Assembly (NCBI GenBank): GCA_025059715.1
Contig: JANXCE010000012.1
Location: 1-55,589, forward strand
Source of the DNA: Caldimicrobium sp.
GTDB lineage: Bacteria > Desulfobacterota > Thermodesulfobacteria > Thermodesulfobacteriales > Thermodesulfobacteriaceae
Reading direction: 5' to 3'
DNA length: 55,589 nt
Every line of letters begins with the position of its first letter. Position 1 is the first letter of the stretch. This document shows, piece by piece, positions 1 to 55,589 of the stretch. The translations under genes were made by a program, and so were the position numbers. Under the pieces are notes generated by a model. The model was not told the DNA's origin, did no database searches, and saw nothing but the letters and a program-made list of their open reading frames with translations.

Positions 1-54
1 TAAAAAAATATTAAAAAATTAACTCCCCATTAACAAACTTTCGCATACAAAATA

Positions 55-82
55 AGTTTACATAACTTTTGCTAATTGTCAA
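55..82 (-). promoter_or_regulatory. Promoter for a gene left of the window
   Basis: Reading leftwards, TTGACA (complement of 77-82) is followed after 16 bp by TAAACT (complement of 55-60). This matches the 16-bp spacing of the other strong promoters in the window. The gene it serves lies outside; a GGGGAG ribosome-binding-like stretch sits near position 25. A perfect 14-bp palindrome AAGTTTTAAAACTT (81-94) overlaps the upstream edge of the -35 box and could be an operator. Confidence 0.6.
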
Positions 83-192
83 GTTTTAAAACTTAAAAGA
101 AAAAAATATTTTAATATATTTTTTAAAGGAAAATTGAAGGAAATCTTACAATTTTTCTTAATTTCTAAAAAATTTCTTCTATAATAGTTCTT

Positions 193-927
193 TTAAAGGG
201 TTTCAAGTTCTATATTTTTTCCCCAAAGCATAAGTTGGTCTTCCACAATACAAAAAAGGCCCCACAAATTTTCTAACCTTTTAGCCTTAGTTATTACCCT
301 TTGAAAGTCTTGAGAGGACTTTAGCATATTTCCGAAGGCTGTCGCTAAGGCATCCGCTAAAGCGGTATCTTTATGAATCACTGTGATAGCCTCTGCTTTT
401 CCCCAACTTAGACTGTGGCCTACCTTTCCAGAAGAGGTGCAAACACCGCAAGGCATAAGCCCTTTTTTTATTTTCAAAGCTATCTTACCTGAAAAGGTAG
501 ATTCTCCCGCAAAAATAGCTACTTTTGCATCCCTTTTTAAGTTTAGATATATGTCTCCCCCATTTTCAACTACTACCTCTGAGGTATATCCCTCTTTTAT
601 TAATAGAGTGCCTACTTTTTCTGCAATAGCTCCAGCCACACTGGCCATAGGACCAACTCCTGCCACCTTTCCTGCCTTAAGCATTTTTTGAACCATCTCC
701 GGAGCTTCTTCATCATAGGGTAGGGGTTCTAAACTTTTTAAAAAGAAAGGATTCTTAGCTATATAGGTTTCTAAAGGAAGTCTTACTTCTCTTACTAAAA
801 AAAGGCTTTCTTTTACTAACTCTTTTTCTGCTAAAATTAAAAGATCGGTTTCTTTATAAACTACTCTAAAACTTTTGAGAGAAGTAGAGACTAAAGTGCG
901 ATAAAAGGGTATGTGAGCATATTTCAT
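193..927 (-). CDS. UPF0280 family protein, ApbE-related
   Basis: This 244-residue protein matches the UPF0280 family, distant relatives of ApbE (FAD:protein FMN transferase). Visible family signatures are VGPMASVAGAIA (91-102), VENGGDIYLN (120-129), the GVCTSSG segment (161-167) and a C-terminal DTALADALATAFGN stretch (187-200) resembling the ApbE core. There is no signal peptide, so it should be cytoplasmic. Its start overlaps the fumarase beta stop by 4 bp (ATGA), so it is the last gene of an Rrf2-fumarase-UPF0280 operon. A flavin- or nucleotide-handling role is inferred from ApbE; the exact substrate is unknown to me. Confidence 0.8.
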   Translation of the reverse strand: MKYAHIPFYRTLVSTSLKSFRVVYKETDLLILAEKELVKESLFLVREVRLPLETYIAKNPFFLKSLEPLPYDEEAPEMVQKMLKAGKVAGVGPMASVAGAIAEKVGTLLIKEGYTSEVVVENGGDIYLNLKRDAKVAIFAGESTFSGKIALKIKKGLMPCGVCTSSGKVGHSLSWGKAEAITVIHKDTALADALATAFGNMLKSSQDFQRVITKAKRLENLWGLFCIVEDQLMLWGKNIELETL

Positions 928-1499
928 TTCCTGATCTTTTCGTAAAAGTCCCCTCCATAAATCGAATTAATTACTATGGCAGGAAACCCACTTACCTTGA
1001 TTCTAAAAAAAGCCTCAGCTCCTAATTCTTCCCAAGCAATAGGTTCCACCTTTTCAACAAATTGGGAAAGAAAGGCTCCAGCTCCTCCAAAGGTAGCTAA
1101 ATAAATAGCTTGATACTCCTTTAGAAGCTCTATCACTTTCTTAGACCTCTTTCCCTTTCCAAGGGTAGCACAAAGCCCTTTTTTTAGTAAAAATTCCATA
1201 TAGTAATCCATGCGAGAAGCCGTGGTAGGACCTACAGAACCTATTATTTTTTGAGGAGGAGATGGAGTAGGACCTACATAATACATAGCTTGATTGGTAA
1301 AATCAAAATCAAAACATCCCCTCTCTATAGAACTTAAGATCCTTTGATGGGTAGCGTCTCTTCCACAAAGAAGCCATCCAGAAATCAAAACAGGATCTCC
1401 TTCCTTCAGTTCTTTCAAGAATTCTCTTTTTTCTAAAGGAAATTCTAACTTTTTAGCTCTTTTAAAAACTTCTAAAAAACTTTTAAAAGATGCACCCAT
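924..1499 (-). CDS. Class I fumarate hydratase beta subunit (C-terminal domain)
   Basis: The 191-residue protein corresponds to the C-terminal (beta) domain of iron-sulfur class I fumarase / L-tartrate dehydratase. It has the family segment SVGPTTASRMD and the FPAIVINSIYGG stretch. In many anaerobes this domain is a separate polypeptide paired with an alpha subunit that carries the 4Fe-4S cluster. No alpha subunit is encoded in this window, so the partner must lie elsewhere. The gene directly abuts the Rrf2 regulator stop (next base) and overlaps the downstream UPF0280 gene. It probably hydrates fumarate to malate; tartrate dehydratase is the alternative. Confidence 0.87.
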   Translation of the reverse strand: MGASFKSFLEVFKRAKKLEFPLEKREFLKELKEGDPVLISGWLLCGRDATHQRILSSIERGCFDFDFTNQAMYYVGPTPSPPQKIIGSVGPTTASRMDYYMEFLLKKGLCATLGKGKRSKKVIELLKEYQAIYLATFGGAGAFLSQFVEKVEPIAWEELGAEAFFRIKVSGFPAIVINSIYGGDFYEKIRK

Positions 1500-1955
1500 T
1501 TAAAAACATTTTAAATTTACGCTTTCTAAAAGTTTAGCTTTATTTTGTTCCCCCTGAGCCCTTAGTAAATCACCTAACTTAATTTCTTTTAGTAAACACT
1601 CAATATATTGGGCTATTTTTTTCCAGACAGGATAAGCCACACATTCTTCAATTTCATCACACCCTTCTGTGGGATCTACACAGGAAGCCACACAAACTGG
1701 TCCCTCTAAGGGTTCCAAAATTTCATAAAGAGAAATTTCATCGGGGCTTTTTCTCAAAACATAACCTCCTCCTGGACCGCGAGAAGATTTGATTAACCTG
1801 GCCTGTCTTAAACGATTTAAAATCTGGGCTAAATAAACCCGGGAAATTTTTTGATTCTCAGCAATGGCATCTAAAGTCAATCCCTTGGGATGGGCTTTAG
1901 CAATCTCATACATGGCTCTCACCGCATATCTTCCCTTGGTTGAAAGCTTAAACAT
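1500..1955 (-). CDS. Rrf2 family regulator, IscR-like
   Basis: This 151-residue winged-helix regulator of the Rrf2 family starts MFKLSTKGRYAVRAMYEIA and contains the wing segment RGPGGGY (59-65). Cys92, Cys99 and Cys105 (with an extra Cys88) sit where IscR uses three cysteines to hold a 2Fe-2S cluster, so it probably senses Fe-S status or redox conditions. It is first in a three-gene operon with fumarase beta, itself part of an Fe-S enzyme, which suggests local control of Fe-S-dependent metabolism. A GGTGATC ribosome-binding site lies just upstream of the ATG. A cysteine or methionine regulator role is less likely because of the cysteine triad. Confidence 0.88.
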   Translation of the reverse strand: MFKLSTKGRYAVRAMYEIAKAHPKGLTLDAIAENQKISRVYLAQILNRLRQARLIKSSRGPGGGYVLRKSPDEISLYEILEPLEGPVCVASCVDPTEGCDEIEECVAYPVWKKIAQYIECLLKEIKLGDLLRAQGEQNKAKLLESVNLKCF

Positions 1956-2059
1956 AAGATCACCTCTTCTTTAATTAATTTTTATTTTAATCAAAGTTAT
2001 AAAAAATAATTTGAAATTTAAAATAATAAAAATTTTAAAAATATCAAGAGGATAGGGCT

Positions 2060-2530
2060 TTAAATCTGAAGTTCAAGAATTTCGAAAATTTTTTCTCCAG
2101 AGGGAGTTTTAACTTTAACTTCGTCCCCCACCTCTTTTCCTATCAGAGCTCGTCCTAAAGGAGAGTTAACCGAAATGGTTCCATTAGCAGGATCAGCCTC
2201 ATAGGGACCTACAATACGGTATTCAACGGTTTCGTTAGTTTCTAAATTTAATAACCTGACCTTAACTCCAAATTGAACCCTATCAGGGATTTTTTTCAAA
2301 GGAGGAATTACCTCTGCTTGAGCGATAATAGAAGATAACTCCTGAATACGCCCTTCGATATAGGCTTGTCTTTCCTTAGCAGTTTCGTATTCAGCATTTT
2401 CTGAAAGATCTCCGTGAGCCCGAGCTTCCTCTATAGCTTTAACCACATTTCTTCTCTCAACCTTAATTAAATGTTCTAATTCCTTTTTAATCCTTTCTAA
2501 ACCTTCTTTAGTAAAAGGAATTTTATTCAT
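2060..2530 (-). CDS. greA: Transcription elongation factor GreA
   Basis: At 156 residues this is full-length GreA. The N-terminal coiled coil carries the acidic tip motif DLSENAEYETAKE, whose acidic residues enter the RNA polymerase secondary channel to stimulate transcript cleavage. The C-terminal FKBP-like domain ends with the NGTISVNSPLGRALIG segment typical of the family. The ATG is preceded by an AGGAGG-type site and by a clear promoter (2560-2587, minus). It stands alone between the Rrf2 operon and a repeat-rich gap. Confidence 0.96.
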   Translation of the reverse strand: MNKIPFTKEGLERIKKELEHLIKVERRNVVKAIEEARAHGDLSENAEYETAKERQAYIEGRIQELSSIIAQAEVIPPLKKIPDRVQFGVKVRLLNLETNETVEYRIVGPYEADPANGTISVNSPLGRALIGKEVGDEVKVKTPSGEKIFEILELQI

Positions 2531-2559
2531 ACTATTTTCTTCCTCCTGCCATTTTTTAG

Positions 2560-2587
2560 TTTATAATAAAGGTATGTTTTACTTCAA
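2560..2587 (-). promoter_or_regulatory. greA promoter
   Basis: On the minus strand TTGAAG (complement of 2582-2587), a 16-bp spacer, and TATAAA (complement of 2560-2565). The inferred start of transcription gives a short leader of about 25 nt that includes the ribosome-binding site of greA. Confidence 0.65.
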
Positions 2588-2602
2588 AATTAGAGGGATA
2601 AG

Positions 2603-2644
2603 GTCTCCCTCTACATTCTGGGCCTTAAGGCCCCACAGGGAGAC
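2603..2644. repeat. Nested palindrome
   Basis: GTCTCCCT (2603-2610) pairs with AGGGAGAC (2637-2644), and inside this the 14-bp palindrome GGGCCTTAAGGCCC (2620-2633) forms its own stem. It is much more GC-rich than its surroundings. It lies upstream of the greA promoter and downstream of the degraded stretch at 2778-3026. It may be a terminator for the minus-strand transcript, although no U-tract follows, or the end of a decayed mobile element. Confidence 0.5.
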
Positions 2645-2777
2645 TTTCCCTCTGTCCTTAAACTCCCAATAAGTTGGTTGAGCTTTAAATTAATGAATCC
2701 TTTCAAATCATCCTCACCAATAACTTTCCCCAAAACCTTAAGGGATTCACAAATTTTCTCTCTATCCTTAACTCCTA

Positions 2778-3026
2778 TCAACCTGCCATCATTCTCATGA
2801 AATCTTCTTGGCAGATACCCAAATCTGACTCCAAAGAGGCCTTTCTTATTGCTCTCTTGGCCTCAAAAACCAAGAACTCCTTAAACTCTCCCCTTTTTCT
2901 TAAGATGCTAAAATCATCGCTTAAATTCTTCAGTCCCTTAAAAAAGAACTTGCTCAAATCAAAACTCAAATCCTCTCAAACTATTACAGTCCTTTTTCCA
3001 GAACTCCCTAAACATATTCCTGCCAC
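2778..3026 (-). pseudogene. Possible degraded ORF remnant
   Basis: A 63-codon minus-strand frame (2778-2969) is preceded in another frame by further codons reading MFREFWKKDCNSLRGF before a shift, as expected of a decayed gene rather than a complete one. The composition (Phe, Lys, Leu, charged helix) is protein-like. I do not recognise the family. The same stretch is open on the plus strand, so a non-coding origin is also possible. The segment between it and greA holds only the palindrome and the greA promoter. Confidence 0.25.
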
Positions 3027-4319
3027 TTAATGTTTAAAAGCCCGTTGTCCTGTAAACACCATAGCTACAGGTGGATTAGCCTCATTACAAGCTTGAATAA
3101 CTTCATCATCTCTTACCGAACCTCCAGGTTGTAAGATAGCTGTTATGCCTTGCTTTATCGCTACATCTGCTGCATCTCTAAAAGGTAAAAAACCGTCAGA
3201 TACCATTACACTTCCTATAAGTCCACCCTTTTGGGCTTTAGTCTCCTCATCAATTTCTAATTTCTGAGAAAGGGATCTCAGTCCCTTTTCTATTTCTAAT
3301 TCCAACTGTTTATAGGGAATTTTGTATCTTTCATAACACAAAAGATCAGCTAAATTTCTATAGGCTTTAAAAATTGCAATTTCTGTGCACCCCACCCGAT
3401 CCTGTTCACCCGTTCCTATAGCTACAGTAGCCTCATTTTTTACAAAAAGCACCGAATTTGAAGTTACTCCCATCTCTACAGCCCATCCAAAAATCATATC
3501 CCTTACTTCTCTTTCATCTGGTTCCCTTACACATCTGTATTCTACTCCCTCCTTTATGGCTACTGCAGGTTTTAAATCAGCTTTAGAACGGATTTTATTT
3601 TCCTGAGACACTTGCACAATTAGTCCTCCATCCATAAGACTTTTAAATTCCACTATTCTATATTTGGCATACTCCTGTAAACGATCTAGTCTTCTTATCC
3701 TTATAATTCTTAAATCCTTTCTTTTTTTCAAAATTTCTATAGCACCCTCTTCGTATTCTGGAGCGGTTAAAACTTCAAAATAATGTTCTGCAATAGCTTC
3801 GGCACAGGCTTTATCTACAGGTCGGTTAAGGACTATAGCTCCTCCAAAAGCTGCAATTCGGTCTGCTTTAAAAGCTTTAAAAAAAGCCTCCTCTAAAGTT
3901 TTACCATAGGCTGCTCCACAAGGATTGTTGTGTTTTAAAATTATACAAGCCGGTTTTTCAGTTAGGTATTTTAAAATATTTAGTCCATTGTCCACATCAG
4001 TTAGATTTATTTTCCCAGGATGTTTCCCAAACTGAATAAAATTAGTTTCTTTAAGACTGGAAACTAAGCCCAGTCCAGGAGAGATAAACTCACACTCCCC
4101 TAAAACTAAATTTCCAGCTACTAACTCATAAAGAGCTGCCTCTTGGTCTGGATTCTCCCCATATCTTAAACCCCTTCTTTCAAAAATTCCAGGTTCTACC
4201 TCTAATTCCCAAGTTCTCTTTTTATAAATAAGGGTTTGATCTCCAAAGGTTATTCTGATTTCTGAAGGAAAGTGGTCTGAAACAATAGTTCTATACATTT
4301 TCTTTAAATCTTCGCCCAT
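3027..4319 (-). CDS. purH: AICAR transformylase (PurH C-terminal domain only)
   Basis: The protein catalyses formylation of AICAR to FAICAR with 10-formyl-THF, the penultimate step of purine synthesis. The family signatures LRYGENPDQEAALY (51-64), the catalytic KHNNPCG (129-135) and the C-terminal SDGFLPFRDA and QPGGSVRDDEVI segments are all present. At 430 residues it lacks the roughly 200-residue MGS-like IMP cyclohydrolase domain of normal bifunctional PurH (about 510-530 residues). A stand-alone cyclohydrolase must act elsewhere, or the last step uses an unrelated enzyme. The first 50 residues show no cyclohydrolase remnant. The gene is isolated, with palindromic and degraded DNA downstream. 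Confidence 0.88.
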   Translation of the reverse strand: MGEDLKKMYRTIVSDHFPSEIRITFGDQTLIYKKRTWELEVEPGIFERRGLRYGENPDQEAALYELVAGNLVLGECEFISPGLGLVSSLKETNFIQFGKHPGKINLTDVDNGLNILKYLTEKPACIILKHNNPCGAAYGKTLEEAFFKAFKADRIAAFGGAIVLNRPVDKACAEAIAEHYFEVLTAPEYEEGAIEILKKRKDLRIIRIRRLDRLQEYAKYRIVEFKSLMDGGLIVQVSQENKIRSKADLKPAVAIKEGVEYRCVREPDEREVRDMIFGWAVEMGVTSNSVLFVKNEATVAIGTGEQDRVGCTEIAIFKAYRNLADLLCYERYKIPYKQLELEIEKGLRSLSQKLEIDEETKAQKGGLIGSVMVSDGFLPFRDAADVAIKQGITAILQPGGSVRDDEVIQACNEANPPVAMVFTGQRAFKH

Positions 4320-4374
4320 AACTTTACCCCCAAAAATAGATTAAACTAACATTTTTTAAAATTTTTATAGTTTG

Positions 4375-5352
4375 TCAAGAGGTTTCCTTTCTAAATTTAT
4401 CTAAATAATAATTTTCAAAAATTTTTAAAGCTACCTCCCTTTCCCTAAATCTTAGCTTAGGATAAATAAAACTACAATCTAAAAGTGAAAAAGAATTAAG
4501 CTTCTGAATAATTTGTAATTCTTCCCTTAAATGGGGAAAGGGATTATCCTCGGTAGGAATTCTTTCTTCCTTTTCAATAAGTAAAATATAAATTAAAGAT
4601 CTGGCTGAAAGAAGATTTTCAATTTCTTCATTTTCTTTGACCTTGAAAATATACCTTAAGGTTAAGAGTTCACCAGGAGGATAGATCCATCTTCTACCCT
4701 TTTCTCCTTTTACAAAATCTTCTAAGAGATACTTACTTCTAACAGTCCAAGTATTTTTAAGTTTAGCTCTAAGATACTTCTTTAGAAAAAGATGGATAGT
4801 GCCTGCCTCTACATAGACCTTTCCCGAAGGGGGAAGCATTTTAATAATAGCTTTAGCCCTAAGCCTATCTCTTAGTCTAAACCTTTCAGCATCAAATTTA
4901 GAAAATATTTTTACTTTCTCTAAAAGGACCTTAAAGTCTGAACCTAAGGAGGCTTGGTAAAAATCTAAAAGAGCTCCTGTAACCTTTCTTTCTATTTCGT
5001 AAACCTTTCTTAGTTCTTGATGGGTTAAAATTTCAGAGGGCTCTTTTCCCTCCTCTAAAAGCTGATAAATCCGGCCTACCCTCTCAAGATAAGGCTCAAC
5101 AGCTAAAACTTCTTTACCTTTCTGATAAAGATCTTTAACTATTTTAGCCATTTTTTCAGCAAAAACGGGAAACTGAAATTCTTTCATTTTTAAGTATTTT
5201 TCTAAAGAAATTTCATCTCTTAAAAACCTTTGTAAAATTTCATTCTCCGGTTCTTCAAGAAAAATCACCTGAGATTCTTGCATAAACTTTTCAGCCCAAC
5301 TTAAAGTCTCCACTCGATGAGAAGAAAAACCAATAAGTATTTTCCTTTCCAT
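4375..5352 (-). CDS. Conserved protein, possibly TraB/Tiki-like
   Basis: This 325-residue soluble protein has no signal peptide or convincing membrane segment. I do not firmly recognise it. An N-terminal region with an FLEEPENE segment (near 31-38), a later EVLAVEPYLERVGRI stretch and a glycine-containing VEAGTIHLFLKKYL segment (about 180-193) recall TraB/Tiki/ChaN-like putative metal-dependent hydrolases and a thermophile family with EEP...VEPYLE motifs. It is monocistronic on the minus strand, 22 bp from the base that precedes purH's start region (4320-4374 is non-coding), with a MITE-like repeat upstream. No function is assigned. Confidence 0.5.
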   Translation of the reverse strand: MERKILIGFSSHRVETLSWAEKFMQESQVIFLEEPENEILQRFLRDEISLEKYLKMKEFQFPVFAEKMAKIVKDLYQKGKEVLAVEPYLERVGRIYQLLEEGKEPSEILTHQELRKVYEIERKVTGALLDFYQASLGSDFKVLLEKVKIFSKFDAERFRLRDRLRAKAIIKMLPPSGKVYVEAGTIHLFLKKYLRAKLKNTWTVRSKYLLEDFVKGEKGRRWIYPPGELLTLRYIFKVKENEEIENLLSARSLIYILLIEKEERIPTEDNPFPHLREELQIIQKLNSFSLLDCSFIYPKLRFREREVALKIFENYYLDKFRKETS

Positions 5353-5421
5353 TATTATACTAAGTGGACCTAAATTTCTTAATTAAAGAATACAATCTAT
5401 ACTAGATTTTGAAAATATTTA

Positions 5422-5718
5422 GAGAGAACTTTGCCAAATTCAATGGTTTAAAAAAAATTTTAAGATAGAATTACCGAAAAAACAAGAAGGTTTCTCAAGG
5501 TTATAAAAAAGACTTATCAATTCTTAAGAGTATAAAATCTTCTTTATCAGAAGCTTCCTGTTAAGCTTCATTTAGGAATATAGCAAAGAGAGGGCTTAGG
5601 GAGTGAAAAAAAGAGGAACTTAAGTTAGTAGGGAGTTAAGAGAAGGGGTTAAAGGAGTTTTAAGAAGTATAATTAAAAACACCAAAAGAATTTTTAGACC
5701 AAATTTTTCAAAGGTCTC
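5422..5718. repeat. MITE-like repeat, copy 1
   Basis: About 297 bp with no ORF fills most of the 5353-5761 gap. It starts with a degenerate GAGA..ACTTTGCCAAATTCAATGG and ends AGACCAAATTTTTCAAAGGTCTC (5696-5718), so the ends form imperfect terminal inverted repeats. Internal sequence, including an AAGCTTCATTTAGGAATATAG block and a TTAGGGAGTG block, matches copy 2 at 7191-7399. It carries about 85 bp near the right end that copy 2 lacks. It is probably a non-autonomous transposable element. Confidence 0.65.
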
Positions 5719-5761
5719 TTAGAATTTGGTCTCGGCTTAGAGATTACCAAAAAAGATAAAT

Positions 5762-6004
5762 TTATTTAAATTGGCCTATCTGGATAGCTAAAGAAACACA
5801 TTGTTTTCCTTCTAAACAAGCTTTAATTTCCTCATCCTCTAAATAGGTTTTAACTACTTTATCTCCCTTTTCTAAATATACTGTCCATCTTTGAACTTCT
5901 TCACTCCACTCCACCCTTAAATTTATTCCACATTCTCCTATTTCTGGAAAAATCTTTCTTATTCTTTCACAAAGAATTACAGGATCTACTTTAATTTCAG
6001 ACAT
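5762..6004 (-). CDS. Small cysteine-containing protein, unknown function
   Basis: An 80-residue acidic protein with four cysteines (12, 24, 63 and 69) and a good AAGGAGG-like site upstream of its ATG (6002-6004). It begins with a helix (VDPVILCERIRKIFP), followed by likely beta strands (LRVEWSEEVQRWTVYLEKG) and a helix. I do not recognise the family. It lies 52 bp downstream of the tpx-pfpI pair on the same strand and may be co-transcribed, suggesting a redox or metal-related role only by association. Confidence 0.6.
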   Translation of the reverse strand: MSEIKVDPVILCERIRKIFPEIGECGINLRVEWSEEVQRWTVYLEKGDKVVKTYLEDEEIKACLEGKQCVSLAIQIGQFK

Positions 6005-6056
6005 CTTTATCCTCCTTTAAAGTTTTAACCATTTTAAAAATATTTTTTAGTTAACC

Positions 6057-6569
6057 CTATTTTGGGGTAGCTTTCCATAATTCAAGGATAGTTTTCATAA
6101 AATAGGGCAAATCAAGAGGACTTCTTGAAGTAATGATATTTCCATCAATCACTACCGCTTTATCTTCATAAATAGCAGAAGCTTCAAGAATTTCTTTAGC
6201 TACGCTTTTGTAAGAAGTAGCCCTTTTTCCTTTCAAAATTCCTGCAGAAATCAATATTTGAGGACCGTGACATATGGCTCCTATGATTTTCCCAGATTCA
6301 TAAAAGGTTTGAACAATTTTTAAAACCCCTTCGTTTTTTCTTAAAGCTTCAGGAGCCTTTCCTCCAGGTAGAATTAAAAGATCATAAACTTCTGGACGCA
6401 CTTCCTCAACAGAAAGATTGGCTTCTATTACATAACCATGTTTTCCTTTAATTTTATCCCTCTTTAAAGAAGCTATATCTACAGAGAAACCTTCCTCTAT
6501 TAAACGATAAAGGGGATATAATAGTTCTGAGTCTTCAAAATTATTATAACTTATTATAAGAGCTTTCAT
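6057..6569 (-). CDS. DJ-1/PfpI family protein
   Basis: The 170-residue protein belongs to the PfpI branch of the DJ-1 superfamily. The nucleophile elbow GAICHGPQ holds Cys100 and His101, and Glu12 is present, the same numbering as the archaeal PfpI triad. Members act as glyoxalase/deglycase-like or peptidase-like stress proteins. It follows tpx by 14 bp and is presumably co-transcribed with it, which fits a reactive oxygen/carbonyl defence role in the cytoplasm. Length is normal for the family. Confidence 0.9.
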   Translation of the reverse strand: MKALIISYNNFEDSELLYPLYRLIEEGFSVDIASLKRDKIKGKHGYVIEANLSVEEVRPEVYDLLILPGGKAPEALRKNEGVLKIVQTFYESGKIIGAICHGPQILISAGILKGKRATSYKSVAKEILEASAIYEDKAVVIDGNIITSRSPLDLPYFMKTILELWKATPK

Positions 6570-6583
6570 TTTCAGAAGCTCTC

Positions 6584-7090
6584 CTAAATTAATTTTTTTA
6601 CTTCTTCAAGGGCTTTATCGTAATTAGGATGATTGGTAATCTCTGGGACTATTTCTATATATCTTACCACATCCTCCTTATCAAGGATAAAGACAGAACG
6701 AGCTAAAAGTCTTAACTCCCTTATAAGGACACCGTAATTTAGACCAAAAGAGGCTTCTCTATGATCAGAAAGAACTTCAATTTTGTCAATTCCTGCTGAA
6801 GTACAAAATCTCTCAATAGCAAAGGGGAGATCCATACTTATATTTAAAACTACCACATCCTCAGAAAGTTGGGAAGCCTTTTCATTAAAAGTTCTGGCTT
6901 GAAGATCACAAACAGGAGTATCAAGAGAAGGAGTTACACTAATTAGCTTTACCTTACCTTTAAAATCACTTAATTTAACCTCTTTAAGGTTTTTATTTAC
7001 AACTACAAATTCAGGGGCCCTCTCTCCCACCTTGAGTTCCTTACCCTCTAAGGTTAAAGGATTACCGAACAGAGTAACTAATTTAGCCAT
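6584..7090 (-). CDS. tpx: Thiol peroxidase Tpx
   Basis: An atypical 2-Cys peroxiredoxin of 168 residues that reduces hydrogen peroxide and alkyl hydroperoxides using thioredoxin. The active-site segment TPSLDTPVC contains the peroxidatic Cys61 with Thr58 (TxxC), and Cys96 is the resolving cysteine at the position expected for Tpx. It begins with the usual short TLFGNPLTLEG hairpin. An AGGAGG ribosome-binding site and a TTTACT-16-TAAAAT promoter (7128-7155, minus) precede it. It heads an operon with the PfpI gene. Confidence 0.95.
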   Translation of the reverse strand: MAKLVTLFGNPLTLEGKELKVGERAPEFVVVNKNLKEVKLSDFKGKVKLISVTPSLDTPVCDLQARTFNEKASQLSEDVVVLNISMDLPFAIERFCTSAGIDKIEVLSDHREASFGLNYGVLIRELRLLARSVFILDKEDVVRYIEIVPEITNHPNYDKALEEVKKLI

Positions 7091-7127
7091 AGTTGGTAGT
7101 ATCCTCCTTTTAAAGAATTATTTTTAA

Positions 7128-7155
7128 ATTTTAATCACTTTTGTTTAAAAGTAAA
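7128..7155 (-). promoter_or_regulatory. tpx-pfpI promoter
   Basis: Minus strand: TTTACT (complement of 7150-7155), 16 bp, TAAAAT (complement of 7128-7133), followed by an AGGAGG site before the tpx ATG. The MITE-like copy 2 starts about 36 bp upstream of the -35 box. Confidence 0.55.
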
Positions 7156-7190
7156 GGTTAAAAAAATTTTATTATTAAACATATTAATAG

Positions 7191-7399
7191 GAGACCTTTG
7201 CAAAATTCAATGGTTTAAAGAAAATTTTAAGATTAAATTACAGAAAAAAACAGGACGGTTTCTAAAGAGATACCTTAGCCAAATTAGATAAATCCATTAA
7301 TTGGAAATCCTTTAAGAAAATTCTCTCCAAGCTTCATTTAGGATATAGCAAAAAGAAAGGTTTAGGGAGTGGGATTAGACCAAATTTTTCAAAGCTCCC
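7191..7399. repeat. MITE-like repeat, copy 2
   Basis: About 209 bp without coding capacity, lying between the divergent tpx and mqnE promoters. The left end GAGACCTTTGCAAAATT (from 7191) is an imperfect inverted repeat of the right end AAATTTTTCAAAGCTCCC (to 7399). Inner blocks AAGCTTCATTTAGGATATAG and TTTAGGGAGTG match copy 1 at 5422-5718. Confidence 0.65.
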
Positions 7400-7426
7400 C
7401 AATATATACCTAATATGGGTCTTTGG

Positions 7427-7454
7427 TTGATTATTTTTAAGAATTATTTAAAAT
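7427..7454 (+). promoter_or_regulatory. mqnE operon promoter
   Basis: TTGATT (7427-7432), 16-bp spacer, TAAAAT (7449-7454). It directs transcription into the 28-codon upstream frame and mqnE, and lies just outside the right end of MITE-like copy 2. Confidence 0.6.
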
Positions 7455-7485
7455 GTTGTTAATAATTTTAAAGAAAGGATAGAGT

Positions 7486-7572
7486 ATGTTAAAAGAGGAG
7501 ATAAAAGGAACTTTAAATGAACAAATTAAAATTTGTTTATGGCTTCCCATTTGGAGAAAAAAAGGTTTTTAG
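7486..7572 (+). other. Short upstream ORF with strong RBS (leader or true MqnE N-terminus)
   Basis: An ATG at 7486 sits behind a good AAAGGAT site and opens a 28-codon frame that overlaps the start of mqnE and ends at TAG 7570-7572. The annotated mqnE starts (TTG 7533, ATG 7539) have no visible ribosome-binding site. A run of seven A (7557-7563) lies in the overlap, and one added A would join this frame to mqnE downstream of it. It could be a leader peptide, a slippage-dependent N-terminus, or a base error. Confidence 0.4.
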
Positions 7573-8564
7573 CTGATAAAAAAGAACTCCTTAACCTTTA
7601 CAAAAAGGGGAATCTTTTTGAACTTGGAAAGTTAGCTTTAGAAGTTAAAGAAAAAATTCATGGAAAAAGATATTATTATACCATAAATAGACATATTAAT
7701 TATACTAATGTTTGTATAATAAACTGTAAATTTTGTGGATATTATAAAAAACCTAAGGAAAAAGGAGCCTATACTTTAAGTGTTGAAGAAATTCTTGAAA
7801 AGCTTTTATCTGAAGATTCCTTAAGGGAAGTTCACATAGTTGGGGGGGTAAATCCTGAACTTCCCTATTCATACTATGTAAATCTTATAAAAAAAATAAG
7901 CTTAGCTAAGCCCCACTTAAGAATTCGAGCCTTTACTTGTGTAGAAATAGACTTTTTAAGTAAAATTTCGGGAAAAAAGGTAAGGGAAGTGCTTTTAGAG
8001 TTAAAAGAGGCCGGACTTTCTTCCCTTCCAGGAGGAGGAGCAGAAGTTTTTTCTGAAAGAATAAGAAGAGAACTCTATCCTAATAAAATAAGTTCTGAGC
8101 GTTGGATAGAAATTACTAAAACAGCCCATCAAATTGGTCTAAAAAGCAATGCCACTCTTCTTTTTGGACACCTTGAAACTGAAGAGGAAGTCATAGAACA
8201 CCTTTTAAAACTTAGAGAGATACAAGAAGAAACAGGAGGTTTTGAAGCCTTTGTTCCTCTTCCCTTTATTCCTAAAAATACTAAACTTTCTTACCTATCC
8301 CCTCCTTCTGCTCAAAGAATTCTTAAAACTATAGCCATCTCTCGTTTGATTTTGGACAATTTTTTTTATATTAAGGCTTATTGGGTATTTTTAGGAATTG
8401 GACTTGCTCAAACAGCTCTTCTTTGGGGAGCAGATCATTTTCACGGAACAGTGATTGAGGAAAAAATTAGCGAAGCCATGAAGCAGGAATCGGTCGTAAG
8501 ACTTTCTCCTCAAGAAATAGAAAAAATTATTAAAGAAGTAGAAGGAGAACCGGTTTTAATATAA
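7533..8564 (+). CDS. mqnE: Aminodeoxyfutalosine synthase MqnE
   Basis: This radical SAM enzyme of the futalosine menaquinone pathway adds the adenosyl radical to 3-[(1-carboxyvinyl)oxy]benzoate, made by MqnA. The CxxxCxxC cluster motif is Cys61-Cys65-Cys68, preceded by the family signature NRHINYTNVC. Further MqnE segments are EVHIVGGVNP, the GLSSLPGGGAEVF stretch, ATLLFGHLET and LDNFFYIKAYWVFLG. Length (343) is slightly short at the N-terminus, which starts TTG at 7533 or ATG at 7539 without an obvious ribosome-binding site; see the upstream frame at 7486. Its stop is immediately followed by the ATG of a c-di-GMP-type protein. No other mqn gene is in the window. Confidence 0.92.
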   Translation: MFMASHLEKKRFLADKKELLNLYKKGNLFELGKLALEVKEKIHGKRYYYTINRHINYTNVCIINCKFCGYYKKPKEKGAYTLSVEEILEKLLSEDSLREVHIVGGVNPELPYSYYVNLIKKISLAKPHLRIRAFTCVEIDFLSKISGKKVREVLLELKEAGLSSLPGGGAEVFSERIRRELYPNKISSERWIEITKTAHQIGLKSNATLLFGHLETEEEVIEHLLKLREIQEETGGFEAFVPLPFIPKNTKLSYLSPPSAQRILKTIAISRLILDNFFYIKAYWVFLGIGLAQTALLWGADHFHGTVIEEKISEAMKQESVVRLSPQEIEKIIKEVEGEPVLI

Positions 8565-11500
8565 ATGGAAGTTATTAAATTTGGAGTTTGCACTCCCTGT
8601 GCAGAGATAGTTCCCTCCTTCTGGGAAGAATTTACTCAAGAACTGGAAAAGGTAGTCCCTTTTAAGGTAGACTTAAAACTTTTTAACAGTCTTAGAGAAG
8701 AGAAAGAAAAAATAGAGAAAGAGCACTTTCATCTTTATTATGCCAGTCCAGAAATAGCCTACCTTTTAAGAGAAAGGGGTTATAAAGTATGGGCCAGATT
8801 TAAAGATCCTGGAAATAGATTTCTTATAGTTAAAAAGAAAAATAAAGTTGAAAAGGATAGGATAGCTCTTCTTTGCGAAAAATTTATTCTTTTAGGAATC
8901 TTTTTATCTTCCTTACCTTTAAAAAAGATAGAACTTTTATTTACCATTTCCCATAAGCAAACCTTAGAGTTCTTAAGGGAAGAAAAGGCCTATTACGGCG
9001 TTTTTTATGAGAATTACTGGAAAAATTTGTCAGAAGAGGTAAAAAGTGAATTTATCGTAGAGGAGATCGGGGCTTATCCTTTGTATCATTACTTTTTAGT
9101 TGAACCTGAATTTTATAAAAAATACCGAGAAAATCTAAGCTTTTTGTGTAAAAAGTACCCTCTCGAAGTAGTTGCAAAAGAAGAGGCTAAGTATCTTGAA
9201 GAGTTAGACGAAAAAATATCCTTAATTACAGAATTTCTTAAAAATAGAGAATTAATAAAGCACATTCTTTCACATCCTAATATTCATATAGCTATTTATA
9301 AAGAGTATTTCGTCTATGTTAATGATAACTTTCTCAAAGTTACAGGATACACTTTAGAAGAGTTTACCCAATTAAAGCCTGAAGAAATCGTCTGGGAAAG
9401 AGATAGAGAAAGGGTAAAATCTATCGTTCAAAGACGCTTAGCTGGAGAAAAATTCCCCGTTCTTTATGAAGAATTAGGATTTAAGTGTAAGGACGGAGCG
9501 ATTCGTTATTTTTTTGTTCTTTCCCAAACTATTTTTTATGAAGATTCCTATGCAGGATTAATTATAGCTATAGACATTACAGAAAAAAAGATTTTTGAAA
9601 ACTTTTATAAAATTTTAAAGGAGTTAAATCAGTATATTATTGAAATTGAGGAAGAAGAAAAACTTTTGGAGAATGTAGCAAAACTCTTAGTTAACTACTT
9701 AGGGTTAAAGCTTGTTTGGTTAGGGATAGTTGATGAAAATAAATTTGTAAGGCCTATTTTGGGATGTGGCGAAGAAATCTCCTATTTAGAAAAAGTAAAA
9801 ATTGTTCTTGATGAAACGCAAGCTGAGGGTAGGGGACCCACCGCCCAAGCTATTCTTCAAGGGAAAATTGTCATCAACGAAAATACCCTTCTTAATCCCC
9901 AGATGAAACCCTGGAGAGAAGAGTTACTCAAGAGAAATCTTCTTTCCAGTTGTGCGATTCCTATTTATAAAAAAGGTCAACTTTATAGAGTGCTTAATCT
10001 TTACGCCTCTTCCCCTTACTTTTTTAACGAACACCTTAGAGAGATCCTATACGAACTAAAGCGAGATTTGGAATACGCCTTAGAAAAGATTGAAGTTTTA
10101 AGAGAGTATCAGCTTTTGTATCAAGTAATAGAAAAAAGTAGAGAATGGATTTTAATTACAGACCGAGAGGGTCGTATTATATATAGTAATCCTTTTGTAA
10201 GTGAAATCTCCGGTTATTCTAAGGAAGAGCTTCTCGGAAAAACTCCTAATATTTTTAAATCAGGACTACATTCTAAGGAATTTTATCAAGAACTCTGGGA
10301 AACTATACTTTCTGGTAGGTCCTTTTCCAGTGTTATAGTAAACCGAACCAAGGAGGGAAATTTTTTTAAATTGGAAGAAACTATCCACCCTGTTAAACTT
10401 TCAGACGAAGAGATAAGATTTATTATTCTTGGAAGGGATTTAACTAAGGAGGAATTTCTTTCTGAAGAAATAGAAAAACTTAAGTATTACGATCATCTCA
10501 CAGGTGTTTATAACTTTTCTACCTTTAGTTTTAAAGCTAAAGAAATCTTAGAAGAAGAAAAGCCTTTCTTGGTTCTTCTTATTATTGATATATATAACTT
10601 TTCCTTAATTAACTTCAAATATGGACCTGAAATAGGAAGTAAAGTTTTAAAGATAACAGCTGAAAGATTAAGGCAAACCTTTGAGGAAGAGGGATTTATT
10701 GCCAGAACAGGAGGAGATGAATTTTTCCTTTTAATTTTTAAATTAGAAGATAAAGAGGATATACCTAAGGTTTTGGAGAAGGTTAGGTCTGTTTTTGAAA
10801 CTCCCTTTTTAACGGAACAAGGAGAAATAGAAATTGGATTTAATGCAGGCGTGGTAATTTATCCTGAGGATGGAAAAACCTTAGAAGAACTATATAAAAA
10901 GGCTGTCCTTTTAGTAAAGGAGGCTAAGAGGGAAGGAGAAAATTTTATTAAATTTAGTAATCCTCTAATTGAAAAGGACTTTGAAAAGCATATCCAAGCA
11001 GAGATTTTAATTAAAAGAGCTTTAGAGAAAGATCTTTTTACCTTTTTTTATCAACCCTATTATGACACTCACTATTTTAGGTTAGCTGGATTAGAAGCCC
11101 TGATAAGAATCGTGGACAAGGCAAGTCAAAAAATTTATTATCCTTCCGATTTTATTGATCACTTAGAGGATAGTAAATATCTGGAATTTTTTGAAAATTG
11201 GGCCTTTGAAAAGATAATTCAACAAATTGAAAAGTGGAAAGTGCCTATTTCTTTAAATTTATCAGCCCGAAGCTTTTTTAACGAAACCTTTATCTTAAAT
11301 TTATGTAAGAAAATTCCTGAAAGTTTAGCTTCTTACTTTTGTTTAGAAATTACCGAAAGAAGTTTAATGAAGGATTTGGAAAGAGCTAAAAAAATTATCC
11401 AATCTATAAAAATAGAAAGGAATATAAAATTAGCCCTTGATGACTTTGGCACTGGCTATTCCTCTCTTATTCACATAAGCGAACTTCCTCTGGATTTAAT

Positions 11501-11732
11501 TAAGATAGACCGAATCTTTATTCAGAAGCTCTCTAAAAGTCATAAAGATATGGCTTTAGTTAAAGTTATTATTGATTTAGCCCACACCTTTGAAATGAAA
11601 GTCTGTGCAGAGGGTGTGGAAAATGAGGAGGAGGTAAGAATTCTTGACCTTATGGGATGTGACTATCTCCAGGGATTTCATTTTAATAAACCTCTTCCGG
11701 AAGAAAAAGTAGAAGAACTTCTTAGAAGGTAG
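8565..11732 (+). CDS. PBP-like/PAS/GAF/PAS/GGDEF/EAL signalling protein
   Basis: A 1055-residue multidomain protein. Residues 1-215 resemble a PhnD-like periplasmic-binding-protein fold but without a signal peptide or membrane segment, so the whole protein appears cytoplasmic. PAS (about 230-345), GAF (about 350-505) and PAS (about 515-640) follow. The GGDEF domain (about 645-800) keeps RTGGDEF near 714, but the DxLTxLxN motif reads DHLTGVYN and the usual FKxIND/GHxxGD region is FSLINF/GPEIGS, so cyclase activity is doubtful. The EAL domain (about 815-1055) keeps LEAL, ITER, DDFGTGYSSL, KIDR, EGVE and QGFHFNKPLP and is probably an active c-di-GMP phosphodiesterase. It starts directly after the mqnE stop codon. 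Confidence 0.88.
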   Translation: MEVIKFGVCTPCAEIVPSFWEEFTQELEKVVPFKVDLKLFNSLREEKEKIEKEHFHLYYASPEIAYLLRERGYKVWARFKDPGNRFLIVKKKNKVEKDRIALLCEKFILLGIFLSSLPLKKIELLFTISHKQTLEFLREEKAYYGVFYENYWKNLSEEVKSEFIVEEIGAYPLYHYFLVEPEFYKKYRENLSFLCKKYPLEVVAKEEAKYLEELDEKISLITEFLKNRELIKHILSHPNIHIAIYKEYFVYVNDNFLKVTGYTLEEFTQLKPEEIVWERDRERVKSIVQRRLAGEKFPVLYEELGFKCKDGAIRYFFVLSQTIFYEDSYAGLIIAIDITEKKIFENFYKILKELNQYIIEIEEEEKLLENVAKLLVNYLGLKLVWLGIVDENKFVRPILGCGEEISYLEKVKIVLDETQAEGRGPTAQAILQGKIVINENTLLNPQMKPWREELLKRNLLSSCAIPIYKKGQLYRVLNLYASSPYFFNEHLREILYELKRDLEYALEKIEVLREYQLLYQVIEKSREWILITDREGRIIYSNPFVSEISGYSKEELLGKTPNIFKSGLHSKEFYQELWETILSGRSFSSVIVNRTKEGNFFKLEETIHPVKLSDEEIRFIILGRDLTKEEFLSEEIEKLKYYDHLTGVYNFSTFSFKAKEILEEEKPFLVLLIIDIYNFSLINFKYGPEIGSKVLKITAERLRQTFEEEGFIARTGGDEFFLLIFKLEDKEDIPKVLEKVRSVFETPFLTEQGEIEIGFNAGVVIYPEDGKTLEELYKKAVLLVKEAKREGENFIKFSNPLIEKDFEKHIQAEILIKRALEKDLFTFFYQPYYDTHYFRLAGLEALIRIVDKASQKIYYPSDFIDHLEDSKYLEFFENWAFEKIIQQIEKWKVPISLNLSARSFFNETFILNLCKKIPESLASYFCLEITERSLMKDLERAKKIIQSIKIERNIKLALDDFGTGYSSLIHISELPLDLIKIDRIFIQKLSKSHKDMALVKVIIDLAHTFEMKVCAEGVENEEEVRILDLMGCDYLQGFHFNKPLPEEKVEELLRR

Positions 11733-11787
11733 AGATCTATTTCAAGGATTTAAAAATTTCATCTGCAAAACTCATCTTTTATTGCCA

Positions 11788-11816
11788 TTGACAAAAAATA
11801 TAAAATGTGTTTAATA
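11788..11816 (+). promoter_or_regulatory. cbiMNQO promoter
   Basis: TTGACA (11788-11793), 17-bp spacer, TTAATA (11811-11816). The predicted transcript begins within or just before the dyad at 11820-11838 and reaches the AAGGAG site of cbiM. No cobalamin riboswitch fits in the roughly 30-nt leader. Confidence 0.6.
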
Positions 11817-11819
11817 AAA

Positions 11820-11838
11820 ATGATAAAAAAAATTACCA
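11820..11838 (+). promoter_or_regulatory. Putative operator shared with the TonB-receptor operon
   Basis: ATGATAAAAAAAATTACCA is an imperfect dyad (ATGATAA, six A, TTACCA; the right arm reads TGGTAA on the other strand). The identical 19 nt recurs at 14480-14498 at the start of the receptor-CbiZ-CobN operon. The position just after the -10 box suits a repressor site, possibly cobalt- or corrinoid-responsive; that role is inferred from the genes it precedes. Confidence 0.5.
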
Positions 11839-11851
11839 CAAAGGAGCTAAT

Positions 11852-12565
11852 ATGAAATCAAAATTTTTAATGGGTATCCTTTTTTCCCTAATTTTTAGTG
11901 AGCCTAGCTATGCCATGCACATTTCAGAGGGTATCTTACCTTTCCGTTGGGCTCTTATTTGGTGGATTTTAGCCTTATTTTTTCTGATTTGGGGATTAAG
12001 AGGTTTAAGAAACTATCTTAACCGGTTTCCTGAAAGAAAGCCTCTTATTGGTTTTTTAGGAGCTATGGTTTTTCTTTTTTCTGTGCTTCCCATTCCTGTT
12101 CCTATAGCAGGAACGTGTTCCCATCCTGTAGGGGTGGGATTTTCAGCTATCCTTATAGGTTTTTCAGGAAGTATAGTCATAGGTTTTGTAGTTCTTCTTT
12201 TGCAAGCTTTACTTTTAGCCCATGGTGGTCTTTCCTCTCTTGGAGCAAACGCCATCTCCATGGCAGTCATAGGAAGTCTAAGTGCCTTTCTTACTTATAA
12301 AATACTTACCCAAATCAGACTTAACCTTTATCTTTCAGCCTTTATAGCTGGAGTTTTAGCAGACTGGTTTACCTATCTCACCACTGCTTTTCAATTAGCT
12401 TTAGCTCTAAAAGGTGAAGAAGCCCTATTTTCTCTTTTTCTAAAAATAGCCTTAGCTTTTACTCCCACTCAAGCTCCTCTTGGGCTTTTAGAAGGAGTAG
12501 TTACTGCTGGAATCGTAGGAGTAATCTATAAGAGAAAACCAGAATTTCTGATGGGGAGGTTTTAA
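11852..12565 (+). CDS. cbiM: Cobalt ECF transporter S component CbiM
   Basis: This membrane component binds Co2+ for the CbiMNQO energy-coupling-factor transporter. I chose the ATG at 11852 because AAGGAG lies correctly spaced upstream; the longer frame from 11807 begins inside the promoter leader. Residues 1-20 form a signal peptide ending SYA, and cleavage would expose Met-His-Ile (MHISEGILP), the conserved N-terminal metal-binding motif of CbiM/NikM. About six to seven membrane segments follow. The segment CSHPVGVGFSAILIG and the LLAHGGLSSLGAN stretch are typical. Nickel specificity (NikM) is the alternative; the CbiZ and CobN neighbours favour cobalt. The next gene starts at the following base. 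Confidence 0.93.
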   Translation: MKSKFLMGILFSLIFSEPSYAMHISEGILPFRWALIWWILALFFLIWGLRGLRNYLNRFPERKPLIGFLGAMVFLFSVLPIPVPIAGTCSHPVGVGFSAILIGFSGSIVIGFVVLLLQALLLAHGGLSSLGANAISMAVIGSLSAFLTYKILTQIRLNLYLSAFIAGVLADWFTYLTTAFQLALALKGEEALFSLFLKIALAFTPTQAPLGLLEGVVTAGIVGVIYKRKPEFLMGRF

Positions 12566-12883
12566 ATGAAAAGTAAGAGGTGGCTTAAAAGTTTTTTAAT
12601 GGTATTATTAATAGGACTTAGTTTTTTAAGTTTAGGGGTAACGGTCTTTTCTGCTGAAGGGGAAGAAGGTAAGTGGAAGGGAGTTGACGAGGCAGTTATT
12701 GAAAAAATTGCTAAGGAAAGGGGGGTTATCCCTAAGGAACCTCTTTTTTCCTTAGAAGGAGATTTGGAACTTTTTGCTTTTAGTTTACTAAGCGGAGGTT
12801 CAGGTTTTGTAGCTGGCTATTATTGGCGAAAACTTATAGGTGAAAAAAGTGATGCCTCTTCTTTACGAAAGACTACCTCCTAA
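12566..12883 (+). CDS. cbiN: CbiN-like small transporter component
   Basis: A 105-residue protein with two membrane segments (about 8-29 and 69-88) enclosing an extracytoplasmic loop with WKGVDEAVIEKIA, followed by the GFVAGYYWRKL segment. This layout fits the small accessory CbiN/NikN-type subunit that works with CbiM in substrate loading, although the sequence is not the classical enterobacterial CbiN type. It starts immediately after the cbiM stop and its 3' end overlaps cbiQ. The symbol reflects position and architecture and is less certain than those of its neighbours. Confidence 0.7.
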   Translation: MKSKRWLKSFLMVLLIGLSFLSLGVTVFSAEGEEGKWKGVDEAVIEKIAKERGVIPKEPLFSLEGDLELFAFSLLSGGSGFVAGYYWRKLIGEKSDASSLRKTTS

Positions 12884-13568
12884 ATTTTTTCAAATCCTTG
12901 ATCCCAGAATTAAATTTTTTCTATTCCTTGTAAATCTTAGTTTAGTTCTTCTTTCTTCCAAGCCGGGTTTTCAATTAGCTTGTTTAGCTCTCAATGTCTT
13001 AGCTTTAAAAATTTTTAACCTAAGTTGGAAAAATCTTTTTAAACTTTGGATGGAACCCCTTATTATAGCCTTAGTTTTACTTTTTCTTAAAAGCTTTACT
13101 TTTTTTCCTCCTAATTTTAGTCCTGAAGGTTTTAAGGAGGGTATCCTTTTAGTTGTTAGAGTTCTTTCTGCAGTTTCTGTGGTTTCCTTTTTCCTTTTTA
13201 CTACCACCGTTTCAGAAATTTTACAAGTTTTAAGTTGGTGTAGGGTGTCTAAACTTTTTTTAGAAGTGTTACTTCTTACCTATCGTTTTGTTTTTTTACT
13301 TTTTGATGAAGTTCAAGTAGCCTTTATAGCTCAAAAAAATAGACTTGGTTATACCAGTTTTAAAAATACCCTAAATTCTTTAAAACTCTTGGGAGTTGTC
13401 ACCTTTTTGAGAATTTATCAACACTCAGAAGAGATTTTACAAAGTATGGAACAAAGAGGCTATGAATTCAAAAATCTAATTTATCACAACTTTCGTCTAA
13501 AAATTCAAGATTTAATCTATCTTGGTTCAGGAACACTTCTCCTTTTTATCCTATGGAAGGTTCTGTAA
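12840..13568 (+). CDS. cbiQ: ECF transporter T component CbiQ
   Basis: The 242-residue transmembrane coupling protein begins with the family-typical YERLPPKFFQILDPRIKFF segment. It has about five to six hydrophobic helices and the cytoplasmic coupling helices: the FDEVQVAFIAQKNRLGY region and the C-terminal EEILQSMEQRGYEFK, the second of the family's coupling motifs that dock on the ATPase. Possible starts are GTG 12840 and ATG 12852 (MPLLYERLPP); both overlap cbiN, which implies translational coupling. It also overlaps cbiO by 16 bp. Confidence 0.92.
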   Translation: MKKVMPLLYERLPPKFFQILDPRIKFFLFLVNLSLVLLSSKPGFQLACLALNVLALKIFNLSWKNLFKLWMEPLIIALVLLFLKSFTFFPPNFSPEGFKEGILLVVRVLSAVSVVSFFLFTTTVSEILQVLSWCRVSKLFLEVLLLTYRFVFLLFDEVQVAFIAQKNRLGYTSFKNTLNSLKLLGVVTFLRIYQHSEEILQSMEQRGYEFKNLIYHNFRLKIQDLIYLGSGTLLLFILWKVL

Positions 13569-14398
13569 GAATTAGGGTCAACCTAAAAAGTTTTAGTTAT
13601 CCCTATTCTAATCCGATTCTGAAGGATATTTTTTTAGAAGTAAAGGGTGGTGAATTTTTAGTTATCCTGGGAGCAAGTGGGGTAGGCAAAACCACTCTTT
13701 TAAAGTTAATAGATGGACTTTTTAAAAAATATGAGGGAGAAATTTTTTTAGATGGAATAGAGATAAGAAAACTTAGGCCGAAAGAAATTTACCGCAAAAT
13801 GGGACTTCTTTTTCAAAATCCTGAGGAACAACTTTTTGCTACCACAGTCTTTGAGGATGTAGCCTTTGGTCCGAGAAATATGAATTTTTCTGAAGAGGAA
13901 GTTAAGACAAGGGTAGGAGAAGCCTTAAGTTTGGTAGAGATGTCTGATTATCAGGAATGCCCTATTTCCCATCTAAGTTACGGGCAAAAAAAGAGGGTTT
14001 GCTTGGCTGGACTTTTAGCCATGGGACATGAAATTTTACTTCTTGATGAGCCCACCCAAGGACTTGACCCTCTCTTAGAAAAAAATTTTTTAAATCTACT
14101 TTTAAAATTAAAAAAAGAAAAAGCTCTCACTTTGATTATGGCTACCCATCAAGTTGATTTAGTGCCCTATATAGCTGATAAGGTAGCTATCTTACATAAC
14201 AAAACTATGGCCAAAATAGGAACCCCTCATGAAATATTTAATGATCCCGAGGAACTTGAAAAATATTCCTTAAGACTACCTTCCATAGGAGAACTCTTTT
14301 TTGAGGTTTGGAAAAAGTTTTCCGATGGCTCTCCCCTTCCTTTAACCGTTGAAGAAGGTAAAACCTTCTTAAAGAAAAAATTTCATCCCCTTTCTTAA
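13553..14398 (+). CDS. cbiO: Cobalt ECF transporter ATPase CbiO
   Basis: This is the energising ATPase of the cobalt transporter (281 residues). It has the Walker A motif GASGVGKTT, a Q-loop FQNPEEQLFATTVFEDVAFG (the PEDQ-type region characteristic of ECF/CbiO ATPases), the signature LSYGQKKRV, Walker B LLLDEPTQGLD, and the switch histidine in MATHQ. It overlaps the end of cbiQ by 16 bp and closes the cbiMNQO operon. A 118-bp gap with its own promoter separates it from the TonB receptor operon. Confidence 0.95.
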   Translation: MEGSVRIRVNLKSFSYPYSNPILKDIFLEVKGGEFLVILGASGVGKTTLLKLIDGLFKKYEGEIFLDGIEIRKLRPKEIYRKMGLLFQNPEEQLFATTVFEDVAFGPRNMNFSEEEVKTRVGEALSLVEMSDYQECPISHLSYGQKKRVCLAGLLAMGHEILLLDEPTQGLDPLLEKNFLNLLLKLKKEKALTLIMATHQVDLVPYIADKVAILHNKTMAKIGTPHEIFNDPEELEKYSLRLPSIGELFFEVWKKFSDGSPLPLTVEEGKTFLKKKFHPLS

Positions 14399-14453
14399 AA
14401 AAAAATCTAAGATTTAAATAGTAATTCTTTTTATCATTTTTAAAAATCTTATA

Positions 14454-14481
14454 TTGACTTCTTTAAAAAATATTTTAATAT
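14454..14481 (+). promoter_or_regulatory. Promoter of the receptor-CbiZ-ExbB-CobN operon
   Basis: TTGACT (14454-14459), 16-bp spacer, TAATAT (14476-14481). The -10 box runs into the shared 19-nt dyad (14480-14498), so a bound regulator would occlude polymerase. A GGGGGG ribosome-binding stretch precedes the receptor ATG at 14517. No riboswitch-length leader is present. Confidence 0.6.
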
Positions 14482-14498
14482 GATAAAAAAAATTACCA
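14480..14498 (+). promoter_or_regulatory. Putative operator, second copy
   Basis: The same 19 nt as at 11820-11838 (ATGATAAAAAAAATTACCA). Here the next base is T, which completes a 7-6-7 imperfect inverted repeat, ATGATAA/TTACCAT. It overlaps the -10 box and start point of the operon. Confidence 0.5.
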
Positions 14499-14516
14499 TA
14501 TTAAAGGGGGGAAACT

Positions 14517-16508
14517 ATGGGAAGGAAGATCTTTTTCGTCCTTTCTTTGCTCGGAGGCTTTTTTATTCTAAAATCAGAAGTCCTTTCTCAGGAAAGAACC
14601 GAACTTGAAGAAGTGGTAGTTACTGCAACCAGAATAGAAGAACCTAAAAAAGAGGTTTCTTCTTTTGTACAAATTTATACTCAGGAAGAAATAAGACTTT
14701 ATCCAGGAAGAGATGTAGGAGACCTATTGAGCTCTTCTGGAATAGGACATATTCATAAATATCCAGGGGTTCTTACCACTGTTCGTATAAGAGGTATGCC
14801 TTCTGATGTTCACGGAGACCTATACAAAAGCCAAGTGCTTTATCTCATAGATGGAAATAGAGCAGGTACAGCTAACTTAGCTAAAATTCCCTTAGATGAC
14901 ATAGAAAGGATAGAAATTTTAAAAGGTCCAGCCTCTGTTCTTTACGGCACTCAAGCTATGGGTGGAGTGGTAAATATAATTACCAAAAAAGCTAAAAAAG
15001 AAGGAGTTCAATTTGAGGCCGGAGCTGAAGGGGGGTCTTGGGATTACTATAAAGGAAAATTAGAACTTATGGGAAAAAAGGGAGAACTTATTTTTTATCT
15101 TCTTGGAACCAGAAGTGCTCAAAACGATTATGCCTCTAAAAGATGGGGAAAAATAAAAAATAGTGGTTATGATGACGAAAGTTTCTCTGCTAAACTTGGG
15201 TATAAATTTTTGGGGATACATGAACTCCTTTTTTTCTTTCAACATCAAAAAGGTTGGAAAATCGGAAGTCCAGGAGCAAGATATGAGCCTGATATTAATG
15301 ACTATTCTGATAAAGGAAGAAAGAGCTACACCTTAAGTTATAATTCTCCCTTTTTAAAGGGTTCTTTTTATTTTATTAAAGATGAAGATGAGTGGCACGG
15401 TTTAAATGATACTTCTTCCCTAAGAGAGTGGATCTACTATAAAAAATTGGAAAGTTATGGAGTAAATTTACAAAAGGATTTTAAACTTAAGAACTTAAGA
15501 GTTCTTGCTGGAGGAGAAATTCACGGAGTTAAGCTTAAAACCGATTATCTCAATCTTCCTTGGTTTTATTTTTCTATTTCTTCAAGTGAATATAATTCCT
15601 GGGGAGTATTTTCAGAGGCTAAAATTCCACTCTTTGAAGAAAAACTTCTTTTATTTATAGGAGCAAGATATGACTTCTTTAAGAATAGTTTTAATTATCA
15701 GAGAGTTCCGGGAGGAAGTTTTCGCCCTAAAGAGAGAAACTTTGACCACACTACTTTAAGAGGTGGTTTAGTTTATAAAATTTCTAAAAATTTAAGTTTA
15801 AAAACTAATTTGGGGACAGGTTTTAGAGCTCCTACTCCTGATGAGTTAGCTATGGATCATATAGATTCTTATGGAAATCACTATATAGGAAATCCCTCTC
15901 TTAAAGCTGAAAAAAGTTTAACCTGGGATGGAGGTTTAGAATATGGAAGTCCTCTTCTTAACTTCAGTTTTTCTTACTTTGTAACTAACTTTAAAGATAG
16001 AATTATAAGTGGAGTTCCCCATCCTACCTTAAAAAAAACTTTTACTTATAAAAATATTAAGGGAGCCAAAATTCAAGGTTTAGAATTAAACTTAAACTCA
16101 GAGCTTGCTACCTATCTAAAACTTCCCTTTTCAGTCAAACCTTTTATAAATCTAACCTATCATACCCAATACAGAGACCAAGAAGCTAAAGCTTCTTTAA
16201 CCTATACTCCTAAATGGATTGGAAGTTTTGGTATTAGGGCTAAGAGTAACCTATGGAATTTAGAATTTTATGGAGTTTATGTAGGAGACGAAAAGGTAAT
16301 AGACTGGAGATGGGGTTCTCCTACCTATCGCCAAAGGATTCCTAAAAAGGATTTTACTGTTTTTAATACCAGCTTATCCTTAAAACCTTATAAAGGATGG
16401 GAGTTCACCCTGAAAGTGGAAAATCTTTTTAACCGGCTTTACGAGTATGTTAGAGGCTATCCTATGCCAGAGAGAACCTTTAAAGTAGGCTTAAGTTATA
16501 AATTTTAG
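14517..16508 (+). CDS. TonB-dependent outer-membrane receptor, probably for corrinoids
   Basis: The 663-residue receptor has a signal peptide (about 1-24), a mature N-terminus with a TonB-box-like EEVVVTATRIEE, a plug domain (VGDLLSSSGIG, VLYLIDGNRAG, RIEILKGPASVLYGTQAMGG, INIIT-type region), and a beta barrel ending in the aromatic C-terminus VGLSYKF used for BAM insertion. It resembles the BtuB/CirA class and is length-typical. Substrate is inferred from neighbours: exported CbiZ starts 26 bp downstream, then ExbB- and CobN-like genes, so a corrinoid or other metallo-tetrapyrrole is likely. Its own operon encodes a candidate ExbB/ExbD-like motor. No TonB gene is in the window. Confidence 0.9.
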   Translation: MGRKIFFVLSLLGGFFILKSEVLSQERTELEEVVVTATRIEEPKKEVSSFVQIYTQEEIRLYPGRDVGDLLSSSGIGHIHKYPGVLTTVRIRGMPSDVHGDLYKSQVLYLIDGNRAGTANLAKIPLDDIERIEILKGPASVLYGTQAMGGVVNIITKKAKKEGVQFEAGAEGGSWDYYKGKLELMGKKGELIFYLLGTRSAQNDYASKRWGKIKNSGYDDESFSAKLGYKFLGIHELLFFFQHQKGWKIGSPGARYEPDINDYSDKGRKSYTLSYNSPFLKGSFYFIKDEDEWHGLNDTSSLREWIYYKKLESYGVNLQKDFKLKNLRVLAGGEIHGVKLKTDYLNLPWFYFSISSSEYNSWGVFSEAKIPLFEEKLLLFIGARYDFFKNSFNYQRVPGGSFRPKERNFDHTTLRGGLVYKISKNLSLKTNLGTGFRAPTPDELAMDHIDSYGNHYIGNPSLKAEKSLTWDGGLEYGSPLLNFSFSYFVTNFKDRIISGVPHPTLKKTFTYKNIKGAKIQGLELNLNSELATYLKLPFSVKPFINLTYHTQYRDQEAKASLTYTPKWIGSFGIRAKSNLWNLEFYGVYVGDEKVIDWRWGSPTYRQRIPKKDFTVFNTSLSLKPYKGWEFTLKVENLFNRLYEYVRGYPMPERTFKVGLSYKF

Positions 16509-16533
16509 AAAAATTATTAAAGGGGGGTAAAAT

Positions 16534-17382
16534 ATGAAAAGAATTTTTAATTCATGGTTACTTTTAGCGATTTTTTTAATGGGGAGTTATTTTCAGGCTA
16601 AGGCTAAAGAAATTCTTCTTCCTTCAGAACTTAAAGCCAAGGCTTGGGTTTTAAAAAAGGAAAATCCTCAAGGGTTATGGGAAAAAACCCTTATAGTAAA
16701 GCTTGAGTCTGAAAGAAAGGTTCTTTCAACTAATGACGGATATCTTAGTGCTTCTTTGATAATTAATCACTCTGCCCATCCAGAAATTTGGAAAAAGGTT
16801 TGTATAGAGAAAAAGACTGAGAAAGAGGCAGGAGGAAAGGTTTATATTAGGGAGGTTAAAAAAGGTATAGCAGAGGATTTAAAAGTGGATGAAAAAAAGA
16901 TAGCTATGATGGCCACAGCTGCCAATATGGATAACCTTGCGGTGGTTACAGAAAGCTTTATTACTTCTAAGGGCATTAAGGTTATGGTTACTGCTTTAGT
17001 TACTGCAGGAGCAGAAAGTAATGCTTTGAGAACCGGTTTAGATAAAGGTCGCTACTTAGAGGGAGAAATGGTAGACCCTGGAACGGTAAACATTCTTCTT
17101 TTAACCAATCTTACCTTAACTGAATCAGCTTTAGCCAGAGCTATTATTACTATTACCGAAGCTAAGACCGCTGCTTTTCAAGACCTAAAAGTACCAAGTT
17201 CTTACACCAAAGAGGTTATAGCCACTGGAACAGGAACAGATTCCGTAATAATAGTTTCTGGAACTGAACCTCCTCTTATCACCTATGCAGGAGGTCACAG
17301 TAAATTAGGAGAACTTATAGGGAAAGCGGTTTACAAAGCTGTAAAAATAGCACTCTGTAAACAAAATGGTTTTTGTGAGTAA
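16534..17382 (+). CDS. cbiZ: Exported adenosylcobinamide amidohydrolase CbiZ
   Basis: CbiZ hydrolyses the amide bond holding the aminopropanol arm of (adenosyl)cobinamide or some cobamides, giving cobyric acid for remodelling. Family segments are clear: VTAGAESNALRTG, the NILLLTNLTLTESALARAI region, TITEAKTAAFQDL, ATGTGTDSVIIVSGTE, and the C-terminal TYAGGHSKLGELIGKAVY. Unlike the cytoplasmic archaeal enzyme, it begins with a typical signal peptide (charged MKR, hydrophobic core, QAKAKE around 22-27), predicting a periplasmic protein. It is 282 residues. It lies between the receptor and the ExbB-like gene in one tight operon, placing the reaction right after outer-membrane import. Confidence 0.9.
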   Translation: MKRIFNSWLLLAIFLMGSYFQAKAKEILLPSELKAKAWVLKKENPQGLWEKTLIVKLESERKVLSTNDGYLSASLIINHSAHPEIWKKVCIEKKTEKEAGGKVYIREVKKGIAEDLKVDEKKIAMMATAANMDNLAVVTESFITSKGIKVMVTALVTAGAESNALRTGLDKGRYLEGEMVDPGTVNILLLTNLTLTESALARAIITITEAKTAAFQDLKVPSSYTKEVIATGTGTDSVIIVSGTEPPLITYAGGHSKLGELIGKAVYKAVKIALCKQNGFCE

Positions 17383-17391
17383 TTAAAAACT

Positions 17392-18579
17392 ATGGATTCC
17401 TTAAGCTTTTTTCTTTTTACTATAGGAATGGCTTTTAGCCTAAGTTCCTTTTCTTTTAAGGTAGCCTTGGCTTTAAAGAGCTGGAAAGCTTCTTTTAAGT
17501 TTATCATAGCTATTCTTTTACTTTATTTAGGACTTTTTTTGCTAACTACTTTAAGCTTAAAAGCTTTTCTTGTTTTTCTTGAGCCTTTTTTTAGGGGAGC
17601 CTTTTACTTTCACCTTTTTATGGCCTTAGGTTTAATTATTTGGGGAAGTTATCTTGTTTGGAGACCACATCCCACCTCATATAAATCTATCCTTATTCTT
17701 CTTTTTCCCTGCCCGGTTTGTCTCTCTGCTATAGCTTTATCAAGCTATCTTTTTTTAAAAGCCTTTCCTCTACCCCCTCTCTTAGGTGGTGTTATCCTGG
17801 GAGGAATCTTTTCCTCCCAGGTTCTTTTTTTCTACTTCCTTTACGACCTTTTTTTTAGGAATCTTTCCCAAACCCTTTCTCAAGCCCTACTTGGCATTTT
17901 AATGATACTTATAGGGCTTTACTTAATAGGCTCCTTTTATTTTCCTTCTAAAATTGAAGAACTAAAAAGCGCAGGAGGACCTATGAGTTTTTTATCCCTT
18001 TTGGAAAGTTTTCTTTATCTTATAGCCTCTTCTCTTTTTATTCCTGTTCTTTTAGGACTTATTTTTCTTGTTTTTTGGATGGTTTACCAGATGGGAACTT
18101 TTTTAAGAGAATTAGTAGAAAGGCTAAGCCAAAAAAATGCTTTTTTAGAAAATTTCAAAAGAGAACTTATAGAATTAGAAAAAACCACTTCTTCTGAATT
18201 TTTGGAAATTGAAATAGAAAATTTTTTACAAGAAAGGGAACTTAAGCTTCTTAAAAGTCTTGACCAGGTTAGATTTGTGATAAGAGTGGGTCCGGCTTTA
18301 GGACTTTTAGGAACGATTATTCCCATGGGTATGGCTTTAGCAGAACTGGCTAAGGGAAATTTACCTAAGATGGCTGGAAGTATGGTTACAGCTTTTACTA
18401 CTACAGTGGTTGGTCTTACCTGTGGAGTAGTTGCCTATCTTATATCCTTAGTCAAAGAACGTTGGATAAGAGAAATTTTAAAAGAAATGCATTACTTAGC
18501 AGAATTCATCCTAATTAACTCTTTTCTTAAAAAAGAGGAAAAGTATGAAGAAATTTCTAAAAAGAGAAAAAGCTTATAA
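17392..18579 (+). CDS. DUF2162 - MotA/TolQ/ExbB fusion, proton-channel protein
   Basis: This 395-residue inner-membrane protein has two parts. Residues 1-190 contain about six hydrophobic helices resembling the DUF2162 putative-transporter domain, with a CPVC motif in a loop (about 110-113). Residues 205-385 form an ExbB/TolQ/MotA proton-channel domain, with the segment VGPALGLLGTIIPMGMALAE and the channel-lining Thr-rich TAFTTTVVGLTCG. It begins 9 bp after cbiZ and its 3' end overlaps the DUF2149 gene by 35 bp. With DUF2149 it probably makes a proton-motive-force motor serving the CobN-like protein, as in the haem loci of Bacteroidota and in methanogen clusters. It may alternatively power TonB. 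Confidence 0.85.
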   Translation: MDSLSFFLFTIGMAFSLSSFSFKVALALKSWKASFKFIIAILLLYLGLFLLTTLSLKAFLVFLEPFFRGAFYFHLFMALGLIIWGSYLVWRPHPTSYKSILILLFPCPVCLSAIALSSYLFLKAFPLPPLLGGVILGGIFSSQVLFFYFLYDLFFRNLSQTLSQALLGILMILIGLYLIGSFYFPSKIEELKSAGGPMSFLSLLESFLYLIASSLFIPVLLGLIFLVFWMVYQMGTFLRELVERLSQKNAFLENFKRELIELEKTTSSEFLEIEIENFLQERELKLLKSLDQVRFVIRVGPALGLLGTIIPMGMALAELAKGNLPKMAGSMVTAFTTTVVGLTCGVVAYLISLVKERWIREILKEMHYLAEFILINSFLKKEEKYEEISKKRKSL

Positions 18580-18880
18580 AAGGACTTCCCTTGAGGATCC
18601 TCTTTCTGGAGTAGCCAATCTTTTTGACATCAGTGTAGTTTTTATCGTATGTCTTATAATTGCTCTTTTTACAGCCTATAATCTTTTAGAACTTTTAAAT
18701 CCCAAATCTGAATTTACCTTAGTTAAAAAAACTCCTCCAGGAGAAATAGAGATTATTACTAAAAAGGGAGTAGAGATTAAGGCTCAGAAAATTACTAATA
18801 AAACCCTTTTTGGAGAGGGGAAAAAACTTGGAACAGCTTATCAACTTAAAGATGGAACAGTAATCTATGTTCCTGAATAG
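18545..18880 (+). CDS. DUF2149 protein, ExbD-like motor partner
   Basis: A 111-residue protein with one membrane helix (about 29-50) and a small extracytoplasmic domain. It has the DUF2149 signature EDPLSGVANLFD. Asp28 at the mouth of the helix (LFDISVVFIVCLI) sits where ExbD/TolR carry their essential proton-path aspartate (LVDV-type), so I read it as an ExbD analogue for the preceding ExbB-like protein. It overlaps both neighbours (35 bp upstream, 14 bp with the CobN gene), which implies strict stoichiometric co-translation of the three. Confidence 0.82.
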   Translation: MKKFLKREKAYKRTSLEDPLSGVANLFDISVVFIVCLIIALFTAYNLLELLNPKSEFTLVKKTPPGEIEIITKKGVEIKAQKITNKTLFGEGKKLGTAYQLKDGTVIYVPE

Positions 18881-21800
18881 GTTTCTTTTGATTTTCCTTT
18901 GGTTACTTATTTTATTTTCTAAAGCTTGGGGAAAAAAAGATTCAACCCTTAAAATAAGTTTTCTTTTGGGAGATTTAGCAACTAAGCCCTTATCTCAAGC
19001 TATCAAGGAAGTAAAAAAGGAATTGCCTTTAGAGATTTACTCTCGTCTTCAAATTAAGGTTTATCCTCAAAAAAACTTAAAAAATAAAGATTTAGATTTT
19101 TTGAAAAATTCTAACCTTATAATAATTAACCTTATGGGTAGGCAAATTTATGAGATGGTAAAAGAGGAGCTGAAAGAGGCTTCTCTAAGGGGGGCTCAAA
19201 TTTTTGGAGTTTATGCCTTAGGTTCTTATGATGAAGAAATGAAAAACTTAGGAATCCAGATAGATCCAGAGGTGGAAAAATATAACCAAGAAGGAGGTCT
19301 TTTAAACTATAAAAATCTTCTTTTTTATCTTCTTAAAGAAAAGTTGGGATTTCAGCAAGTCTCCTATCAAAAACCCTTTGAAATTCCAGAATTAGCAATT
19401 TACGACTGTGCTTCGGGAAATCTTTTTACCTCCTATGAAGAATTTTGGTCTTACCAAAAAAAGACCCGTTCCTTAGAAGATTTAGCTAATCCTTGGATAG
19501 GAATTCTTTTTTATAAACTAAACTATACTTCAGCTCAAATGGAACCTATTTGTAGTATTTCCTTAACTCTACAAAAGGATGGTTTCAATGTAATTTCTGC
19601 TTGGGGATATCCTTCAGAAAGAGTTATTAATGAATTTTTTTTAGAAGAAGGGCAAAAATCTCGCCTTAATCTTCTTATAGCTTTTGCCTTAAAGGTAGGT
19701 GTTATTCCTAAAAGTCTTGGTCCAGTCTTAGAAAGATTAGATGTGCCTGTGATAAATGTCATTTCTCTTTATCGTCAGAGTCAGGCTGAGTGGGAAAATT
19801 CTCCCATAGGACTTGATATTTTTGAAAGGACCTGGCAAATTTTTAATCCCGAACTGGTAGGAATTATTCAACCTATGGTAGTAGCAGCTAAGGAATTAAG
19901 ATACGATGAAGATTTGCAAGAAGAGGTAGTGGAAGAAGTTTCTATTCCTGAAAGGATTGAAATCTTAGTTAAAAGGGTTAAAGCTTGGATAAACTTACAG
20001 AAAAAGAAAAATTCAGAAAAGCGCATAGCTATTATTTATTACAACTATCCTCCTGGTAAACAAAACATAGGAGCAAGTTATTTAAAGGTGTTGCCTGACA
20101 CTTTGGCTATAATTTTAGACCGATTAAAAGTTGAGGGATATTGGATAGGAGAGGAAGAACTTGATAAAGAGCTTCTTTTTAGCCGGGTTTTAAACTATGG
20201 AAGAAATATTGCTAAATGGGCTCCCTCTGAAATTGAAAAGTTGGTAAAAGAAGGAAAACCGGTTCTCATTCCTTTTGAAAAATATAAAAGGTGGTTTTTT
20301 GAACTCCCAGAAAAATTTAGAATTCATGTGATTAAAGATTGGGGAGAACCTGAAAAGGCTGAAATTATGACCTGGAAAGATGCTAAAGGAGAGAAATTTT
20401 TCATTATTCCTGCGATAAACTATGGAAATATTCTTCTAACTCCTCAGCCTTCTAAGGCTTGGGAACAGGCTTTGGAAAAGGCTTATCACCAAAATACCCT
20501 TGCTCCCCATCATCAATATATAGCTTTTTATTTGTGGTTAAAAAAGGAATTTCAAGCAGATGCTGTAATTCACCTTGGAACTCACGGAACCCACGAATGG
20601 TTTCCAGGAAAGGAGGTAGGTTTTACGGCCTGGGATGACCCTGAAGTTTTGATCCAGGACCTACCCAATATCTATCCTTACATTGTGGATAATGTAGGAG
20701 AGGGACTTCAAGCTAAAAGAAGAGGTTTAGCGGTAATTATAGACCATATGACTCCTCCTTTAAGCTTAGCTTTTTTAAATCCAGACCTCAAAAATTTAAA
20801 AAATCTCTTACAAGACTGGGAAATTGCTAAGGAAAAAAATCCCCTTTTGGCTGAAGGAAAGTTAAAGGAAATTACAGCCTTAGTTAAAAAGATGGGACTT
20901 TTAAAAGACTTAGGTCTTGACTTAACCCAAGAAGAACTTATTCAATTGGAAGATATTAAAAAAATTGAAAACTATCTTAACGAAATAGAAGAAACTGTAG
21001 TTCCCTATGGACTCCATGTTTTTGGAAAGGCTCCAGAAAAGTCCTATGTAGAGGAAACGGCTAAAGCCATAGTTAATGTAGAAAAAAATCTAACTGAAGA
21101 GGAAAGAAAGGCTAAGGTAGAAGAATACATAAGAAGGATTTATGCCTCTGCAGAAAGAGAGCTTAATTTCTTGGTAAGAGCCTTAGAGGGAAGGTATGTT
21201 CCTGCTGGTTCCGGAAATGACCCTATTAGAAATCCAGACAGTCTCCCTACTGGAAAAAACTTTTATGCCTTTGACCCAAGCAAGATACCCTCTCCTGGAG
21301 TTTTTGAAATGGGTCAAAAGCTGGCTGAAGAACTTATAGAAAATTACAAACTTAAGCATAAAAAATATCCAGAGAAAGTAGCTTTTGTTCTTTGGGCTGT
21401 GGAAACTATAAGGCACGAAGGAATAATGGAATCTCAAATTCTTTCTCTCTTAGGAGTAAAGCCCAAGTGGGATGAAAGAGGAAGGGTGGTGGGTTTAGAG
21501 CTTATCCCTCGCGAAAAGCTAAAAAGAAATCGCATAGATGTGGTAATCACTACTTCAGGACTTTATAGAGACCTTTTTTCTAACTTAGTTTACTTTTTAG
21601 ATCAAGCCATAAGTTTAGCTAATTCAGCTAAAGAAAAGGATAATTTAATCAGAATCAATACTGAACAGAGGAAAAAGCTTTTAGAAGAAAGGGGGATCTC
21701 GCCAGAGCTTGCAGAAAGATTAGCCAAGGTGCGTATCTTTTCTGAAGAATCTGGAAGCTATGGAACAGGCTTAGATACTATAATTTCAGCTTCCCATTCC

Positions 21801-22844
21801 TGGAAGTCTGAAAAAGAAGTGGCAGAGGTTTATCTTAAGAGAATTTCTTTTATCTTTGGCCAGGGTTTTTGGGGAGAAAAAATGGTTATCCCTGAAGAAA
21901 ACCAAACTAAGGAAAATCTTAATCTTTGGCTTTTTAAGAATAATCTTTCTGGAACTAAGGTAGCTCTTCATAGCCTTTCTACTTCAGTTTTCGGAACCTT
22001 GGATAACGACGATTTTTTTCAGTATTTAGGTGGCTTAACTTTAGCAATAAGGACTATAGATGGTAAAAGTCCAGAGGTTATGGTTACCAATTTATCTAAT
22101 CCTTTAAATCCTCGGCAGGAAAGTTTAGCGCAAACTATGGGAAGAGAATTAAGAAGTAGATACTTTAATCCTGAATGGATTAAAGTTATGCTTAAAGAGG
22201 GTTATGCAGGAGCCCGTTTGGTGGACAAAATTGTAGAACATCTTTGGGGCTTTCAGGTGACCAATCCAGAAATAGTTGATCATACCAAGTGGCAAGAAAT
22301 GTATGAAATTTATGTTTTAGATAAATATGAACTTAATGTTAAAGAGGCTTTTAAAAGGGCTCAAAATTTATGGGCCTATCAAAGTATTTTAGCCAGAATC
22401 CTTGAAACCATTCGTAAGGGTTACTGGAAGCCTTCCAAAGAAGTGGTAGAAAGATTAGCCCAAGAGGTGGCTCAAAGTGCTATTGAAGTAGGTCTGGCTT
22501 GCTGTGAACACACCTGTAACAATCCTCTCCTTAGTTCTTTCATTGCTTCAATTTTAATAGGGATCCCTGGAGAAGAAAAAAGAGTTGTTAGTTTTCAACA
22601 AGTTCTTAAAAACTTAAAATCTGAATGGGAAACAGTTCCGGGAAAGGATGAAAGATCTAAATTTAATCCTCAATGGACAAAGATTCCAGGTTTTTCTTTA
22701 GTAAAAGGCTATATCTTAGAAGAAATAAAGGATTCTTCACCGCCAACTTCATCTTCTGCTCCTCTACCTTATTTATACATTTTAGGCTTTTTAATCCTAA
22801 GTTTAATATTTCTAAAGGGGTTTAAAAGAAAGATTTTTAAATAA
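18867..22844 (+). CDS. Membrane-anchored CobN-like chelatase (possible dechelatase)
   Basis: The 1325-residue protein belongs to the CobN/BchH large chelatase family. It has the core HLGTHGTHEWFPGKE (from His569), the DNVGEGLQAKRRGLAVIIDH segment, and a CCEHTC cysteine/histidine cluster at 1212-1217. Unusually, it starts with a signal-like hydrophobic N-terminus (about 4-22) and ends with a hydrophobic helix and basic tail (about 1301-1325), predicting an exported, membrane-tethered enzyme. No CobS/CobT or ChlI/ChlD ATPase subunits are nearby; instead ExbB- and ExbD-like genes precede it with overlap. This matches CobN-like HmuS of Bacteroidota haem loci, reported to remove metal. Corrinoid cobalt removal or insertion is inferred. 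Confidence 0.87.
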   Translation: MFLNRFLLIFLWLLILFSKAWGKKDSTLKISFLLGDLATKPLSQAIKEVKKELPLEIYSRLQIKVYPQKNLKNKDLDFLKNSNLIIINLMGRQIYEMVKEELKEASLRGAQIFGVYALGSYDEEMKNLGIQIDPEVEKYNQEGGLLNYKNLLFYLLKEKLGFQQVSYQKPFEIPELAIYDCASGNLFTSYEEFWSYQKKTRSLEDLANPWIGILFYKLNYTSAQMEPICSISLTLQKDGFNVISAWGYPSERVINEFFLEEGQKSRLNLLIAFALKVGVIPKSLGPVLERLDVPVINVISLYRQSQAEWENSPIGLDIFERTWQIFNPELVGIIQPMVVAAKELRYDEDLQEEVVEEVSIPERIEILVKRVKAWINLQKKKNSEKRIAIIYYNYPPGKQNIGASYLKVLPDTLAIILDRLKVEGYWIGEEELDKELLFSRVLNYGRNIAKWAPSEIEKLVKEGKPVLIPFEKYKRWFFELPEKFRIHVIKDWGEPEKAEIMTWKDAKGEKFFIIPAINYGNILLTPQPSKAWEQALEKAYHQNTLAPHHQYIAFYLWLKKEFQADAVIHLGTHGTHEWFPGKEVGFTAWDDPEVLIQDLPNIYPYIVDNVGEGLQAKRRGLAVIIDHMTPPLSLAFLNPDLKNLKNLLQDWEIAKEKNPLLAEGKLKEITALVKKMGLLKDLGLDLTQEELIQLEDIKKIENYLNEIEETVVPYGLHVFGKAPEKSYVEETAKAIVNVEKNLTEEERKAKVEEYIRRIYASAERELNFLVRALEGRYVPAGSGNDPIRNPDSLPTGKNFYAFDPSKIPSPGVFEMGQKLAEELIENYKLKHKKYPEKVAFVLWAVETIRHEGIMESQILSLLGVKPKWDERGRVVGLELIPREKLKRNRIDVVITTSGLYRDLFSNLVYFLDQAISLANSAKEKDNLIRINTEQRKKLLEERGISPELAERLAKVRIFSEESGSYGTGLDTIISASHSWKSEKEVAEVYLKRISFIFGQGFWGEKMVIPEENQTKENLNLWLFKNNLSGTKVALHSLSTSVFGTLDNDDFFQYLGGLTLAIRTIDGKSPEVMVTNLSNPLNPRQESLAQTMGRELRSRYFNPEWIKVMLKEGYAGARLVDKIVEHLWGFQVTNPEIVDHTKWQEMYEIYVLDKYELNVKEAFKRAQNLWAYQSILARILETIRKGYWKPSKEVVERLAQEVAQSAIEVGLACCEHTCNNPLLSSFIASILIGIPGEEKRVVSFQQVLKNLKSEWETVPGKDERSKFNPQWTKIPGFSLVKGYILEEIKDSSPPTSSSAPLPYLYILGFLILSLIFLKGFKRKIFK

Positions 22845-22886
22845 AAAACCTCTTCACAACATCTTGACAAACTTCTTTTCCTATGT

Positions 22887-22901
22887 AAGTTTTTGAAACT
22901 T
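22887..22901 (+). promoter_or_regulatory. Dyad upstream of the por operon
   Basis: AAGTTT, TTG, AAACTT forms an inverted repeat (one more T/A pair extends it), about 35 bp upstream of porC. A TTGACA (22864-22869) lies just before it, but no good -10 box is positioned for it. A related palindrome lies at 81-94. It may be an operator or a short stem; low certainty. Confidence 0.35.
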
Positions 22902-22936
22902 AACATAAAATAATCCCCTTTAAAAGGAGAGAGAAT

Positions 22937-23488
22937 ATGATAGAGATTAGGCTTCACGGAAGAGGTGGTCAGGGAGCTGTAACTTCAGCTGAATTAATTG
23001 CCGTAGCTGCTATTCATCAAGGCCTATATGCTCAGGCTTTTCCAAGTTTTGGGCCGGAAAGAAGAGGGGCTCCTGTGCAAGCTTTCGCTAGAATTAGTAA
23101 TACCTATATTCGCACCCGAGAAAGAATTTATCATCCGGATGTTATTTTAGTTTTAGATCCCTCTCTTCCCAAATTGGTAAAAGTAACTGATGGTCTTAAA
23201 GAAGGAGGAGTAGCTATTTTAAACTCCCATCACTCGGAAGAAGAAGTAAGAAAAATGCTTGGAGGATATCAAGGAAAATTAGCTCTGGTAGATGCTACTA
23301 AAATTGCCTTAGAAGAATTAGGAGTTCCTATTACTAACACCACTATGTTAGGGGCTTTAGTAAAAGCTATAGATCTTATTGAGATTAATTATTTAGAGGA
23401 GGCTGTAAGAGCCCGTTTTGGTAAATTGGCAGACAAAAATATTAAAGCCTTAAGAAGAGCTATGGAAGAAACTCAAATTTATGGATAA
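22937..23488 (+). CDS. porC: Pyruvate:ferredoxin oxidoreductase gamma subunit
   Basis: The gamma subunit of the four-subunit 2-oxoacid:ferredoxin oxidoreductase (183 residues) opens with RLHGRGGQGAVTSAELIA, the family fingerprint, and has FGPERRGAPVQAFARIS. It is first in a gamma-delta-alpha-beta operon, the order usual for the pyruvate enzyme of archaea, Thermotoga and relatives. The complex converts pyruvate and CoA to acetyl-CoA, CO2 and reduced ferredoxin in the cytoplasm. A good AAAGGAG site precedes the ATG. The delta gene follows after 12 bp. Confidence 0.92.
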   Translation: MIEIRLHGRGGQGAVTSAELIAVAAIHQGLYAQAFPSFGPERRGAPVQAFARISNTYIRTRERIYHPDVILVLDPSLPKLVKVTDGLKEGGVAILNSHHSEEEVRKMLGGYQGKLALVDATKIALEELGVPITNTTMLGALVKAIDLIEINYLEEAVRARFGKLADKNIKALRRAMEETQIYG

Positions 23489-23500
23489 AAAGGAGGAATT

Positions 23501-23794
23501 ATGCCTAAGAGTCCAGGGTTAGTTAGCTGGAAAAAACTGCCTATTGGAATGTTTATTTTAGAAGCTGGAAACTCAGTTAAGTTTAAAACTGGAGACTGGA
23601 AGTCTATGAAACCTGTTTTGGATAAAGAAAAGTGTATCAAATGTGGTCAGTGTTGGCTTCTCTGCCCTGATATGGCTTATAGTCAGGATGAAGAGGGTTA
23701 TTATATTTCTAACTTAAATTATTGTAAGGGTTGTGGAATATGTGCCTCTATTTGTCCTAAAGGTGCTATTACTATGGTTTTAGAGGAGGTTTAA
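23501..23794 (+). CDS. porD: Pyruvate:ferredoxin oxidoreductase delta subunit (2x4Fe-4S)
   Basis: A 97-residue ferredoxin-like subunit with two 4Fe-4S motifs, CIKCGQCWLLCP and CKGCGICASICP. Upstream of them is a GNSVKFKTGDWKSMKP stretch typical of PorD. It carries electrons from the TPP site of the alpha/beta core to external ferredoxin. Spacing is 12 bp from gamma and 1 bp to alpha, with an AAGGAGG site ahead of its ATG. Confidence 0.93.
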   Translation: MPKSPGLVSWKKLPIGMFILEAGNSVKFKTGDWKSMKPVLDKEKCIKCGQCWLLCPDMAYSQDEEGYYISNLNYCKGCGICASICPKGAITMVLEEV

Positions 23795-23795
23795 A

Positions 23796-24965
23796 ATGGG
23801 AAAAAGGGTGGCTAAAGAAGTATCTATTGCTGTGGCAGATGCTGTAGCTCAATGTAGAGTAGATGTTATTGCTGCTTATCCTATCACTCCTCAAACTCAT
23901 ATTGTAGAACATTTAAGTGAATTAGTAAATAACGGAGAACTGGATGCAGAGTTTGTTACTGTAGAATCTGAACATGCAGCTTTAAGTGTATGTATAGGTG
24001 CTTCAGCAACCGGAGTAAGAACCTTCACTTCTACTGCTGCTCAAGGACTTCTTTTTATGTATGAATGCCTTTTTATTGCTTCAGCTTTGAGACTCCCCAT
24101 TGTAATGGTGGTGGCCAATCGTTCTGTTTCTGCTCCTATAAGCATTTGGAATGACCATGGGGATATAATGACTATGAGAGATGCTGGTTGGATTCAAACT
24201 TTTTCTGAAAACGGACAAGAGGCTGTAGACTTAGTTTATCATGCCTATCGGGTGGCAGAAAAGGCTATGCTTCCTGTGGCTGTTAACTTAGATGGATTTA
24301 TCGTAACCCATGTGGTTGAACCTATAGAACTTTTAGATCAAGAGTTAGTAGATAGGTATATTCCTCCCTATCGTCCTAAGTATAAACTTGACCCCAAGAA
24401 TCCTATCACCGTAGGTGCCATAGGGGTTCCGGAAATTTATACTGAGGCTCGTAAAGCCTTAGATGTAGCTTTGGAAAATAGTTACCGCACTATTGTTCAA
24501 GCTTGGAAAGACTTTGAAAAAATCTCAGGAAGAAAGTATCAACCTGTAGAAACCTATAGGATGGAAGATGCAGAAGTTGGAATGGTAATTATGGGAAGTT
24601 TAACTGAAACTGCTATGAATGCAGTAGATAAGTTAAGGGAAGAAGGTAAAAAGGTTGGTCTTTTGAGATTTAGACTCTGGAGACCCTTCCCTTATAGAGA
24701 TTTTTTGAGAGCCATAGGGAAGGTAAAAAGTTTAGTAGTAGTAGATAGGGCTTTAAGTCATGGCTCAACTGGAGGTCCTGTAGGCATTGAAATCCGTTCA
24801 GCCCTTTATCAATCTAACAAAAGACCTAAAATAGTTAATTTTGTAGCAGGACTTGCTGGAAGAGATGTAACTGTAGAAGACTTTATAGAGATGTTTGAAA
24901 AAGGTTACACTTATATGACTAAAAAAGCACCCTTCTTTTATGAAATTTACGGAGTAAAGGAGTAA
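23796..24965 (+). CDS. porA: Pyruvate:ferredoxin oxidoreductase alpha subunit
   Basis: The 389-residue alpha subunit carries the PYR-type domain I and the domain II region. Family segments: AAYPITPQTHIVEHL, EFVTVESEHAALSVCIGAS, TFTSTAAQGLLFMYE and the SIWNDHGDIMTMRDAGWIQ region. The VANRSVSAPISIW stretch and the ENGQE segment favour pyruvate as substrate over 2-oxoglutarate or indolepyruvate, which is inference from subfamily similarity. It is separated by only 4 bp from the beta gene. Confidence 0.93.
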   Translation: MGKRVAKEVSIAVADAVAQCRVDVIAAYPITPQTHIVEHLSELVNNGELDAEFVTVESEHAALSVCIGASATGVRTFTSTAAQGLLFMYECLFIASALRLPIVMVVANRSVSAPISIWNDHGDIMTMRDAGWIQTFSENGQEAVDLVYHAYRVAEKAMLPVAVNLDGFIVTHVVEPIELLDQELVDRYIPPYRPKYKLDPKNPITVGAIGVPEIYTEARKALDVALENSYRTIVQAWKDFEKISGRKYQPVETYRMEDAEVGMVIMGSLTETAMNAVDKLREEGKKVGLLRFRLWRPFPYRDFLRAIGKVKSLVVVDRALSHGSTGGPVGIEIRSALYQSNKRPKIVNFVAGLAGRDVTVEDFIEMFEKGYTYMTKKAPFFYEIYGVKE

Positions 24966-24969
24966 AGCC

Positions 24970-25929
24970 ATGAGACCAGAGTTAAAAAATTTTAAAGGTT
25001 TTACCCTAAAAAATGTTCCCAAGGAAGATTGGTTAGCCCCTGGGCATAGGGCTTGTCAGGGATGTGGAACCGTTCTTCCTATAAAGTTAGCTTTAAAGGT
25101 ATTGGGTCCTAATACCATAGTAGCTTCTCCTACAGGTTGTATGGAAATTATCTCCAGTCCCTTTCCTTTTACTTCTTGGAAAGTACCCTGGATTCATATA
25201 GCCTTTGAAAATGCAGCCTCCGTAGCTTCTGGAGTGGAGGTAGCTTTAAAAGCTTTAAGAAAGAGAGGAAAAATTAGTGCTAAACAAAAAATTAATGTGG
25301 TAGTTTTTGCAGGAGATGGAGCTACCGTTGATATTGGACTTCAATTTTTATCTGGAGCCTTGGAAAGAGGACACGACTTCGTTTACATCTGTTTGGATAA
25401 TGAAGCTTACATGAATACAGGAGTTCAAAGATCAGGTTCCACTCCCTATGGAGCTCATACCACTACTTCTCCTGCTGGAAAGGTAATTAAAGGCCAGGTT
25501 ACTTGGAAAAAAAATACTCCTGCTATTGCAGCTGCTCATAATATTCCCTATGTGGCTACAGCAAGTCCCGCTTTTTACTTAGATTTCATGAACAAGGTTA
25601 AAAAGGCTTCTCTTATTAATGGACCAGCTTATATTCATGTTTTTTCTCCCTGTCCCACAGGTTGGGGCTCTGAAGGTGCAATCACTATCCTACTTTCTCG
25701 CTTGGTAGTAGAAACCAGAATCTTTCCTCTCTATGAAATCATAGACGGAAAATACATCCTTAACAGAAAAATTGACCAACCTAAACCTGTAGAAGAATAT
25801 CTTAAACTTCAAAGAAGATTTAGACATTTAACTCCTGAACAAATTGAATACATCCAAAAAAGGGTAAATGAAGAATATGAAAGATTAGTAAAGCTGTGTG
25901 AATGTTTTTCGCCTTCTGAAGAGGAATAA
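24970..25929 (+). CDS. porB: Pyruvate:ferredoxin oxidoreductase beta subunit
   Basis: The 319-residue beta subunit binds thiamine diphosphate and an iron-sulfur cluster. Visible are CQGCGTVLP (cluster cysteines, with a further Cys in SPTGCMEI), the TPP/Mg motif GDGATVDIG through LDNEAYMNTGVQ, and the FSPCPTGW segment. It ends the por operon and is followed after 9 bp by a strong hairpin (25939-25963). Length is normal. Confidence 0.94.
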   Translation: MRPELKNFKGFTLKNVPKEDWLAPGHRACQGCGTVLPIKLALKVLGPNTIVASPTGCMEIISSPFPFTSWKVPWIHIAFENAASVASGVEVALKALRKRGKISAKQKINVVVFAGDGATVDIGLQFLSGALERGHDFVYICLDNEAYMNTGVQRSGSTPYGAHTTTSPAGKVIKGQVTWKKNTPAIAAAHNIPYVATASPAFYLDFMNKVKKASLINGPAYIHVFSPCPTGWGSEGAITILLSRLVVETRIFPLYEIIDGKYILNRKIDQPKPVEEYLKLQRRFRHLTPEQIEYIQKRVNEEYERLVKLCECFSPSEEE

Positions 25930-25938
25930 TTCTGTAGC

Positions 25939-25963
25939 GGGGATGGGAAAAGCCCCCATCCCC
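25939..25963. terminator. Hairpin between convergent porB and katG
   Basis: GGGGATGGG (25939-25947) pairs with CCCATCCCC (25955-25963) around a 7-nt loop, followed by a TAAAATTTAATT stretch. It sits between the convergent stop codons of porB and katG and may serve as terminator for both directions, although the T-tract is broken. Confidence 0.65.
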
Positions 25964-25973
25964 TAAAATTTAA

Positions 25974-28184
25974 TTAAATCCCTTTTATTAAGCTTTTATA
26001 AAGTTTTCTATCCCTTCTCCAGAGGTCAAAACGATCTATATGCATAATTTTGGTCCAAACTTTGATAAAATCTTGAATAAATTTTTCCATTCCATCGGAA
26101 GAAGCATAAACCTCACAAACTGTTCTTAATTCCTCATGGTGTCCAAAAATTAAATCTACTCTGGTAGCCTTCCATCTGATTTTTCCTGTTTTTCTGTCAA
26201 TACCTTCATAATAGTACTTGTAGGTATCCATGGGTTTCCACTCGGTGGACATATCCAGAAGATTCACAAAAAAGTCATTAGTTAAGGTTCCTACTTTATC
26301 TGTAAATACTCCATAGGGTTCATATTTATAAACTATTCCAAGAGCCCTTAAGCCTCCATATAAAGCTACCAGTTCTGGGACAGTAAGCTTTAAAAGTTGA
26401 GCTTTATCTACCAGCAGTTCTTCAGCCTTGACTTTTAAATTTAAGGCTGGATCTTTTATGTAGTTTCTAAATCCGCAGGCTATGGGTTCCATAATGGAGT
26501 AAAACTCAATATCTGTTTGTTCTTGGAAAGCATCTACTCTTCCAGGAACAAAGGGAACTTTTACTTCCAGTCCTGCTCTTCTGGCCGCTTCTTCTAAAGC
26601 TGCACATCCTCCTAAAACAATAAGATCAGCTATAGAAACCTTTTTTCCTTCTTTCTCCTTTTTGAGGTCAAATTCTGTCTTTATTTTTTCATAGGTTTCT
26701 AAAATTTTTCTCAAATCTTCAGGATGATTTACTTCCCAGTTTATCTGAGGTAAGAGACGAAGGCGAGCACCATTTGCTCCCCCTTTTCTATCAGAATCTC
26801 TATAGGTTGAAGCAGAAGACCAAGCCGTGTAAATCAGTTGAGAAAGATTTAGTCCTGAGGCTAAAATGGTTTTCTTTAATTCTTCTATATCCTCCTCATC
26901 TATTAAATTGTAGTCCCTTTTAGGGAGAGGATCTTGCCAGATGAAATCCTCTTCAGGAACTTCAGGACCAAGATAACAATCCTTAGGACCCATATCTCTG
27001 TGAATTAATTTAAACCAAGCTTTGGCAAAGGCTTCCTCAAATTCCTTAGGATTTTCAAGAAAACGTTTGGCAATTTGAGAGTAAATGGGGTCAAATCTTA
27101 AGGCTAAATCAGCGGTAAGCATCATAGGTGGATGTTTTTTATTAGGATCGTGAGCATCAGGAATAATAGCAGGAGCATCTTTAGCAACCCACTGATGTTT
27201 ACCAGCAGGGCTTTTAGTTAATTCCCACTCGTAATTAAATAAAAGGTGTAGATAACTTATACTAAATTTAGTGGGAGTAGGAGACCAAGCAAGTTCAAAG
27301 CCGGAAGTAAAGGTATCTGGTCCTTTACCGGTTTTATATTCAAACTTCCATCCCAGTCCTTGAGCTTCCACATCTGAAGAGCTGGGATCAGGACCGAGAA
27401 AATCAGCAGGACCTGCTCCGTGACATTTTCCAAAGGCATGTCCTCCAGCAATTAAAGCTACCGTTTCTTCATCGTTCATTCCCATACGAGAAAAGGCTGT
27501 TCTAATCTGTTTGGCAGAGGCTACAGGATCAGGATTACCTTCTGGACCCTCAGGATTTACATAAATTAAACCCATCTCGGTTGCTGCAAAGGGTCTCTCA
27601 AGCTCTCCCTCTTTAAAACGTTCCTTTCCAGAAAGCATTTCCACTTCAGGGCCCCAATCTGTGCTTTCATCAGGTTCCCAAATATCTTCTCTTCCTCCTC
27701 CAAATCCTATAAGTTTTACCCCCATAGCTTCAAAAGCTACATTTCCAGCTAAAATTATAAGGTCAGCCCAAGAAAGTTTACGACCATATTTTTGTTTAAT
27801 AGGCCAAAGCAAACGAATAGCCTTGTCAAGACTTATATTATCAGGCCAATTGATTCTGGGAGGAAAACGAATTTCTCCCGCCCTTGCTCCTCCTCTTCCA
27901 TCATAAATTCTATAACTTCCTGCACTGTGCCAAGCAAGCCTTATAAAAAGCGGTCCATAATGTCCAAAATCAGCAGGCCACCAGTCTTGAGACTTGGTCA
28001 TAAGTTCTATTAAGTCCTTTTTAACTTCCGCCAAATCTAATTTTTCAAATTCCTCAGCATAGTCAAAATCCGGTCCATAAGGATTAGCATGAGCACAATT
28101 TTGACGTAAAACCTTTAAGTTAAGCCTTTCAGGCCACCAATCGGTGATCCACCTTTTTCTCCTTTTTTTCTCCCCTCTTTCCAT
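25974..28184 (-). CDS. katG: Catalase-peroxidase KatG
   Basis: This 736-residue haem enzyme decomposes hydrogen peroxide by catalase and peroxidase activities. The N-terminal domain has the distal site in [11 protein letters not shown] (Arg, Trp, His) with the partner tyrosine in [10 protein letters not shown] and the methionine in SRMGMNDEE, the three residues of the Trp-Tyr-Met adduct. The proximal histidine is in [11 protein letters not shown] second, haem-free peroxidase-like domain follows, as normal. There is no signal peptide. The gene is monocistronic, preceded by a good promoter (28218-28245, minus) and convergent with porB. With tpx it indicates defence against oxygen exposure; katG is often transferred between lineages. 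Confidence 0.96.
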
Positions 28185-28217
28185 TTTAGCCCCCCTTAAT
28201 AGGTTTTAATTAAAAAA

Positions 28218-28245
28218 ATTTTAATCTATTTTTATATTTAGTCAA
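28218..28245 (-). promoter_or_regulatory. katG promoter
   Basis: Minus strand TTGACT (complement of 28240-28245), 16 bp, TAAAAT (complement of 28218-28223), then an AGGGGGG site 5' of the katG start. Confidence 0.65.
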
Positions 28246-28303
28246 GTTTTTAAAAAAGAAAAATTTTTAAATAAAAAAATCTATAAATTATTTTAAATTT
28301 TTT

Positions 28304-28326
28304 GAGACCTTTGAAAAATTTGGTCT
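28304..28326. repeat. MITE-like terminal repeat, copy 3 (one end)
   Basis: GAGACCTTTGAAAAATTTGG and its next bases TCT are the exact reverse complement of the right end of copy 1 (5696-5718). After it only short patches match the MITE, such as a CCCTAAGCCCT block near 28424. No partner end was found downstream of the Rpn gene, so this is a partial copy or one end of a larger lost element. Confidence 0.55.
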
Positions 28327-28335
28327 AAAAACTCC

Positions 28336-28421
28336 TTGCCCTGATGAATAGGAGATTGCATAAAGGGGTTGGCCTGCTGAATAAGGTATGGCATAAAAAG
28401 GGTCTGCCCTGGCAAATAAGC
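28336..28421. repeat. 33-bp imperfect tandem repeat, about 2.5 units
   Basis: Units 28336-28368 and 28369-28401, plus a partial unit to about 28421, share a TTGCCCTGATGAATAGG / TTGGCCTGCTGAATAAGG core followed by a GCATAAA block. They sit between the MITE end and the Rpn gene. The rest of 28185-28620 holds the katG promoter and no gene I can support. Confidence 0.6.
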
Positions 28422-28620
28422 TTCCCTAAGCCCTATAAAGAAAAAGGTCAGTAAGCTTACTCTGAAGTAAAAGTTTAGAAAAAGGAAGACTTAAGTTTGA
28501 CAAATATTTCTCTTAAGTATTTTACCTTGTCTAAGGAAACTTGGTTTGAGCTTATAAAAAGTTAAATCGCTAAAGACACTCCTCTTGCTTACTTAGTAAA
28601 TCTCCTTTATACTTCCTTTT

Positions 28621-29637
28621 ATGGCTGAACCAAAGCCCTATGACCTTTATGCTAAGGCTATACTTAAGGACCCTGAGAACCTTAAAGCCTTCCTCAAAGA
28701 GTTCTTACCCGAGGAGATTCTCTCTCACTTAGACCTCTCCCAACTTGTTCTTGTCCCCGAAGAACAGGTTTCTCTCTCTAAGGAAAAGCGCCTTCTTCCA
28801 GATATCATCGTCCAAGTTCCCCTCCTTGGAAAACCTCTTCACCTCTACATTCTTCTTGAACACAAGTCCTATCAGGATGTCTCGGTTTATGCTCAAATCC
28901 TAAACTATATTTCTTCTCTTTTTGAGAAGGCCCTCAAAGAAGGCTCAAAACCTATTCCAGTGCTTCCTTTCATCTTCTATCACGGAGAAAAGCCTTGGCT
29001 TTATCCTGTTGAGTTTGTGGAACTCTTTGAAATACCTACTGAGATTAGGTCTTACTTTCTAAACTACAGGGTATTACTTCTTGACTTGGTAAGCCTTAAC
29101 CGAGAGGACCTTTTGAAGAGGATTGAGCTATATAGGGTGATGTATACATACCTTTATTTGCTTAGGAATCTTGACAGACCGCTTGAGGAGTTATTGAGGG
29201 GGATAGTGAGGTTTGCGGAGGTGATGGGGAAGTTAGGGGAAAGGGAGCGGTGGTATGTGGAGTTGTTTGTATTGATAATTTCAAAGGAGAAGGGTCTTGA
29301 CGAGGAGGAGGTGTTGATTAAATTAAGAGAGGTAGGAGGTGAGAGAGTGGAGTTTGAGTTGAAGACTTATTCAGAGAGGAAATACGAGTTGGGTTTGCAA
29401 CAGGGCTTGCAACAAGGGAGACTTGAAGGAAGGTTTGAGGGGCTATTAGAGGAGGCTCAAGAGATGGTGCTTGAGGTGGTGGAGGTGAAGCTCGGGGAAG
29501 TGCCAAAAGGCCTTGAGAAGCAGATCAAGGCCGAAACTGACCGACAGAAACTAAAAAGGCTTCACCGGGAGCTCATCCTTGCCTCAAACCCTCTGGAAGT
29601 AATCCAACAATTTGGCTATAGGATTAACAACACTTAA
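28621..29637 (+). CDS. Rpn/PD-(D/E)XK nuclease family protein (transposase-like)
   Basis: The 338-residue protein resembles the Rpn (YhgA-like) recombination-promoting nuclease family. The nuclease core shows Asp in LLPDIIVQVPL and a Glu-x-Lys in YILLEHKSYQD, giving the D...ExK pattern. A long charged helical C-terminus with Gln/Gly repeats (LGLQQGLQQGRLEGRFEG) is typical. The start has no clear ribosome-binding site. Codon and strand composition shift within the gene: about 28621-29090 is C-rich on the plus strand and 29100-29560 is strongly G- and purine-rich, suggesting a mosaic origin. Association with MITE-like DNA suggests a mobile gene. Confidence 0.82.
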   Translation: MAEPKPYDLYAKAILKDPENLKAFLKEFLPEEILSHLDLSQLVLVPEEQVSLSKEKRLLPDIIVQVPLLGKPLHLYILLEHKSYQDVSVYAQILNYISSLFEKALKEGSKPIPVLPFIFYHGEKPWLYPVEFVELFEIPTEIRSYFLNYRVLLLDLVSLNREDLLKRIELYRVMYTYLYLLRNLDRPLEELLRGIVRFAEVMGKLGERERWYVELFVLIISKEKGLDEEEVLIKLREVGGERVEFELKTYSERKYELGLQQGLQQGRLEGRFEGLLEEAQEMVLEVVEVKLGEVPKGLEKQIKAETDRQKLKRLHRELILASNPLEVIQQFGYRINNT

Positions 29638-30318
29638 CGGGGCTTTTTCGTTCATCACCATCTGTAAAATTATCTATGATTTACTACCAATAAAATATCT
29701 CTGAAATTACACTGGCTTTTTCTCCTTTCTACACCTCTTAATATCTTCTCCTACTTTGGATTACGCCCACTTTATTTGCATAAGTTTCGTCTATTTTTGG
29801 AAGGTAGGAATGGGACAAAATTGAAAATCAAAAATCAATCTTAAGCGGTCATCTCAATGAAAATCAATGAAAAAGGATAAAAAAGGTAACTATAGATAGA
29901 ATTTCAAGACTCTTCCCTCCATAGTTCCTTCCATACCCTAAATACCTTCTTATGATTTACTTGTAACCCTTAGCTCTTAGTCAAAAATGCTGTTTTCCTA
30001 TACCCATGTCTTCAGACCTTGTTTCCCCTTATTGTCGGTAATAGAAAGTTGAAGGAGGAATAGACCATCTCTCAAGTAAATAACCCAGGGAAAAAGCTTT
30101 GGGATAGGAGAGTTTTTATTTGTGTTCCAAGTTCTTCACATGCTGACAATTTTTAAATCCTAAGTTTTCGGTTTCAAGGGTTTTTAACCTTGGGAGGGCT
30201 CAGGGAGTAGAGGTTTTTGTTTTTTGGTCTTCGTTTGTCAAAAGTTTGTTGGGAGATTCCGTATAATCCTTTGATAGCAGAATAGGAATTGCAAATTGTA
30301 TAGAATTGTCCAAGGATC
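29638..30318. other. Gene-free 680-bp spacer
   Basis: No frame, RNA gene or repeat that I can support. It contains stop-rich, C/T-rich DNA after the Rpn gene, perhaps debris of the element that brought it. Its last bases form the -35 region of the acylphosphatase promoter. Confidence 0.5.
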
Positions 30319-30346
30319 TTGACTTTTATATTAATTTTTTTATACT
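30319..30346 (+). promoter_or_regulatory. Acylphosphatase operon promoter (leaderless)
   Basis: TTGACT (30319-30324), 16-bp spacer, TATACT (30341-30346). The expected start point near 30353 is only two bases before the ATG at 30355, so the mRNA would be leaderless. Confidence 0.65.
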
Positions 30347-30354
30347 CAAGATTT

Positions 30355-30630
30355 ATGATGAAAAGAGTGAGAGTAAAGATTTTTGGTAAAGTTCAAGGAG
30401 TGTTCTTTAGAGCTTATACTAAGGAAGAAGCTCAAAAATTAGGAATAAAAGGGTGGGTTAAAAACCTTCCTGATGGAAGTGTTGAAGCCCTTTTTGAAGG
30501 AGAAGAAAAAGCCGTGGATGAAATGATTAAGTGGTGTCATAAAGGCTCTCCATCTTCGATAGTTACAAAGGTAGTAGTAGAGGAAGAACCCTATGTTGGA
30601 GAGTTTAAAGATTTTACTATCAGATATTAA
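30355..30630 (+). CDS. acyP: Acylphosphatase
   Basis: This 91-residue enzyme hydrolyses carboxyl-phosphate bonds of acyl phosphates. It has the active-site segment GKVQGVFFRAYT with the phosphate-binding arginine, and the catalytic Asn in VKNLPDGSVEALFEG. I place the start at ATG 30355 (or 30358) rather than the upstream TTG at 30319, since that TTG is the -35 box and the family N-terminus is KRVRVKIFGKVQG. There is no room for a Shine-Dalgarno leader. It is followed after 20 bp by a peptidase gene. Confidence 0.92.
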   Translation: MMKRVRVKIFGKVQGVFFRAYTKEEAQKLGIKGWVKNLPDGSVEALFEGEEKAVDEMIKWCHKGSPSSIVTKVVVEEEPYVGEFKDFTIRY

Positions 30631-30650
30631 CAACGGATCAAATAGTAACG

Positions 30651-31799
30651 ATGATTGATGAAGATAGGCTCCTTTTAGAATTTAAAACCCTGCTAACTAT
30701 AGAAAGTCCTTCGAAGAGGGAGGGAAAGCTTGCCTATTATCTTGCGGATCTTTTTGAAGCCCTTGGTTATTCCAGTTATTTTGATAAATCGGGAGAACAT
30801 ACAAACTCAGAGGTAGGCAACCTTATAGTAAAAATTCCAGGAAAAATAGAGGCACCACCCCTTCTACTATGTGCCCATCTTGACACAGTGGGCCCCTGGG
30901 AGGGAATTGAAGTTATCGAGGAAGAGGATTTATTTCGAAGCAACGGAAAAACCATATTAGGGGCAGATGATAAAGCAGGTATTGCGGTTTTAGTGGAATT
31001 AGCCAAGGTTTTAAGAGAAAATCCTCTGCTCCATGCTCCTATTGAAATGGTCTTTACTACTTGTGAAGAAATTGGTCTCCTTGGTGCAAAAAATTTAGAT
31101 TTTAAACTTCTTCAGGCCAAATTGGGGTTGGTGCTCGATTCCGAAGATCCTACAGAGGTAATAAACGCTGCTCCTTCTTCTTACCAATTCAACCTTAAAA
31201 TTTATGGAAAAGCCGCCCATGCGGGATTAGAACCAGAAAAAGGTATTAATGCAATAAAAATCTTAGCTCAAATAATCACTAATCTTCCCACGGGTAGATT
31301 AGACAAGGAAACTACCATGAATATTGGTAAAATAAATGGTGGAACTTATGTAAATATTGTGCCAGATTTAGCCTTTGTAGAAGGAGAAATGCGAAGTCAC
31401 TCTGAAGAGAAGCTAAATTCCCTTAAAATCGAAATAGAAAAGGCTGTGAAAGAGATTGTGGATAATTATCCTCAAAAGATAAATAATTTACCCTCTTATA
31501 CAATAGATTTTACTTCAGTTTTCAATGCCTTTTATATTCCTGAGGAAGACCCCTATGCTAAACTGATAAAGGAAGCTGGTAAAACTCTTAACTTAGAAAT
31601 CACTTTTAAGAGAAAAGAGGGTGGCTCTGATGCTAATATTTTTAATACCAAAGGCATTAAGACTTTTATCTTAGGAACGGGTATGCAAAAGGTTCATACC
31701 ACTGAAGAATTCATTAGAAAGAAAGATCTCATTCTCTGTGCTAAACTTGTTTTGGCTATAGTTAAGCTTTACAGTGAAAATTTTAAAGCACTTAGTTAA
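30651..31799 (+). CDS. M20/peptidase T-like metallopeptidase
   Basis: The 382-residue dinuclear zinc aminopeptidase resembles the PepT-like branch of M20. Metal and catalytic motifs: CAHLDTVGP (first His and Asp), ILGADDKAGIA (bridging Asp), TTCEEIGLLGA (catalytic and metal Glu), a Ser-Asp in LDSEDPT, and the terminal histidine in GMQKVHTTEEF. The dimerisation insert lies between about 185 and 290 (KIYGKAAHAGLEPEKG). No signal peptide, so it probably cleaves di- or tripeptides in the cytoplasm. It overlaps comF by 26 bp. Confidence 0.87.
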   Translation: MIDEDRLLLEFKTLLTIESPSKREGKLAYYLADLFEALGYSSYFDKSGEHTNSEVGNLIVKIPGKIEAPPLLLCAHLDTVGPWEGIEVIEEEDLFRSNGKTILGADDKAGIAVLVELAKVLRENPLLHAPIEMVFTTCEEIGLLGAKNLDFKLLQAKLGLVLDSEDPTEVINAAPSSYQFNLKIYGKAAHAGLEPEKGINAIKILAQIITNLPTGRLDKETTMNIGKINGGTYVNIVPDLAFVEGEMRSHSEEKLNSLKIEIEKAVKEIVDNYPQKINNLPSYTIDFTSVFNAFYIPEEDPYAKLIKEAGKTLNLEITFKRKEGGSDANIFNTKGIKTFILGTGMQKVHTTEEFIRKKDLILCAKLVLAIVKLYSENFKALS

Positions 31800-32481
31800 T
31801 ATAATTTATCCCTCTCTTTGTCTTTCCTGTAATAAATCTTTAAGTGTTGAGGAAGCCCTCTTTTGTGAGGGCTGTTTAAGAAAACTCCCCTTAATTAAAG
31901 CCTATTGTAAAAGATGTGGTTCTACTCTTAATGAGACTTTAGTTAGTTATTTTAGTCCTGATGAACTCACCTATTGCGGATTTTGTGTGAAAAAACCTCC
32001 ATATTATGATAAAGTTTTTTTAGGCTTCAATTACGAGGATCCTATAAAGGATCTAATTTTAAAAGCGAAATTTCAAGAAAATTATGTTTTAGCCTATCAA
32101 TTGGGAAGACTTCTGCGGAGGGTTTTAAACTTATCATTAGGTGACTACGACTACTGTCTATCTATTCCCCTTTCTCAGAAAAGAGCCCAAGAGAGGGGTT
32201 ACAATCAGAGTCTACTTCTTCTCTGGGGATTTAGTGGACTTAAATTCCCTTACCCTATTATAAGACGTATAAAGCATACAAAGCCTCAATTCGAGTTAAC
32301 GCCTAAGGAGAGATTAGAAAATGTAAAAGGAGCCTTTGAAGTTAAAGGGAAATTAGACAATAAGAGGATTCTCTTAGTCGATGATGTTTTAACAACTGGG
32401 GCAACGGTCAATGAAGCTTCTAAGATGCTAAAAAAAGCTGGGGCAAAGATAGTGCATCTGCTTATTCTTGCTCGTGCTTAG
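31774..32481 (+). CDS. ComF family phosphoribosyltransferase-like protein
   Basis: The 235-residue protein begins with the zinc-ribbon-like cysteines CLSC...CEGC and CKRCG...CGFC, and carries a type I phosphoribosyltransferase domain with the PRPP loop ILLVDDVLTTGAT near the C-terminus. SLPLSQKRAQERGYNQ-type sequence (PLSQKRAQERGYNQS) is characteristic of ComF. In competent bacteria ComF helps single-stranded DNA uptake. Start is a GTG at 31774 within the 3' end of the peptidase gene, implying coupling; no dedicated competence genes are adjacent. Confidence 0.9.
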   Translation: MKILKHLVNIIYPSLCLSCNKSLSVEEALFCEGCLRKLPLIKAYCKRCGSTLNETLVSYFSPDELTYCGFCVKKPPYYDKVFLGFNYEDPIKDLILKAKFQENYVLAYQLGRLLRRVLNLSLGDYDYCLSIPLSQKRAQERGYNQSLLLLWGFSGLKFPYPIIRRIKHTKPQFELTPKERLENVKGAFEVKGKLDNKRILLVDDVLTTGATVNEASKMLKKAGAKIVHLLILARA

Positions 32482-32491
32482 TTTTTCTCTA

Positions 32492-32519
32492 TTGACAAAG
32501 AGATTTTTTAAGGTTAAAA
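32492..32519 (+). promoter_or_regulatory. Putative ruvB promoter (leaderless)
   Basis: TTGACA (32492-32497), 16 bp, TTAAAA (32514-32519). The start point near 32526 would be two bases before the GTG start of ruvB. The -10 box is weaker than in other promoters here. Confidence 0.45.
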
Positions 32520-32527
32520 GTTAAGAC

Positions 32528-33502
32528 GTGTGGGAATATAGACCCAGAAGTTTAGAGGAATTCATAGGCCAGAGTAGAATTAAAGAGGAATTAACAGTTT
32601 ATTTAACCTCGGTAAAAAAGAGAGGGGATATTTTCCCTCATACACTTTTTATTGGAGCCCCAGGTCTGGGAAAGACCACCCTGGCAAGAATCATTGCCTT
32701 TGAATTAAAAAGGGAGTTAAAGCTAACCTCAGGTCCAGTTCTTGATAAACCTGGGACTATAGCAGGTATTCTGACGCACCTCAAGGAGGGAGATATTCTC
32801 TTTATTGATGAATTTCATCGCATGCCCAAACCTTGTCAAGAAATTCTATACTCTGCAATGGAAGACTTTGCCCTGGATATCTTAGTAGGAAAAAATCAAA
32901 GTGCCCGAACAATAAGACTCTCCTTAGCAAAATTTACCCTTATTGGAGCCACAAATAAGCCTAACTTATTACTTAATCCTCTACTTGACCGCTTTCAACT
33001 TACCTTTAAATTAGACTATTATCAAGATATTGAATTAAAAGAAATTTTAAAGTCCGTTGGAATTACTTGGAGTTTAGAACTCTCAGAGGAAATTGCTTTA
33101 CAATTAGCCAAAGCCAGCAAAGGTATTCCCAGACAGGCTTTAAATTTACTAAGAAAACTTAGAGAGTTTATGCTTTATAAAAATTCCTCTATAGAAGGTC
33201 CATTAGTGGTCACCCTGGAGGATTTAAAAGAATTTATGGCTCTTTTAGATATTGACGACTGGGGATTAACCCCGGAAGACCGTAGATGTCTTATTACTCT
33301 TTACAAGGATTTTAAAGGAGGCCCTGTAGGCCTAAATTCCTTAGCTCTTTCATCGAGAATTAGTCCAGAGGAGTTAGAAAGCATCTATGAACCCGCTCTG
33401 ATACGATTGGGGCTTCTTGCCCGAACTCGCCGAGGTAGAATTCTCACCCCTTTAGGAAGAAAGTATTTACGAGAAAAAGCCCTTTCCCATGTCTCTCTTT
33501 AG
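32528..33502 (+). CDS. ruvB: Holliday junction helicase subunit RuvB
   Basis: This AAA+ motor of branch migration (324 residues) has EYRPRSLEEFIGQ, Walker A GAPGLGKTT, Walker B LFIDEFHRM (usually DEIHRL), sensor 1 IGATNKPN (usually GATTR) and the arginine-finger region LLDRFQLTF (usually LRDRFG). The C-terminal winged helix ends RTRRGRILTPLGRKYL, close to the canonical GRVAT type. It is somewhat divergent but all motor elements are kept. Start is GTG at 32528, possibly leaderless. ruvA and ruvC are not nearby. It overlaps panB by 14 bp. Confidence 0.9.
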   Translation: MWEYRPRSLEEFIGQSRIKEELTVYLTSVKKRGDIFPHTLFIGAPGLGKTTLARIIAFELKRELKLTSGPVLDKPGTIAGILTHLKEGDILFIDEFHRMPKPCQEILYSAMEDFALDILVGKNQSARTIRLSLAKFTLIGATNKPNLLLNPLLDRFQLTFKLDYYQDIELKEILKSVGITWSLELSEEIALQLAKASKGIPRQALNLLRKLREFMLYKNSSIEGPLVVTLEDLKEFMALLDIDDWGLTPEDRRCLITLYKDFKGGPVGLNSLALSSRISPEELESIYEPALIRLGLLARTRRGRILTPLGRKYLREKALSHVSL

Positions 33503-34334
33503 GCTTAGTCCCCATAATCTTATCAAGAAAAAGTGGCAGGATAAAATTATAGGCCTCACCGCTTATGACTATATATCAGCTAAGATTGCACAAGAAAGCA
33601 AAGTAGACTTTATCCTTATTGGTGACTCAGCAAGTATGATAATGCTTGGCTACCCGGATACCTATCCCATCACTCTGGAAGAGATGTTAATCTTCTGTCA
33701 AGCAGTAGCTCGCGGAGCACCTGAGACCTTGAGAATTGGTGATATGCCTTTTTTGAGCTATCAAGTCTCCATAGAAAAAGCCATATACAATGCTGGACTT
33801 ATGCTAAAAAAAGGCAGGTGTCATGGAGTAAAAATAGAGGGAGGAAGCGAGGTAATTCCAGTGATTTCCGCTTTAGTCAAGGCAGGGATACCGGTTATGG
33901 CACATCTGGGACTAACTCCCCAGAGAAGCTTAGAACTTGGCGGACTCAGAGTTCAAGGAAAAGATCTTGAAAGCGCGGAAGCAATTTTGACTTCCGCTCT
34001 GGCTTTAGAAGAAGCAGGTGCTTTTGCTATAGTACTTGAATGTATTCCCGCCCCCTTGGCTAAACTTATTACCGAAAAAGTGAAGATCCCTACTATTGGC
34101 ATTGGAGCAGGTCCCTATACTGACGGACAAATTTTAGTTTTCCACGATGTGGTTGGCCTCTTTTCAGAACTAAGACCCAAGTTTGTGAAAAATTATCTTA
34201 AAGGATATGAATTATTTAAATCCGCCATAGATTCTTTTATTGAAGAGGTAAAAACAGGTAAATTCCCTGAAGTGCAACATCAATATTCTATGGAAGAGAA
34301 GATTATTGAGGAACTAAAGAAGAAATATGATTAA
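33489..34334 (+). CDS. panB: Ketopantoate hydroxymethyltransferase PanB
   Basis: The enzyme transfers a hydroxymethyl group from 5,10-methylene-THF to ketoisovalerate, first step of pantothenate synthesis. The 281-residue TIM barrel shows GLTAYDYISAKI, the Mg-binding LIGDSASMIMLGYPDT, RIGDMPFLSYQ, VKIEGG, AHLGLTPQ and the catalytic glutamate in LECIP, ending with TIGIGAGPYTDGQILVFHD. Start overlaps ruvB by 14 bp and its end overlaps the next gene by 8 bp. Confidence 0.95.
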   Translation: MSLFRLSPHNLIKKKWQDKIIGLTAYDYISAKIAQESKVDFILIGDSASMIMLGYPDTYPITLEEMLIFCQAVARGAPETLRIGDMPFLSYQVSIEKAIYNAGLMLKKGRCHGVKIEGGSEVIPVISALVKAGIPVMAHLGLTPQRSLELGGLRVQGKDLESAEAILTSALALEEAGAFAIVLECIPAPLAKLITEKVKIPTIGIGAGPYTDGQILVFHDVVGLFSELRPKFVKNYLKGYELFKSAIDSFIEEVKTGKFPEVQHQYSMEEKIIEELKKKYD

Positions 34335-35019
34335 GGGGTTTAGAGGAACGAGTCTTGTTGATTATCCAGGCAAAATTGCCAGTGTTATATATACCTATGG
34401 TTGTAATTTCAGATGCCCCTACTGCTATAACATAGAACTCCTTTTACCCGAGTTTTACAAAGATTTAGAGGATCTATCTGAAGAAAAAATCATTCAACAT
34501 TTAAAAGAACGTCTTAGCTTTATTCAAGGAGTGGTGATCACTGGTGGAGAACCAACCATCTGGGGAAAGAGGCTACTTTCCCTCATAGATCGCCTTAAAT
34601 GTGAATTAGCTCTTCCTATTAAATTAGATACTAATGGGTCCAATCCTGAAGTTATAAAAATTCTCTTAGAGGAAAACCTAATAGACTACATAGCTTTAGA
34701 CTTAAAAACCTCTCCTCAACGCTACTCGGAATTAGGAGGAGACTTTACTCAAGTAGAAAAAACACTTGATTATTTGAAAGATCATGTTGATAAAGTAGAG
34801 ATTCGTCTAACCCTTTATCCAGGTCTAATTGGAGAGGAAGAGCTGGAAAGTCTTCTTCCTTACTTAAAACCCTTTTGTCGCATTGCCTTACAAAAATATC
34901 TTCCAGAAAAAAACCTCTCTGGAATCCCCTTAACACCCTATCCAAAAGAAGTTAAAGAAAGATTCTTCTTATATCTTCAGAATCATATCCCAGAAAGTCA
35001 TCTAATTAAGAGATTTTAG
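34327..35019 (+). CDS. NrdG-like radical SAM activating protein
   Basis: The 230-residue radical SAM protein resembles anaerobic ribonucleotide-reductase-activating proteins of the NrdG2 type. It begins GFRGTSLVDYPGKIASV and has the cluster motif Cys26-Cys30-Cys33 (CNFRCPYC) and the SAM-binding GGEPT. No class III reductase (nrdD) is in the window, while a B12-dependent reductase is present at 45.5 kb, so the substrate protein could be a glycyl-radical enzyme elsewhere. It overlaps panB by 8 bp. Confidence 0.85.
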   Translation: MIKGFRGTSLVDYPGKIASVIYTYGCNFRCPYCYNIELLLPEFYKDLEDLSEEKIIQHLKERLSFIQGVVITGGEPTIWGKRLLSLIDRLKCELALPIKLDTNGSNPEVIKILLEENLIDYIALDLKTSPQRYSELGGDFTQVEKTLDYLKDHVDKVEIRLTLYPGLIGEEELESLLPYLKPFCRIALQKYLPEKNLSGIPLTPYPKEVKERFFLYLQNHIPESHLIKRF

Positions 35020-35020
35020 C

Positions 35021-37073
<2,053 letters not shown>

Positions 37074-37084
37074 AGGCTTAATTT

Positions 37085-38140
37085 TTAGATTATAAAAGTA
37101 GCATCTCCATAGGAATAAAATCTATAACCTCTTTTCAAGGCCTCTTCATAGGCTCTAAAAATGAGTTCTCTTCCCGCAAAGGCACATACGAGGATTAATA
37201 GGGAAGATTTAGGAAGATGGAAATTTGTTATTAAACCATTTATAATTTTAAAGTTAAATCCTGGATAGATATAAAGATCACAGAGTCCTTCATAAGGTTC
37301 TAAGGCTCTTTGACCTAGAAACTCCAAAGCTCGGGTTACTGTGGTGCCAACTGCTATAATTCTCCTTCCTTCCTTTAAAGCTCTTTTTAGTTGTTCTATA
37401 GTATCAACGGATATTTCTATATATTCAGCCTCTATCTTATGTTTTCTTATGTCTCTAACTTTAATAGGAGCAAAAGTTCCATAACCCACATGAAGGGTCA
37501 GAAAACACTCTATAATTCCCTTCTTTTTTAATCTTTCCAGGAGGGCCTCGTCAAAGTGGAATCCAGCAGTAGGGGCAGCTATAGAACCCTCCTTTTTTGC
37601 ATATACGGTTTGATATCGCTGGATATCCGCAACTTCTGGCTCTCTTTTTATATAGGGAGGTAAAGGAACTTTACCTACCCTCTCTATTGCCTTTTCTAAA
37701 GTCTCTCCAAAGGACTCAATTTTAATAAGAAATTTAGCACCCTCTATATGCTCAAGAACAGTTATTTCAATATTTTCATCCTCAAATACTTTGAGTTTTA
37801 AATGAGGTTTTATCCCTCTACCCTTTACTAAGGCTTGAGTTATGAAGCTATAACCCCAGGGTTTCTCAAAAAGGAGAATTTCAACTTTACCACCAGTGTT
37901 TTTCTTAGTCCTAAGCCTTGCAGGAAAAACTTTGGTATCATTAAAGACTAAAAGATCTCCTTCCTTTAGGTAAAGCTCTATCTCGGAAAAATGTTCGTGA
38001 AAGTAAAGATTTCCTGTCCTCCTCTCAATCACCAGAAGTTTACTAGCGGTTCTATCAGGTGGTGGATAGTAAGCAATATTTTCTTCGGGAAGAAAATAGT
38101 CATAGGTTTGAAGATCAAATTCTGGTGGTATAGAAATCAT
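37085..38140 (-). CDS. queA: tRNA preQ1 ribosyltransferase-isomerase QueA
   Basis: QueA transfers and isomerises the ribose of SAM onto preQ1 in tRNA, making epoxyqueuosine. The 351-residue protein has YDYFLPEENIAYYPP at the start, LLVFNDTKVFPARL, PPYIKREPEVADIQRYQTVYA (shown here as its ends PPYIKRE and RYQTVYA), GSIAAPTAGFHFDE, LHVGYGTF and the TNFHLPKSSLLILV signature. Its start codon shares a base with the lysA stop, so the two are translationally coupled. Confidence 0.96.
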   Translation of the reverse strand: MISIPPEFDLQTYDYFLPEENIAYYPPPDRTASKLLVIERRTGNLYFHEHFSEIELYLKEGDLLVFNDTKVFPARLRTKKNTGGKVEILLFEKPWGYSFITQALVKGRGIKPHLKLKVFEDENIEITVLEHIEGAKFLIKIESFGETLEKAIERVGKVPLPPYIKREPEVADIQRYQTVYAKKEGSIAAPTAGFHFDEALLERLKKKGIIECFLTLHVGYGTFAPIKVRDIRKHKIEAEYIEISVDTIEQLKRALKEGRRIIAVGTTVTRALEFLGQRALEPYEGLCDLYIYPGFNFKIINGLITNFHLPKSSLLILVCAFAGRELIFRAYEEALKRGYRFYSYGDATFII

Positions 38141-39396
38141 TAGGAATAGATAGGAGGAATTTCTTCCAAAGCTACTAAATCTGCTATGTCCTCTCTTCTT
38201 CTGATAAGATAAATTTGATCCCCTTCCACAAGCACTTCAGGTGGTCTGGGTCGCGAATTGTAATTAGAGCTCATAACAAAACCATAGGCTCCAGCTCCCA
38301 TGATAGCTAAATAATCACCCCTTCTGACGCGAGGTATCTTTCTATCCTTTGCAAAAAAGTCTCCACTTTCACACACTGGGCCTACAATATCAGCTACAAT
38401 TTGACCTTCATCTCGATCCAAAACAGGTATTATTTTGTGATAGGCTTGATAAAGCGAAGGCCTGATAAAATCATTCATCCCCGCATCTACAATAACAAAA
38501 TTTTTCTCTCTATTACTCTTGGTATAAAGTACCTTGGTAACCAAGATACCCGCATTACCCACTATCACCCTTCCTGGCTCTAAGATTAAAGTTGTCTCTA
38601 AACCTTTGAGTTCCCTAATTAGAGCCGAGGAGTACTCTTCAGGTAAAGGTGGTTCCTCCTGATCGTAGGGAATCCCCAGGCCACCACCAACATCTAAATA
38701 TTTTAAAGAAAACCCATGAGATAAGAGATCTTCGTAGAGCATTCTAAGTCTTTTTACCGCATCTACGAAGGGGGAAAGAGTGGTTAATTGAGAGCCTATA
38801 TGAGCATCAAGCCCCAGCGGTTCTAAGTAGGGATTTTCGCTGAATTTTATGTAGGCGGAGAGAATTTCTTCCTCTGGAATACCAAACTTGTTCTTTCTAA
38901 GACCTGTGGAAATATAAGGATGGGTTTTAGGGTCAACATTAGGATTGGCCCTAAGGGCAAAGGGAGCTTTTATTTTAAGTTTTTTAGCAATCTCCCCTAA
39001 GAGTGCTAATTCCTCTAAGCTTTCTACATTAAACATCAAAATTCCCGCTCTTAGCGCTAACTCTATTTCCTCTTCTGTTTTACCTACCCCAGAAAATACG
39101 ATTTTATGTGGGGGAATCCCTGCCTTCAATGCCCTATAGAGTTCACCTCCTGAAACGATATCTGCTCCTGCTCCCTCTCTACCTAAAAGGGCTAAGATCG
39201 CTAAATTAGAATTCGCTTTCACAGAATAACAGGTCAAGTGTTTTATCTCCGCAAAAGCGGAGTCAAAGACCCTAAAATGTCTTCGAATGGTCTTACCAGA
39301 ATAAATATAGAGAGGGGTTCCAAATTTTTCAATGATTTTTAGAACAGGAACCTCTTCACAATAAAGCTCTCCTGCATGATATAAAAAATAGTGCAT
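38140..39396 (-). CDS. lysA: Diaminopimelate decarboxylase LysA
   Basis: PLP enzyme converting meso-diaminopimelate to lysine (418 residues). It has the PLP lysine in YSVKANSN, HIGSQLTTL, GGGLGIPYD, EPGRVIVGNAG, the CESGDFF active-site cysteine segment and the terminal YGFVMSSNYNSRPRPPEVL. It heads the lysA-queA-nuclease operon. The promoter TTGTAA-16-TATATT ends six bases before the ATG, so the message is probably leaderless. Confidence 0.96.
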   Translation of the reverse strand: MHYFLYHAGELYCEEVPVLKIIEKFGTPLYIYSGKTIRRHFRVFDSAFAEIKHLTCYSVKANSNLAILALLGREGAGADIVSGGELYRALKAGIPPHKIVFSGVGKTEEEIELALRAGILMFNVESLEELALLGEIAKKLKIKAPFALRANPNVDPKTHPYISTGLRKNKFGIPEEEILSAYIKFSENPYLEPLGLDAHIGSQLTTLSPFVDAVKRLRMLYEDLLSHGFSLKYLDVGGGLGIPYDQEEPPLPEEYSSALIRELKGLETTLILEPGRVIVGNAGILVTKVLYTKSNREKNFVIVDAGMNDFIRPSLYQAYHKIIPVLDRDEGQIVADIVGPVCESGDFFAKDRKIPRVRRGDYLAIMGAGAYGFVMSSNYNSRPRPPEVLVEGDQIYLIRRREDIADLVALEEIPPIYS

Positions 39397-39402
39397 GTTC
39401 TA

Positions 39403-39430
39403 AATATAACACCAAGTTTTACCCTTACAA
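39403..39430 (-). promoter_or_regulatory. lysA promoter (leaderless)
   Basis: Minus strand TTGTAA (complement of 39425-39430), 16 bp, TATATT (complement of 39403-39408); the ATG of lysA follows six bases later, leaving no leader. Confidence 0.5.
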
Positions 39431-39439
39431 CAAATTGTG

Positions 39440-39960
39440 TAAGTCCAAAAGATTTTAGATTGAAGAGAATTCTCGTTAAATTCATAACTGATCCACTCCC
39501 GACGCGATACATTCTCAAAGTCCAAAACTTACTCCAAAAGTCCTTCCCATTACTGCTCGATAAAGGACCATTCTTCATTGCCAATTCCAAACTTAACAAA
39601 CCTCTCTCGCCTTTTAAAAAACCCACCCTCTTCCCATAATGACGAAGGCCAATACTTCAGAATCCTTCTAATAGTAGAGACGAACACTAAAGCTATGCCC
39701 TCCTTTCACAAAATCAATCCAATAAGAGCTCAAGCTTCTCCTTGCGAAGATGTTCTCCCCCATAAGTCAGGATAAACTCAATTACCTCATTTGCCACCTC
39801 TTTGAGCAATTCCTCTTTAGTCAAATGGGGCTTCTGTGCCAAAGGTGTTGTGAAATTCGATGCCCTTTAGTCAAAAAGCGACTTCTTTTCCTTGAGAAGC
39901 ATCTTTGACTTCTTAAAACCTTTGGAACTTTCTTTAAGTCTTTAATTTTCCATTTTTACA
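39440..39960 (-). pseudogene. Degraded coding remnant of unknown type
   Basis: The 784-bp gap between lysA and tRNA-Leu holds no intact gene. On the minus strand, protein-like stretches occur in shifting frames: one reads LTKEELLKEVANEVIEFIL then GGEHLRKEKLELLLD (around 39735-39835), another RRILKYWPSSLWEE (near 39640-39690), then broken frames to about 39440. The pattern suggests a decayed gene, possibly a transposase, that I cannot identify. From 39960 to 40180 I see only a small CACCTT-GTA-AAGGTG hairpin (40132-40146) and a TATAAA box 20 bp before the tRNA. Confidence 0.35.
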
Positions 39961-40180
39961 CCCTTTTAACTACAAAAAAAACCTTGAACTTATGCACCCC
40001 TCACCCCCGAGTTCCTTTTAAAATTTTGAGAAGATTAATCCCTTTAGAGGGATTTGAAACAGACCTTAATGAACAAAAGGGACACCAGGCTATAAAAATT
40101 TCAACATGACCATATGGAGAAGAGAGGCCATCACCTTGTAAAGGTGGTAAAAGGGTATAAAATTTTATCAAAAGCATTGA

Positions 40181-40264
40181 GCCGGGGTGGCGGAATAGGC
40201 AGACGCGCTGGATTCAGGATCCAGTGGGAGCAATCCCGTGCGGGTTCAACTCCCGCCCCCGGCA
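40181..40264 (+). tRNA. tRNA-Leu (CAG)
   Basis: An 84-nt type II tRNA. The acceptor stem GCCGGGG (40181-40187) pairs with CCCCGGC, with discriminator A at 40264. The anticodon stem CTGGA/TCCAG encloses loop TTCAGGA, anticodon CAG, and a long variable arm (GGGAGCAATCCC) follows. GGTTCAACTCC forms the T arm. CCA is not encoded. A TATAAA box lies 20 bp upstream. Confidence 0.96.
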
Positions 40265-40276
40265 TTTAAGGCCTCC

Positions 40277-41572
40277 ATGAAAAATCACAAACTTCCTCCC
40301 AAAAATATTCTTGAAAATACCTTTATAGCAGATTTCCACATTCATTCCAAATATAGTAAGGCAAGTTCTAAAAACATGGAACCAAAAACCCTCTCCTATG
40401 TGGGAAAATTAAAGGGCCTTCACCTTTTGGGAACTGGCGATTTTACACATCCCCATTACCTTAAAGAACTTAAAGAGTATCTTGAATACGACCCTAAAAG
40501 TGGCTTTTTTATTGTTAAGGACTCTAATGAAGGTCCAAAATTTGTCTTATCCGCAGAAATATCCCTAATTTTTTCCCAAAAAAATAAGACCAACCGAAGA
40601 ATACATTTAATTTTAATTGCTCCTAATTTTGAGGTGGTAGAAGAAATAAATCTTTATCTTTCTAAACTTGGGAATCTCACTGCGGATGGAAGGCCAACCT
40701 TTGGTATCTCTGCGGAAAAGTTAACTCTTGATCTTTTATCTCTGTCTCCTAAAATATTAATCATACCCGCCCATGCTTGGACCCCTTGGTATTCTCTCTT
40801 TGGAGCCTTCTCTGGTTTTAACTCCTTAGAAGAGGCCTTTGGTGAAGCAACTCCCTACATTTATGCCATTGAAACCGGTCTTTCCTCAGACCCTGAAATG
40901 AACTGGAGAATCTCCAAACTGGATCATATTACTTTGGTATCAAATTCCGATGCCCACTCCCCCTGGAAAATTGGTAGAGAAGCTACCGCCTTTTTCTACC
41001 CTATGACCTACGAAAACTTTTTTTATTCTATAAAGAAAAACAACATTGCCTTCACTATCGAGTTTTATCCAGAGGAGGGAAAATATCATTTAGATGGACA
41101 TCGTGCTTGCAAAGTAGTATTATCTCCAAGAGAGACAAAGGAGTTAAATTATAAATGTCCAAAATGTGGACAAAGTCTAACTATTGGCGTCCTTCACCGA
41201 GTAGAGGAGCTCGCAGATAGACCTGAAGACTATATCCCCCCTGATAAACCCTATTCCGTTCACCTTGTCCCTTTAATGGAGGTTATATCCCAAGTTTATA
41301 ACCTCAATCCCCACAGTAAAACTTTAGAAAAACTATATCTTGAATATATAAATAAAGTAGGAACAGAGTTTGATATTTTACTAAAAAAGGATTTTCAAGA
41401 GCTATCATCACTACTTCCTGAACCTCTCGTTCATGCAATAAAAAGGGTTAGGGAAGGAAAGATATTTCTAAAACCTGGATACGATGGTGTTTATGGAGAA
41501 GTTAAAATATTTGAAGATTTCCCTACAGAATCTCAAAAAATTTTCAAACAAAAAAGTATTTTTTCCTTTTGA
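40277..41572 (+). CDS. Endonuclease Q family PHP-domain nuclease
   Basis: The protein resembles endonuclease Q, a PHP-domain nuclease described in Thermococcales that cleaves 5' of deaminated bases and abasic sites. Visible are DFHIHSKYSKASSKNM, LLGTGDFTHPHYLKEL, LSAEISLIFS, IPAHAWTPWYSLFG, ETGLSSDPEMNWR, SNSDAHSPWKIGREA and IEFYPEEGKYHLDGH, plus a zinc ribbon CPKCG with an upstream Cys. I start at ATG 40277, giving 431 residues, because the longer frame begins inside tRNA-Leu. It is cytoplasmic and monocistronic. Hydrolytic deamination is a heat problem, which fits a thermophile. Confidence 0.88.
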   Translation: MKNHKLPPKNILENTFIADFHIHSKYSKASSKNMEPKTLSYVGKLKGLHLLGTGDFTHPHYLKELKEYLEYDPKSGFFIVKDSNEGPKFVLSAEISLIFSQKNKTNRRIHLILIAPNFEVVEEINLYLSKLGNLTADGRPTFGISAEKLTLDLLSLSPKILIIPAHAWTPWYSLFGAFSGFNSLEEAFGEATPYIYAIETGLSSDPEMNWRISKLDHITLVSNSDAHSPWKIGREATAFFYPMTYENFFYSIKKNNIAFTIEFYPEEGKYHLDGHRACKVVLSPRETKELNYKCPKCGQSLTIGVLHRVEELADRPEDYIPPDKPYSVHLVPLMEVISQVYNLNPHSKTLEKLYLEYINKVGTEFDILLKKDFQELSSLLPEPLVHAIKRVREGKIFLKPGYDGVYGEVKIFEDFPTESQKIFKQKSIFSF

Positions 41573-41701
41573 AGAAAGACAAATTTGTAGAATTTTATAA
41601 AACTTTAACAACCTTAAAGGCTCTAAATTTTAAGGATCAATCTTTATTAATTGGTATAATTTTTGAACTGAATACTAACTAAAAAGCTTAAGGAGGCGCC
41701 T

Positions 41702-42415
41702 ATGAGAGAGCTTTTTTTAAACATAATGTTTATTTGTTTGACTTTTTTATATAACTTTTTTTACCTATTCCGCTCAAACTATGGATCTTAATGTTGATAT
41801 ATCCTTAAGTGACGGAAAAATAAGAAGCTTCTTCTTCTCCTTGAGCGATTATTATAAAATTCCTGAAGAACGAATTATCACAATTAAAAAAGCTACCCCA
41901 TTATTATTGAAGAAGAGCTACCTATAATCTTACTAATTGTGAGAGAGGCCGGAATAGAGCCAGAGGTCATCATTGAACTTAAAAGAGAGGATATTCATGG
42001 TTTGATATTCTGATGCGTTTTAAAGTCTATCTTGAGATTGTCTTTAAGAGGTATTTAATTTACGGACCACCCTATGGAAAAGCCTGGGGTTATCACAAAA
42101 AAGAGAGAAGATAATATTCCACGATAGGGATATTGTTTTTTTGTCTAACATCAAATTTTTGTCAGAGTATTATAAAGAGGAGCCTGAAGTGATTGTTAAG
42201 TATAAAGAAAAGTATCCCAAATTCATTGATATAAATTATGAAATACAAGAAATGAAAAGAGAAAAAAAGGGAAAAAACAAATTTAAGAGAAGTTTTTATC
42301 TATAGAGAAAGACCTATAAAAGAAGAACAAGTGGAAAGGAAAAAGGACAAAACATATAGATAGTCTTGATAGAGAGCATACCGGAGGAGTAAAGAAAGAG
42401 AAAAAGGGTGAGTAA
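41702..42415 (+). pseudogene. Frameshifted gene for a secreted GPPYGKAWGY-type protein
   Basis: A good AGGAGG site and ATG at 41702 open a signal-peptide-like start (MRELFLNIMFICLTFL), but the frame breaks near 41750. Continuing in other frames gives MDLNVDISLSDGKIRSFFF and then LSDYYKIPEERIITIKKA, a shift near 41890, EELPIILLIVREAGIEPEV, a shift near 41995, then WFDILMRF and IYGPPYGKAWGYHKK, a shift near 42105, and a Lys/Glu-rich tail (perhaps to 42415). It matches a periplasmic protein family with YK(I/V)P, REAG, WFDI and GPPYGKAxGY motifs seen in anaerobic Deltaproteobacteria-like lineages. At least four breaks make it a pseudogene. Confidence 0.7.
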
Positions 42416-42469
42416 ATTTTGTGGATAGTGACAAAGATAATCCAAGAAAGAATTCAAGAATAGGATAAG

Positions 42470-42488
42470 GAGGGGGATGCCCCCTCCC
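42470..42488. terminator. GC-rich hairpin downstream of the small lipoprotein gene
   Basis: GGAGGGG and CCCCTCC flank a 5-nt loop, directly after the minus-strand lipoprotein stop codon. T-tracts are weak on both strands, so terminator function is probable but not certain. Confidence 0.5.
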
Positions 42489-42496
42489 ATAAATGT

Positions 42497-42691
42497 TTAC
42501 TTTTTCTCTGCAGGAGTAGTGCCTGTCTGATTAGCTGGCTGTGCTTCTGTTTGATTGGTCTGGTTTGCAGCTGGCTGTTCGACCTTAGGTGGAGTAGGAG
42601 CAGGAGCTTCTTCTTTTTTCTTGCATCCTGCTGTAATTCCCAATACTCCAGCTACCGCAAGAGAAAGCATTAGAGAAATAAACTTCTTCAT
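42497..42691 (-). CDS. Small Pro/Thr/Gln-rich lipoprotein
   Basis: A 64-residue predicted lipoprotein: basic MKK start, hydrophobic core and lipobox ITAGC (Cys23). The mature part is a low-complexity linker of Pro, Ala, Asn, Gln and Thr (KVEQPAANQTNQTEAQPANQ) with Lys/Glu, and no folded domain. An AGGAGGGTGA site lies ahead of the ATG. Such short lipoproteins are common spacer-like envelope peptides; function is unknown. It is separate from the upstream HDOD operon by 80 bp. Confidence 0.75.
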   Translation of the reverse strand: MKKFISLMLSLAVAGVLGITAGCKKKEEAPAPTPPKVEQPAANQTNQTEAQPANQTGTTPAEKK

Positions 42692-42771
42692 AGCTTCACC
42701 CTCCTCCTTAATTTTTGTTTTGCCTAATTATCTACCTCTTATTTCTTTTGTCAAGGGGTAATTTTTATCCC

Positions 42772-43626
42772 TTACACTAATAGAGTTTCTAAAAAAACAG
42801 TCCTTTTTAAAACTTTGTGGGAAATAATCTCTAAGGATTTTTGAGAGAGTCCTATTACTTCAAGAAGACCCTCTGGAACTTTGTATTTAAAGGCATCAAT
42901 ACCCCCTGTTAAACCTAAAAGATTTACCAATATGTTTGCCAATGCTACTATAGCAGACATCTTTTTCTGCAACATCAGATCGGGATCATGATGAGCTCGT
43001 ATAGCAAAGGTAATATCTTCAGGAAAATTCCACCTCTTTAGAAGATAACCACCAACTAATCCGTGATCTACTCCTAAAACCAACCATTCAACCTGTAAGA
43101 AATCATAACTGGGATTCTCTTGAGATACCTCATAAAATTTGGCTTCCTCTAAGTTTGTATAAAGATCTAATACGATCTTTCCCACATCATGAAGTAGAGA
43201 AGCGATATATAAACTTTCTCTTTTTTCTGGAGGTAATCTAAGTTCATTGGCTATTTCTTCGGCTGTGAAAGCACAGGCTATAGAGTGTAACCAAATATCC
43301 TTAGCACTCACCCCGTAACCTGTCAAATTTTGAGAAAAATATTTTCCCGTAACAGATGCCAAAAGTATTAATTTGATTTGGTCTATACCTAAATACATAA
43401 AGGCCTTAAGCAGGGAATCCACTTTTTGAGGTAAAGAAAAAGCAGCGGAGTTGACTAATTTTAAAAAATTAACCGCAATCCCTGGATCAGTTTTTATGAT
43501 CCCTTCTAATTCCCTAAAATCAACTTCATCTCTTCTCAACAATTCAAGTGCTCTATGAGCTGTTTTAGGAAATGGTGGAATTATATTAATTTTATTAAAG
43601 ATTTTTTCTAATATAAATTCATTCAT
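42772..43626 (-). CDS. HDOD domain signalling protein
   Basis: The 284-residue protein is a stand-alone HDOD domain (HD-related output domain). It begins IIPPFPKTAHRALELLRRDEVDFRELE (segment PPFPKTAHRALELL is diagnostic), continues with IKTDPGIAVNFLKLVNSAAF, and has HDVGK (near 147) and HHDPD, close to HD phosphodiesterase motifs but usually without the full metal set. Such proteins act in two-component, c-di-GMP and motility signalling. It overlaps the CheD-like gene by 8 bp and is last in the rplS operon. Confidence 0.88.
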   Translation of the reverse strand: MNEFILEKIFNKINIIPPFPKTAHRALELLRRDEVDFRELEGIIKTDPGIAVNFLKLVNSAAFSLPQKVDSLLKAFMYLGIDQIKLILLASVTGKYFSQNLTGYGVSAKDIWLHSIACAFTAEEIANELRLPPEKRESLYIASLLHDVGKIVLDLYTNLEEAKFYEVSQENPSYDFLQVEWLVLGVDHGLVGGYLLKRWNFPEDITFAIRAHHDPDLMLQKKMSAIVALANILVNLLGLTGGIDAFKYKVPEGLLEVIGLSQKSLEIISHKVLKRTVFLETLLV

Positions 43627-44098
43627 AATGTTCTATTCGGTTTTGAATCTTTAATATAAAGGACATCTCTTTTCCATTGATTTGAAGAGCCGTAGGTTCC
43701 GATAGGCTCACCTTTTTAATTATCTCCACTCCAAGATCCATCCTTTTAAACCAAGCTTCTGCTACCTTTAGATTTTTCTCTGCCAAATCAAGAAACTTGG
43801 GATTTTCCTTAAATACACTTGCTCCTGCCAAAAACCACCTACAAGTTGAAAGAGCAATTTTTCTTCTCTCTAATTCCTCTTGAAACCTTTCTAAGATAGA
43901 TTCTCCAGAAAGTATTTGAGCACCATCTATTTCTATGTCAAATTCTCTATAGGGAAAAAAATAAGTTAATAATCCATAGGCCTGTTGGGACCTATTGATA
44001 AAACCTATCGCAATTCCCGCCCCTAAATACTCTGTTTTTAAATGAATAGCTTTCCTTTGAATAATCTCATAATTACCCCTGGCCACTTTAATAATCAT
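43619..44098 (-). CDS. CheD-like protein lacking catalytic residues
   Basis: The 159-residue protein follows the CheD layout: a beta-rich start, a middle region with FQEELERRKI, an AGASVF segment like the GGA of CheD, and the LDLAEKNLKVAEAWFKRMDL helix matching the iGxxN region. The catalytic Cys of LGSC is absent (the segment is LGAGIAIGF) and the His of the xHxxLP motif is replaced (LLTYFFP), so glutamine deamidase activity is unlikely. It may retain a binding role. It overlaps the HDOD gene and follows hom by 16 bp. The assignment rests on the fold pattern, with moderate confidence. Confidence 0.6.
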   Translation of the reverse strand: MIIKVARGNYEIIQRKAIHLKTEYLGAGIAIGFINRSQQAYGLLTYFFPYREFDIEIDGAQILSGESILERFQEELERRKIALSTCRWFLAGASVFKENPKFLDLAEKNLKVAEAWFKRMDLGVEIIKKVSLSEPTALQINGKEMSFILKIQNRIEHYE

Positions 44099-44114
44099 AA
44101 ATCAGCCCTTAATT

Positions 44115-45410
44115 TCAGCTCAAGATTCTCAATCTTTTTGTTCTTGCCTTGACTACATCTAAGCAATCAATTTCCTTAAGGGCCCCTATTACCCTTTCTT
44201 CCTTGGTCTCATGAGTTAACATTACAACTGGAACTGCTCCCTTTCTGATTTGTCTACCAATCTGAACAACTGAGGATATACTAATACCATAATTACCCAG
44301 TATACCAGAAATTTTAGAAAGAACACCTGGTCTATCTACCGCAGTAAATCTAAAATAATATTTAAAAATGCTCTCCTCAATGGGAACTAACTTAAGGGCA
44401 TCTTTAACCCTTGAAGGATACCTTATCAGGGGAAATTTGTTAAATTGAAGATACTCTACAGCGGTAACTATATCACTCATAACTGCACTGGCGGTAGGTT
44501 CCTTTCCTGCTCCTAATCCATATAGTAAAATATCTCCTACAAAATCACCCTTGATGTAAATAGCATTATAGTTTAATCTAACAGAAGTCAAGATGTGATT
44601 TTCGGGCAAAAGGGCAGGATAAACCCTTATTTCAATGCCTCTTCTACTTTGTTTGGCCTCCGCTATCAATTTTACAATATAGCCAAATTGTTTTGCAAAT
44701 TTCAAATCCATAAGATCAATCTCATCAATTCCTTCTACATAAACCCACTCGTAAGGTATAAAGGCTCCAAAGGCAAGGCTTGCTAAAATCGCAATCTTAT
44801 GCGCTGAGTCAAAACCTTTTAAATCAAGAGTAGGATCTGCTTCTGCAAAGCCCTTTTGCTTAGCCTCCTCTAAGGCCTTCTCAAAGGAAAGATTGTTCTC
44901 TAACATTCTTGTGAGAATATAATTAGTTGTTCCATTTATTATCCCTAAAATACACTCTATTCTATTTCCTATAAGGGCTTCTCTTAAAATCTTAATAATC
45001 GGAATTCCTCCTCCCACAGAGGCTTCAAAGCCAAGATAGACACCCTTTTTCATAGCAAGGTCATATATATCCTCTCCACTCTCAGCAAGTATAGCCTTGT
45101 TAGCTGTTACCACTTGTTTTCCAGCCTTTAAAGACTCTAAAAGGTAGGTTTTAGCAGGCTCAATACCCCCCATTAATTCACAGACAATCTTAATCTCTTC
45201 ATCTCTTATTATCTCTCCAAAATCTGTAGTTAGAATATCCTTTGAAACTTTGACCGATCTACTTTTGGATAAATCTCTGACTAAAATCTTTTTGATTTCT
45301 AAATCCACTCCCAGTTTTTCTCTCAATCTTTCCCTGTGGATTTGTAAGAGCTCAAAAACCCCTTGTCCAACAGTTCCCAAACCTAAGAGTGCCATGTTTA
45401 TCTTTCTCAA
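44115..45410 (-). CDS. hom: Homoserine dehydrogenase
   Basis: NAD(P)-dependent enzyme of threonine/methionine synthesis (431 residues). The Rossmann motif LGLGTVGQGVFELL is at 9-22; other signatures are VTANKAILAE, FEASVGGGIPIIKILRE, GIINGTTNYILTRM and the catalytic-region FAEADPTLDLKGFDSAHK. A C-terminal ACT domain (about 350-425, RFTAVDRPGVLSKISGILG) implies feedback control by an amino acid, normally threonine. It lies 12 bp downstream of the nrdJ cysteine tail in a long operon. Confidence 0.96.
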   Translation of the reverse strand: MRKINMALLGLGTVGQGVFELLQIHRERLREKLGVDLEIKKILVRDLSKSRSVKVSKDILTTDFGEIIRDEEIKIVCELMGGIEPAKTYLLESLKAGKQVVTANKAILAESGEDIYDLAMKKGVYLGFEASVGGGIPIIKILREALIGNRIECILGIINGTTNYILTRMLENNLSFEKALEEAKQKGFAEADPTLDLKGFDSAHKIAILASLAFGAFIPYEWVYVEGIDEIDLMDLKFAKQFGYIVKLIAEAKQSRRGIEIRVYPALLPENHILTSVRLNYNAIYIKGDFVGDILLYGLGAGKEPTASAVMSDIVTAVEYLQFNKFPLIRYPSRVKDALKLVPIEESIFKYYFRFTAVDRPGVLSKISGILGNYGISISSVVQIGRQIRKGAVPVVMLTHETKEERVIGALKEIDCLDVVKARTKRLRILS

Positions 45411-45422
45411 GGCTTCACCTCC

Positions 45423-45523
45423 CTATGGACACTTATCATAACCACAACTTCCACAAAGTAAACACTGCCCATGCACTTCAAGATCCTCACCACACTTTGG
45501 ACAAAGAATTCTTTCACTTTCTC
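45423..45523 (-). other. Out-of-frame C-terminal cysteine tail of NrdJ
   Basis: Just past the nrdJ stop, the -1 frame reads ILCPKCGEDLEVHGQ then CLLCGSCGYDKCP and stops at 45423. This is the zinc-ribbon/redox cysteine tail that ends most B12-dependent ribonucleotide reductases. The frame can be read back to overlap the last codons of the main frame (DLYKIGESERILCP). Hence the gene is either frameshifted, read through by a -1 shift, or affected by a sequencing error near 45530-45545. Confidence 0.75.
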
Positions 45524-47248
45524 CTATCTTATATAAATCACTTGATCTTCTTTAGAACCATAGCGATAAACGGTTACTCCCTTGAGTTGCCATTTGTAAG
45601 CGGTAAGATAGATCACCTTTATGTCCTCTGGGGATGCCTGAGGAGGAAGGTTTATAGTTTTCGATACCGCATTTTGGGTATGCCGCTGAAAAGCTCTTTG
45701 TATTGCAAGGTGAATCTCTGGAGGAATCTCTATTGCGGTTAGAAATAATTTTTTTAGATCCTCCTTTAAAGAGGTTTTGCTTACTAAGCCCTCGGATCTT
45801 ATCTCCTCCTTCAAACTTTCAATGTCTCTCTCTGAATAACCCTCCTGATCTAAAATTTCTTCAAATAGGGGATGAAATTCTTTTAAAACAACTCCATTAA
45901 GAGTTTTTCTTTCGTAATAGATTCCAAAAAGAGGTTCAATTCCTGAGGATACTCCCGCTATGAGAGAGAGGGTGCCCGTGGGAGCAATAGTGGTAGTAGT
46001 TGCATTTCGCAAATGGGGATAGTTTTGACGATCCCAGATACTCCCAGGAAAAGCTGGGAAAGGTCCTCGTTCTTCTGCTAATTTAGCGGAGGCCTGCAAG
46101 GACTCTCTATTTATAAAATTCATTATATTTTCTGCAATTTCAATAGCTCTCTTCTCTACATAACTGACCCTTAACCTTATAAGAAGATCGGCAAAACCCA
46201 TAACCCCTAAACCGATTTTCCTATTTAAAGAAGTCATCTTTGCTATTTGTGGTAAAGGAAAATTATTTACCTCTATTACATCATCAAGAAATCTAACCGC
46301 TAAGTGAACCACTTCCCTGAGTCTACTCCAATCTATTTGACCATTTTTAACGAAGTTGACTAAATTAATAGAACCAAGATTGCAAGATTCATAAGCTAAT
46401 AGGGGTTGTTCTCCACAGGGATTAGTTGCCCAAAGCCTACCTAAATGAGGGGTGGGATTATAACGGTTAATGGTGTCAAGAAAAATTACTCCAGGATCTC
46501 CAGTTTGCCATGCCCTTTGACAAAGTAAATTAAAGAGTTCCATTGGAGATACCTTACGCACAATTTCTTTGGTGCGAGGATTTATTAAGGGAAAGGCCTC
46601 TCCTTTAAAAAGATGATCAAAAAAATTGTCTGTTAAGGCTACAGAGATATTAAAATTACTCAGCTCACCTGGTTTACTCTTTGAATTAATAAATTCTTCA
46701 ATATCTGGGTGATCTATATTCAAGATCCCCATGTTAGCTCCCCTTCTCTTTCCCCCTTGCTTAATAGCCTCTGTAGCAGCATCAAAAACTCGCATAAAGG
46801 ACACTGGCCCACTTGCAACCCCTGAGGTAGAGGAAACCACATCTCCCTTAGGACGAAGGAGAGAAAAATTAAACCCGGTGCCCCCACCGGTCTTATGAAT
46901 AAGGGCCGCATGCTTTAAGGTCTCAAAGATAGAGGATAGAGAATCCTCAACCGGTAAGACAAAACAGGCGGATAATTGTCCTAATGGGCGTCCTGCATTC
47001 ATAAGCGTAGGCGAATTAGGTAAAAAATCAAGATTAGCCATCAAATCATAGAATTTCTCCGCATAATATTCCCACTTATTACGTGAAGAAGGAAAATTCT
47101 TTTCTCCTTCCGCCACCGCTAAGGCAACTCGTTCAAAAAGGCCTTCAGGGGTCTCAATAATCTCATTTTGCTCGTTACGAGCTAAATACCTTGCTCTGAG
47201 CACTACCAAAGCTGACTCTTTTAATCGAGGTTTTATTGTTGCTCTCAC
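45524..47248 (-). CDS. nrdJ: Adenosylcobalamin-dependent ribonucleotide reductase NrdJ
   Basis: Class II reductase making deoxyribonucleotides with a B12-generated thiyl radical (574 residues before the stop). It shows NSPTLMNAG, SACFVLPVEDS, KTGGGTGFNFS, KRRGANMGIL, the catalytic N-x-C-x-E in NPCGEQ, ESCNLGSINL and the terminal TINLPPQASPEDIKVIY-type segment. The cysteine tail is present but out of frame downstream, so the normal protein would be about 608 residues. It overlaps the DUF6178 gene by 4 bp and lies upstream of hom. Its cofactor need connects it to the corrinoid locus at 11.8-22.8 kb. Confidence 0.93.
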   Translation of the reverse strand: MRATIKPRLKESALVVLRARYLARNEQNEIIETPEGLFERVALAVAEGEKNFPSSRNKWEYYAEKFYDLMANLDFLPNSPTLMNAGRPLGQLSACFVLPVEDSLSSIFETLKHAALIHKTGGGTGFNFSLLRPKGDVVSSTSGVASGPVSFMRVFDAATEAIKQGGKRRGANMGILNIDHPDIEEFINSKSKPGELSNFNISVALTDNFFDHLFKGEAFPLINPRTKEIVRKVSPMELFNLLCQRAWQTGDPGVIFLDTINRYNPTPHLGRLWATNPCGEQPLLAYESCNLGSINLVNFVKNGQIDWSRLREVVHLAVRFLDDVIEVNNFPLPQIAKMTSLNRKIGLGVMGFADLLIRLRVSYVEKRAIEIAENIMNFINRESLQASAKLAEERGPFPAFPGSIWDRQNYPHLRNATTTTIAPTGTLSLIAGVSSGIEPLFGIYYERKTLNGVVLKEFHPLFEEILDQEGYSERDIESLKEEIRSEGLVSKTSLKEDLKKLFLTAIEIPPEIHLAIQRAFQRHTQNAVSKTINLPPQASPEDIKVIYLTAYKWQLKGVTVYRYGSKEDQVIYIR

Positions 47249-49026
47249 AATTCAATCAGAATAAGAGTCTGATACTTAGGTTCCGGTGGATCGTGAATAT
47301 CAATATATTTAAATTCATTGTCAAATTTTAAAACCACAAAATCTAAAAAACTCCTTAAAAGTTCCTCCTCTACATAATAAGAGGTTTGGGCAAGTCTTCT
47401 AAAATTTTGAAAAAGCTCTTCCTTTAGAGAAAGGCGAAGAAAGGTCCTTTCACCATCTCCATCTAACAACTTAATAAGCACTTCCTTCCACTTTGCTTGG
47501 GGAACGGCTTTAAAAACAAATTCTCCCTTATACACATAATTAGCAAGTGCAGTTATAATTAGGGAACTCCAGGTTAAAACTGAGAGATCAAAATTTCGAG
47601 AAGGCTTTAGAATTTCTTTAATACACTCCGTAAAGGGACCTAAGGCTCTCTCCAACAAAGGAGCCATGTAGGCCACCTCTTCTAAATATCTCCTAACCAT
47701 TCTTAATTCACTAACTCTTGAAAATTCAATATACTCTTCAGAGGTTCCAAGCATTCCGGGATTAAAGAGCTTTACTTCATTTAAATTTTTCGCCGTGGCA
47801 CCTTTTAGATAACCATCATAGGGTTGATCGAGATATTTCAACAGGATAGGATTAAATTCTTTACTCTTTAAAAGAGAAAGAGCAAATTTTCTAAGCTCTC
47901 TTAGAGCAGTTCTGGATACTCTAAAGATCTCTTCTAAGTAATGGGTCTCCAAGAGATATTTAGCCCTCTCCAAATCCTCTTCTGCCAAGTACTCTAAACC
48001 AAGATTTAATCCCGCCCACATTTTAAGGATTCCCCTTTTTACCTCTTCCACTCCGTCAATTACTGGAAAGTCAACTAAAGTTACCTTTGTTGCAAGCCAA
48101 GCAAGTTCTCTTTGAAGTCTTTCCTGAGTTTGAGGATCCTTAATTTTTTCTAAAACCTTAAAAATTATTAAATCCTTTGAACCCTCAAAAGGAATAATTT
48201 GAAAGGTTTCCTCTAAGGCCTCTTCCTCTATGGGTAACAATTCCCTCTGAATAATAGAGAGGTTTTTAGGATGAATATAGGTGTAAACCTCCAAGGCAGT
48301 ATAGTAATCAGGGATACCCTCGTCCGCAAGCCTGCCATTTCTAAAACGAAGGGCCCTCTCTTCAACCTCAGCAGGTAATTCCCAAATTAAAGATTCCATA
48401 AGAGAAAAATACATCTCTGGCCACTCCTCTCGAATAATCTCAATAATTCTTCTGAAATAAAACTCAACTCTTTCGTCTTTAAATTCAATAAAGTAAAAAT
48501 CATCCAAGGTATAGGGGGGTAAATAGTCCCTTGCCTCCAATAGATCAACATCATCAGGCCTTTTATGAACGCGAATAAATTTTTGCATCATGGCTATAAG
48601 GAAATCCCAATCTGCAACTTCAAGCCATCTTTTCAATAAATCCTCTCCGGCCTCATAAATAAGAATCAACCAACTTAGTATTCGCTCGGGTTTTAAGCGA
48701 TCTTTAAACCAGGCATCAAAATCAAAGAGAAACTGTATTTGTGAGGCCTTAGCATAAGAAAGCATCTCTACCGTTTCTTCTAATGAAGAAGCCTTTAATG
48801 TAAGAAAAAATTCTATTAAAGGTAAATTCCTAATTATACCTGCTGGATATGGTGAGAGAAGAATAAGTTTAGCTCTTTTCTCCCAGGGAGTCCTCAACAC
48901 TAATTCGAACAACTCTTCATATCTGAGTGGTCTGAGCTCACCTTCAAGCTCTTTCTCTGAAAGAGATAGAAGCCTTTCTATAAAGGTAAAAAGAGAGCTA
49001 TCTTTCGACAAAAAAGGCAGACTCAT
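47245..49026 (-). CDS. DUF6178 family protein
   Basis: A 593-residue, largely helical acidic protein with no signal peptide, resembling DUF6178, a family found mainly in Deltaproteobacteria-like lineages and Thermodesulfobacteria. Notable are the N-terminal LRPLRYEELFELVLRTPWE repeat-like helices, DYLPPYTLDDFYFIEF, and the YYTALEVYTYIHP segment. Function is unknown. It overlaps yraN by 29 bp and nrdJ by 4 bp inside the rplS operon. Assignment is from memory of the family pattern. Confidence 0.7.
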   Translation of the reverse strand: MSLPFLSKDSSLFTFIERLLSLSEKELEGELRPLRYEELFELVLRTPWEKRAKLILLSPYPAGIIRNLPLIEFFLTLKASSLEETVEMLSYAKASQIQFLFDFDAWFKDRLKPERILSWLILIYEAGEDLLKRWLEVADWDFLIAMMQKFIRVHKRPDDVDLLEARDYLPPYTLDDFYFIEFKDERVEFYFRRIIEIIREEWPEMYFSLMESLIWELPAEVEERALRFRNGRLADEGIPDYYTALEVYTYIHPKNLSIIQRELLPIEEEALEETFQIIPFEGSKDLIIFKVLEKIKDPQTQERLQRELAWLATKVTLVDFPVIDGVEEVKRGILKMWAGLNLGLEYLAEEDLERAKYLLETHYLEEIFRVSRTALRELRKFALSLLKSKEFNPILLKYLDQPYDGYLKGATAKNLNEVKLFNPGMLGTSEEYIEFSRVSELRMVRRYLEEVAYMAPLLERALGPFTECIKEILKPSRNFDLSVLTWSSLIITALANYVYKGEFVFKAVPQAKWKEVLIKLLDGDGERTFLRLSLKEELFQNFRRLAQTSYYVEEELLRSFLDFVVLKFDNEFKYIDIHDPPEPKYQTLILIEL

Positions 49027-49363
49027 AATGTTTTATCTCACCCCTAACTAAATTAACCACTACTACATCAAAACTTATGCTCCTAATTTTATCCAAAATT
49101 TGGGAATTTTTAAGGCAGAAAAACTCTGCGGCAGAAATAATTTTACGCCTTTTCATTAAATCCACCTTGTCTTCTGGAGGAAATCCACCATCGGTAGTTG
49201 CACCTTTTACCTCTACAAAAACTAACTGATCTCCCCGTCGCACTATTAAATCAATTTCCCCAGTTTTACATCTATAATTCTTAGCTATAATATCATAACC
49301 CCTTTGTCGAAAATAAATCTCCGCTAAATCTTCTGCAGACTGTCCTATTTTTCTCTTAGACAT
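48998..49363 (-). CDS. yraN: YraN/UPF0102 family predicted endonuclease
   Basis: The 121-residue protein has the UPF0102 pattern: GQSAEDLAEIYFRQRGYDIIAKNYRC, then the PD-(D/E)XK-type core GEIDLIVRRGDQLVFVEVKG, with Glu, Asp and Glu-x-Lys in place. Predicted Holliday-junction-resolvase-like nuclease of unknown role. It overlaps rnhB by 8 bp, the usual rplS-rnhB-yraN order of many bacteria. Confidence 0.93.
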   Translation of the reverse strand: MSKRKIGQSAEDLAEIYFRQRGYDIIAKNYRCKTGEIDLIVRRGDQLVFVEVKGATTDGGFPPEDKVDLMKRRKIISAAEFFCLKNSQILDKIRSISFDVVVVNLVRGEIKHYESAFFVER

Positions 49364-49994
49364 CTTTATTTCCTATAACTCTAAAACACTTAAAACATGT
49401 GCGATGTTCGGGTGTAGGTCCTAAAGCACTAAGGAGTCTTAGATGTTCAGCGGTTGCGTATCCTTTATGTTTATCAAAGCGATACTCTGGATATTTCTCG
49501 GCAAGCTGTTGCATATATCTATCCCTTGTTACCTTTGCCAGAATACTTCCACCCGCTATAGAGATACTCAACTTATCTCCCTTAACTATAGAACGCTGAA
49601 TTCCCCGATAGTTTGGCACAGGAGTTGGACCATCTATCAAAAGAAGATCGATCTCATGCACCTCAGAAAGGGCTCTGTTGATAGCTAAGAAAAGGGCTTT
49701 AGTTAAACCTAAACTATTTATTTCCTCAACTGTAGCCATGGATACACTGAAAGCCAGAGCCTCTCTCTTTATAACTTCGTAGAGAACCTCTCTTTGATTA
49801 GGAGTAAGGACTTTAGAATCTTTTATCTGAGAATTAGTATAATCTGGGGGAAAGATTACCAAACCTACAAAGATTGGGCCAGCCAGCGCACCCCTTCCTG
49901 CTTCATCAATTCCCCCAATTCTTCTAAAACCCTGAGCCCAGAAAAGGGACTCAAGAGTTTGATAGGTGAGATTATTCCATAACTTTTTGATCAA
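49356..49994 (-). CDS. rnhB: Ribonuclease HII
   Basis: RNase HII (212 residues) nicks at ribonucleotides embedded in DNA. The catalytic acidic residues are visible in [14 protein letters not shown] (Asp and Glu), LLIDGPTP and the C-terminal [22 protein letters not shown] block. Its start overlaps the end of rplS by 23 bp. Confidence 0.95.
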
Positions 49995-50337
49995 ATCTTT
50001 CTTTAAGTCTTGCGGATTTTCCAGCCCTTTGTCTCAAGTAATAGAGCCTTGCTCTTCTAACTTTAGCTCTCTTCACTATCTCAATCTTTTCAATTCTGGG
50101 AGAGTGAAGGGGAAAGGTTCGCTCCACACCTACTCCGAAGGAAACCTTTCTTACTGTAAATGTGGCAGAGGTTCCAGAACCTCTTCTTCTGATAACTATA
50201 CCCTCAAAAACCTGAATTCTCTCCTTCTCTTCTCCCTCTTTTAATTTGTAATGAACTCTCACAGTGTCACCAGGGGAAATCTTTGGTAAATCAGTTCTCA
50301 TATAAGCTTTCTCTACCTCTCTCACCTGAGGCATCAT
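49972..50337 (-). CDS. rplS: Ribosomal protein L19
   Basis: Large-subunit protein at the 30S-50S interface (121 residues). Signatures: [52 protein letters not shown] and the basic [18 protein letters not shown] terminus. It heads the operon rplS-rnhB-yraN-DUF6178-nrdJ-hom-CheD-like-HDOD, which has a consensus promoter and a GGGAGGTGG site. The usual upstream rpsP/rimM/trmD genes are not here. Confidence 0.97.
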
Positions 50338-50372
50338 AACTTAAACCACCTCCCTGAAAAATGAGAATTTTA

Positions 50373-50400
50373 ATTATAACACAAATCCCCCTTAAGTCAA
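50373..50400 (-). promoter_or_regulatory. rplS operon promoter
   Basis: Minus strand TTGACT (complement of 50395-50400), 16 bp, TATAAT (complement of 50373-50378), giving a roughly 30-nt leader with a strong GGGAGGTGG site. The IS3 remnant abuts it at about 50405. Confidence 0.7.
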
Positions 50401-50409
50401 ATCGTCGCT

Positions 50410-50686
50410 CTTTGCCAACCAACCTATCTCAAAAGAATCATAGTATGAGCATGGAATGTTTGGATAGGGAGGTATTTGAGGATATAGTATCTGCGAGAAT
50501 AAGGATCAATGGATGGATAGAAGGGTATAATAAGAAGAGGATACACTCTTCATTGGGATATATGATGCCTGAAGGTATTTGGAGGTTAAATGGTAACGAC
50601 AGGGATGAGGTTAAAGAAAGAGGGGTCCAAGAGAGGGCCGAAAACCAAACATTAAAATTTTAGTTGTCCAAAATTTGAGGGCATCC
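50410..50686 (+). mobile_element. IS3-family transposase remnant (3' end)
   Basis: A frame with the C-terminal part of an IS3-type OrfB integrase reads DREVFEDIVSARIRINGWIE then GYNKKRIHSSLGYMMPEGIW, ending at 50663, and is followed by TTGTCCAAAATTTGAGGGCA (50664-50683), resembling the terminal repeat of IS3 elements. The upstream catalytic DDE region is missing. The open frame technically extends left to 50361, but those codons lie in the rplS promoter and are not transposase. The insertion, now decayed, is between rplS and murI. Confidence 0.75.
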
Positions 50687-50707
50687 CAGGTATATTGCTC
50701 ATAGATC

Positions 50708-51496
50708 CTACCAAAGTAGTTTGTTTAACTTAACTTTTCTCCTTAAAAACATTTGAGCAATATTTTCAAAATTTGGGGTCAAATCGGAAACCCAAATTTC
50801 AGGTTCCCCATCTGGCTCAAGGTGCTTCTTAAGATCGGTATTAGAAGCAATGTAATTAGCCACCTCTTCCGCAACTTCTTCAGAAGGGTCAACAAGTTTG
50901 ACCCTTTTTCCTGCTTTTTCCGCTATTATATTTTTTAAAATAGGATAGTGGGTGCAAGCTAAAATTAGAGTATCAATCCCCCTCAATTTTAACGGAATAA
51001 GATATTTTTTTACAATACTTCTTGTCTCGGGTTTTTTTAGCCAGCCCTCTTCAATAAGGGGAACTAAAAGGGGAGCAGGATTAGTGTAAAGTTTAATTTG
51101 AAGATCAGCCTCCATAAATAGCCTCTGATAGATTCCACTTTCTACAGTGGTGCGAGTGCCAATTAACCCTATTTTCTTATTCTTTGTTAATCTTAAGGCC
51201 TTTTTGAAAGAGGGGGTTACTACTTCAAAAAAGGGAATTCCTTTGAAGTGTTTCTTAAGCTCTGGAATAGCAGTGCTTGAAACAGTGTGACAGGCAACCA
51301 CTATTATCTTTGCGCCCTTTTCTAACAAAAAATTAGTGTTCTCTATGGCATAGCGCGTAACTGTTTCCGCACTCTTTGTGCCATAGGGTGTTCTTGCGGT
51401 ATCACCAAAGTAAAGAATCTTAAATTGAGGAATCCTTTCCAACAGCTCCTTTACTACTGTTAGGCCACCTAAGCCTGAATCAAAGACTCCTATCAT
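50708..51496 (-). CDS. murI: Glutamate racemase
   Basis: Supplies D-glutamate for peptidoglycan (262 residues). Both catalytic cysteines are present: VVACHTVSST and LILACTHYPIL; other signatures are FDSGLGGLTVVKELLE and YFGDTARTPYGTKS. The start overlaps the upstream small membrane-protein gene by 4 bp. It is the last gene of the rlmE-to-murI operon; the IS3 remnant lies just beyond its stop. Confidence 0.96.
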   Translation of the reverse strand: MIGVFDSGLGGLTVVKELLERIPQFKILYFGDTARTPYGTKSAETVTRYAIENTNFLLEKGAKIIVVACHTVSSTAIPELKKHFKGIPFFEVVTPSFKKALRLTKNKKIGLIGTRTTVESGIYQRLFMEADLQIKLYTNPAPLLVPLIEEGWLKKPETRSIVKKYLIPLKLRGIDTLILACTHYPILKNIIAEKAGKRVKLVDPSEEVAEEVANYIASNTDLKKHLEPDGEPEIWVSDLTPNFENIAQMFLRRKVKLNKLLW

Positions 51497-51774
51497 TTCA
51501 TCCTGAAATAATGCTCAAAACTCGCAGAAAGGGAAGTTAACAGTGCTATGAGAAGTGCCCATCTCAAAAATTGAGCCCTTGAAAAGGACTTCTTAGTAAA
51601 ACGAAATTTGAGCCCATTAATTATGATAGTCAAACCCAGGGCGTATAGCCCAGTTCCAAAAAGGATTTTTATGCTTTCCAAAATAGTTTTTTCAAAGCTT
51701 GAGGGATAAATTCTTAAACTTAAAATTACCCATAGGATAGCAACAAAAGCTAGCAAAAGTTTCTCCTTTTTCAT
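51493..51774 (-). CDS. Small membrane protein, unknown function
   Basis: A 93-residue protein with three likely membrane helices (about 7-22, 35-52 and 71-86) and basic cytoplasmic loops. I do not recognise the family. It is translationally coupled to murI (4-bp overlap) and 9 bp after the DUF364 gene. Confidence 0.6.
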   Translation of the reverse strand: MKKEKLLLAFVAILWVILSLRIYPSSFEKTILESIKILFGTGLYALGLTIIINGLKFRFTKKSFSRAQFLRWALLIALLTSLSASFEHYFRMK

Positions 51775-51783
51775 CGTGGAAAA

Positions 51784-52536
51784 TCAATTTCTCTTTATCT
51801 TAAGATTTACCTTCTGAAGAGCACCACTCTTAAAGAGAACAGGGGCTCCTTTACCTTCACAGATTAAACGGAAGAGAAGATCTCCCTCCTTCACCACTAC
51901 ACCAGAGAGCCAAGTCACTGGCGTAAATTTAAACAGCTCTGGAGCAAGAGGAGTTGAAGGGCCCATCAGTATTACTTCAGGAATTTTCTCTAAATAAGGC
52001 ACTAATTTATGAAAGGTTTTATTAACCAAGGTTGCAGAGGTAACTATGGCCAAAGAGATCTTCCCCGTCTCGGTGATGATTTTAAGTCCCTCTTGAGACC
52101 CTTCTCGTTCTATTAACCAGATTCTACCCACCTTTCTTTCCAACTTTTTAAAAATAGGTTCAATATATCCTATCATGAGTATTTCATCTTGTAGGGTTAA
52201 TTTCCCATTAGAGAGTGGGTCTTCAGTTGTTGTCTCCCTTAGGATTTCCTTGCGATTGTTTAAAAGGGCATTAATTACTGCTAAGGCCACAGTAGATTCT
52301 AAGACACCTGAAGAGAGATACTTTTTTACTAAGATATCTGCAGGCTCTCTCCAAAGGGCCCCTTCCGCAAATCCACAGCAATCTTCAATTAATTCCTTAG
52401 GTGTATAAGCTAAACCATATCCCGTTCGCTCCACTTCCGCTAAAGTATAGAATAATCCAACTAATACCTTTTTTACCCTCTTAGCTCTGGCTAAACTTAG
52501 CGCAAGGTTTACCAATTCTCCATAAAGGCCTTCCAT
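51784..52536 (-). CDS. DUF364 (putative heavy-metal chelation) protein
   Basis: The 250-residue protein fits the DUF4213/DUF364 layout: an N-terminal domain with GLAYTPKELIEDCCGF and a C-terminal domain starting ILMIGYIEPIFKKL and carrying IVTSATLVNKTF, LMGPSTPLAPELF and TWLSGVVV. The family is described as putative heavy-metal chelation; its biochemical role is open. The CC pair (49-50 region) may matter. It is separated from dapB by 66 bp and followed closely by a small membrane protein and murI. Confidence 0.82.
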   Translation of the reverse strand: MEGLYGELVNLALSLARAKRVKKVLVGLFYTLAEVERTGYGLAYTPKELIEDCCGFAEGALWREPADILVKKYLSSGVLESTVALAVINALLNNRKEILRETTTEDPLSNGKLTLQDEILMIGYIEPIFKKLERKVGRIWLIEREGSQEGLKIITETGKISLAIVTSATLVNKTFHKLVPYLEKIPEVILMGPSTPLAPELFKFTPVTWLSGVVVKEGDLLFRLICEGKGAPVLFKSGALQKVNLKIKRN

Positions 52537-52602
52537 TTATTGCTCCAGAAGTAAGGCTGTTTCAATAAGGGATAGGAAGAATTTCATGGGCTTGAGGAGA
52601 AA

Positions 52603-53415
52603 TTAAAAATCCTTTAAACCGAGCACATCGAGCATGGAATAAACACCTGGCTTTTTATCTGATACCCAAAGAGCAGCCCTGAGGGCTCCTCGAGCAAAGG
52701 TTTCCCTGGAACTAGCACGGTGAGTTAGTTCTAATCTCTCTCCTATTCCGGCAAAGATTACCGTATGCTCTCCCACAATGTCCCCTCCTCTGATGGTCTG
52801 AATACCGATTTCCAAAGGAGGTCTCTCTCCAATGATTCCCTCCCTGCAGTATCTAAAATGCTCATCGCTACGATTTAGAACCTTAGCTATAGCTTGAGCA
52901 AGTTTCAGAGCAGTCCCACTGGGGGCATCCTTTTTCAAACGATGATGGGCCTCTACAATTTCTATGTCATATCCTTCGGAAAGGACTTTGGCAGTGAGTT
53001 CTACAAGTTTCGTAAGTAGATTAACTCCCATACTCATATTGTAATCCTGCACCAAGGGAAAGTTTTCTCTTGCTATAGCATGAATTTCCGCAAGTTCCTC
53101 TTTAGAAAATCCCGTAGTTCCTATGACCATGGGCTTTTTATAGTTCCTGTTTAAACGAGCATGGTGTAAACTTGCCTTATGGAAGGTAAAATCTACAATA
53201 ACATCCCCCTTATCAATAACCTTTTCCAGAGAGTCCTCCACAGGGATACCTCGCTTAGGACCACCCACTATATCTGATATGTCCTTGCCTACATAGGGAC
53301 TCTCAGGAGCCTCAAAGGCACCTCCCAGCTCAAATTCAGGATTTTGAAAAATCAATCTTGCAATCATGCTTCCCATTCTTCCTCCAACGCCAGCTAAAAT
53401 AATCTTCAATGGCAT
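52603..53415 (-). CDS. dapB: 4-hydroxy-tetrahydrodipicolinate reductase DapB
   Basis: NAD(P)H-dependent lysine/diaminopimelate enzyme (270 residues): GVGGRMGSMIARLI (dinucleotide site), DVIVDFTFHKA, VIGTTGFSKEEL, the catalytic EAHHRLKKDAPSGTALKLA with the His-His and Lys, and the terminal FARGALRAALWVSDKKPGVY. The start overlaps sbcD by 10 bp. lysA, in the same pathway, lies at 38-39 kb in a separate operon. Confidence 0.97.
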   Translation of the reverse strand: MPLKIILAGVGGRMGSMIARLIFQNPEFELGGAFEAPESPYVGKDISDIVGGPKRGIPVEDSLEKVIDKGDVIVDFTFHKASLHHARLNRNYKKPMVIGTTGFSKEELAEIHAIARENFPLVQDYNMSMGVNLLTKLVELTAKVLSEGYDIEIVEAHHRLKKDAPSGTALKLAQAIAKVLNRSDEHFRYCREGIIGERPPLEIGIQTIRGGDIVGEHTVIFAGIGERLELTHRASSRETFARGALRAALWVSDKKPGVYSMLDVLGLKDF

Positions 53416-54578
53416 AGCTCTCCCTCCCTATGCTCTTTTTTATAAAAAGCCTCTAAATAACTTTCAAAGATTCTCCAAATTTCCCCATTAGGCTCTTCAT
53501 TTTCAACAAAATTATAAAATTCTCTAAATAGCGCCCTTAGGTCTAACTTTGAGTTTTCAGAAAGCTCCTCTTGAACAGTATAGGATATAACCTGATTTTC
53601 GTAATTCTCCTTTGCATAGTCCAAGAAAAGTAAATTTGGAAATTTAGTCTTAAGCTGGGCATGGGCATCAAAGATAGGCCTATCTTCCTCTAAAATTATC
53701 TTCACATAGGCTTCTTCACGAGGCAAGGCCATAATATCTTGGAAAGACCCTCTTAAATATTTCAAGGTATAAGGAGGAGACAGGGGTATAAGTTCCTGGT
53801 GGATAATAGCTCCTCCAAGAATCTCTATGAGGACAACTCCCCTTTTTTCTGTAAAAGTTTCAAAGGCATAGGGTAAAGGAGCACCTGGATAAATAAATTT
53901 TTCTTTATGCACTTGATATCTATGGAGATGGCCTAAAAAGACATATCTAAAGGGAGTAAATAATTTCTGTGATAGGGTATAGTCGATGCTAAAGCCCTTC
54001 AAGAAAAGCTCTTCTCCACAAAAAGTTGCCTCTTCCAGGACAAAGTGCCCAATAAGTATGGCTGGTTCTAAAAATTTCACATTTATAAATATTTTATTGA
54101 GCGCCTCCTTCAAAGAGTAAACTGATTCCCAATTTTTTGAGGAGCTAAGACTCCACTTTTCAAGTATTTCGTAGGGAGGGAGATAGGGAAGAAGATAAAA
54201 ATTTATAGGCTCGCCCCTTTTACCTGAAAGAGTGAGGGGGTTAGTGAGATAGCGTAGATCATCAACCATATGAATATCTGCATACTCCATAAAATACTTA
54301 TGCAATGAAGTTCTCCTCGAGTCATGATTTCCAAGAATAAAAAGGGTTTTAACCTTCGTGGTAGATAAATTTTTTAAAAATTCCTCAAAAAAATAAATAG
54401 TCTCCTGATCGGGAATGGGTTTATCTAAGATATCCCCCGCTACAATCAGTAAATCGGGTTTTACATCCTTTAAAAGATGAAGGAAGGTCTCTTGAAAAAA
54501 TTTAGCCTGATGGGAAAGTAGTTTTTGATGATAGAGGTTTTTTCCTAAGTGCCAGTCAGAGGTGAGAACTATTTTCAT
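53406..54578 (-). CDS. sbcD: SbcD/Mre11-type DNA exonuclease subunit
   Basis: Metallophosphoesterase nuclease of 390 residues. The motifs SDWHLGKNLYHQ, VAGDILDKP, LGNHDSRRT, GHFVLEEA and LGHLHRYQ supply the two-metal ligands. Length and order match SbcD, which works with the SMC-like ATPase SbcC on DNA ends and hairpins. No sbcC is in the window. It overlaps rlmE by 4 bp and dapB by 10 bp. Confidence 0.92.
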   Translation of the reverse strand: MKIVLTSDWHLGKNLYHQKLLSHQAKFFQETFLHLLKDVKPDLLIVAGDILDKPIPDQETIYFFEEFLKNLSTTKVKTLFILGNHDSRRTSLHKYFMEYADIHMVDDLRYLTNPLTLSGKRGEPINFYLLPYLPPYEILEKWSLSSSKNWESVYSLKEALNKIFINVKFLEPAILIGHFVLEEATFCGEELFLKGFSIDYTLSQKLFTPFRYVFLGHLHRYQVHKEKFIYPGAPLPYAFETFTEKRGVVLIEILGGAIIHQELIPLSPPYTLKYLRGSFQDIMALPREEAYVKIILEEDRPIFDAHAQLKTKFPNLLFLDYAKENYENQVISYTVQEELSENSKLDLRALFREFYNFVENEEPNGEIWRIFESYLEAFYKKEHREGELCH

Positions 54579-55168
54579 AATTTGTTAAAAGCAAGGATAA
54601 AGAGTTCTCTACTACCCTTTCGCGTTGCGGTAGGTTTAAAAATTTTAACATTTTTAAAGAATTTTTCAAATTCTCTTCGCACAGATAAAAGTTCTGGTCC
54701 ATCAAAAATTTTGACCACAAGAGAACCACCTTTTTTTAGTAGAACTTTAGAGAGCTCTAAGGCTCGCAAAGCTAATTCTGTAGATCTCAAATGATCGGTA
54801 ATTTCAATGCCGGTGGTCTTAGGGGCAAGATCACTGAGTATAAGGTCAAACTCTTCAATTCCTAAGGACCGCAAATCCTCGGGAGTGAGCGCAAAGACAT
54901 CCTTTTGTAAAAAAACGAAAAGTTTGGAGGAAAATTTTACGGGTTGCTGGTCTACTCCCACTACTTTTCCTTGGGGACCAACTATTTCACAGGCATATTG
55001 AGACCAAGAACCAGGGCTTGCCCCTAAATCAAGAACTCTAAATCCAGGTCTAATAAGTTTATACTTTTTTTGAATTTCCATTAACTTAAATACCGATCTT
55101 GCAGGATATCCCTTCTCCTTTGCTAATTTGGCCCACTTATCAAACCAGGGATTCCCTTTAGAAGACAT
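54575..55168 (-). CDS. rlmE: 23S rRNA 2'-O-methyltransferase RlmE
   Basis: FtsJ/RrmJ family (197 residues), methylating the ribose of U2552 in the A loop. The SAM site is VLDLGASPGSWSQYA, and the K-D-K-E set is seen in ARSVFKL, LSDLAPKTTG, VVKIFDGPE and TRKGSRELFIL. It heads the six-gene minus-strand operon; AGAGGGGT precedes its ATG. Confidence 0.95.
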   Translation of the reverse strand: MSSKGNPWFDKWAKLAKEKGYPARSVFKLMEIQKKYKLIRPGFRVLDLGASPGSWSQYACEIVGPQGKVVGVDQQPVKFSSKLFVFLQKDVFALTPEDLRSLGIEEFDLILSDLAPKTTGIEITDHLRSTELALRALELSKVLLKKGGSLVVKIFDGPELLSVRREFEKFFKNVKIFKPTATRKGSRELFILAFNKL

Positions 55169-55326
55169 ACCCCTCTAACCCTATGTCAAGCCTTCTTCAA
55201 AATATATGTTATAGATTAATCCCATTTTCCTTCTTGGGGAGGCTCAATTTTATATCGATCTCAAAGACCTACACAATCTCAGCACATGACCCCTATAGCA
55301 TCCCTTTTAAACATGACAAAAATTAG

Positions 55327-55354
55327 TTGACAGATCTAGAAATTTTTTTATAAT
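55327..55354 (+). promoter_or_regulatory. Consensus promoter of the right-edge gene
   Basis: TTGACA (55327-55332), 16 bp, TATAAT (55349-55354): a perfect match to both consensus boxes, the strongest promoter in the window. The leader contains a GGGGG ribosome-binding site before ATG 55387. Confidence 0.75.
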
Positions 55355-55386
55355 AAAGAACAAAATTAAAAAATTTGGGGGCAAAA

Positions 55387-55589
55387 ATGAGGGATAGGGG
55401 TTCGATTTTAAAAAACTTTTTTCTTGCTGGCGTTATAGGGGTAACATTATTAATAATAGCTTTCCTGTTTATTATTTATGAAATAAATTCTCTCCGAGGT
55501 TGGAGCGCTACCGTAAATTTCACGGGTATCCTGAGATATTCCTCTCAATATATCCCAAAAGAAATTAAGAGTTATTACATACAGGTGTG
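55387..55589 (+). CDS. Partial membrane-anchored envelope protein
   Basis: The first 67 codons of a gene cut by the window edge: basic MRDRGSILKN, one long hydrophobic helix (about 13-32, signal anchor), then an extracytoplasmic start with YSSQYIPKEIKSYYIQV. The pattern IPKEIKSYY resembles the entry to lytic transglycosylase domains, but too little is visible to assign it. Confidence 0.65.
   Translation, partial: MRDRGSILKNFFLAGVIGVTLLIIAFLFIIYEINSLRGWSATVNFTGILRYSSQYIPKEIKSYYIQV

Follow-up and report, generated by a model that had tools for sequence, protein, structure and literature searches.

A predicted proton-driven corrinoid-processing system in the cell envelope of a Caldimicrobium species

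Closest described systems

The closest studied relative of the gene cluster considered here is the Hmu haem system (hmuYRSTUV) of Bacteroidota, with which gut bacteria extract the iron of haem and in which a receptor and the CobN-superfamily protein HmuS are accompanied by the partners HmuU and HmuV (PMC10434189, PMC12583661). The catalytic histidine of HmuS is essential for de-chelation, and its authors also list CobN-like proteins of unclear function (PMC12583661). Hmu-like operons with cobalamin riboswitches have already been noted in Bacteroides (PMC10100974), and PMC6460266 cites an earlier proposal that CobN proteins include a third type, 'BtuS'. A CobN-ExbB-TonB cluster has likewise been reported among the cobalamin genes of a Geobacter lovleyi plasmid (PMC3403914).

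The window analysed here is a 55,589-nt stretch from a Caldimicrobium species, and statements on the host genome refer to the stretches of it that were searched. Like Hmu, the window cluster encodes a receptor, an exported and anchored CobN-superfamily protein with an equivalent of the catalytic His538, an ExbB-type protein (HmuU in Hmu) and a DUF2149 protein (HmuV). Unlike Hmu, it has an exported CbiZ and lacks HmuY, for which a profile search of the cluster found no match, and its membrane protein is DUF2162 with a PCPxC motif rather than HmuT. The idea that HmuT might itself be a DUF2162 protein was rejected, as HmuT proteins do not match DUF2162. Control differs as well, in that relatives of the window cluster carry a cobalamin riboswitch whereas Hmu is under iron control. 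The analogy with Hmu had been drawn in an earlier, sequence-only reading of this DNA, and it is upheld by the ExbB and DUF2149 partners and by HmuS being the best solved relative of the window CobN (PDB 9d26, 496 bits).

With the riboswitch-led Bacteroides operons and 'BtuS', the locus shares a CobN-like protein, Hmu-type partners and, in its relatives, the cobalamin riboswitch. Exported CbiZ, CbiMNQO and DUF2162 are not described in the parts of PMC10100974 and PMC6460266 that deal with these genes, where substrate and chemistry are left open. The plasmid of Trichlorobacter (Geobacter) lovleyi (NC_010815) carries receptor, DUF2162, ExbB, DUF2149 and CobN genes beside CbiMNQO and corrin genes, and its CobN is 51% identical to that of the window. 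It differs in having no CbiZ in the stretch shown, an additional ExbB-ExbD-TonB set, and DUF2162 and ExbB as separate proteins. The earlier claim that this gene combination is undescribed must therefore be softened, since related operons appear in PMC10100974, PMC3403914 and the relevant passage of PMC6460266. The CobN fold is also shared by CobNST and by the CobN-ChlI-ChlD systems in BtuFCD operons of relatives, which, unlike the window CobN, are cytosolic and ATP-driven.

Genes of the Caldimicrobium cluster

Profile searches recovered the same gene order and domains as the sequence-only reading, and agreed with it that no chelatase ATPase (CobS/T or ChlI/D) is encoded in the cluster. ChlI/ChlD are encoded on another contig of the host, next to BtuFCD and TonB-ExbB-ExbD. 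The features are as follows.

11852..12565, + strand: CbiM, cobalt ECF transporter S component (PF01891, 181 bits; TIGR00123, 188.7 against a cut-off of 184.15)
12566..12883, + strand: CbiN-like small membrane protein, 105 aa (placed by its position between CbiM and CbiQ; no HMM match)
12840..13568, + strand: CbiQ, cobalt ECF transporter T component (TIGR02454, 118 against a cut-off of 111.8)
13553..14398, + strand: CbiO-type ECF ATPase (PF00005; TIGR01166 cbiO, 187 bits, under the cut-off of 211.8)
14517..16508, + strand: TonB-dependent outer-membrane receptor, predicted corrinoid receptor (PF00593, PF07715)
16534..17382, + strand: exported CbiZ, adenosylcobinamide amidohydrolase (PF01955, 168 bits; N-terminal hydrophobic leader)
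17392..18579, + strand: DUF2162-ExbB fusion, one protein (PF09930, 98 bits; PF01618, MotA_ExbB, 53 bits)
18545..18880, + strand: DUF2149, proposed ExbD-like motor partner and HmuV counterpart (PF09919, 101 bits)
18867..22844, + strand: exported, membrane-anchored CobN-superfamily chelatase (PF02514, CobN-Mg_chel, 1034 bits)

The genes are separated by gaps of 118 bp between CbiO and the receptor, 25 bp between the receptor and CbiZ, and 9 bp between CbiZ and the fusion, followed by overlaps of 35 bp (fusion and DUF2149) and 14 bp (DUF2149 and CobN). On the question of one versus two transcription units, promoter- and terminator-like matches were no commoner than in shuffles. Counterparts of the cluster were found in several phyla, and because the same gene set is seen repeatedly in many genomes, we regard it as more than a chance assembly.

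The predicted export signals reported earlier were seen again: CbiM, the receptor, CbiZ and CobN each have a signal-like stretch at the N-terminus, and a hydrophobic anchor was recognized at the C-terminus of CobN (sequence and simple hydropathy). The CbiM start at 11852 (ATG, with a signal peptide) is more likely than that at 11807, and a leader precedes its N-terminal MHIS. Both CbiM and CbiQ score above their model cut-offs and an ABC ATPase is present, with the cbiO model under its cut-off. The small protein fits CbiN in size and place and has a homologue at the equivalent place in two related loci (L018/L013). Gene context points to cobalt as the metal carried, although this transporter could move Ni2+.

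The receptor scores 196 bits with the NCBIfam haem model and 146 bits with the B12 model, both far under cut-off. It is 49% identical to the receptor of a same-genus locus (L030), which sits directly behind a cobalamin riboswitch at a distance of 43 bp. The CbiZ domain is complete (PF01955 positions 2-191 of 191), and the protein is predicted to be an (adenosyl)cobinamide amidohydrolase. In the fusion, a multi-helix membrane part with an invariant PCPxC and His74 precedes an ExbB-type proton-channel part. The PCPxC motif is present in 48/48 DUF2162 sequences and is possibly a metal site. The structure model, a confident one (pLDDT 88), gave no Foldseek match for the DUF2162 fold at E <= 0.001; the best VIA-align hit, to half of NorA at Z 10, is within the helical background, and there was no DsbD- or LysE-type match among the matches listed, which excludes nothing. 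The proposal that DUF2149 is an ExbD-like partner draws on the HmuV literature (PMC10100974).

The CobN-like protein

The window CobN has 1325 aa (HmuS, 1463) and keeps the catalytic His538 of HmuS as His573, within VIHLGTHG at residues 567-574 (HFG(T/A)HG in HmuS). This histidine is retained in nearly all relatives' copies, including those of Duganella. At the HmuS haem ligand His1209 (LSLDHxxEFMGG), the window protein aligns LDNDDFFQYLGG with an Asp at the His position, such that DNDDFFQYLGG replaces LDHxxEFMGG; the His1209 equivalent is present in three HmuS proteins from hmuY operons. Of the HmuS Met79/His254 ligand pair, the Met is found (in NLMG) but the HGR motif with its His254 is not, and the methionine-rich insertion of HmuS (residues 689-890) is left unmatched when the protein is aligned to 9d26. 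Haem is an unlikely substrate because the equivalents of His254 and His1209 are absent, even though His538 is kept, and it was rejected on the basis of these missing ligands together with the riboswitch contexts of relatives.

The Asp-rich DNDD of the window protein resembles the LDSDDYYQFEGG of true CobN in 9fpc. Cytosolic CobN forms lack the C-terminal anchor and constitute a separate branch (support 100/97), and the window protein differs from a cytosolic CobN with an AAA+ partner in being exported, partnerless within its cluster and outside that branch.

Contexts in relatives and the possible chemistry

Of the 49 relatives' loci scanned, 29 have a same-strand cobalamin riboswitch upstream, and the enrichment is 24/41 observed against 0.23 expected. 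In the window, RF00174 gave no match at the gathering score, and none when 11500-17000 was scanned with a permissive threshold, where the matches obtained look like chance families; no cobalamin riboswitch was detected in the window's own genome or in that of its closest relative. Among 81 loci, CbiZ is present in 22 and exported in nearly all of them, and there are approximately 14 BtuF-like-CbiZ fusions judged by length, four of which were confirmed by Pfam. Relatives' clusters also contain CbiM, CbiQ or the sirohydrochlorin chelatase CbiK; CbiM is found at <=10 kb in only 7/81 loci, a point against the full cobalt-recovery chain proposed below. These orthologous riboswitches, exported CbiZ proteins, fusions and neighbouring cbi genes bear out the earlier proposal of a periplasmic corrinoid system, and we consider it highly probable that the cluster represents a periplasmic corrinoid-processing system of the B12 regulon driven by proton-motive force.

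Host genes for corrin synthesis include CbiX-CbiC, CbiA, CbiP and CobS-type genes, a CobF above its model cut-off, and also NrdJ. CbiD was not found in the host's own genome, and the suggestion first made from its absence, that there is no de novo corrin pathway, was overturned once these genes were found. The gene content supports a need for Co2+ by the early cobalt chelatase of corrin synthesis. DUF2162 goes with CbiC across loci (21/23 versus 17/27, p = 0.02, shared ancestry uncorrected).

We propose that the cluster is the corrinoid counterpart of Hmu, and for the whole chain, cobalt removal included, we estimate a probability of roughly 0.45. The receptor would bring corrinoids into the periplasm, where exported CbiZ, from a family whose activity is known, might remove the nucleotide tail or aminopropanol arm to give cobyric acid whose lower face is free. 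The inner-membrane-anchored CobN, with its class I chelatase fold, would then free Co2+ from the ring, which is the weakest step; the ExbB/DUF2149 proton motor would energize it, replacing the cytosolic motor that runs on ATP. Co2+ could then enter the cytoplasm through CbiMNQO, possibly helped by the PCPxC protein DUF2162, and the host's CbiX-CbiC could use it for de novo corrin synthesis. For cobalt removal as the chemistry, the balance lies just short of even. More tentative is the proposal that a class I chelatase powered by proton-motive force works in the periplasm to extract cobalt from an intact corrin after CbiZ opens the lower face, and that a single envelope machine thus exists in three versions, for Fe, Ni and Co. 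Cobalt corrins resist cobalt removal unless the ring is destroyed (PMC6771967), and no paper on enzymatic cobalt removal was found among those searched.

Salvage of cobalt, as suggested in the sequence-only reading, fits the Co2+ requirement of this host but does not hold in general. Five Duganella species possess a riboswitch-led ExbB-DUF2149-CobN-receptor operon without DUF2162 and without CbiC, a marker of de novo corrin synthesis, and therefore cobalt salvage cannot be universal; because CbiC is absent, freed cobalt has no obvious use there. Such operons in CbiC-less species and in Bacteroides fragilis (PMC10100974) are better explained if ExbB-DUF2149-CobN merely frees periplasmic corrinoid from a receptor or binding protein and hands it, CbiZ-cut or intact, to an inner-membrane importer without demetallation. 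The BtuF-like-CbiZ fusions, expected to bind corrinoid, and the BtuFCD on another host contig agree with such a hand-over. We nevertheless judge it less likely than cobalt removal, given that the catalytic histidine persists even in Duganella and that the closest studied homologue removes metal (PMC12583661). Moreover, haem and nickel versions have the same motor and adjoin bare-metal importers or regulators: a second anchored CobN of the host shares a gene run with FtsX-type permeases and FeoAB, a Runella copy of the module falls within a hyp (NiFe-hydrogenase) cluster that also encodes a weakly NicO-like protein, and an Azospirillum copy lies near NikR. These importers and regulators appear to match the local metal, which we count in favour of metal removal.

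Aerobic CobNST inserts cobalt using ATP, and the proton motor might instead drive the window CobN forwards, placing Co2+ into salvaged corrinoids that are metal-free or wrongly metallated. CobN and ChlH are known to work in the insertion direction, the DNDD resemblance is in keeping with it, some purple bacteria contain metal-free corrinoids (PMC6771967), and the idea has been raised for green sulfur bacteria (PMC8620254). We find it improbable, as metal-free corrinoids are rare, the nearest characterized anchored relative runs in the removal direction, and CbiMNQO imports cobalt rather than supplying the periplasm. Two further readings seem very improbable. The hyp and NikR contexts, and the difficulty of distinguishing Cbi from Nik transporters by sequence, would suit salvage of nickel, or of nickel and cobalt, from a nickel macrocycle such as an F430-like one, CbiMNQO then serving as nickel importer, but exported CbiZ and the orthologues' cobalamin riboswitches indicate corrinoids and CbiM exceeds the cobalt model cut-off. 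A de-chelatase of haem or another porphyrin that is strictly like HmuS, and has CbiZ and CbiMNQO as chance neighbours, could appeal to HmuS as best solved match, to the haem model as the receptor's top (sub-cut-off) NCBIfam match and to the Met79 equivalent; the lost ligands and insertion, the missing HmuY and the riboswitch and cbi contexts across phyla argue against it.

We know of no enzyme that takes cobalt from an intact corrin, and chemists can remove the metal only by breaking the ring (PMC6771967). If the cobalt-removal reading is true, B12-type molecules in the environment can serve anaerobes as a cobalt ore, and a proton motor can take over from ATP in driving chelatases. The weaker reading, of a periplasmic corrinoid system, would still assign a substrate class to the CobN-like proteins of unclear function and would allow the Fe, Ni and Co versions to be compared directly.

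Gene order and recurrence of the cluster

With a probability of about 0.85, the cluster represents a periplasmic corrinoid-processing system that is driven by the proton motive force and belongs to the B12 regulon. Its genes all lie on one strand of the window, in the following order:

11852-12565, cbiM, passing the NCBIfam cobalt-transporter cut-off
after cbiM, same strand, a CbiN-like gene
after the CbiN-like gene, same strand, cbiQ, passing the NCBIfam cobalt-transporter cut-off
after cbiQ, same strand, cbiO
118 bp after cbiO, same strand, a TonB-dependent receptor, matched weakly (below cut-off) by both haem and B12 receptor models
after the receptor, same strand, exported cbiZ
after cbiZ, same strand, a DUF2162-ExbB fusion
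after the fusion, same strand, DUF2149
after DUF2149, same strand, cobN, 1325 aa

The genes from the receptor to cobN are densely packed, and two gene pairs overlap. The sequence-only reading had described this order, the overlaps, an exported CbiZ and an exported, anchored CobN, all of which are borne out, with the genes identified by domain models and export called from sequence and hydropathy. Matches to promoter and terminator consensus sequences in the window were no more frequent than in shuffles. Elsewhere in the window lies a DUF4213/DUF364 protein (51784-52536, minus strand), whose Pfam name is putative heavy-metal chelation.

Scanning a species-genome collection with a DUF2149 alignment yielded 169 relatives. 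The cluster recurs: among 81 loci (80 retained as the closest by DUF2149, plus the window), CobN is present in 77, ExbB in 76, the receptor in 67, DUF2162 in 42, CbiZ in 22, CbiK in 14 and CbiM in 7, counts that are valid for that neighbourhood and not for all such systems. Genomes of the same genus and family retain the receptor, CbiZ, DUF2162, ExbB, DUF2149 and CobN. One copy (L018/L013) has flanks nearly identical to those of the window and a contig coverage of 1.85, and its contig may be misbinned.

Eight Oxalobacteraceae loci (L041, L047, L048, L050, L051, L054, L055 and L056) have a riboswitch-led core flanked by a heavy-metal P-type ATPase and MerR-like regulator on one side and a heavy-metal-associated (HMA-like) gene on the other. 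CobN in five Desulfobacterota-type loci (L068, L069, L077, L092 and L094) has a membrane ferredoxin, a BadF/BcrA ATPase and an HGD-D protein of the double-cubane type among its neighbours; this set could be a source of low-potential electrons, and in L069 a cobalamin riboswitch faces it.

Riboswitches and exported CbiZ

Membership of the cluster in the B12 regulon of relatives is evident from Rfam scans: of 49 loci scanned, 29 have a cobalamin riboswitch upstream of DUF2149 on the same strand, at a distance of no more than 10 kb. Where the genome-wide riboswitch number is known (41 loci), 24 upstream riboswitches were observed versus 0.23 expected. In L030, from the window's genus, the riboswitch lies 43 bp before a receptor to which the window receptor is 49% identical over its length, and in L022 one riboswitch heads a run of receptor, CbiM, CbiN, second receptor and CobN core. 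The window's own genome holds no match to the cobalamin riboswitch model RF00174. A CbiK gene in another riboswitch-led CobN locus (L021:5038-6102) has an N-terminal signal-like stretch, and its product is possibly periplasmic.

Nearly all CbiZ proteins of the surveyed loci carry an N-terminal hydrophobic leader, suggesting that CbiZ works outside the cytoplasm. Approximately 14 are, by length, large enough to be fused behind a BtuF-type Peripla_BP_2 domain, and Pfam confirms this fusion in L016, L026, L079 and L088. Joining a binding domain to a corrinoid amidohydrolase in the periplasm makes little sense unless the substrate is a corrinoid. The CbiZ frame of L030 (7600-8680) is interrupted between leader and body, which is perhaps an assembly error or else marks a decaying gene.

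CobN and its membrane partners

The best solved relative of the window CobN is HmuS (9d26, 496 bits), followed by CobN (426) and ChlH (399). HmuS is a demonstrated de-chelatase that takes the iron out of haem (PMC12583661). Aligned with 9d26 and with three genuine HmuS proteins, whose genes lie in hmuY operons, the window CobN keeps the catalytic His538 of HmuS as His573 (HLGTHG) and also has Met79, whereas His1209 is replaced by Asp inside DNDDFFQYLGG, which resembles the motif of true CobN, and both the His254 motif HGR and the methionine-rich insertion are absent. Nearly all surveyed copies likewise keep the histidine motif and lack His1209 and His254; the catalytic motif is missing from two distant CobN-like copies beside DUF2149/ExbB (L074 and L097; Chitinophaga and a Moraxellaceae bin). 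A tree of a C-terminal segment, with the HmuS and Brucella CobN rows taken from printed alignments, separates anchored CobN and HmuS from cytosolic CobN (support 100/97) and gives HmuS a long branch that falls outside the group linked to riboswitches. In relatives L173 and L175-L178, a cytosolic CobN is encoded in operons of the receptor-BtuFCD-CobN-ChlI-ChlD type, and host contig C18 (L170) carries BtuFCD-ChlI-ChlD-ExbB-ExbD-TonB with no CobN in between.

ExbB and DUF2149 partner CobN alike in Hmu, corrinoid and nickel contexts. Because the periplasm has no available ATP, they would take the place of the AAA+ motor that CobS/T or ChlI/D provide for class I chelatases in the cytosol. DUF2162, which does not match HmuT of Bacteroidota, has an invariant PCPxC, His74, Phe49 and Tyr177 and a confidently predicted helical fold, for which structure comparison of the model identified no relative. 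The gene in the corresponding place of a Runella plasmid locus is weakly NicO-like, and Methylomonas loci carry HupE/UreJ genes; we infer that this changeable membrane protein is a metal-specific slot.

Proposed cobalt removal, transport and the host

Removal of cobalt from the corrinoid by CobN is a tentative proposal, to which we give somewhat less than even odds. We prefer metal release over mere transport mainly because of the metal contexts of CobN copies, which are single examples rather than a counted survey. CbiMNQO accompanies the window CobN. The host's second anchored CobN (contig C2, 52.9-60.4 kb; L011:12536-19991), truncated by the contig end, lies in a single gene run together with FeoA, FeoB and a pair of FtsX/MacB-type permeases, and is possibly an iron or haem version. 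On Runella slithyformis plasmid NC_015693 (L184), a NiFe-hydrogenase cluster encodes receptor, NicO-like protein, ExbB, DUF2149 and CobN in the interval from its hypF to its hypC; on Azospirillum brasilense plasmid NZ_CP012918 (L189), CobN-ExbB-DUF2149 precedes a FecCD-type ABC importer, a TonB receptor and nikR; and in T. lovleyi the core sits among corrin genes and CbiMNQO. This match to the local metal (Fe, Ni or Co) argues against corrinoid uptake or hand-over in place of cobalt removal, an alternative that we regard as less likely, although five Duganella species speak for it. In these, a conserved cobalamin riboswitch immediately precedes ExbB-DUF2149-CobN-receptor (four of the riboswitches are 84-93% identical to the Rfam-confirmed one of the fifth, L047), but CbiC, the marker of de novo corrin synthesis, is absent, so that freed cobalt would have no evident use. 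Therefore, either the core acts otherwise there (e.g. in uptake) or synthesis was lost recently. CbiC is present in 38 of 50 relatives' genomes, accompanying 21 of 23 loci with DUF2162 versus 17 of 27 without (p = 0.02, not corrected for ancestry).

The corrinoid part of the original salvage proposal is upheld by the riboswitches in relatives and the exported CbiZ and BtuF-type fusions, whereas general cobalt salvage is contradicted by Duganella. Its claim to have no precedent must be tempered, given the earlier notes of Bacteroides Hmu-like operons with cobalamin riboswitches (PMC10100974) and of the T. lovleyi cluster, whose role was left open (PMC3403914). The literature searched, which excluded most subscription papers, contained no description of exported CbiZ and BtuF-like-CbiZ, of the link to CbiMNQO, of an invariant PCPxC in DUF2162 from such clusters, of the residue split between HmuS and the corrinoid type, or of Fe, Ni and Co contexts set next to one another.

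Host corrin genes, identified in part from sequence and position and otherwise by domains or models, comprise CbiL, CbiF, CbiG-CbiH, CobU, CbiE-CbiT, CobF, CbiX-CbiC, CbiA, CobD, CbiB, CbiP, CobS and CobT-type genes. CobF (L169:3990-4757, host contig C33; TIGR02434, 215.6 bits against a cut-off of 195.8) sits in an otherwise anaerobic-type set with CbiX-CbiC and CbiG-CbiH, and the host genome gave no match to CbiD (PF01888). BtuFCD is encoded on a contig other than the window, which itself carries the adenosylcobalamin-dependent ribonucleotide reductase NrdJ (45524-47248, minus strand; TIGR02504, 693.6 bits). Given these corrin genes, BtuFCD and NrdJ, corrin synthesis in the host apparently proceeds with cobalt inserted early, and a supply of cobalt would benefit it.
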